From Siphlonurus alternatus (Eukaryota; Arthropoda; Insecta; Ephemeroptera; Siphlonuridae), in assembly GCA_949825025.1 (NCBI GenBank), contig OX463784.1, forward strand, positions 2,195,168 through 2,259,167: a stretch of 64,000 nt of DNA, in the 5' to 3' direction. Below, one piece after another: positions 1-64,000 of this stretch (positions are counted from its first letter, which is position 1; every line of letters starts with the position of its first letter). The notes below the pieces were generated by a model. That model was not told where the DNA came from. It searched no databases and saw nothing but the letters and a program-made list of their open reading frames with translations. The position numbers and the translations under genes are program-made.

Positions 1-302
1 GAAAATTATGAAAAAAATTAAAATATTCTCCTCTACATACCTTATCAGTAGGTAAAATATCAGGTGTGCAAAAACGAGCTAGTTTTCGAGTTATTAATTT
101 TTAAAGTTTACTAATTTAACATGAAAGTTCCATTTTTCCATGTTAAATTAGTCAACTTTAAAACTTAATAACTCGAAAACTAGCTCGTTTTTGTGTACCT
201 GATATTTTACCTACTGATAAGGTATGTAGAGGGGAGCACATTTTAAATTTTTTTCATAATTTTTGTGTGTGGGATTTTTATTAACATTGGGCGCATTACC
301 TT
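1..302. repeat. F1 foldback MITE, left end cut by window edge
   Basis: Two long arms are near-perfect inverted copies that meet near position 130 around the motif CATGTTAAATTAGT. The right end reads AACATTGGGCGCATTACC. Related copies lie at 13449-13784, 47973-48332, 58079-58574 and, split by a LINE, at 52089-57779. There is no coding capacity, so it is a non-autonomous element. Confidence 0.75.
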
Positions 303-317
303 ACTGCAAATGGAAAA

Positions 318-470
318 TTTTCTAAGGTGATCAATGTACACGCTGTGCCTCAGAAAACTTCCCTTCTAAATTGTTAGTCACCATGCCCTGTGTTTACGGT
401 ATATGATGATTAACAAGGCTGCAAAGGGAACTTTTCAGAGGCGAAGAGTGTACGTTGCTTATGTATCTGT
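318..470. repeat. F16 hairpin repeat
   Basis: An imperfect inverted repeat whose arms contain TCAGAAAACTTCCC and GGGAACTTTTCAGA. A related hairpin lies at 51805-51945. No coding capacity is seen. Confidence 0.5.
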
Positions 471-547
471 TATGTCCTGAATTAGACTGATAAATTTATT
501 ATATTGCATGGATCAATAACATTTAAATTAAAAGCTTTAAAAACAAA

Positions 548-866
548 ATGGAGTATCGACCATAATTTTTTTATTACAGAAATAGATAGAGCGTGCAAAG
601 TTATGCTATCCTGAATTTTTTCAGATTTTATAGAGCCTGGGAACTGTTTTTAAAAAAATATTGAATGTCCTTGTTGTGACGTCACGCGGCGGAAAGTCCT
701 ATTTTTTCTTAAAGGAGCGGCGTCTCGTGACGTCACAAAAAGAACTTTCAATAATTTTTGTAAAAAATAGTTCCCGGGTTCTAAAAAATCTGAAAAATAT
801 CAGGGTAGCAAACTTTTCCACGCTCTATCCATTTCTGTTATAAAAAAAATATGGTCGATACTCCAT
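548..866. repeat. F3 foldback MITE
   Basis: It starts ATGGAGTATCGACC and ends with the inverse GGTCGATACTCCAT. The arms are about 150 bp and meet around a CRE-like core TGACGTCAC. Further copies lie at 2881-3207, 11054-11390 and 18115-18434. A subfamily with different tips (TGGACAACAT) lies at 23338, 30128 and 44535. Confidence 0.8.
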
Positions 867-1098
867 TATTAGAATATGTCATAATTCATAAGAAATAAAA
901 TATGAACAATATTTATTAATTAAATATGACAATAAAATAGAGGTTGCTCGATCTCCCCAAAATTTTTGAATTAATATCCTTATTTCCCTCATTTTTTGTA
1001 TTATAATATTATCAGTCTACCTTATTCTAAATATTTTCTTGGCTCGCATCCGTACCACCTGAATTATATTGCTTTTATTGCAGGCTCCAGCTGGCACC

Positions 1099-8902
<7,804 letters not shown>

Positions 8903-10161
8903 TTACCATTTTATTGGAATACCCGAGTTGATATAAATTTCATTAAATATTCGCTATATAAGATTTCTTCTCATCTTTTTCTTTCTATTTTGCACCATTT
9001 TAGAGGAAAAAATACGAGATTACGTCTTTTTTTGCTCTTCTTGAACATAAAGTGTTAAAAATATTGTCTTTGTTTCACCCTCGCTTAAAGTGAAGATGAA
9101 ATGAAGATAAAACTTTTAACATTTTATGGTTAACTAAAGGAAATAAAATCATCTTTATGCTTCGAAAAAAAATCGCAAAATTTTTTAAATTTGAAGGGGG
9201 AGAGGCGTTAAAGTGATTGAAAGATGAAAATTTGTTCAACTCGGAAATTCAAATTCAGTCAAAAATTACTGGTTTGTTTATCTCAGTAATATAAAAAAAT
9301 TTAAATAATATAAAAAATTTGCAGTAAGAAATAAAAAAGAAAGTAATAATAATATTTTTTTTTCTATTCGTATTTTATAATAAAATTGAAGTTTTTGTAA
9401 AAGATAAAATCAATCAATGTGAAATTCAATTACTAATACAACACAACAAATTCATAAACTTTAATAAAATACACTTATTGGAGAGGAATTATAATATAAA
9501 TTAATCTGATTATAATACTATCTCATTTTAATAAACAAGCATTAATTATACAAATATTATTTATTTTGCTTTGTTTTTACTCTTTGTGAGCTTGCAAAAT
9601 TTGTTGAAAAATAAAGTGGTGTTAACATTACAATTTAATTACGATAATAATTTCTTGAAGTTTCAACAATTGAAATTCAATTTAGTTTTATTTTTATTGT
9701 AGTGTCCTTTTAGATGAGGTTATAGTTTCCATGCTGTTAGATTAATATTAAATATTTTATTATTGGGTTTAAGAAAATGCTTTATTGTTATATGTTTCAA
9801 CTTTATACAACATTGTAATTAGTTGGGAAATAAATAAGAATGCAAATATACAAGTTGTTTTATTGTTAAGTTAAAAAATTATATATAAAAAAAATATTTA
9901 GTATATAATCTCGTCGTTTTAAATGTACTTTTTAATTGTTGTATGGTAAATATAATGATATTTTATTAAGAACATAACTCATACAGAAAACAATTAAAAT
10001 TATTACAAGTACTAACTATTAAGTGCAGTTAATTTCTGACATTTACTACTTTCTATAATTTAATCCGACTTTATTTCCAAAGCATTTTATTGTGCACAAT
10101 AGTATGTGAAACTCCCTGTGTACAATTTAATTATAACTTACAGGGATACTCTCGTATGAGC
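8903..10161. other. 3' flank of the lectin gene
   Basis: An F4 fragment lies at 8945-9165 (TTTTGCACCATTTTAGAGG). The rest is AT-rich sequence with several AATAAA hexamers (for example near 9611) that could serve polyadenylation. I see no gene here. Confidence 0.5.
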
Positions 10162-10549
10162 TTAAGGTAGAGATAACGCCGATCAGCTGTTCAACATACT
10201 CTCCTTTGATTAACATGTAAACCTTAGCAAATTCACAACAATTCTGAACTTTTTTTGAGAGGCAGATATTAGTGCCTAAAAGCCACAGAAAAAATTTCAA
10301 AACAATTTAACGAGTCGATTTTTTTTTATTAAATATTTCAATTTTCAGCATAGGGCTTTTCCATGGAGAGACAAACTAAAAACTTAATTGAAAAAAATTG
10401 GCTCGTTAAATTGTTTTAAAACTTTTTCTATGGCTTTTTCTAATATCTGCCTATTAAAAAATTACAGAATTGTTGTGAGTTTGCTAAGGTTTACATGTTA
10501 ATCAAAGGAGAGTACATCAAACAGCTGATCGGCGTTATCTCTAGCTTGA
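10162..10549. repeat. F2 foldback MITE
   Basis: The left end is TTAAGGTAGAGATAACG. The right end is mutated (ATCTCTAGCTTGAG). Arms of about 180 bp carry TTAACATGTAAACC and GTGCCTAAAAGCC-type motifs. Confidence 0.75.
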
Positions 10550-10559
10550 GACGAGGTAA

Positions 10560-10665
10560 TGGGTGGGAATAGTCACGGCCTGTTACTCGTCCCAGCATTT
10601 ATTGAGGAAGGCTGAGAAAACCGTTGAAAACCTCAGTCAGAACGGACATCTCTACTTGAAGATGC
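10560..10665 (-). repeat. Fragment of the 5S-type SINE body
   Basis: The reverse strand resembles the body of the SINE at 46609-46990 (GTCCGTTCTGACTGAGGTTT, then GGGACGAGTAACAGGCCGTG). The 5S-like head is missing. The rest of 10666-11053 is unremarkable AT-rich sequence. Confidence 0.5.
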
Positions 10666-11053
10666 TACGATCAATACACGCCCGATTTCTTTTACAAATT
10701 AAAGTAGAGATATTTGAAGTCGTTATAAAAAAACGTATTGTCGTTTTTTCATTCTTTTAAAATAAAATTTCATAAAAAGTTGCAATTACAATTAATTTTC
10801 TGTAAAATAACTAAACAATTATGGAAACTGATGTACTAAATAAAACACAGGAAACTCCCCAAATATTTAAATTTGACTGAGAATGTAGTACGAATGTATT
10901 TTTTTTTAACGAGTATTAGTGAAATCTTACAAAAGGCAGCGTTTTTCCCCTTAAAATTAGGCAATTTTTTCAACTTCAAAGTTAAGTGGGATGTCTATAA
11001 TGCAGCAAAATCTTCAAAAGAGATTTACTAAAGTCATAGACTTTTCATTTTCA

Positions 11054-11390
11054 TAATCGAGTATCTACCTCAATTTTTTTTTTTTTTTTTTTTTTTGCAG
11101 AAATGGATAGAGGGTACAAAGTTATGCTACCCTGATTTTTTTCAGATTTTTTTTTTACAGCCCTGAAAGTATTTTTAAAAAAATAATGAGAGTCCTTTTT
11201 GTGACGTCACGCGGTGGCAAGTCCTATCCATTTCTTAAGGAGAGACGCCTCGTGACGTCACAAAAAGAAATTCCAATAATTTTTTAAAAATACTTCCATG
11301 GCTGCAAAAAATCTGAAAAAAATCAGTGTAGCATAATTTTGCACCCTCTATCCATTTTTGCAATAAAAAAACTTGAGGTCGATACTCCAT
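11054..11390. repeat. F3 foldback MITE
   Basis: Degraded left tip, intact right tip GGTCGATACTCCAT, central pair of GTGACGTCAC motifs. Confidence 0.75.
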
Positions 11391-11569
11391 TCAGTCAAAA
11401 TCATTCAACTTCCGGTTATGGAAACTCTCCATGTGATGAACTGTATGACAATTTCATTATAAATTTTTATCTAGAAGTTTGGGGACACGTTACAAAAAAC
11501 TTTTAAACCAATAATAACATAGAACGTAGAAGAGGTCACAAAAATAAAATTATCACGTTAAAAACCTAA

Positions 11570-11811
11570 TACACTCTTAAAAAAAAATTGGCAGAATTTT
11601 TGACATCTTATAATCAGTATATTTTTAACGCCTTAATTCATGATTTTTCAGGTGTTTCGTAGTCAATATTCAGTATATACTGTCAGTATAATATAGCTTA
11701 TACTGACTACTGAAAATGCGCAACGAAACACCTGAAAAATCATGATTTAAGGCGTTAAAAATGCACTTATTATAAGATGTCAAAAATTCAGCCAAATTTT
11801 TTAAGAGTGTA
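11570..11811. repeat. F5 foldback MITE with TA-flanked tips
   Basis: The tips are TACACTCTTAAAAAAAAATT and its inverse ending TTAAGAGTGTA. The arms contain TTTTTGACATCTTATAAT and AACGCCTTAA and meet at a GTCAGTATA palindrome. A second copy lies at 18563-18813. The flanking TA would fit a Tc1/mariner-type target site; this is inference. Confidence 0.7.
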
Positions 11812-11979
11812 TTCTCTGGGTAAAAAATGAAAAACTAGAACGCATAGACATGAACAGGATGCCATAGATAAAATTTTTGACAAATAATTAAAATTTGATC
11901 ATTTCTTACTAACTAGAAGGTGATATGAAAGATAAATATTCCCCCTTTTTTGACACATTTTAGTCACATGAATTTTGAT

Positions 11980-11986
11980 TATATAA
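11980..11986 (+). promoter_or_regulatory. TATA box of the protease-homologue gene
   Basis: TATATAA lies 60 bp upstream of the ATG at 12040. The sequence about 30 bp downstream (CAGAATTCACACTT) is the likely transcription start area. The spacing is almost the same as in the 37.9-kb gene (61 bp). Confidence 0.6.
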
Positions 11987-12039
11987 GAACAACACTTTTC
12001 TCAGAATTCACACTTGGTAGTTAGCACTCTGCGGTGACC

Positions 12040-26031
<13,992 letters not shown>

Positions 26032-26090
26032 AACGTTCAAAAATTTCAAACATACTGTTGTATAATTTCAGTAATAATGTAAAAAAAAAT

Positions 26091-26096
26091 AATAAA
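26091..26096 (+). terminator. Polyadenylation signal of the protease-homologue gene
   Basis: AATAAA 60 bp downstream of the stop codon. Confidence 0.7.
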
Positions 26097-26099
26097 TCG

Positions 26100-27185
26100 T
26101 TTGAAACAATTTATAAAGTTGTATTTTTATTGTTATGTAAGGGCACTAAGGACTTACTAATTTTTTTTTAAATTGTTTATTCAGAATTCAAACATACATA
26201 TATTACAATAGAAATACAAAAAGATAAACCCCAAGAGTGTAGAACTCGTAGACGGTGAACGTTAGTTTGTTATTTAAAAATTTCGAACTAGATGGCAGAA
26301 ATTACAAATCATACTATTTTATACATTAATTGAGATAAATGATACAGATATTACACCACATCATAATTAAAAGTAGTGTTATATAAAAAAAATATATGAA
26401 ATAGTATGGATATAGATACATAATGACAACTTACTAGCCTGTAAATAAGAATAACGAATTAACAAAAGACAGTACTAATAATTAAAATAACAAATACATT
26501 TTTTCATAATTTGAATTTAGATGTAAAATTTAGATCACTGGAAGATTGCAATAATTTCATGACATATAAATTAAATTCTTTATGGGATGTTTCAGTACTT
26601 ATTCTTCTTGTTTAGTTTTTGAGAATAGACCATTTAATTTATAAGCCATGCATCCAATACTTTGAAGCATTTGTTATTGTAATTAGCTAATTAAATTTAG
26701 GAAGATCTTGTAATGGATTAAGCAATGGGTAGGATTTTTTATTATGGGATGAGGTACGTATATAAGATGGGAAGGTACTGATGGGAATGCCAAAATATGC
26801 AAGTGTCAATTAGATTTCAGTACATCAAATGGACTAACTGGACCTTATTTTCGGTAATTTTCCCACTTTTAAATTAAATTTATGTACTGATTAAACAGAG
26901 TCAATAAAATTAGAAAAAAAACTATTGTTAGAATAACACTAACAATTTGGAGTGTATAGGGACGAGTTATTATAACTTGGAATTTTTTATGGAAAGGACA
27001 TTATTTTACATCATTATACTGGCAGTGTATGAATATTTACAATATATTACATAATTTTCAAGGTGGGAAATAATAATAACAAAAATAAAGTTTAAAGTAG
27101 ATTGAGTATATTTGTTTTTTTCTTTTTGAAAGTTTTATTTTATAAAATATAGTTTAACCTGCCCTCCCTCTATTTAGAAATGAAA
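26100..27185. other. Intergenic AT-rich spacer
   Basis: No gene, SINE or foldback element is recognised. The sequence is low-complexity AT-rich. Confidence 0.5.
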
Positions 27186-27640
27186 ACTATAAAATTCCAA
27201 CTCAAATAGCTTCACCACAAAAATATTCCTAAAGTTGGTGTTTCGGAGGCCTTTAATATGCATCTTTATGGTACAGAAAACAGCTTCTTACTCAAACTAC
27301 TTCAAAACTATGGTACTGTAGCAATTAAAAATACCTACGTAATCTATATGATGAATTCCTTAATGGATTTTCAAATAAAATAATGTTTTTACGGAGAATT
27401 TTTTCCAGAAAATATTGAAATTTTTTTAGATTTCCATATTTCCATAAAGATTTTTAATATTTTTCCGAAATCAGCTTCGTAAATAATTGTTTTATTTGAA
27501 AAGTTATTAATTAAAGAATTCACCATAAATTACGTAGGTATTTTTTAAATTGGTACCATAGTTTTGAAGAAGTCCCAGTAATAAAAAGCTGTTTTCTGTG
27601 CCAGAAGGATGCATGTTAAAAGCCTCCGAAACACCAAATG
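27186..27640. repeat. F17 foldback element
   Basis: Inverted blocks TTGGTGTTTCGGAGGC and GCCTCCGAAACACCAA, GAAAACAGCTT and AAGCTGTTTTC, AAACTATGGTAC and GTACCATAGTTT. Centre at about 27420. Confidence 0.7.
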
Positions 27641-27785
27641 TGGGATTTTTTTTTTTTTTTTTAATTTTGTGTGTGTGCGTGTGTGAAGCTATATGAGTTG
27701 AAAATTTTTGGTTTTCATTTTTTCAATTGGGGCCGGTTAAACTATTTTCAGAAAATTAAATCTAAAAAAAAAAAAAAAAAAAGAG

Positions 27786-28263
27786 AAGGAAGGAAGGAAG
27801 GAAGGAAGGAAGGAAGGAAGGAAGGAAGGAAGGAAGGAAGGAAGGAAGGAAGGAAGGAAGGAAGGAAGGAAGGAAGGAAGGAAGGAAGGAAGGAAGGAAG
27901 GAAGGAAGGAAGGAAGGAAGGAAGGAAGGAAGGAAGGAAGGAAGGAAGGAAGGAAGGAAGGAAGGAAGGAAGGAAGGAAGGAAGGAAGGAAGGAAGGAAG
28001 GAAGGAAGGAAGGAAGGAAGGAAGGAAGGAAGGAAGGAAGGAAGGAAGGAAGGAAGGAAGGAAGGAAGGAAGGAAGGAAGGAAGGAAGGAAGGAAGGAAG
28101 GAAGGAAGGAAGGAAGGAAGGAAGGAAGGAAGGAAGGAAGGAAGGAAGGAAGGAAGGAAGGAAGGAAGGAAGGAAGGAAGGAAGGAAGGAAGGAAGGAAG
28201 GAAGGAAGGAAGGAAGGAAGGAAGGAAGGAAGGAAGGAAGGAAGGAAGGAAGGAAGGAAGGAA
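27786..28263. repeat. (GGAA)n microsatellite, about 119 units
   Basis: An essentially uninterrupted 478-bp GGAA/TTCC run after an A-tract. It encodes spurious KEGR or FLPS repeats in several frames. Confidence 0.95.
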
Positions 28264-28722
28264 AAAAAATATGCAATCGCTCATTCTACTTAAACAATAC
28301 CTATATTGTTTTTATTTGGGATGTATGCAAATGCGAACACTGAAAAACACAAACAATTCTTACTAAATAAAGTAAATCTAACGTAAGTTGAGCTCATTTT
28401 TAGTAAGCAGGTTAAGAATACATGCAAAATGTATGAAATTTTAATTTATTATGTAGATGATGTAAATATATTTTTCTTTCTATTCTAAATATTAAAGAAA
28501 AAGTGTCTACTCCCTTTCAACTGCAAAATAAAATATGATACTTAGTCACAGTAAAAATTTAGCAAAAGGAAATGCATTTCCTTTGCAAAAAATGACCTTA
28601 TTTAAATATTAATAAATAACAATTGAAGTCAATTCATACATGACAGAATATAGCATTAGCATTTGTATAAAAGATAAAAGTTATGTTTTTTATTAAAATA
28701 TTAAATAAAATAAGTTTTTAAA
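28264..28722. other. Spacer
   Basis: AT-rich, nothing recognised. Confidence 0.5.
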
Positions 28723-28729
28723 AGTCATG

Positions 28730-29993
28730 ATTGATTGATTGGTTTGTATTTTGGGGCAATTGACACATGTTGGTCATATATGCCCCTCAGTTCAGCCTTT
28801 TTTAGGGCTGGAATTTTTCTTTGTTGTTGTGTCTATGTTCCTTCCTGTTCGATGTTGTAGTCGCAACAGTTTCTCGTATACTTCTGTTCACAGCACCCGT
28901 CGGAGGTTCACCTCATTGGTAAACTCCAGGATGCGCTGCACTGCCTCCTCGTTATTTGCGAGGATCTGCTTTATTGTGCCTGGATCTGCTTTATTGTGCC
29001 TGTAATTTTGCATGCTCTTCTTTCTTCTGCGTAGTGGAGACAGTCAGTGAGGATATGGTTCACTGTCAGTTCCTCTGCGCAGGTTGCACACATTGGAGGT
29101 GCTTCCCTTTCCATGAGATGGCTGTGTGTCAGCCAGGTATGTCCAATTCGCAGTCTGGCGAGGATAACCTCGTCTCTGCGGTTCTTTCTGTTGCTTGATT
29201 GCCAAGGGCATGGTTTGTCCTTGATATTTCTGAGTTTGTTATCGTTTGTGACCTCCTGCCACGTCACTTCCCATCTCCTTCTCACATCGAGATGTAGAGA
29301 ATTGCGGAGGTCATCTGAAGTGATCTCCTCCGAATCCCAATCCTCTTTCTCAGAGGCACGCTTTGCTGCTTGGTCTGCCGCTTCGTTACCGGGGATTCTG
29401 GCGTGGCCGGGCACCCAGAGGAACAATACGGACTTGTTTTGGTTCTCCAGCTGGTAGAGACACTCTTGGATGTTCTTTGCCAGCGGGTTTTTTGGGAACG
29501 TTTGGGAGATGGTCTGTAGGCTACTTAATGAGTCCGAGCAAACCATAATGTATCTGTCGTCTCGCTGCATGCAGCGTTCAAGGGCTTTCCAGATGGCGTA
29601 CATTTCTGACGAGAAGACACTTGTCTGTTCTCTCAGGCAGTACCCGCGCTCCTCGTTACCAATGACGAAGGCACAGCCAACGTCGTCATCCTTTTTCGAA
29701 CCATCAGTGAAGATCAGAGTGAAGTCTTTGTACTGCTCTATGACCTCCGAGTAGATGCCCCTATAGAATAGGGGGTCTGTTGTTTCTTTTTTGTTGTTTG
29801 CCAGGTCAAGTCTCACGTGCGGTCGTGGGATTTTCCACGGGGCTATGTGGCTTAGTTCCTGGCGGTAGGTATGTGGGGTGTTGTGGATGCCCAGTTCCCT
29901 TCTGAGCTCTTTCCACCTGATGCCCACCGGCCTTGTTGCTCTGTTTCTGATTTCGTATTTGTGGTTGTACCTTGGTCTGAAGTCAGTACGTGT
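28730..29993 (-). mobile_element. 5'-truncated I-like LINE copy
   Basis: The sequence is nearly identical to the 3' part of the LINE at 59459-64000. The 3' end (low coordinate) is ATTGATTGG-type sequence. The copy is flanked by a 7-bp direct repeat AGTCATG at 28723-28729 and 29994-30000, the expected target duplication. About 10 bp of unmatched filler sits at the truncated end, as is common in LINE 5' truncations. Young, given the near identity. Confidence 0.9.
28971..29993 (-). pseudogene. Truncated LINE ORF2: RNase H and C-terminal zinc motif
   Basis: The reading frame covers the RNase H domain (FTDGSKKDDD, SSEMYAIWKALE, CSDSLSSL, GNEAADQAAK) and a C-terminal Cys/His motif (CATCAEEL...DCLHY). 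A 20-bp tandem duplication (28962-28981 and 28982-29001) shifts the frame near the end, so the last residues of the intact copy are lost. No endonuclease or RT is present. This is a dead fragment. Confidence 0.85.
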
Positions 29994-30574
29994 AGTCATG
30001 CACGTTGTCATTTCTATAGAGCTCTGTACAGCTATTAAATTGTCATAATATTAATACATTATATTTGGTGTGCAGTGTGCAATCTGTTTAATAATATAGC
30101 ATGTAAAATAGAATAGTTAAGTCATCAATGGACAACATACATGAAAAAAATTTATTGCAGAAATGAATAGATGGTACCAAATTATGCTACTCTGATTTTT
30201 TTCAGATTTTTTTGAAACCCGGAACTATTTTTAAATAATTATTTAAAATCTTGTGATTTCAGTTGGCAACCCTGCAGCCTTAATAAATAGGATAGAGACT
30301 GGACGCCTATTGACGCCTCCAGGGGGCGTGGCCGCACATGCAATAATTATTTAAAAATAGTCCTGGGTTTCAAAAAAATCTAAAAGAATTCATTGATTGA
30401 TTGATTTATATTTTGGGGCAATTGACACATTTTGGTCATGTATGCCCCCAGCGCGGCCTTTAAGAGACCGCAGATTTTTGACTGTTTCCCATATGGGATT
30501 TTATTTCTTTGTTTATTGTGTCTATGTTTTGATTTTCTTTGTTTTTCTCGTTTCTTTTCTTTGTTTGTTTCTGT

Positions 30575-33500
30575 TTACAGCTCTCTTCGTAGGTTCGCCT
30601 TAGTGGTGAACTCTAAGATGCGCTGCACTGCTTCCTCGTCGTTTGCGAGAACCTCTTTAGTGGAGCCTGTCATTTTGCAGGTCCTTCTTTCTTCCACGTA
30701 GTGGCGACAGTCCATGAGGATGTGGTCCACTGTCAGTTCTTCGGCACAGGTTGCACACAGAGGAGGGGCTTCGTGCTCCATGAGGTGGCCGTGTGTCAGC
30801 CTGGTGTGTCCGATGCGCAGTCTGGCGAGGATGACCTCGTCCCTGCGGTTCTTTCTGTAGCTGGTCTGCCATGCGCGTGGCATTTCCTTGATGTTCCGCA
30901 GTTTGTTGTCATATGTGACCTCTTGCCACGATGCTTCCCATCTCCTTTGGATGTCCAGTTGTAGCGAGTTGCGGAGGTCGTCTGATGTGATCTCCTCCGA
31001 GTCCCAGTCCTCTTTCTCAGAGGCTCGCTTTGCGGCTTTGTCTGCAGCCTCATTTCCAGGGATTCCAGCATGGCCGGGTACCCAGAGGAAAGAGACGTAT
31101 TTGTCCTGGTTCGCCAACTGGTAGAGACAATCTTGGATTTTCTTTGCCAGTGGATTCTTGGGGAATGTTTTCTCAATTGTCTGGAGGCTACTGAGGGAGT
31201 CGGTACAGATCATAATGGATCTGTCGTCTCTTTCCAAACAGTGCTCGAGAGCTTTCCAGATGGCGTACATTTCTGATGTGAATACACTTGTTTGCTCACG
31301 CAGGCAGTATCCATGTTCTTCGTTGTTGATGACGAAGGCACAACCAACGTCATCGTCCTTCTTTGAGCCGTCGGTGAAGACCAGAGTGTAGTCTCTGTAC
31401 TGGTCTATCACTTCTGAGTAAATGCCCCTGTAGAGTAAGGGGTCTGTACTGTCTTTTTTGTTGTTTGCCAGGTCAAGTCTCCCGCGTGGGCGTGGAATTT
31501 TCCACGGTGCAATCGAGCTTGGTACCTGGTTGTACACAGCGGGGAGATAGTGGATTCCCAGGTCTCCTGTGAGAAGTTCCCTCGCCCGGATGCCCAGAGG
31601 CCTTGTTGTTTTATGTCTTTGGAGGTATTTATTCCTGTGCTTTGGTTTGAAGACGCACTCGAATGTTGTGTGCTGTGGCTTGCTAAGAAGACTCGCGATG
31701 TAGTTGCAAGTTAGCAAGTCTCGCCTGCTCTTGAGTGGTGGTTCTCCAGCCTCTGCACAGAGGCTTTCTATTGGGCTAGAGCGAAATGCTCCTGTGGCCA
31801 GCCTCAGTCCAGTGTTGTGGACTGGGTCAAGCGTTTTGATATATGACGGTCTAGCTGAGTTGTAGATTATTGCTCCATAGTCTAGCTTGGAACGAACCAG
31901 GGCCCGATAGAGTCGTAAGAGTACCACTCGGTCAGCACCATAGGACTTTCCACTCAGGACACGGAGTAGGTTAAGTGGCTGTTGGCATTTTGCCTTCAGG
32001 CTTCTAAGATGGGGCCTCCACGACAATTTGCTGTCGAAAATGAGTCCCAGAAAGCGGACAGTATCAGAGCATGGGATCGGAATTCCTCCCATCTGGAGCT
32101 CAGGCTCTGGTTGCACAAGTGGACCACAGTGGTTTTCTGCGCAGAGAATTTGAATCCGTTGGATCTGCTCCACCTGAACAGTTTGTTGATGCACATTTGA
32201 AGTTGTCGTTGAGCCGTCCTCAGAAGTTTTGCTGCGCAGTAGATGATGAAGTCATCCACATACAGTGAACTCCTGATGGGGTGACTGACATTGCGAACGA
32301 TGCTGTTGATCGCCACAGCGAACAATGTTACACTCAGCACCGATCCTTGGGGGACGCCAGTCTCCTGGGCTCGTTGATCAGAGATGGTGTTACCAACACG
32401 TACTGAAAAGACTCGGTCCTTCATGAACTCTCGGATGAAGACTGGCATGTGACCGCGCAGTCCCCATTCATGGAGGGTCTTGAGTATTCCGTGTCTCCAG
32501 GTCGTGTCGTAAGCCTTTTCTATGTCGAAAGACACGGCAACGAGGTGTTCTTTGTTGAGGTAGGCGTTCTGGATCTCGTTTTCGAGTTTCACCAGGTTGT
32601 CGGTAGTAGAGCGATGTTGTCTGAACCCACATTGCTCATTGGAGAGAAGGTCATGTTTTTCAGCGAACCACACCAGGCGCTTGTTGACCATTCTTTCCAT
32701 CACTTTGCACAGGACAGAAGTGAGGGCGATTGGGCGGTAGCTCTTCGGATCGATTTTGTTTTTGCCGGTTTTGTAGATCGGGATGACGATGGCTTTTTTC
32801 CACAGTTGTGGGAAAATGCCTTCGAGCCAGATTCGGTTGTACATCTGGAGAAGTTGAACAGACGCTTGATTGTTCAGGTGTCGTAACATCTCTATGTGGA
32901 TTTGGGCTTGGCCAGGAGCTGAGCTCTTGGCATCTTTGAGTGCTGCCTCCATCTCCCACATGGTGAAAGGATGATTGTAGTCCAGGTCTTCTCTTGTGGA
33001 GAAGTCGGGTGGTCTACTCTCTGCCCTGTCCTTGTGAGGGATGAATGCTGGGTCATAGTTAGTTGGGTCTGAGATTGAGGAGAATGTGTCTGCCAGAATG
33101 TTAGACACTGCCTCTGGTGTTGTCTCTATTACTCCATTGACTTCAAGAGCAGGGATGGCCATGCATGTGCTCTTTCCATCAATTTTGCGGATCTTGTCCC
33201 AGACTTCCTTGACAGGAGTCGTGGAGTTGACTGAAGATACGTAGCTTTGCCAGGAGGCCTTCTTTGCCTCCCTGATAATTTGTCTTGCGTTGGCTCGGCA
33301 TATTCGGAACCATTCGACATTTTCTGGTGTTGGGCGTTTCTTGCATCGTCGGAGTGCTCTCCTACGCTCTCGGATCGCCTCTTTGCATTCTGTTGTCCAC
33401 CAGGGCACTGGTATTTTCCCAGGCCTGGTGTTTGTCTGTGGGATGGTGTCCAAAGCTGCCGCCAAAAGTGCGTTGGTAAATGCTTCCACCATTTCGTCTA

Positions 33501-34251
33501 TTCCCTGAGTGGGATCCCACGGGACCTGGGCTTGCTCAGTGTATCTGGGCCAGTCAGCTTTATCAAGGCGCCACTTTGGTGCACGCTCTTGTCGTATTTC
33601 ATTTTCTAACATTTCTGTTACTATTGGGTAGTGGTCACTACCATAGGTGTCATCGTATGCTCGCCACTCCAGTTGGGGAGCAAGTCGTGTAGTGCAGATG
33701 GTCAAATCAATTGCAGAGTGCGTGCCAGTAGCCATCGTCACATGTGTTGGTTCTCCTGTGTTGAGGATGGTGAGGCTCTCGATGTTCACAAACTGCTCAA
33801 GTATACGCCCTCGCTGGTCGATGCGGTCACATCCCCAGACGGTGTTGTGAGCGTTCAAATCTCCCAAGAGGATGTACGGCTTGGGGAGTTGGTGCACAAG
33901 GGCAACGATCTGCTGTTGTGTTACATTTACATTCGGTGGAAGATATACGTTGCAGATGCATACCTTGTGAGGAATGAGCATCTGCACCGCAACTACTTGA
34001 AGTTCCGTGACTAGTGGCACTTCCTGCGAGAAGGCGTCATTGCGAGCAAATGTCGCGACTCCCCCACAGGCAATGTCGCCATCCACGTAGTCTTTTCTGT
34101 AGCATGTGTAATTCTTCAATTTTGCATCTTGTGTAGGCTTAAGCCTAGTTTCCTGTAAGCAAATGGCAAGAGGGTTATTCTGGGACATGAGAAGGCTCAG
34201 GCCTTCACGTTGTCTGTAAAAACCGTTCATATTCCATTGAAGGGTAGCCAT
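30575..34251 (-). pseudogene. LINE ORF2 (endonuclease-RT-RNase H), frameshifted
   Basis: The first part (34251 to about 32115) holds an APE-type endonuclease (LQWNMNG, GDLNAHN, GSDHYPI) and RT motifs (FDIEKAYD, GVPQGSVL, YVDD). The frame then shifts through a small deletion near 32115. The other frame carries the rest: FLGLIFDSKLSW, RNase H (FTDGSKKDDD, TSEMYAIWKALE, GNEAADKAAK) and a C-terminal CATC/H/C motif, to the stop at 30575. The RT motif APGPDQ of the intact relative is APGQAQ here. Inactive as it stands. Confidence 0.85.
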
Positions 34252-34260
34252 TGGAAGTTC

Positions 34261-35703
34261 TTATGGTTTGGGAGGGGTTTTAGCCCCAACCTTAGTTGCT
34301 GTTTGTGTTAACTTTTTCTGACTCTTGCCAGCGTTTGCATCGTATTTCTTTTTGTCCTCCAGGAATTGTTTCCCGGGTGGTAGTATTGGCTTTCGTTCTG
34401 GTTTCTTCGAAGATGTATTAATCGATCCAGAGGTACGAGGGGCCTTTAGTTTGGGTTCTTGCTGTGCAGCTGGAGCAGAGATTGTTTCTTGCTCTTCTTG
34501 CATTTCTGCAGTTTCAGGAGCAATTTGCTCCGCTTTTTTCTGTTCGGAAGAAGTTGAGGGTTTATCTGTCACCTCTTTAGCTTCCGGTGTCGTGAGGAGC
34601 GGCTGCTCTACTCCAGACTGGCTTTCGGTGTCCATGTTTTCAGACTCGCTGAACACGCGGACTTCTTGGTTTCTGCGGCGTCTTAGACGCTTCTGCTTTC
34701 TTTCCTCCTCTTGCTCGGACTCTTGAGATTCTTGAGGGGTTTGGTCAGTTGCCTGACGTTTTTTCAGCCTTTGGGCAGATAACACCTGCGTAGGTATCAT
34801 CTGCTTCTTTGGTTCTTGTTGTTTCTGTTCTTGCTCTGTGTTCTTTCCTTGTTGGCGTTTTCCTTTGAGAACTGCCTTCGCGAAAGTATTCACCAGAGCT
34901 GGGGTGTTTTCTCTCAGCTTAGCCTGGGCGGCACGGTAGCTGATTTTGTCCAAGACCATGTATTCTTGGATTTTGAGCTCTTCTTTGTATCGTGGGCAGT
35001 TTCTAGACCAAGATACGTGCTTTCCCTTGCAGTTTACACAGCTCTGCTCAGCTGTGCAGTTGTCTTCATGTTTTTTGCTGCCGCACTTGCCGCAGACTTC
35101 GTCCACTCTACACACTTTGCTGGTGTGTCCGAATTTCTGGCATTTGTAGCAGCGCATAGGATTTGGAATGTAAGCTCGTACCTTCAAGAAAAATCTGGCG
35201 ATTTGTATCTTTTCCGGCAGAACTGTTTGGTCAAATGTTAGAATGTAGTTCTCGGTGGGGACCAGTTCATTGCCCTTACGTTTCTTGATCTGGGTAACTT
35301 CAGTTAACTTGTATTCTTTCAGCTCCTCCTTGATGTCCTCCAGTGTTGATTGCATCAGGCCAGAGCATGAGATTATTCCCTTTGTTTGATTTAGGGAGCG
35401 ATGTGCCTCGACTGTGACTGAGGTTTCTCCAAGGTTTTTCACTGTTAAGATCTTTCGGGACTGATCATCCGAGATTGTTTCTACGAGGATGGATCCGTCT
35501 TTCAATGTTTGTTAGCTTTTGGGTTGGCCAAAAGCTAACATCATATTGCGGTGGAGACGGATTGCACACAGCTTATCCAGTCTTTCACCTTGCACATTAC
35601 ATTTTATGGTGAGGTATGTAGGGGCCTCCCTCCCCTCCCTGAGCCGGTTGTCGTGAGAGAACGTGAGTTCTCGCCACGCTGGTCGCTTGCTCCTCTTCGA
35701 CAT
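34261..35703 (-). pseudogene. LINE ORF1 (gag-like, CCHC), in-frame stop
   Basis: The frame opens at the ATG at 35703 and is interrupted by a TAA at 35512-35514. It continues in the same frame to the stop at 34261, about 480 codons in all. Visible parts: a basic N-terminus, then three Cys/His knuckles (CYKCQKFGHTSKVC; CGKCGSKKHEDNC; CVNCKGKHVSWSRNC), then a Gln/Glu/Lys-rich, probably disordered tail. Such proteins bind the element RNA and form the ribonucleoprotein. A later ATG at 35505 could start a shorter product that keeps the knuckles. Confidence 0.85.
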
Positions 35704-36086
35704 TGGAAAAATGGCAAAGAAAGTTGAGAAAGATATATGAACGCTTTATGAGTAGGTCCACAAATTGTAATCATAAGAAAAAGGGTTGCCGCGCTCACGG
35801 CCACGAGGTCATTACTGCCACCAAGGGACCTTCCAAGGTGGAGAGGGGTGCTGTAAAATGCCTCGCCCTAGAAGAGGACTCCTGACAACTAGGACTTGAA
35901 TACTCTGCTCTCCATGAGCTAACATAAATGCTTCGCCATGGTAAGGATTGCCCAACGGAGCAAGACACGTACGGGGCTTTGCAGAGCGATTACAGCATCG
36001 GAATTGGGGCGGAGAATTCAGAGTAGCATAATTTGATACCCTCTATTCATTTCTGCAATAAAAAAATTTCATGTATGTTGTCCAAT

Positions 36087-36684
36087 CTAGCTCTGTGAGC
36101 TCTAGGTCCACCATATATTTTACATATATTCACAAATGAAATTGTCCACAGAATATTTAAAATACAGATAAATTCAAAAATATTACATACACTTTTTGTT
36201 TATTTCTAATTTAAGAATAAATAGACTAAATTTCTATTCTCATAAGGATTTGTGTATACTTTTATCCCCTTTTTTGACCTCATCGGTTTATTGAAATTTG
36301 TTTCAGGAGCAAATTTTAAATATTCAGAGCTTTTATATTAAAGTCAACAGTCTTGATAGATGAATCTTTGAATATTGTTGCAACATGGTACAACGTTGAT
36401 ATTTTTCAATGCAATTTTTTAAAACTGAAATATGATGATAGATTTTTTTTAACATCTATGTTTGATATTTAGGGCACTATAGGCATTACAGGCAGCATGG
36501 GCCCCCTGGAAGGGGGTTTGAGGCCACTTTTTGTATACCCTCTGTGTTAAAAAGTGGAGTGGCCAATCTGAGCCTGGGTCCTTATATACCCTGAGCTACC
36601 CTCTAAATACTAACAATCGTGGTATAGAAAAAAAAAAAAAAAAAAAAAATGGGGACAGAAGAGGGGATGAAGATCTGATGGTAA
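36087..36684. other. Spacer, nothing recognised
   Basis: AT-rich, with a short GC-richer patch at 36480-36600 and a poly-A/T run at 36629-36648. No gene is supported. Confidence 0.4.
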
Positions 36685-36840
36685 TGTAATATTGTTTCCG
36701 GAGGATATTTAAAGTATGTCGAACAAAAAAATCGATGTTGTGACAATTTAAGGACACAGACCGGGTATATAAGTGAAATGGATGTACAGAGCTTCACGTT
36801 TGTCACATCACGAAGTCAACATGAAAATGTTAAATAATGT
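36685..36840 (+). pseudogene. Decayed duplicate of the promoter and exon 1 of the 37.9-kb gene
   Basis: TATATAAG at 36766-36773 is followed by ATGGATGTACAGAGCTTCAC and CACGAAGTCAACATG (ATG at 36821). The active gene has the same sequence with few changes (TATA at 37840, ATGGATGTTCAGAGCTTCAC, CACGAAGTAAACATG at 37901). Similarity also extends upstream (TTGTTTCCGGAGGAT versus TTGTTTCCAGAGGAT). The donor after exon 1 is lost (AAAATGTT instead of AAGGTGAG) and no second exon follows. Confidence 0.6.
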
Positions 36841-37270
36841 TAAATATTATAACGACGTTTCTGCTTCGTTTACGACTAAAAGCATCACACATAATAACAC
36901 AGATAAAGTGTTCATATGATTAATTAAATAGAAGCTATAATCGAGGAGTTGAACAATTTATTTCTTAACAAAACATTTCAGCAACTGTTTAAAACAGGAT
37001 CATCATTGAAGTTATAGATACAGGAACATGTACATGTCGCTCGAATTGTAGTACTTGTAATATGTTTAGAAATTTAAATGGAACCAAGTGGCGATACTGT
37101 CAAGAGGGATCAATAATTTTAAATTTTATATAGTTGGTTATTTACAAGCGTGATATAAAAATTACCAATAAAAAAATGGGGGCAGGGGAGGTGGGGGAGC
37201 TGAAGACTCCACTCTGTACCAATCGTATTGTTATTTGAGCGTGTTTAATTAAATATAATAAATTATTATA

Positions 37271-37606
37271 AGCGAGTCAAACGTGGCGCAGTGCATTGAC
37301 CGGTGTTCATTAGATCCCCGAAGTCAAGCAACGTCGAGCATGGTTAGTATTTGGATGGGGGGGGGGGGTAAATACATCTCGCTTTCCACCCAGTACAGTG
37401 TTGCACTTGTGTGTGGTTCCCCAGGCTTTGAACATCGCTTTGGTCCTTTGAGAAAAAGTAGAGGTGTCCGTCCTGACTGAGGTTTTCCACGGTTCCCTCA
37501 GTCTCACCTCAGCGAATGCTGGGACGCATAACAGGTCATGGCCACCATCCTTTCCCTACACCTTATCTCTATCCATTACCTCGCTACGAGCTGTAAGCTC
37601 TTAGGA
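37271..37606 (+). repeat. 5S-rRNA-derived SINE
   Basis: Head ACGTGGCGCAGTGCATTGAC, 5S-like part (CCCCGAAGTCAAGCAACGTC; GGTTAGTATTTGGATGGG), then a poly-G interruption and the common body up to GAGCTGTAAGCTCTTAGG. It sits between the decayed and the active promoter. Confidence 0.8.
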
Positions 37607-37839
37607 TAAAATTAAATTTTTATTAGTTTCACACTACTGATACCTGATGTAAATATGATATAATATACTTTGCAGAAATAATTCAATTAGAAGGTCATAT
37701 GCGAAATTAGTAACTCCAATTTTTAATAAAAAAAAATGTCATGTAACTTTGTTTCCAGAGGATGTTGAAAATGAATAAATTTTTTCAAGATAAAATACTA
37801 AAACGGTGGCAAAAAAAAAAGTTACGGACCCAGACTGGG

Positions 37840-37847
37840 TATATAAG
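37840..37847 (+). promoter_or_regulatory. TATA box of the Gln/Gly-rich protein gene
   Basis: TATATAAG 61 bp before the ATG. Transcription probably starts near TTCAGAGCTTCACA, about 30 bp downstream. Confidence 0.7.
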
Positions 37848-37900
37848 TGAATTCATGGATGTTCAGAGCTTCACATTATTTTTCACACCACGAAGTAAAC

Positions 37901-39646
37901 ATGACACCAGACATGAAGGTGAGAAACTGTACAGCTTGTGTCACCCGCCTCATCATATTAAGATGAACGGTGGCGAAGCAAATCTCATAAGAAAATAAAA
38001 TTAATTTTAGACGCCATAGCTTTAATCTGCATATTAAAAAATAAACTCACGAAAATTAAATATTTTAACATTTAAATGGAATTCTATTTGTTTTTCATCA
38101 ATTTTGTTAAACCAAAAATTAAGTAATAAATTTTAAGAGCAAAATTATTGATCTAATATTATAGTCAATATTTAAGCAAACATTAGGCAAAATTGCTACC
38201 TCATGACGATAGTCAATTCATCAATTTCACTATTTTTTTAATGAAACCTGGGTTGCTACAAATTAAACCGTAGAATATATATTATCAATAAGCTAATTTT
38301 TCACCTAATTTACATGTACGTACTTAGTAAAATAATAAAAATAAATAAAATGCAATACAACTGCAGCCCATTTATTAGTTTTATTTATTTTTTGGATATT
38401 ATTTGGTGCATTTATTCAATTTATAACATAACGCAAGTATAATATGCAGCTGTTTAAACATCAATCGTTAAGCAAAGGGCGATTTTAAATAATTGTATCC
38501 CCTATATTTCAAATTTCAACTAGTTCTCATATAGGCTTTTAAAATTGCAACACTTATTATTATTATGATTACTAAACTTATTTCATTTGGCTGTGTTAAT
38601 GCATCTAGATTTTAATGGACTAACAAATCAAGTATGATATAATATTAATAAGGTGCAATTCATGACAAAATCATCAAGTTTCTCACGAAACTTAAGATAA
38701 GTGCCAGAACTATAAAATTAACTTTAGTATGCTTAATTATTCATGTTTTTTAATATCCTTCAGTTTTCTTTAACAAATCCAACGTTTTAATTCCATGCAG
38801 AACATTAAAATATTACAATTTTAATGTATCGTTTATTGTTTTTAATAAAACCATGTAGGCAACTAAGGAGTTAAAGCAACTGTGGCAGAAACGAAAATTC
38901 CATTATATTGCGGGTTTTAAAAGAATTCTTGCAATGGAGCATACAAGTTATTGAGAATTATCGTTCTCCTAGCAGCACGGCTAAATGAATTAAAATTGAA
39001 AACATGTTTTACATTTGACCAGAAAAATCATTGTAGTCTATTCTAAATTATATTTTGAGTCAAGTTTGAAGAAATTAACTGTAACCATATTTTCATATTT
39101 GTGCAGGTGGCTGCTTTTTTGCTGGCGGTGCTTGCAATGAGCGTGATAGCGGCTCCACAAGGAGGTGGAAGGAAACCCCCAACTTCCCAAAATGGTGGTG
39201 GACAGAACGACCAACAACAGGAAGGCTCCCCTCAACAAGGAGGTCAGAATGGCAAACAAGGAGTGCCTCAACAAGGAGGTCAGAATACCCAGCAACAAGG
39301 AGGACCCCAGCACGGAGGTCAGAACGGCCAGCAACAAGGTGGTCCTCAGCAGGGAGGTCAGAACGGCCAGCAACAAGGAGTGCCTCAACAAGGAGGTCAG
39401 AATACCCAGCAACAAGGAGTGCCTCAACAGGAGGGTCAGAGTGACCAGAAACAAGAAAGGCCTCAAAAGGCCGGTCAGAGTGTCCAGAAATATGGAGGTC
39501 TTCAACAGAGAGGTCAGAGTGACCAGAAACAAGGAAGGCTTCAACATGGAGGTCAGGATGGTTCTTCTGAAGATACTAAACAAAATAAGTCACGTCAGAA
39601 GAATAACTTTAAATTTCATTATACGTTTACTGCACTGAAAATATAA
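37901..39646 (+). CDS. Secreted Gln/Gly-rich 13-residue-repeat protein, 2 exons, 185 aa
   Basis: Exon 1 is 37901-37918 (MTPDMK, donor AAG|GTGAGA, phase 0). Exon 2 is 39107-39646 (acceptor TATTTGTGCAG). The joined start MTPDMKVAAFLLAVLAMSVI is a clear signal peptide, with cleavage probably after Ala-Ala. The mature protein has about eight to nine 13-residue units of the type GGPQQGGQNGQQQ (coding period 39 nt). These are exact in the middle and drift toward a charged form (GQSDQKQ) and a basic C-terminus. A low-complexity secreted protein of this kind could be structural (cuticle, silk, saliva or secretion matrix) or antimicrobial-like; I cannot tell which. Intron 1 (37919-39106) shows no mobile element. 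Confidence 0.8.
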
Positions 39647-39893
39647 CATATATACTAGCATATTGTAATTGAACAGTAAAAAGTAAAATCTTTGTAACAA
39701 CCATATTAATGAAAATTGACACAGGGTTGGAGTTTTTGTTCTAAATATATTATAAAGAATGCATTGTAACTAGTTTAAAATTGTTGTTTATTAATTGAAA
39801 TTTAACCAGATTATGTACATATTTATCCAAACATTGAAAACAAAAAGAAAATTGAAATAATATATATTTATAAGTAAAATAAGATTAATAAGT

Positions 39894-41670
39894 ATCACTG
39901 TAAAAAATATTTGTAATTTTTCGTAAAATTTGGCATGTAATTTTACCTTTCTTATTGTTTTTGTCATTTTTTCATTAAAAATTGCAAATTTATTAATTTT
40001 TTCGTAAAATCACTGAGCAAAACGTTAAAATAATGAACTAACAAATTTTTATGTATTGTTACAAAAATTTACTTTAATATTTTTACATCGGGAAATGTTT
40101 TTAAAAACACATAAGAAAACGTAAAATTACTCTAAATAAATGTAATATTACTTTAAAAAAATGTAAAAATACATTTTTGTTTGTTATAATTACAAAATAT
40201 TAAGTACTATTACATGTATTAGACAGTCGTAAGCGTCACAAAGAGACGCCATGACACACGTAGTTCTACAGCTTAGTAATTTAATGATTTGTGGTGTGTA
40301 TAATTAGCATAAGACGCCAACTTTAGTTCTCGAATTCTTCGGTAAGTGTTATTCTATATTTTAAGTAGTAACTTGTATCGATTTATGTGTTTTTCTGTAA
40401 GCAATGATGAAAGCATCATGATAGCTTGTTTGTTCCGGGGAGTCGATAGTTTTTGTGCAAATTTTAATCCTTTTTACAATAGTATTAAAAAAGGGCAATA
40501 AGCCCATGCATCCATTATGCTCATCTTAAGGTATTTTTTATTTAGAAAATTGACTTAAATCATGATATCCGTTTTATAAAATATACGTTTTTTTAATTTG
40601 ATGACCTACAGTGCAATATTATGTTGCCTCTCCGCGGAGAGATTCAAAACTGCTGCTTGGTTAAATATGGTTATAAAATATTTAATTTTGTCTGTGCAAT
40701 GTCAAGCCGATTGACTATTTTTGAAGCGGGAATAATTGTAAAATATTTACTTTTACATTAGAATTTGAGTGCGAGCCGTTTAGTAAGAGAAATCTGTTTC
40801 AAGACTACTGTTCAATGGACGTAAGAGTGATTTTTCCTGGTAGATTCTGAAAATTATTATTAAGGTAGAGATAACGCCGAACAGCTGATCGACGTAATCC
40901 CCTTTGATTAACATGTAAACCTTAGCAAATTGACAAAAATTCTGAATTTTTTTTTAGAGGCAGATATTAGTGACTAAAAGCCATAAAAAAAGTTTGAACA
41001 ACATTTAACGAACTGATTTTTTTTAATTAATTTTTTAGTTTGTCTCTCCATGGGAAAGCCCTATGCTGAAAATTAAAAAAATTAATTAAAAAAAATCGGC
41101 TCGTTAAATCGTTTTGAAATTTTTTCTATGGCTTTTAGGCACTAATACCTGCCTCTCAAAAAAAAATCAGAATTTTTGTCAATTTGCTAAGGTTTGCATG
41201 TTAATCAAAGGGGATTACGTCGATCAGCTGTTCGGCGTTATCTCTACCTTAAGTAGCAATACTCGTATTAATATTTAAAAAATATTTTATACGTAGATCC
41301 TGAAAGAATTAATAAACGGTTTTCATTAACTTCATTTGAAAAGCAATAAATAAAATAAATTGTAACATAACTTTTAATATTATAAAAAAACAAAAATTTA
41401 TGTAGCTTTTAAACAACATTTTATATGTAAAATTACATAAAAAAATTGGAAATAAAACGCCAAATTATAAACGTGTAAAAAAACGAAAAAATTGTATTTG
41501 GTTAAAAACAAAAATAAATGTTTATTTACAAATGTTTTCGTTTTGTAACTATACATTTAGAATTTGTAATATCCAATTACAAAATTTTAAGTTTAAATAC
41601 ACGTTTTTAATTTGGCGTTTTATTTCCTATTATTTTTTGTAAAAATACAAAGAATTTTTTTACAGTGATA
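39894..41670. repeat. F13 element with TATCACTGTAAAAAA tips, F2 nested inside
   Basis: Left tip TATCACTGTAAAAAAT, right tip TTTTTTTACAGTGATA. The arms are rich in GTAAAA/TTTTAC words. An F2 MITE (40864-41248) is inserted between them. The CACTGTAAAAAA tips flanked by TA suggest a Tc1/mariner-type non-autonomous element. Confidence 0.55.
40864..41248. repeat. F2 foldback MITE with exact TTAA duplication
   Basis: GGTAGAGATAACGCCGAAC at the left and GTTCGGCGTTATCTCTACC at the right, flanked by TTAA at 40860-40863 and 41249-41252. The best-preserved copy in the window. Confidence 0.92.
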
Positions 41671-42589
41671 CAGTCATGGGGAAGAAACGGTGACGCTAAA
41701 AGCTGGATGCAGTAATGGACAACTGTGGCTTAAACGTATAATATAGTAATGATTTTTTTTAGCAAAAATTTGAACTATTAGGTATTATCAGAGAGCTTTG
41801 ATTAAATCAAAGCTCTCTGGTATTATATATTTTTAATGTTTATATGCAACTTTGTGCACATACTAGTAAAAAAAATATACTTGTGACAAAAAAAAAAACA
41901 AAAAAAAAAAACAGGAAACTGGTACAATACTCCAGCTTTCACCGTTCTCCCCACCGTTGGTGTATATAGAATTTAAATCTCATAAACATCAAATAACAAT
42001 ACAGTATTCTCTTTCAGTTCTTTTGAGAGAAAAACGTAAAATTTTAGTTACTGGGTAACTCATTGCAAGTCTAGAGTTTATTTTTTTCATATAAATTTCA
42101 ATTACAATATTGGTGTTCAGACTAATCTATAGCTAATGAGGATTCAAAATTATTTGTGGTAATTGAGGTTTTTTATCGTAATATTATTTTAAAAATCTAT
42201 TCATAATATAAGGATTTCCATTTTCATAACTATGTACTTGGAAAAAATATGAAAAAGCACGTAAAAAAGAAGTAATGAAATGCATGATTTGTACTGCCGG
42301 TATTGTATCAGTATTTTGGAAAATTATGATGCCCTATTGATTTAATTTAAGAACTTAATTCATAAGATTAACGTCATAAATGAATCTGGAACGACTTTTT
42401 CATTTGATACATATTATGATTTATACAGGCCTGCGCGGGGCAGGCAAGGATTCATAAAAATTTCAGGAGGAGCTGAGCTAATAAAATATAAGTTTTGAAT
42501 TTTATACTGACTAATAGATAGTGGTGAGGTAAAGATTCTAGTCTATATTATTAAACATCACTTTCGGGACCCCAAAATTAACCAGCGTT
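41671..42589. other. AT-rich spacer with a perfect short palindrome
   Basis: CAGAGAGCTTTGATT and its exact inverse AATCAAAGCTCTCTG meet at about 41805. A TATA-like TATATAGA lies near 41961. No coding exon is recognised. Confidence 0.5.
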
Positions 42590-43180
42590 TTCCTATTCTG
42601 GGACGCACTTCCTTTGGGCGAGCGTCTGGGTTCGTCGGAACCCGACGAAACTTTTCCTGGAAGTTCCTGGGGGTGGCCGCCATAACCGGGAAAATAATAA
42701 AAAGTGCACGTCCGGGGGGGGGGGGGGGGGGGGAACTGGGGGTGAATTTTTTTATTTAGATTTTTGGGGTTTTTCGGCCTCCGAGCTCTTCCGGTGCCCT
42801 GCGCTGGCCGTGGGCGGCGGAGGTCTTTGCCCCGTGAACTTTTGTTGCTGCCGAGTCGTGTTCGGTTCCGGACACCGTTTCAGCAGTGCACGCCGACCGT
42901 GAGGTTACTTTTGGAAATTTGGGCTCTTCGGTGTCGTGTGGTCTGTGTTTCGAATCCCCGTGTGTTCAAGTGTTGGTGCGTGGTGTGTTGTCGTGGCCGT
43001 GTAGTGAGGACGTCATGCTATTGCGACGTATTACGTGTCACTTTGATGTGTTATGGCCCTCCATCATGCACTTTGAATCACAAATGTGGACATGGGGTGA
43101 CCTTGTGCCGTGTGACTCCACGGCTAGGGGATCTCCTCCCTGAGTTCATCTTTTCGTTGGTTTCGATTTGTGTTTTCTGA
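42590..43180. other. GC-rich island with poly-G tract
   Basis: Sharp change from AT-rich to GC-rich sequence, with about 18 G at 42714-42731. The plus-strand ORF 42764-43180 has no recognisable domain, and its codons look like by-products of GC-rich sequence. It could be a promoter/CpG region or the 5' UTR of a mobile element. Confidence 0.35.
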
Positions 43181-43238
43181 TACGTAAACATGCAATACAC
43201 AACGTACTAGTGCTACTTTTTCCATTTTTTATACATAC

Positions 43239-43431
43239 AGTGTTTCCTGCCATTGGAAAGTTTATGGTTACCAACTTCAACAGCTTCTTTGTCGTCCAAG
43301 TTTGAATGTTGGTGGAAAAATGCAAGTCTACCATTAGTAGAAAGAGTTCTGCTAACTGGGATTGACTGAAGCTTTTGCATATATTGCCAATGCTTTGAAA
43401 TTATTAACTTTCTTTGTGTGACTGCTGCCAT
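43239..43431 (-). CDS. Possible first coding exon of a minus-strand gene
   Basis: An ATG at 43431 opens 64 codons to a donor T|GTATGT at 43238 (phase 1). The peptide starts MAAVTQRKLIISKHWQ and is basic and free of acidic residues for about 45 residues, like a mitochondrial targeting sequence. Upstream, at 43530-43600, are an NRF1-like TGCGCATGCGA and a YY1-like CAAGATGGTGGCCG, both usual in housekeeping promoters. I found no second exon to the left, so this is tentative. Confidence 0.3.
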
Positions 43432-43710
43432 CCCATTGGCTGCTTCTGTTTAGAGGCAACATTGTAAAAGGGGATCTGACTGCTCAGTGCAGTGATGTGA
43501 AATTCGCGCGAAGATCGGTCCGCGAAAATGCGCATGCGAATATCAGCGCAAGTGCGCGCATATGTGCGTAAGATAGATTCAAGATGGTGGCCGCCCGCAA
43601 ATAGAATCACGTGAGCACAGATATTGTAGACATTCAGAAGTTCAATATTCTTCCCATAGATGGAGATGCCATGCTAGCACATTCCAAGCAAACTACTTTC
43701 AGGTGTGACT

Positions 43711-44076
43711 TAATTATTATAACTTTATATAAAATTGATTATTTTCGTAAATAATGCTCGGATTTACTCCCAATTAGGTCTAGGGGGGGGGGGTTATAAA
43801 CTTAAGGTGTAAGTAATGCGGGTTGCATACTTTCAGGGGCTTGTAGGTTGAGGTTGCATACTTTCAGGGGCATGTAAGTGAAGGTTGCCTACCTTTAGGG
43901 GTAACTTAAAATAACTTTATTTAAAAACGAATATTTTCGTAAATAATGCTCGGATCATCTCCCTATTAGGTCTAGGGGGGTTATCAAATTAAGGTGTAAT
44001 TAATGCAGGTTGCATACTTTCAGGGAATGTAGGTTGTGGTTGCCTACTTTCAGGGGCAATTTGCGTTCGGTACATC
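43711..44076. repeat. Tandem duplication, about 200-bp unit
   Basis: TTTTCGTAAATAATGCTCGG occurs at about 43743 and 43934. Each is followed by TTAGGTCTAGGGGGG and then GGTTGCATACTTTCAGGG sub-repeats. The stretch 44077-44360 carries no recognised feature beyond an AAATA-rich tract near 44230. Confidence 0.75.
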
Positions 44077-44368
44077 ATAGCATTACGAGGTTTAATTACA
44101 ACTGACTACCTCTTTGTGTTGAAGATGGGCAGTGTCCGGAGTAAGCCCATTGCCTTGCTCGCTCGATCACGACCGGACGCTAAGAAAATAATTAACTCGA
44201 ATCTCCCCAAACCCCTTGAAAAAATTATTAAATAAAATAAAATAAATAATAATAAAATAGTAGGGGCCTAACAACCGCGTCTGAGTCGTTATCTGAGCCT
44301 GTTCATCTTCGCTAATTTAAAACACTATAGTATCTGTCAACATCGGGCTGAGAGAATTGGAAGTGCAT

Positions 44369-44522
44369 CACTGCATGGGTGGGAAGCAAGACGAATTTAT
44401 CCCAGGGAGGGAGTGGCGTATTTTTATACTTGAAATGGTCACCCATCCAAGTATTAACCACGCTTGACGTAGCCTGACTTCAGTGATCTAACGAGAACGG
44501 GTCAATGCATTACGCCACGCTC
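44369..44522 (-). repeat. 5S-rRNA-derived SINE, head and start of body
   Basis: The reverse strand reads AGCGTGGCGTAATGCATTGA, then CGTTCTCGTTAGATCACTGA and TACTTGGATGGGTGACC, then part of the body. Confidence 0.75.
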
Positions 44523-44534
44523 CACCTTTACTCT

Positions 44535-44807
44535 GAATTACTCTGAATTGTTTTAGATTTTTATGAGTCCTGCAACTATTTTTAAATAATATATGAATGT
44601 TCTGTAATTTAAGTTGGCACCCCTGAATCGTTAATAAAAAGGATAGGACAAAGACACCTGTTGACGCCTCCAGGGGGCGTGGCAGCACATTTAATAATTA
44701 TTTAAAAATAGTCCTGTGTTTCAAAAAAATCTGGAAAAAATCAGAGTAGCATAATTTGGTACCTTCAATTCATTTCTGCAATAAAACATTTTCATGTAGG
44801 TTGTCCA
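44535..44807. repeat. F3-prime MITE, left tip missing
   Basis: Core GACGCCTCCAGGGGGCGTGG and right tip CATGTAGGTTGTCCA. The left tip is replaced by the SINE junction. The stretch 44808-45236 has nothing recognised. Confidence 0.7.
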
Positions 44808-45236
44808 TTTTGCATTAAAATACCGTTATGATATCACGTACTGAATATTTATATAGATGGCAACATATGATTGACAAAATTAATTAAAAGACTTAAACCA
44901 AACGAGCGTAGGCAAGTTTACACCCCACCCCTAGTTAAGTCCCTTTAAAAATGATAAACGCGCGTATAACATGTTATTATATACGATTATATAATATACC
45001 TTTTTTTAAACTCCCATGCATATTATAGTCCACATAAAGAAAAATATAACATATCTTTATTTATTTTTATCATCATGCAGTTTTTTTTTCTTTCCTGCAT
45101 GCTTGTTTTTAGGTGCAATACGTGTTAATATGTACATTATAATATATATATTTATATTTAATATTTATGCTTTCCTATACAGGTCTTTCACCATACGTCA
45201 CAAAACAATATGACGTCACGATTGTGTAGGCAAATC

Positions 45237-45690
45237 ATTTTCAGCGGCATAGCAGATACGTGTTAAGGGCACTGGATGTAGCACCGGTAGTTGGCAACAC
45301 TGACGTATCTTCACCATGTTAATTTTTTATCATTGCTCCTCTGAGTAATTTTTATGCTAGAGCTAAGCTGATTGCAGTAGTATATAGATAATTAGTAGCC
45401 CAAGTGCACAATTTGGCTAAATAAAGCCCGATTTAAAGAAGAGTATTTTTTTTATATTTTAAAAAATGCATGTAAATTTAAAAATATTACTAAAAATACT
45501 TTTCATTAAATCAGGCTTTATTTAGCCAAATTGTGCACTTGGGCTACTAATTACCTTGATATATAGTACTGCAATCAGCTTAGCTCTAGCATAAAAATTA
45601 CTCAGAGGAGCGGGGTTGAAAAATTAACATGGTGAAGATACGTCAGTTTTGCCAACTACCGGTGCTACACCAAATGCCCTTAAAGTTATT
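45237..45690. repeat. F10 foldback element
   Basis: Inverted blocks GTAGCCCAAGTGCACAATTT and AAATTGTGCACTTGGGCTAC, TTTTATGCTAGAGCTAAGCT and AGCTTAGCTCTAGCATAAAA, and outer GGGCACTGGATGTAGCACC. Centre at about 45460. Confidence 0.8.
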
Positions 45691-46485
45691 CTCGAAATTA
45701 ATTTCTCCTGAGTATTCGCATAATTTTTCACATAATTTTCTTTCAAAAATGGTGACAAGAAGAACCAGTGTTAGTGAAAAAAAAATATTTGGCGACCAAA
45801 ACCATTATTAGAAAAGAAATGTTGTGAGTTACGTTAACACGCACAGCATAGGATTTTAGGGTTTTCTGCCTACATCCCGAAGATCTTCGGACGTCTTTGT
45901 CAGTCTCCGAGCTACCCAAAATGTAAACATGAAATTCCTCTATATATGCAATGCATCAATCATATACAGCACTAAATATATTTAATTTAATTATGTACAT
46001 AAATTATGCAGGTTATCTGGCCTGTTGTAAATTGTAGCTATTGTTGTGAATATATATAAACACCGTAGATTTGCCGTAGAAAAACAAAATTACGAGTTAT
46101 ATTCTTTGTGTTTTATTTCTTAATAAATTTATTATTTTTTCAAAAATAAAATTTTATAATTGTTAAAAAATAATAATATTTAAGCAAGTATAATAATATA
46201 TGAAATATAATATTCAAAGAAACGTAAAATCATTTCAAGATTTACTTCCTAATTCCACCGCTGCAAGTCGTGGCGCCACCAACATAGGGCGTACAACGTT
46301 ACGTCGAGCACGACCTCCTGGAGTATTATGCGAGCTAGACGCGGAATAGCCAGCCTTTGTCGCGAGCAACGCAAGGCACCACTCCGCTCACATCACAGCA
46401 GCTGCAGCGCAGGAGGCAAGCGGCTTTCTGGCTGTGTGGCAGCAGCCTGCTTTGCGTTTTGATGCGACACGCTGCTTGCGATTTA
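45691..46485. other. Spacer with a GC-richer block
   Basis: 46245-46480 is GC-rich (CGCGAGCAACGCAAGGCACC) in AT-rich surroundings, and looks like the flank of the F11 element. No gene is recognised. Confidence 0.35.
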
Positions 46486-47505
46486 AAAGCCTTATGAACC
46501 TTTGCACAATATTAAGCACACGGTAAGCTTTGCTTCAGTGTGATTCGGCTGCATAAAATTTTTTGTATCAGCAGCACAAATATCAGAGATAATAGCCGAT
46601 GAAAAGGTCGAGCGTGGCGCAGTGCATTGACCGGTTCTCGTTAGATCACCGAAGTCAGGCTACGTCGAGCGTGGATAGTACTTGGATGGGTGACCGTTTC
46701 AAGTAAAAAATACGCTGCTCCCTCCCTAGGGTAAATTCATCTCGCTTTCCACCCAGTGCAGTGATGCACTTGTGTGTGGTTCCCCACGCTTTGGACATCG
46801 CTTTGGTCCATTGAGAAAAAGTAGAGGTGTCCGTCCTGACTGAGGTTTTCCACGGTTCCCTCAGTCTCACCTCAGCGAATGCTGGGACGCGTAAGCATGC
46901 AGGCCGTGGCCACCATCCATTCCCTACCTTATCCCTACCCAGTACCCCGCCGCGAGCTGTAAGCTCTTAGGGGTGTATCCTTGTAATAAAAAATATATAT
47001 ATATAATATATGTTACGTAATTCACGCTCATACAGCGGCGACAATATAGGGAAATCCCTGCAAAAGATAGGTTCACTCCCACTGCAACCACATCAGCCAC
47101 AATTTGACTTCTGTAATTTTGAAACTTTACCAGGACAGTCTTGATAGTATTTTTCAAATAGCCTGAAAGATTGTTTTTGATGACAATCATACAAACCGAG
47201 TTATTGCGGTAGAAAGAGGAGCAAAAATGTTGTATAGGAAATCAATGTTAAATTTTTGGCTTATCTTGCTACCGCAATAACTCAGTCTGTACGCACGCCA
47301 CCAAAAAAATTCTTTCAGTCTATTTGACAAATACTATCAAGACTGCCCTAGTTTCAAAATTCCAGAAGTGGTGCTTCTTCATCGGCTACTATCTCTGATA
47401 TTTGTGCTACTGAAAAAAAAAAAAAAAAATGCAGCCGATGAATCACACTGAAGCAAAGCTAACCGTGTACTTAATACTGTGAAAAGGTTCATAAGGCCTT
47501 TAAAA
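46486..47505. repeat. F11 foldback element with a nested 5S SINE
   Basis: Left arm pieces GCCTTATGAACCTTTGCACA and CAGAGATAATAGCCGATGAA are mirrored at the right by TTCATCGGCTACTATCTCTG and TGTGAAAAGGTTCATAAGGC. The SINE at 46609-46990 interrupts the left arm. A second inverted pair (CGAGTTATTGCGGTAG and CTACCGCAATAACTC) marks the centre at about 47240. Confidence 0.75.
46609..46990 (+). repeat. 5S-rRNA-derived SINE, most complete copy
   Basis: Head CGAGCGTGGCGCAGTGCATT. The 5S-like part runs about 46631-46698 (CCGGTTCTCGTTAGATCACC; GGATAGTACTTGGATGGGTG), with the A-box/C-box promoter of 5S genes. Then the conserved body (CACCCAGTGCAGTGATGCAC; GTCCGTCCTGACTGAGG), end CCGCGAGCTGTAAGCTCTTA and tail TGTATCCTTGTAAT. 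Transcribed by Pol III if active and mobilised by a LINE in trans. Confidence 0.85.
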
Positions 47506-47972
47506 TTTATTATAGTTACTGATTACTTGTTGTTTTTTTCTTTTTTTTTAAAAAGTAAATAAATAAGTAAATAAATAAATAAAAAATAATTAATGAAATT
47601 ATAAAATTAATTAATTAAGGAACAAATATTAATAAATTAATTTCAAAAATTATATATCTCACATATTTTCAAGTGCATTTTGCAAGGAAACCTAACAAGT
47701 AAATATATCATGCAATATAAAAATACCATAAGAAATTGACCATCTGGGTCATGGATAAATTATAGTGTAATTGTTTCATGATCTAGGCTATCTGGGCTGT
47801 GGACTGTATCACAAAAATGAGGCATAAAATTCAAATTTATAAAGATCCTAAAAAGTAAAAAAATCCTGATGAGATAGATTCTGTATATTTTATTTACATG
47901 AATTTTTACTATGTACAATAATAATTAACAAAAAAGAAAATAAAAAATGTGATCATTTTTATTATAAAACTA

Positions 47973-48332
47973 AGGGTAAGATAACGCCACCAATGTTAAA
48001 AAAAATCTCTCACACAAAAATTATGATTTTTTTTTAAAATGTTCTCCTCTACACACCCTATATATCAGTAGCTAAAAAATCAGGTATACAAAATCGAGCT
48101 AGTTTTTGAGTTATCAATTTTTAAAATTGACTACTTTAACATGGAGAAATGGAACTTCCATGTTAAATTAGTCAGCTTTAGAAATTCATAACTCAAAAAC
48201 TATAAGATCCAATTTGTATACCTGATATTTTAGCTACTGATATATAGGGTGTGTAGAGGAGAACATTTCAATTTTTTTCATAATTTTCGTGTGAGGGATT
48301 TTTTTTAACATTGGTGGAGTTATCTTACCCTC
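47973..48332. repeat. F1 foldback MITE, full length
   Basis: Left end AAGGGTAAGATAACGCCACC, right end GGTGGAGTTATCTTACCCT. The ends share GGGTAAGATAAC with F2, showing that F1 and F2 have one type of terminus. Confidence 0.85.
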
Positions 48333-49899
48333 AATATGCATATTTTTTTTTTTTTTTCAGTTTAGACTTAAATTGTTATTATATACGAATAGGGATATAT
48401 TATGACATTGAAAATCAAGTTTACTTGAACAAGAATTTTTATTTTCATGATAAATATAACATTGTTTACTTTTGGAAGAATGCAGCAGATATTTCTCTGA
48501 CAAATCTTGTGACGTGATGGACGGAACTCCACACTGTTCGATACAGAATTAAGAAAATTGATAAAGAAGTTCACGAGGAAAATAATTATTATAATTAATT
48601 ATATTATATGTTATTATTTATATTTGTTATAATCTAAAATTTATTGCTAATTGTATGCCTCATATAATACAGATCCGATAAAAAAAGAATGTTAATTACA
48701 TATAATTCAAAATGAAAACAAAATAACAAGACTTCTCTCTTTTTTTTTTTTATTTATTTTAGCAATATATACATACCGGCCAAGGTTAAACAATTAACCC
48801 TGTCGGCCGCTACAGAGATTCATAAAAAAATCTTCAAGATATTAGATCAGTATTAAAGAAAAATATTAATGCATTGAGAAATAAATGAATAAAAGAGAAA
48901 AATTTTACACAAAATCATACAGAGATGAAATTATTTTTTACCCTAATGTTCTAATAAAAAAAGTATAACATTTTAATTACAATATATTATTACTTATGAT
49001 TATTTTACTGCTACTTTATTCATTATTTTTAGCATAATATTTATTATGAAAACAAAACCAAACAAAAACAATTATTTCATGCTAACCAGCAAGCAAAGAC
49101 AATCAATATTAGATTCAGCAGTAAAATAGATTCTTTATAGATTCTCTATTATTTTAAGTTGATTGATAAATATGGATTGATAGTTATTATTTGTATTTAT
49201 TTATTATTTGTATTTATTTATTATTTGCGTATTATTTATTTTAGTTTATATATTAGAACTTTTTTTTGGTTGTACGCAATCATGTTCAGGTCAAAATTGG
49301 ACTACTAAGTGCATATTTTATAATTTACAAGCCAAACATAAGCACTAATAATAAAGAGATAGCTGAGAAAGAAATAACCAAAGGTCACATAATATATAAT
49401 AATGATAAATTTATGTTCAATATAGAATGTAATGATTCATTAATATAAATATATTTATTATTATCCAGTCAGAAGTAGAATTACAAAAAAAAAAAATCTT
49501 GAAATATATTTATATTATTGTATATAATAGTGTCATGGACAAAAATTAATTGTCTTTTCCTTTCCTACACAGCTAGATTGAAATTCATGAATCACCATAA
49601 CAAAAACATATTTTAGTCACAATTGCTTGCCAGAATAAATGACGACAATGCATGCAGTGATGTAGAGAGCGGGGGGGGGGGGGGGGGAGTCACATGCGCG
49701 CAGACAGAGCGCACTTCCTAATAAAGTCGCAGATATCACTTTTTGTTTATTTGACATCAAATACACAAAATATTCTTGCGCTCATTTATTTAAATGTATA
49801 AAATTTAATATTTTAAATGATACGTCAAGAACAGCATTCTAGCTATTCCAGGGTGCTATGCGTCAAGAATCTATTTATATATTTATATTATATCGTCGC
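48333..49899. other. AT-rich spacer
   Basis: No supported exon. There is a low-complexity region near 49190-49260 and an 18-base poly-G run at 49670-49687. The short ORFs here are very AT-rich and featureless. Confidence 0.5.
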
Positions 49900-50030
49900 C
49901 TCAGAATAGTCAGAATGCAAATCACGTAACTACAAGAATATTGATTCAACTTTAAATTCTAGTGAGTTAAGGTTTAGAATTCTTTTTTTGTAGTTACGTG
50001 ATTTGCATTCTGAAGCTACAATATATGCAA
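49900..50030. repeat. F14 hairpin
   Basis: CAGAATGCAAATCACGTAAC at the left and GTTACGTGATTTGCATTCTG at the right: 25-bp perfect arms around a loop of about 65 nt. Confidence 0.8.
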
Positions 50031-50034
50031 TTTG

Positions 50035-50407
<373 letters not shown>

Positions 50408-50539
50408 TTTTGCTTTTCAACTGAACCCTAGTACAGAGGGTACATTATAACTGGCCACAATTAAGTAACTGAATTTAACCTCACGGCTCTTTGTAGACCA
50501 AACTTTTGTGGGTCCGTTCCAAACCGGGCTGCCATGGCT

Positions 50540-50775
50540 TGAGCAATCCATCCCAGCATTCACCTGGTTGCAACTGAGTAAACCATGGACACCCTAGTCA
50601 GGATGGTCGGCAATTGATGTAGGAAACCATCAATCACCTCCCGGATGCACGAGTGGGTGTTCTTTAGCAACCGCCACTTGTGAAAAGTTTGGCGGTGCAT
50701 GGCTGGGATCGAACTCACGACCATCCAATTACGAATCAGAGGCGCATACCACTGCGTCAAAAGTGCCCGGTTATA
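50540..50775 (-). repeat. tRNA-derived SINE
   Basis: On the minus strand the head starts GGGCACTTTTGACGCAGTGG (A box), followed after about 40 nt by GTGAGTTCGATCCCA (B box), then a body of about 150 nt. No tRNA cloverleaf is kept, so it is not called a tRNA gene. Confidence 0.65.
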
Positions 50776-51014
50776 TATATTTTCTGACCCCATGCAGAGC
50801 CTCAAAACTAGAGACATACAAACTTACGTTGCAATCTGTGCACTTAATTGCTATCTTTGGGACACTGACATATATATAACAATGTTCTTGGTAACATGGG
50901 GACGGTAGCTCGCAGGAGAAAAATTCGTAGTCCGACAATCATCCGCCCACCAAATCAGATTTGCACTCTGGCCGCTGAAAACATGAAGTAACCCCCCCGA
51001 CAAAAACCACCACA

Positions 51015-51170
51015 CCCAAAGGTAAATCGTTACGTTTTTCCACTATGTGGTTCCCCTGGCTTTTGACCATTGCTCTTCTATTGACAAAAAGCTGCAGCGT
51101 CCATTCTGACTTAGGTTTCCACGTTTCCTTCAGTCACATCAGGCAAATGCGGAAATGGGAGGTCATGTTT
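51015..51170 (+). repeat. Diverged relative of the 5S SINE body
   Basis: TGTGGTTCCCCTGGCTTTTG, AAAAAGCTGCAGCGTCCATT and CTGACTTAGGTTTCCACG align in order with the body at 46770-46870. Head missing, many substitutions. Confidence 0.5.
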
Positions 51171-51404
51171 GTCCCCATTTCCGATGAGCCTGTGAAAGTT
51201 CCTGCATTGTTTCAAACTTTGTGAGTAATTATGCAAAATAGGTATACAAGTTTTCCCAAAGAGTTTGGTAAGAGAAAAAAAAATGCAATGCAATAGCGTT
51301 ATGAAATGACACTACTAAGAATTAACATAGTATATAATATAAATTCTAATATTTTTATTGACAAATAAAATAATATACGATGAATCTTAGTAGATTGATA
51401 TCTC

Positions 51405-51710
51405 GCAATCGGCGCGCCTGAATGCAACAAGACTTGCAGGGAACTTATAGAATTCACCATCAATAGGTGACATACAAATTTTGAAGTGAATCTGTCTTAT
51501 CAGTTTTGTGAAAACTGAAATTGAAGTTTAACATTGGCATTATGGACGAAAACCGGAAATGTTGTAAGAAATCTGCAAGATTTAATTTTGTAAAACCATA
51601 AACGATTAAGTTTTAGAACATTCTCGATTTTTTAAAATTTATTTCATTCGATTTCTTTGCCAGGAAAAAATTGACTCCAGCAGAATCTGAAATTAATATT
51701 TAAGTCCTTC
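51405..51710 (-). repeat. F15 dispersed repeat
   Basis: Reverse complement of the repeat at 19850-20145 (TTGCAGGGAACTTATAGAAT; CATCAATAGGTGACATAC; AAGTTTTAGAACATT). Confidence 0.65.
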
Positions 51711-51804
51711 AGAGGTAGGATGACTTGTCAGCTGAAGTCACAATAATTTTTCTTCGCTGCTTCCATCTTGATGAGATGCGTGTGACGTCATTCAAGTGGC
51801 TTGA

Positions 51805-51945
51805 ACATCCTGCATGTACTGGTCGTCTCGGAAAATTTCCAACTTGCAGCCATGTTAATCACCATGATGTCCTGTGTTATTCTTACGATTAACAAGGCTG
51901 CGAGTTGGAAACTTTCCGAGACGACGACTGTACATTCAGGAGACG
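51805..51945. repeat. F16 hairpin repeat
   Basis: GTCGTCTCGGAAAATTTCCA at the left, TGGAAACTTTCCGAGACGAC at the right. Confidence 0.7.
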
Positions 51946-52545
51946 GAAAAAACAGAGAAGTAATTCAATTATTTAAATAATTTGAAATTTAACGTTGCAT
52001 CGTACAGACTACAGAATAAAGTTTAAAAAGAGCGATTTTGATGTGTTACCATATTATATTATTTGCGTATAATTTAAATCACACTTAAGGTAGAGATAAT
52101 ACGGATCAGCTGGCCCAGCCAATGCTAAAAAAATCCCATTCATAAAAATTATAAAAAAAAATTAAAAATGTTCTCTTCTACATCCCCTATCAGTAGGTAA
52201 AATATCAGGTATACAAAAACGAGTTATATTTTCGAGTCATTCATTTTTTCAGCTCTCTAATTTAACATGGTGAAATGGAACTTCCATGTTACATTAGTCA
52301 TATGCAACTTTAAAAATTAATGACTTGAAAACACCTGGCAGCACCTGGAAGGTTAAGTTTTACTTGTATCTGCTCTCTTGAAGAAAATTAGTTTTTTGTT
52401 TGTATGTTGTGAATTTTTACCATTTGTTTTTATTTTATTTGATTTGTGAATATATTATTTGTGTTTTTTGTACATAAGTGAGGCTATACATACTGTTGTG
52501 TAGTGATAACTAACCAAATAAGTGGCTTGGTGCTCTGGCACAAAA

Positions 52546-54509
52546 ATGGCGTTCTCAACTACCTATGGAGGATTTCCACCGTTGCCTCGATCTCAAGGTT
52601 TTGTGAGTTCTCCTCCACCACGCTGGGTACCAAATAACGATCATAGAATAAATGAAGTCAACAATGCTAATACTAATTTCTCATTACCTGATAATTCTCA
52701 AACAAATTTTATCTCGCACCCTATGTTTATATCTATGCAAAAAGATATTAAACATTTATTGACAGGAATGTCAAACTTAAACGAGATAGTTCATGAATTG
52801 AGAAGAAATAGAAATCCTGATAATAACACAAATTTGTCTAATAATTATGTGACAAATCATGATCACCATAATGCACATCGTCAAGAGAGCGTGGCGCGAC
52901 CTCGGTCTCGTGCGGATCGTGTTCCTAGCAGGCAACAAGAGCAAACATTTCAGCAGCGGCCACCACCACGTGCATTCCAGCCGCCTCACCGTATGTTTGC
53001 ATCTCAGGGTCGTCCACCGTTGCCGCTGAGAAATTCCTTCGATCAGCTGAGTAGTATAAACAAAACTGACCTACCTCAGCACAGACGTCAATTTTATAAT
53101 CATGAAAATGTTCCAATCATGGTTAAAAATTATGAAAAACACCAAAACTTTAAGTTTTTAGAAAAAAGAGGAAACATGTTTAATGCTCCTCCTGGAGTGT
53201 CGTTCGCACATTGTGTGGACGAAAAATTTTCTATGTCTCGTGGTGTAGCTAAACACGTGAAAATAACTTACAAGGAAGTGCCGTTCTTAAGGAGCCAGTT
53301 AAAACAAACTGGAGAAGTAGCTGTCCTCCAGGCAGATGGTCGTCATATATTCTATTTAGTCACCAAAGAAAGAGCAAATCTTCATCATCAATGGAAAGTT
53401 TTGTCTCTTCATTGAAAAATCTACGTAAGGCATGTGAGATATTACAAATAACGCATTTGGCTATTCCACGGCTGGGATGTGGAAGAGATCGTCTACTTTG
53501 GCGTGATGTAAAAAAACATATAATTTCTATATTCAAAGACATGAATATAGTAATCACTGCTTATTATGACTGGAAATCTGAAGAGAATGAAACATCACCC
53601 AAGGAATTGATGTTAGAGGAAACTCGCGCCACACCACTAGTAATCACCAAAACTAGTGTCCCTCCCACCCCGGCGACCCATGCTGTCCATGCGAGACCCA
53701 CCACCTCTGTAGTGAGTACCCGATCTTTCACTGCCACGTCTGGCACGGTAGAGTCGGAGGGGTCGTCGGTGCCAACTGCAGCAAAGCTGCAGAAGCCTGA
53801 GCTGAGGTCGGACATCGTGCCGGTGATCAACGGGAGTCCGGGCGAGGAGGTTCCCGCCCTTGTGCCTGAGAACGACGGCCCCCCACCCTCACTTATCCCC
53901 GAGTGTCGTGTGGTGAACAACGTTCCACCTGCGCAGGACCACAGGCGCTACGTGGCAAACAACACCTCGTCCGCGCTGGCCACTGAGCGCGAGACGATGA
54001 ACGACAACTCGCTTGCACTTGATCCAGAGCGCACGGCGAGCAACAAAGGTTCGTCCCCGGCTCGAAATATTGGGGCTGGAGGTGTGCTTACTCCACCTTT
54101 GAACAGTGCTGAGAACTGGTCAAGGGAAGTAAGAAGTGGCAGATTAGGTACGCATATCGTTAACAGTTTAAGTGCACTTAAATATATGGAGGATTCCGTT
54201 CCTAAAGATTCATCAAATATTGTTAAGCCTTTAGCTTTGCTGGCATCAAATAAAATTAATTCTATGCTCACTTACTTGTGGAGGGAATTTGAATTATTTA
54301 AGAAGAATAGTGCCAAGTGTGAAATAGTAATCAATAGTGGTGAGGTTTTACCTCAAAATGATAGTCAGAGCGAGATTTCTTCTGATAATTTAATACGGAC
54401 GAGATCTCAAACCTTGAGCAATGTCTCACAACAAAGGCCTAAATATAAAAAAAACATAGTGCTAATCATAGCGCTGTTACTTTTAGTAAATTTCGGATTT
54501 TGCAATTAA
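52546..54509 (+). CDS. LINE ORF1: macro domain, Pro/Ser/Thr linker, hydrophobic tail (1-nt frameshift in this copy)
   Basis: ATG at 52546 (AAAAATGGCG, good context). Order: low-complexity N-terminus (Pro, Asn, Arg-rich, about 200 aa); a TARG1/OARD1-like macro domain (53149-53573); a GC-rich linker rich in Pro, Thr, Ser and Glu; a helical segment (IVNSLSALKYMEDSVP onward); and a C-terminal hydrophobic stretch NIVLIIALLLLVNFGFC resembling a membrane anchor. The frame breaks at about 53392-53395, where one base is missing: one frame stops at 53415, the other carries on to 54509. The break falls inside the macro fold and both sides align with it, so it is a lesion of this copy, not a gene boundary. 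There are no CCHC knuckles, unlike the other LINEs here. Confidence 0.8.
53149..53573 (+). other. Macro domain (TARG1/OARD1-like ADP-ribosyl hydrolase type)
   Basis: Landmarks in order: SFAHCVDEKFSMSRGVA (adenine and phosphate-binding loop; the family has AHCxxxxxxMGxGIA), GEVAVLQADGRHIFYLVTK (family GEVAVLxxDGRYIYYLITK) and PRLGCGRDRLLW (family PRIGCGxDRLxW). The two catalytic residues of TARG1, a Lys after I-T and an Asp in GCGxDR, are present here as the Lys in LVTK and the Asp in GCGRDR. About 142 residues against about 150 in the stand-alone enzyme. The enzymes remove ADP-ribose from Glu/Asp. The similarity is judged by eye but is long and ordered. Confidence 0.85.
54449..54455 (+). promoter_or_regulatory. 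Candidate -1 ribosomal frameshift site A AAA AAC
   Basis: In the ORF1 frame the codons are AAA AAA AAC, so the heptamer is in the correct phase for tandem -1 slippage. A -1 shift enters ORF2 directly. The ORF2 frame has a stop (TAA at 54446) immediately before the heptamer. Downstream, a small hairpin (AGTGC 54458-54462 with GCGCT 54471-54475) or a longer stem (54473-54486 with 54528-54542) could stimulate slippage. Confidence 0.7.
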
Positions 54510-57457
54510 ATATCCCAGGATTGACAACTAAAGTTAAACAGCTTGAATTATTGATTGAAAGTGAAAAAGCTGATATAGTAGTAATTTGTGAACATGGTTT
54601 GTCACTTTCTGAAATTAATATTATATCTTTTAAAAATTATGTATTAATATCTTCTTTTTCCAGGGTAATTAAAAAATGTGGGGGTGTTGCTATATTTATT
54701 AGCAGAAAATTATCAGGTGAGAATATAAAAATTCAATCTATTCAACATTGTTTCGAATGTTGTATTGCTAAAATAAAAATTGGAAAAAATCAAAATATTT
54801 ATGTAGCTTCATTATATAGACCACCAGATAATTTAAATAATAAAATTAAACTAAAAATAAGTGGAAATGAGGTAATTTTTGACTCTAATATGAAACCATT
54901 TTTTATTAAGCTTGAACAGTTATGCAAATTTTTTTTAAATACATGTAACATAAATGACTCATTTTTAATAACTGGAGATATTAATATAAATGTTTTGAAA
55001 AAAAGTCAACATTTACACTCTTATTTGGATTTGTTAGAATCCTATAATTTAACTATATTAAACAATAATGCAACAAGAGAAACTGATAAATCATGCACTC
55101 TTATTGATCATGTAATATCAAATAAACAATTTTTCAACTCACTAAAAACTATTACAACTGACACGGAGCTCTCTGATCATAAATTTACTTTAATAGACAT
55201 TTCAATTTTAAATGCTTGTGGACAAAATAAAATTTTAAATAATAGTTATACTATCAGAGACTGTAACTCAGAAAACATGGACTATTTACTGAAATTACTT
55301 ATTAAAGAAGATTGGGCACTTATATTGAATAATAATGTGAATTCTGAAGAAAGATGGGAATCTTTTTTTGAAATATTTTTATCACTATTCAATGAAGCTT
55401 GCCCTCGTAAATTAATAAATAAAAAAAACATCATAAATGCTCCCAACTGGATAAAAAAAAATCCTCAATTAGTTGCAGAAAGTCGTGTTTTAAGACTTCT
55501 CTGTAAGGAAGTTAAAGCTAATCCATTACTCTCAGTTACGTACAAAGAAAAATTAAAAAGTCATAGATTTAATACATCAAAAGCTAGAATTATGGGTAAT
55601 GATAATTATATCAATAACGCTAATAATAAAATTAAAGCAGCATGGGAAGTTATTAAACGTGACTGTAATTTAAAACCTCCTAAGAACTTAATTACAACAG
55701 AACTCTTAGTTGAGGGAAATTTTATTACGGATCCTGTTGAGATAAGTAATGCATTTAATAATTATTTCATAACAACTGTTGAAAATATGATAATAATGAA
55801 ATATCCTCAACCAAGTAATAAATTTTTAATATCAAATCAGAATAGGATAAATAATTGGAATAATAATCAATTTAGTTTTCAGCAAATAATTCCTGATTAT
55901 ATTCTTAAAGTATTAAAATCACTACCAAATAAAAATGCTGCAGGCCCTGATGAAGTGCCTTACACAGCATTAAAATATTGTGCCGAGGTGTTAACGGTCC
56001 CTTTAACATCATTAATAAACCATTCAATTTCTGATGCCATTTTTCCTACGATTTTAAAGAAATCTGTTGTTAACCCTCTAATCAAAGATAGAAAAGGTTC
56101 GATTAATTTATTAAATAACGATAGGGCTATTTCATCATCGTCAGTATTTGGTAAAGTATTTGAAAAAGTTTTGGACGATCAGATAATGGATTATAGAGTG
56201 GATAATAAATTAATCTCAAACTGTGAACATGGATTTTTAAAAAATAAATCCACAACAACTGCAGCATATGCACTGCTGAATCCAATTTATAAAAATTTGG
56301 ATAATAAAAAGTTCTGTTTAGCATTATTTTTTGATCTGTCCAAAGCATTTGATAGTATTGATAAAAATGTTTTATTAACTAAATTATCCTCTCTTGGATG
56401 TGATTCAAATAGTTTAATTATGTTGCAGTCTTATCTTTCTGATCGGCAACAATACGTAAAACTTGGTAATACGAAATCTTCCACCAGGCCTATATCACTA
56501 GGTGTGCCTCAGGGTGGAAAATTTTCTCCTACCCTCTTTAGTGTAGGAACCAATGATTTGTCAGAAAATGTTACTTTTGCTGACATTGTAAAATTTGCGG
56601 ATGATACGACTGCAATAGTGTCAGCAGATACTGAAGAAGAATTAATTTTTAAGGCTATTGGTACAGTAAAAGAGGTTGAATCTTGGTGTCTAAATAACAG
56701 ATTAATTTTGAATACCAATAAAACTTTTTTTATCCAATTTCACTCGCAAAGGAAGGAACTCGATCATAGTTGTCGCATAAAATCAGAATCAGGACTAATT
56801 AAAAGGGTCCAGTATATTAAATTTCTTGGGCTAAGCATACATGAGTCCATGGATTGGAGTATTCATATTGAAGAAATTTGTAAAAAAATCAATCAGGCTA
56901 ATTTTGTTCTTTATTTGCTAAGGGATAGTGTATCACAAGATACATTACTTTCATTTTATTATGCTCATGTTTACTCCCATTTGGCTTATGGAATTATTTT
57001 TTGGGGTAGTTATCCAAGTCATCTAAATAGACTTTTTGTCTTACAAAAGCGTGCTCTTAGGACAATTTTGCGTTTTAAAAAGCATGATTCATGCGTCAGC
57101 CATTTCAAAAAACTTCAAATGTTAACATTGCCTAGTTTATATATACTAAATTGTGCTCTTTTTAAAAAAAAATACCCAGAATTATATACACATAATAATG
57201 AATTGCACTCTTATAATACAAGAAATAAAGAAAAAATAGCTTTAGAAGTGCATAACTCAAGTTTTTTGGAAAAAAGTTCTGCTTATCAGACATCTAAAAT
57301 TTATGACTTTTTACCATCGTGTCTGAGAGAGGTGGAAAATATTAAATTATTTAAAGAAAAATTAAAACAAATACTTATTAACAAAGAGTTTTATTCTGTA
57401 AAGATGTTTTTTAGCAATAAGTTGCCTGAAGATATATTGTCTAGTGTGATTTTCTAA
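54455..57457 (+). CDS. LINE ORF2: endonuclease and reverse transcriptase, no own ATG
   Basis: Open from the slippery site to the stop at 57457, about 1,000 codons. The N-terminal APE-type endonuclease shows LQLNIPG, a catalytic-type Glu in ICEHG, YRPP, GDININ, LIDHV and SDHK. The RT shows AAGPDEVPY, FFDLSKAFDS, GVPQGGKFSPTLF, FADDTTA and FLGLSIHE. The C-terminal region has YGIIFWG, LQKRALR and HSYNTRNK, typical of the FADD-type LINE group. No RNase H. The first codons after the slip (HSAVTFSKFR) lead straight into the endonuclease, and no ATG precedes it, so it is probably a fusion product with ORF1. No internal stop is seen, so the enzyme part of this copy looks intact. Confidence 0.9.
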   Translation, partial: HSANHSAVTFSKFRILQLNIPGLTTKVKQLELLIESEKADIVVICEHGLSLSEINIISFKNYVLISSFSRVIKKCGGVAIFISRKLSGENIKIQSIQHCFECCIAKIKIGKNQNIYVASLYRPPDNLNNKIKLKISGNEVIFDSNMKPFFIKLEQLCKFFLNTCNINDSFLITGDININVLKKSQHLHSYLDLLESYNLTILNNNATRETDKSCTLIDHVISNKQFFNSLKTITTDTELSDHKFTLIDISILNACGQNKILNNSYTIRDCNSENMDYLLKLLIKEDWALILNNNVNSEERWESFFEIFLSLFNEACPRKLINKKNIINAPNWIKKNPQLVAESRVLRLLCKEVKANPLLSVTYKEKLKSHRFNTSKARIMGNDNYINNANNKIKAAWEVIKRDCNLKPPKNLITTELLVEGNFITDPVEISNAFNNYFITTVENMIIMKYPQPSNKFLISNQNRINNWNNNQFSFQQIIPDYILKVLKSLPNKNAAGPDEVPYTALKYCAEVLTVPLTSLINHSISDAIFPTILKKSVVNPLIKDRKGSINLLNNDRAISSSSVFGKVFEKVLDDQIMDYRVDNKLISNCEHGFLKNKSTTTAAYALLNPIYKNLDNKKFCLALFFDLSKAFDSIDKNVLLTKLSSLGCDSNSLIMLQSYLSDRQQYVKLGNTKSSTRPISLGVPQGGKFSPTLFSVGTNDLSENVTFADIVKFADDTTAIVSADTEEELIFKAIGTVKEVESWCLNNRLILNTNKTFFIQFHSQRKELDHSCRIKSESGLIKRVQYIKFLGLSIHESMDWSIHIEEICKKINQANFVLYLLRDSVSQDTLLSFYYAHVYSHLAYGIIFWGSYPSHLNRLFVLQKRALRTILRFKKHDSCVSHFKKLQMLTLPSLYILNCALFKKKYPELYTHNNELHSYNTRNKEKIALEVHNSSFLEKSSAYQTSKIYDFLPSCLREVENIKLFKEKLKQILINKEFYSVKMFFSNKLPEDILSSVIF

Positions 57458-57783
57458 ATATTTTTGTATAAATAATTAATATTAATTATATTTGCCAGGT
57501 TATTAGTAAACTGTTAGTATTATATTATGTTTGTTGTAAAGTGTTTTAGTGTTTGTTTGTTATATTTTGTAAAATGACGTAATCCATGTTGTACTTGTAC
57601 ATCCAGTGATTAAATAAATGAATTGAATTGAATTGAATTGAAAACTAACTCGTTTTTGTACACCTGATTTTTTACCTACTGATAGGGGATGTAGAAGAGA
57701 ATATTTTTATTTTTTTTTTCATAATTTTTATGAATGGGATTATTTAGCATTGGGCCAGCTGATCCGTGTTATCTCTACCTTAA

Positions 57784-58078
57784 CATGGACTGACTATAAT
57801 TTGTTACAATGGTACATCATAAAATAATAACATTGTTATCTCAAATTGATATAAAATCAATTTCAACGTCATTATTCTTCTGTAAGCTGACATTTCTCAA
57901 AGTAACATTTTTATAATATTCAACAAGATAATTCATTATATTCAATTTTATTTAGAGATAAAATTATTTATATAATGTAAACTATAAATTTAACGATATT
58001 ATATTCAAGTATTTTAAATAATTACAAGTTGAAATAATTTTTCTTCAAATTTTTAAATATATACATGAAAAAAACATT
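57784..58078. other. AT-rich spacer
   Basis: Nothing recognised. Confidence 0.5.
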
Positions 58079-58574
58079 AAGGATACGGTAAATTAATACG
58101 CCCATTTCATTGTTAAAAAAATTCCTCACATGAAAATTATGAAAAAAATTTAAAATGTTCTCTTCTACATCGGTCCCCAATCAGTAGCTAAAATATCATG
58201 TATACAAATACAAACTAGTATTTTTAGTTAAGATTGTTATGAATTTTTAAAGTTGACTAATTTAACATGGCTCCATATTGAATAATAATGGTAAGTATCC
58301 ATCAGAAAAATTATATAGTCGCCATGTTCATTTGCTAATTTTGACTCCTGCTACAACCACTGCGCATTGGCGCGCAACCCTTCTGACCATTGTAAACTTT
58401 AAAAATTCATAAATTTTCAAAAAAAAAATAATAGTTCGTATATTTGTTTATCTGATATTTTAGCTACTGCATGATGGCTAGGGGGTGTAGAGGAGAACAT
58501 TTTATTTATTTTTATCATAATTTTCATGTGAGGGATTTTTTTAACATATATTGGGCATGTTACCTTCCCCTTAA
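58079..58574. repeat. F1 foldback MITE with enlarged centre
   Basis: Left TAAGGATACGG then CATTGTTAAAAAAATTCC. Right GGGATTTTTTTAACAT then TTGGGCATGTTACC. About 120 bp of unrelated sequence (58270-58390) sits at the centre, probably a later insertion. Confidence 0.7.
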
Positions 58575-59060
58575 TGCCTTATTGAAAGAAAAAAATTATA
58601 TATAAATATTACACGAAAATTATTTCATAAGCTTTTATTTTTCTAAACCACGAAGTAAAAATCATAAAAAATCACAATTATATTTTATTAATTTTAAAAA
58701 GGAATTTTCATTTTAATATTTGGAATAACACAACAATTTTAAATTGAACTTAATAATTTTTAGTTGCATAAAGTTAGTACTTATATAAGCTTCATGCACT
58801 CCTCACTTAAGTCACATACATAGATTGCTGTGTAGACGGGGCACGTAAGGAATGTCAAATAACATTAACCCTCGGTCCCTCCTTTGCCTGTCTGGTAAAT
58901 AGGCCAACCATTTTCCCAGCTAACGGTACATTTTGACAATAGATTGCTTGCTGATTGTTTGCAGTGTGAGGAAGAGAAATCTGACGACAAAATTGAGGGA
59001 GTTCTGCTTTTATAATTATTTATACAATTTATTAATGTTTGAATACAAAGAATATGGTAA
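58575..59060. other. Spacer with a TATA-like motif
   Basis: CTTATATAAGC near 58781 resembles the TATA boxes of the two secreted-protein genes, but no convincing first exon follows. Confidence 0.35.
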
Positions 59061-59192
59061 GCGGACCAAATACCCCCGGACGAAATACCCCCGGACCAAA
59101 TATCCCCGCCCGGACCGGACGAAATACCCCCGGACGAAATACTCCCGGACGAAATATCCCCGGACGAAATACCCCCGGACGAAATACCCCCT
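59061..59192. repeat. Minisatellite, 15-bp unit
   Basis: About nine units of CGGACGAAATACCCC with C/G/T variants. Translates as repeated RTKYP on the plus strand. I see no gene context for this. Confidence 0.85.
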
Positions 59193-59616
59193 TGTAAGTG
59201 GAGAGGGGCGGGTGACCGACGCGGGAGGGGAAGTTGACTTTATTTATAAAGTCTGTTTTTCTGTCGTTTGTCTGACGTCACGCGCGTCGTATTAAAGAAG
59301 GAAGTTAGTAACGCCATTTTTCACAACAAATATATTATTATTATATTATGTAATATTCAAAGTATATTTATAGTTAATGCCGTATCAAGATCTCAAATTG
59401 CGTCTTTAATTTTATACTCAAAATTGTGCCGCAAACAAACGATTTTTGTATAATATGCTTTGATTGATTGGTTTGTATTTTGGGGCAATTGACACATGTT
59501 GGTCATGTATGCCCCTCAGTTCAGCCTTTTTTAGGGCTGGAATTTTTCTTTGTTGTTGTGTCTATGTTCCTTCCTGTTCGATATTGTAGTCGCAACAGTT
59601 TCTCGTATGCTTCTGT

Positions 59617-62600
59617 TCACAGCACCCGTCGGAGGTTCGCCTCATTGGTGAACTCCAGGATGCACTGCACTGCCTCCTCGTTATTTGCGAGGATCTGCTT
59701 TATTGTGCCTGTTATTTTGCATGCTCTTCTTTCTTCTGCGTAGTGGAGACAGTCAGTGAGGATATGGTTCACTGTCAGTTCCTCTGCGCAGGTTGCACAC
59801 ATTGGGGGTGCTTCCCTTTCCATGAGATGGCTGTGTGTCAGCCAGGTGTGTCCGATTCGCAGTCTGGCGAGGATAACCTCGTCTCTGCGGTTCTTTCTGT
59901 TGCTTGATTGCCAAGGGCATGGTTTGTCCTTGATATTTCTGAGTTTGTTATCGTTTGTGACCTCCTGCCACGTCACTTCCCATCTCCTTCTCACATCGAG
60001 ATGTAGAGAATTGCGGAGATCATCTGAAGTGATCTCCTCCGAATCCCAATCCTCTTTCTCAGAGGCACGCTTTGCTGCTTGGTCTGCCGCTTCGTTTCCG
60101 GGGATTCCGGCGTGGCCGGGCACCCAGAGGAACAATACGGACTTGTTTTGGTTCTCCAGCTGGTAGAGACACTCTTGGATGTTCTTTGCCAGCGGGTTTT
60201 TTGGGAACGTTTGGGAGATGGTCTGTAGGCTACTTAATGAGTCCGTGCAAACCATAATGTATCTGTCGTCTCGCTGCATGCAGCGTTCAAGGGCTTTCCA
60301 GATGGCGTACATTTCTGACGAGAAGACACTTGTCTGTTCTCTCAGGCAGTACCCGTGCTCCTCGTTACCAATGACGAAGGCACAGCCAACGTCGTCATCC
60401 TTTTTCGAACCATCAGTGAAGATCAGAGTGAATTCTTTGTACTGCTCTATGACCTCCGAGTAGATGCCCCTATAGAGTAGGGTGTCTGTTGTTTCTTTTT
60501 TGTTGTTTGCCAGGTCAAGTCTCACGTGCGGCCGTGGGATTTTCCACGGGGCTATGTTGCTTGGTTCCTGGCGGTAGGTATGTGGGATGTTGTGGATGCC
60601 CAGTTCCCTTCTGAGCTCTTTCCACCTGATGCCCACCGGCCTTGTTGCTCTGTTTCTGATTTCGTATTTGTGGTCGTACCTTGGTCTGAAGACGCACTCG
60701 TAGGTAGTATGTCGTGGCTTGCTACGAAGACTTGCTACGTAGTTGCAAGTCAGCAGGTCACGCCTACTCTGGAGTGGTGGCTCACCGGCCTCGGCATAGA
60801 GACTTTCGACTGGGCTAGAGCGGAAGGCTCCTGTTGCCAGCCTCAGTCCTGTGTTGTGTACTGGGTCAAGAATCTTTATATAAGACGGTCTTGCCGAATT
60901 GTAGATGATAGCTCCGTAGTCAAGTATGGAGCGCACTAGGGCCCTGTAGAGTCGGAGAAGCATGACTCGGTCGGCGCCGTAGGATTTTCCACTCAAAACT
61001 CGGAGTAGGTTGAGAGGTTGTTGACATCTTGTTTTTAGGCTTCGTAGGTGGGGTTTCCATGACAGTTTGCTGTCGAAAATTAGTCCCAGGAAGCGGAAAG
61101 TTTCTGAGCATTGGATTGGTGTTCCTCCCATTTGGAGATCAGGCTGTGGATGCACACCACGTAGTCTGTGGAAATGGACCATGGTGGTTTTCTGTGCAGA
61201 AAATTTGAAACCGTTGATGGTGCTCCATCTAAAAAGATTGTTGATGCATAGTTGGAGTTGTCTTTGTGCCGTCCTGAGGAGTTTCGCTGTGCAGTAGATG
61301 ATGAAGTCATCCACATATAGCGAGCTCTTGACGGGGAGATTGACGTTCAGGACGATGCTGTTGATGGCCACTGCGAACAGAGTGACGCTCAGCACTGATC
61401 CCTGGGGGACGCCTGTCTCCTGGGTTCGTTGGTGGGAGAGGGTGTTGCCGACGCGCACCGAGAAGGCACGGTCCTTCATAAATTCCCGGATGAAGACTGG
61501 CATTTTGCCGCGCAGTCCCCACTCATGGAGGGTGTTGAGGATTCCGTGTCTCCAGGTCGTGTCGTAGGCCTTTTCCATGTCAAATGACACGGCAATAAGA
61601 TGTTCTTTGTTTAAGAAGGCGTTCTGGATCTCGCTTTCCAGCTTCACCAGATTGTCTGTGGTAGAGCGGTGTTGCCGGAAACCGCATTGCTCGTTGGCAA
61701 ATAGGTTTTGTTTTTCGGCGAACCACACCAGGCGCCTGTTGACCATTCTCTCCATCACTTTGCATACGACGGAGGTTAGGGCAATGGGGCGGTAGCTCTT
61801 TGGGTCAGTTTTGTTTTTTCCGGTTTTGTAGATCGGGATCACGATGGCCCTCCGCCACTGTTGTGGGAAGGTGCCCTTGAGCCAGATTCGATTGTACATT
61901 TGCAGGAGATATAGGGACGCCTGACTGTTTAAATGTCGCAGCATCTCTATATGAATTTGGTCAGGGCCTGGAGCTGAGCTCTTGGCCTCTTTTAGAGCTG
62001 TTTCCATCTCCCACATTGAGAAGGGGTCGTTATAGTCCCTGTCTTCTCTTGTGGAGAAATCTGGAGGTCTACGTTCGGCCCTCTCCTTGTGGGGGATGAA
62101 AGTTGGGTTGTAGTTGTTTGGGTCTGAGATTGAGGCGAAGCTGTCTGCTAAGATGTTCGACACTTCCTCAGGAGTTGTTTCTATTCTTCCGTTGACTTCC
62201 AGAGCAGGGATTGCAGAGCAAATGCTCTTTCCATCAATTTTGCGGATCTTGTCCCATACCTCCTTGACTGGTGTCGAGGAATTTATTGAAGATACATATT
62301 TTAGCCAGGAGGCCTTTTTTGCCTCCCTGATGATTCTTCTTGCTTTGGCTCGGCAGATGCGGAACCGTTCGACGTTTTCTGCAGTTGGGCGATTTTTGCA
62401 TCTTCGTAGCGCTGCCCTGCGCTCCCGAATCGCCTCTTTGCACTCTGGTGTCCACCAGGGCACAGGAATTTTTCCCGGCCTAGTGTCAGTTTGTGGGATG
62501 GAGTCCAACGCTGCTTGAAGGAGTGCGTTGGTGAAGGCCTCCACCATTTCGTCTATGGTCTGAGTTGGGTCCCACGGGACCTGAGCTAGCTCAGTGTACC

Positions 62601-63306
62601 GGGTCCAGTCAGCTTTGTCAAGGCGCCATCTTGGGGCTCTCTCTTGTCTAATTTCATTGTTTAGTATTTCAGTGACGATTGGGTAGTGGTCACTACCGTG
62701 CGTGTCGTCACATGCTCGCCACTCCAGTTGGGGGGCGAGTTGAGTGGAACAGATGGTTAGATCGATTGCCGAGTGAGTTCCTGTAGCCATCGTAACATGT
62801 GTGGGTTCCCCCGTGTTGAGGATGGTGAGGTTCTCGAGGTTCACAAACTGCCCAAGCATACGTCCTCTCGGGTCGTCGCGCTCACATCCCCAGATGTTGT
62901 TGTGAGCGTTGACGTCTCCCACGAGGATATACGGCCTGGGAAGCTGGTGAGTCAGGGCAGCGATCTGTTGTTGTGAGACATTAGTATTTGGTGGTAGGTA
63001 GATGTTGCAGATGCAAACCCTGTGAGGGGTAAGCACCTCTACTGCTACCGCTTGCAGAACTGTGACTAGAGGCACTTGTTGTGAGAAGTAGTCGTTTCGA
63101 ATAAACGTCGCGACTCCACCACAGGCGATGTCCCCGTCCAGATAATCTTTTCTGTAAGTTGTAAAATTCTTTAGTTCTGCCCTTTGATTGGGCTTGAGTC
63201 TAGATTCTTGGAGGCACACTGCAAATGGATTGTTTCGAGACATGAGCAGGCTGAGGCCTTCTCGTTGTCTATAGAAACCGTTGCAATTCCATTGTAGGAT
63301 AGCCAT
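59617..63306 (-). CDS. LINE ORF2: endonuclease, reverse transcriptase, RNase H, zinc motif; intact, 1,229 aa
   Basis: The N-terminal APE-like endonuclease (about 1-230) has LQWNCNG, CLQESRL, VGDVNAHN and GSDHYP. The RT (about 440-760) has APGPDQIH, FDMEKAYD, GVPQGSVLS, SLYVDDF and FLGLIFDS. RNase H type I (about 955-1085) has FTDGSKKDD, SSEMYAIWKALE, CTDSLSSL and GNEAADQ: the D-E-D-D set is complete. The C-terminal Cys/His motif (CATCAEEL, H, DCLHY) is a likely zinc finger. The protein cuts target DNA, copies the element RNA on site and can remove it from the hybrid. The start is ATG at 63306, 9 nt after ORF1, suggesting re-initiation. No lesion seen. Confidence 0.95.
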   Translation of the reverse strand: MAILQWNCNGFYRQREGLSLLMSRNNPFAVCLQESRLKPNQRAELKNFTTYRKDYLDGDIACGGVATFIRNDYFSQQVPLVTVLQAVAVEVLTPHRVCICNIYLPPNTNVSQQQIAALTHQLPRPYILVGDVNAHNNIWGCERDDPRGRMLGQFVNLENLTILNTGEPTHVTMATGTHSAIDLTICSTQLAPQLEWRACDDTHGSDHYPIVTEILNNEIRQERAPRWRLDKADWTRYTELAQVPWDPTQTIDEMVEAFTNALLQAALDSIPQTDTRPGKIPVPWWTPECKEAIRERRAALRRCKNRPTAENVERFRICRAKARRIIREAKKASWLKYVSSINSSTPVKEVWDKIRKIDGKSICSAIPALEVNGRIETTPEEVSNILADSFASISDPNNYNPTFIPHKERAERRPPDFSTREDRDYNDPFSMWEMETALKEAKSSAPGPDQIHIEMLRHLNSQASLYLLQMYNRIWLKGTFPQQWRRAIVIPIYKTGKNKTDPKSYRPIALTSVVCKVMERMVNRRLVWFAEKQNLFANEQCGFRQHRSTTDNLVKLESEIQNAFLNKEHLIAVSFDMEKAYDTTWRHGILNTLHEWGLRGKMPVFIREFMKDRAFSVRVGNTLSHQRTQETGVPQGSVLSVTLFAVAINSIVLNVNLPVKSSLYVDDFIIYCTAKLLRTAQRQLQLCINNLFRWSTINGFKFSAQKTTMVHFHRLRGVHPQPDLQMGGTPIQCSETFRFLGLIFDSKLSWKPHLRSLKTRCQQPLNLLRVLSGKSYGADRVMLLRLYRALVRSILDYGAIIYNSARPSYIKILDPVHNTGLRLATGAFRSSPVESLYAEAGEPPLQSRRDLLTCNYVASLRSKPRHTTYECVFRPRYDHKYEIRNRATRPVGIRWKELRRELGIHNIPHTYRQEPSNIAPWKIPRPHVRLDLANNKKETTDTLLYRGIYSEVIEQYKEFTLIFTDGSKKDDDVGCAFVIGNEEHGYCLREQTSVFSSEMYAIWKALERCMQRDDRYIMVCTDSLSSLQTISQTFPKNPLAKNIQECLYQLENQNKSVLFLWVPGHAGIPGNEAADQAAKRASEKEDWDSEEITSDDLRNSLHLDVRRRWEVTWQEVTNDNKLRNIKDKPCPWQSSNRKNRRDEVILARLRIGHTWLTHSHLMEREAPPMCATCAEELTVNHILTDCLHYAEERRACKITGTIKQILANNEEAVQCILEFTNEANLRRVL

Positions 63307-63315
63307 TGAGTTGGG

Positions 63316-64000
63316 TCATTGTTTCGGAGGGGATTTAACCCCACTCCTTTTTTCTGTTTGTACGGTATTCTTTTGGCTTTTACCAAAATTCGCGTCGTAC
63401 TGCCTGTTCTCATCAAAATGCTGTTTCCCGGGTGGGAGTACCAATTTTCTGTCGAGTTTTTCCTTCACCTTTTCTTTGTGAGGGACAGCTTTTGCGGGTG
63501 GAGCTGGAAGAAGCTCCTGTTTTTGTGGGTTTTTTGCAGATGGAGCGTGTGGGGCAGATGTTAGGTCCTGCTCCATTGCTTCATCTTGCTGTGGTGGCTT
63601 CGCGGGGGTAGCAGATGGTGCAGGTGTGAGTGCCTGCTGGGTTACTGCATCCTTTTGAGCCGGGGATTCTGCTTGTTGCGATGTGGAGGGTGTTGGGTGT
63701 TCCAACGCCTCCTTCATCGGGGGGAGCGGTTCCTCTACTCCCGATTCTGATGCTGTTTCCATAGTCTCAGTCTCGCTGAAGACCAGTACTTCTAGGTTTT
63801 TCCTGCGCTTTGGGCGCTTCTTTTTTCTTTCTTCCTTCTGGTCGGACTCCTCCTGCTCTGAAGGGGCTTGTGGCCTCTTCTGAGTGTTTGGTGTGCGATG
63901 TTCAGGAGTCTCTGAGGGCGCTTGTGGCCTCCTCTGAGCAGCTTGTGGCTGTTGTTCCGGGCGCCTCTGTTGTTGGGCAGCCGGGGCTCTATTCTGTTGC
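63316..64000 (-). CDS. LINE ORF1, C-terminal part (cut by window edge)
   Basis: Open in one frame from the edge to the stop at 63316. The visible part is Gln/Pro/Glu/Arg-rich low complexity, a basic patch (about 63780-63840), then VFSETE and SGVEEPLPP, matching in order the tail of the related ORF1 at 34261 (VFSESE, SGVEQPLL). It ends LVLPPGKQHFDENRQYDANF, as the relative ends ILPPGKQFLEDKKKYDAN. The zinc-knuckle region should lie beyond the window. Confidence 0.85.
   Translation of the reverse strand, partial: QQNRAPAAQQQRRPEQQPQAAQRRPQAPSETPEHRTPNTQKRPQAPSEQEESDQKEERKKKRPKRRKNLEVLVFSETETMETASESGVEEPLPPMKEALEHPTPSTSQQAESPAQKDAVTQQALTPAPSATPAKPPQQDEAMEQDLTSAPHAPSAKNPQKQELLPAPPAKAVPHKEKVKEKLDRKLVLPPGKQHFDENRQYDANFGKSQKNTVQTEKRSGVKSPPKQ

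Follow-up and report, generated by a model that had tools for sequence, protein, structure and literature searches.

Extent and coding content of the element

Within the 64-kb window (the whole stretch of Siphlonurus alternatus DNA that was analysed, 64,000 nucleotides), a full-length LINE (non-LTR retrotransposon) carries two overlapping open reading frames, ORF1 and ORF2, and the first of these contains a macrodomain of the TARG1/OARD1 type (Table 1). The copy is slightly decayed, and its ORF1 is read in two frames, A and B, which meet inside the macrodomain.

Table 1. Positions of the LINE, its flanking duplications, its reading frames and the residues of its macrodomain, numbered along the window
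Feature	Position	Strand	Remark
Left copy of the target-site duplication, TTGAAAAC	52325..52332	+	6 bp (GAAAAC) certain; 8 bp counting the TT common to the tail
Full-length LINE (non-LTR retrotransposon), 5.3 kb	52333..57639	+	Inside a palindromic repeat; insert-free repeat copies, (GAATT)n 3' tail
5' UTR of the LINE	52333..52545	+	
ORF1 in frame A: N-terminal part rich in Asn, Pro and Arg (residues 1-200), followed by the first macrodomain half	52546..53376	+	
TARG1/OARD1-type macrodomain, frame shift inside	53149..53573	+	OARD1 matches of the halves and of the joined translation
Asn codon at the Asp position of the GD motif	53173..53175	+	Asp in 57/71 relatives
Lys84-equivalent codon	53365..53367	+	
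ORF1 in frame B: second macrodomain half, Ser/Thr/Pro linker of high GC content, C-terminal part, hydrophobic tail and stop	53379..54509	+	
Asp125-equivalent codon	53487..53489	+	
A AAA AAC, possible -1 slippery heptamer	54449..54455	+	At the opening of the ORF2 frame
ORF2: endonuclease and reverse transcriptase	54449..57457	+	1002 codons without a stop
3' UTR of the LINE and (GAATT)n tail	57458..57639	+	
Right copy of the target-site duplication	57638..57645	+	First two bases common to the repeat tail

The edges of the LINE are definable because its target is a palindromic repeat of which three insert-free copies lie in the window (2-292, 13450-13785, and 47990-48314). When the two flanks of the LINE are joined and aligned with these copies, the alignment runs without a gap through the insertion point in copy 2-292, in both orientations, and in the reversed repeat copy ending at 48,036; the forward repeat copy at 47,990 has a 3-nt gap a few bases past the insertion point, and the copy at 13,450 has a 5-nt gap exactly at it. 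Both of the features by which a LINE insertion is recognized, the target-site duplication and the 3' tail, are present. An earlier note on this DNA, made from the sequence alone, had described clean LINE boundaries, and the extent from 52,333 to 57,639, the target duplication and the three unoccupied repeat copies in the window bear this out. No Rfam family was matched at its gathering score within the 64-kb window.

The same boundaries refute the view that the macrodomain is not part of the LINE at all and belongs instead to a host TARG1-like gene or pseudogene lying beside LINE fragments. Nothing speaks for this reading except that animals have TARG1 genes, and the domain lies within one insertion, defined by its target duplication and by unoccupied sites, where it is encoded by a long frame overlapping with ORF2; we consider this reading scarcely credible.

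ORF2 has a match to the reverse transcriptase family RVT_1 above the Pfam cut-off (E 2.5e-26) and a match to Exo_endo_phos just below it (E 1.9e-4; 21.7 bits, with a cut-off of 24.5), and no Pfam match to RNase H was found in ORF2. The protein aligns over its length with 11 endonuclease-reverse transcriptase proteins at 29-32% identity. A protein search with ORF2 gave 216 matches among 7,986 scored candidates, taken as those with the most shared words; in the best 120 of the 216 matches, nearly all of them nameless, identity does not exceed 35%, the top full-length relative is 32% identical, and no near relative of ORF2 stands among the matches listed. The other LINEs of the window give ORF2 just distant reverse transcriptase matches. 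The LINE probably belongs to the CR1/L2-like group, into which a two-ORF element with endonuclease and reverse transcriptase but no RNase H would fit. The reverse transcriptase has unusual residues at normally conserved places, such as GVPQGGKFSPTLF where most of the 11 relatives have GVPQGSILGPLLF-like forms, and these may reflect some missense changes or a general decay of the copy.

The frame of ORF2 opens at the heptamer A AAA AAC, whose phase is correct for a -1 shift out of ORF1. Two in-frame heptamers were seen in the 61-nt overlap of ORF1 and ORF2, against 0.35 expected from the rate in the window; outside the overlap, frame B has one more and frame A one. The fold downstream of A AAA AAC does not stand out: it has a z score of -1.56, and equal stability was reached in 16 of 200 shuffles. 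The first ATG of ORF2 does not come before residue 148, well inside the endonuclease. The relatives of ORF2 often start near the heptamer with a Met that is absent from the ORF2 of this LINE, so that a lost start codon is a plainer alternative to the -1 shift. A genuine shift would yield a minority product with the macrodomain and the endonuclease-reverse transcriptase on one chain.

The macrodomain of ORF1

The two frames of ORF1 were analysed as separate translations, P0001 (the open reading frame of frame A, 52,546-53,415) and P0002 (that of frame B, 53,253-54,509). Residues 199-279 of P0001 match OARD1 chains with an E value of 2.8e-13, and P0002 matches the remainder of the same chains with an E value of 7e-8. 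When the two halves were joined, with one X placed at the junction, the resulting domain matched human OARD1 (4j5r; phmmer) with 100 bits and an E value of 9.1e-28, ungapped over 133 positions (query 6-138). A complete TARG1-type domain lies within a bounded, full-length LINE, and one shift aside it continues in line into the remainder of ORF1. The earlier note had placed a macro domain of this type in ORF1 of a LINE; the OARD1 matches of each half and of the joined domain confirm the assignment, and the coordinates it had given agree with the extent of the homology, about 53,149 to 53,573.

The earlier note had also proposed comparisons with the Pfam family Macro (PF01661) and with OARD1, and had named the lack of a significant macro hit as refuting. 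That refutation fails, although the outcome differs between the two comparisons: the OARD1 match is strong, whereas the Pfam match of the joined domain, with 18.5 bits and an E value of 0.002, falls below the curated cut-off of 22 bits of a generic model that is not specific to the TARG1-type (ALC1-like) subgroup. On the separate frames this model gives 11.9 bits for P0002 (E 0.23) and no match for P0001. In the same comparison the protein P0005 reaches 34.3 bits and lamprey OARD1 25.6 bits, and the macrodomain of the LINE is more diverged, as its lower score indicates. The NCBIfam DarG model matches P0002 with an E value of 3.2e-11 and 43.1 bits, against a model cut-off of 250, and does not match P0001; DarG is another ALC1-like hydrolase, without the Asp125 of TARG1 (PMC9411070).

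The reading frame changes between 53,374 and 53,381, by a single shift inside the macrodomain that separates the Lys codon from the Asp codon, and the macrodomain of the examined copy is consequently not in one open reading frame. The lesion of ORF1 appears to be small, because the OARD1 alignment of the joined domain is gapless at the junction; the shift looks like a recent mutation, or like an error of assembly next to a short run of A. Outside this single shift, ORF1 and ORF2 are free of stops.

In the remainder of ORF1, no Pfam family with CCHC, RRM, Transposase_22, PHD or esterase domains was found at an E value of up to 1 in P0001 or P0002, and the C-terminal part, folded alone, gives a low-confidence model of helices only (mean pLDDT 53). 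A survey of 448 elements of the Jockey superfamily distinguished five types of ORF1, four of which carry RRM, CCHC, Transposase_22, PHD or esterase domains, with one unclassified (PMC4120745). The ORF1 described here would fall into the unclassified type V of that scheme, because none of the typed domains was seen.

The residues on which the activity of TARG1 depends were compared with those of 71 relatives, comprising 69 proteins and both domains of P0004, a metagenome protein described below. The earlier note had held the catalytic Lys and Asp to be kept, and both are indeed retained, at codons 53,365-53,367 and 53,487-53,489: the Lys84 position is occupied by Lys in 66 of the 71 relatives and the Asp125 position by Asp in 64 of the 71. 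The Gly-Cys-Gly loop is likewise retained. The first motifs deviate. The Asp of the GD motif, which is common in the TARG1 type without defining it and which we take to be an adenine contact, is Asn in the LINE; this position is Asp in 57 of 71 relatives and Asn in six of 71, including domain 2 of P0004. The following motif has Ser in the LINE at a position that is Gly in 53 of 71 relatives and Ser in 11 of 71.

The TARG1 catalytic dyad has been described as Lys84/Asp125 (PMC9411070, PMC7050489), its second residue being given as Glu125 in PMC7050489 and as Asp125 in PMC9411070 and PMC5087735. The presence of the dyad marks the TARG1 type, not activity as such, because SCO6735 lacks both dyad residues and yet cleaves (PMC9411070). 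The retention of Lys and Asp also bears on the possibility that the domain is a reader and not an eraser, which would bind ADP-ribose without cleaving it and guide the particle of ORF1 protein and RNA to breaks at which PARPs are active. We judge this improbable, in that a pure binder would hardly need the dyad; it would agree with the deviating first motifs (Asp to Asn and Gly to Ser), with the relaxation of conserved columns described below, and with the ALC1-like class including readers as well as erasers (PMC7050489). A predicted function of the LINE domain as an eraser of ADP-ribosylation is plausible.

Divergence and origin of the domain

The conservation of the domain was assessed against a background of 46 of the 72 aligned rows; the 26 left out were the LINE and the four rows nearest to it, nine near-identical rows, and 12 that were partial or truncated. 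Among columns with a conservation of 90% or more, the LINE keeps 19 of 26; at 60-90% it keeps 20 of 31, at 40-60% it keeps 12 of 22, and under 40% it keeps 13 of 59, column retention in a single copy being a weak proxy for selection. The changes in the LINE domain spare the conserved sites, because retention falls with column conservation (from 19/26 to 13/59). Rows of the cellular type keep 25 or 26 of the 26 most conserved columns (P0006, P0009, P0033, P0035, and P0013); P0005 keeps 24 of 26 and P0048 24 of 27. In P0004, domain 2 keeps 19 of 26, as the LINE does, and domain 1 keeps 20 of 26. Part of the constraint pattern may predate any capture.

P0004 is a metagenome protein of 676 residues with two TARG1-type domains, the second of which is the neighbour of the LINE domain in the tree. 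The two share the Asn of the GD motif and the SMSRG motif, and are 57% identical over 70 residues. The tree, built from 51 of the 72 rows with a bootstrap that had not settled, pairs the LINE domain with domain 2 of P0004 (91/88, not starred); the branch of the LINE domain is long, at 2.02, and its placement is unsure. Over the whole domain the LINE is 43% identical to domain 2 of P0004, and its best match is to P0006 (46%). P0004 differs from the ORF1 of the LINE in that these domains are 43% identical and in that it has two macrodomains followed by Arg-rich repeats; outside its macrodomains, it has no significant match to the ORF1 frames of the LINE.

No protein found is more than 46% identical over the whole domain, and there is accordingly no sign of a recent capture from any known gene. 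The low identity and the long branch speak for old residence in the LINE, or fast evolution, over a fresh capture, in a comparison outside which the host's own TARG1 lies. The low identity also weighs against the reading of the domain as a passenger, that is, as a TARG1-like coding stretch that entered the ORF1 of one copy by recombination or retroposition and never served the LINE; with the host's own TARG1 outside the comparison this is not final.

Several observations would agree with a passenger. A single copy is known, its frame shift lies inside the macrodomain, and the conserved columns are less well kept than in rows of the cellular type. The domain is also flanked by a near-repeat of 13 nt (12 of 13 identical) at 53137-53149 and 53642-53654, which might be an insertion scar in the examined copy; two of 300 shuffles of both flanks equalled it, the flanks having been chosen after the repeat was spotted. 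This reading is nevertheless opposed by the sparing of conserved columns by the changes in the domain, and no poly-A follows the macrodomain. Excision of the near-repeat spacing, by hand calculation on the coordinates, would moreover leave frames A and B out of phase. We regard a passenger as unlikely.

One LINE copy with the macrodomain has been examined. No second copy of ORF1 was found in the 64-kb window, where P0001 and P0002 match themselves only at E values up to 0.01. Among 161 candidate proteins of about the size of ORF1, the macrodomain region gave a single match, P0004; it has no LINE-like part, so that this set yielded no LINE-like ORF1 bearing a macrodomain. In viral contigs, the ORF2 query gave one stretch and no relative, and the N-terminal half of the macrodomain gave nothing; the ORF2 alignment gave nine loci of 77 stretches, with 23-47% identity over part of the reverse transcriptase, and the macrodomain alignment gave 33 stretches and no relative. 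In prokaryote contigs, the ORF2 query gave five stretches and no relative.

Possible role and relation to known systems

The reading that we prefer, at about even chances, is that a LINE, probably CR1/L2-like, captured the coding part of a TARG1-like gene and keeps it as an enzymatic module of ORF1 that acts at the nick. The source gene would most likely have been that of an animal, and the module would sit in the ORF1 protein between the Asn/Pro/Arg-rich N-terminal part and the C-terminal part. The ORF1 protein would accompany the element RNA to the site of target-primed reverse transcription, where the predicted eraser may strip PARP-made ADP-ribose at the nick from acidic residues, DNA ends or bases. 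Once ADP-ribose was cleared or reset, reverse transcription or second-strand completion would be unblocked. The examined copy would then be a slightly decayed descendant whose ORF1 is interrupted within the domain, barring an error of assembly at the shift. We infer the expression, activity, substrate and benefit of the macrodomain in the LINE. Against its use by the LINE count the single copy, broken in the domain, the relaxation of the high-conservation columns, the Asn of the GD motif and the Ser of the next motif, together with the near-repeat around the domain, the lack of a macrodomain in any LINE-like ORF1 among the 161 candidates, and the unusual reverse transcriptase residues. That a LINE lineage carries an active TARG1-type hydrolase as a standing part of ORF1, serving as an eraser at the integration nick, seems to us slightly short of an even chance.

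Macrodomains of some RNA viruses oppose PARPs, and ZAP, which is discussed below as a factor restricting LINEs, is a member of the PARP family. The domain might accordingly serve counter-defence, stripping ADP-ribose placed by host PARPs from the RNA, cDNA or proteins of the element and so escaping silencing, a role that we hold to be doubtful. The restriction of human LINEs by ZAP (PMC4441479, PMC4423928) would suit it, and ADP-ribosylation of transposon-derived RNA has been raised as a possibility (PMC7050489). PARP1 and PARP2 assemble at the nicks of human L1, and their loss lowers its retrotransposition (PMC8535693), so that erasing the mark of PARP1/2 is not plainly helpful to an element; PARP1 also co-purifies with ORF2p, and less so with endonuclease or reverse transcriptase mutants (PMC5821459). 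Because PARP1/2 help human L1 retrotransposition (PMC8535693), management of the nick is favoured over plain counter-defence. Nick management and counter-defence both pass through an eraser step, so that the likelihoods given here overlap and do not exclude one another.

The closest enzyme of described function is TARG1 (OARD1, C6orf130), an ALC1-like hydrolase that removes ADP-ribose from proteins and DNA and with which the LINE domain shares gapless homology over the whole domain, the Lys/Asp dyad and the Gly-Cys-Gly loop. It differs from TARG1 in lying within the ORF1 of a LINE, in the replacement of the GD-motif Asp by Asn and the next-motif Gly by Ser, and in its long branch. A hydrolase within a LINE ORF1, as here, is known from the esterase ORF1s of the CR1 and L2 groups, for example ZfL2-1 (PMC3905857, PMC4120745), but the enzyme there is an SGNH esterase, and in that survey it occurs in two vertebrate groups only. 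A foreign enzymatic domain has likewise been acquired by insect LINEs that bear an SF1H helicase of the tobamovirus-like type (PMC4686597, PMC6338049); in these the enzyme is a different one, located at the C-terminus of ORF2 in elements of the R1 clade (PMC4686597), and LINEs of the Jockey family in other orders have been named as carriers of SF1H too (PMC6338049). A macro-domain open reading frame in a retroelement has been reported for Epsilon-like endogenous retroviruses of fish (PMC4977317, citing Basta et al. 2009), which differ in being LTR retroelements with the domain in an additional open reading frame, its macro subtype not being stated in the passage cited (PMC4977317).

A LINE with a macrodomain is not described among the matches listed in the open-licence literature, as judged by titles, the openings of abstracts and passages. 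The word 'macro' has no occurrence in the main text of the survey of 448 ORF1-bearing elements (PMC4120745), and the passages of PMC7159879 that mention Macro domains concern prokaryotic conflict systems only. The precedents are thus macro domains in fish endogenous retroviruses and other enzymes in LINEs; a macrodomain in the ORF1 of a LINE is what differs here.

The roles of ORF1 beyond RNA packaging are poorly known, and the bearing of ADP-ribosylation on LINEs at the nick is unsettled. If the preferred reading is true, LINEs would join the agents that carry macrodomains, and ORF1 would be seen to have gained an enzyme whose source was probably a host gene, as a new enzymatic kind of ORF1 beside the esterase type. 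A LINE with a TARG1 of its own would make the role of ADP-ribosylation testable by the mutation of a single Lys.

Macrodomain flanks and base composition of ORF1

A near-repeat that lies on both sides of the macrodomain was matched in 2 of 300 shuffles, with the flanks having been picked after the repeat was noticed. Base composition, measured in 200-nt windows, also varies along ORF1: the block 3' of the macrodomain reaches 57–65% GC, above both the macrodomain itself (34–40%) and positions 54,100–54,499 (32–36%), and is perhaps of different origin. A smaller rise, to 47–52%, is found at 52,800–53,099.

Features of the window
Feature	Position (strand)	Remark
13-nt near-repeat, both sides of macrodomain	53137-53149 and 53642-53654	12/13 identical
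GC-rich block of ORF1, 3' of macrodomain	53600-54099	
ORF1/ORF2 overlap of the LINE	54449-54509	A AAA AAC at opening of ORF2 frame
Strongly hydrophobic C-terminal tail of unshifted ORF1 frame	54456-54506	
Other LINE copy	59617-63315 (-)	domain names by eye
Other LINE copy	28971-34260 (-)	domain names by eye
Other LINE copy	34261-35511 (-)	domain names by eye
Long microsatellite, AAGG-type	27741-28343	several frames open, both strands
39-bp tandem repeat within Gln/Gly-rich reading frame	39059-39646	

Related proteins and other repeats

TARG1-type domains are also found in P0004, a 676-aa metagenome reading frame in which two such domains in tandem, the first with Asn at the position of the catalytic Asp125, are followed by Arg-rich repeats. 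The leafhopper Macrosteles quadrilineatus has two TARG1-like proteins, P0033 and P0034, which are near-alike in sequence and have the motif altered to ASRG; they are possibly multi-copy.

The other LINE copies in the window, with domains assigned by eye, encode an EN–RT–RNase H-type ORF2 and a CCHC-type ORF1, and are 79–98% alike over the in-register stretches compared. The start of the Gln/Gly-rich frame resembles, by eye, a secretion signal.

The ORF1/ORF2 junction

The first ATG of ORF2 in the macrodomain LINE does not occur before residue 148. A −1 frameshift at the ORF1/ORF2 overlap is possible, as is the alternative that ORF2 has lost its start codon. The tail of unshifted ORF1 has a mean hydropathy of 2.96 over 15 residues and looks like a membrane anchor. 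A −1 shift would put ORF2 in place of this hydrophobic tail.
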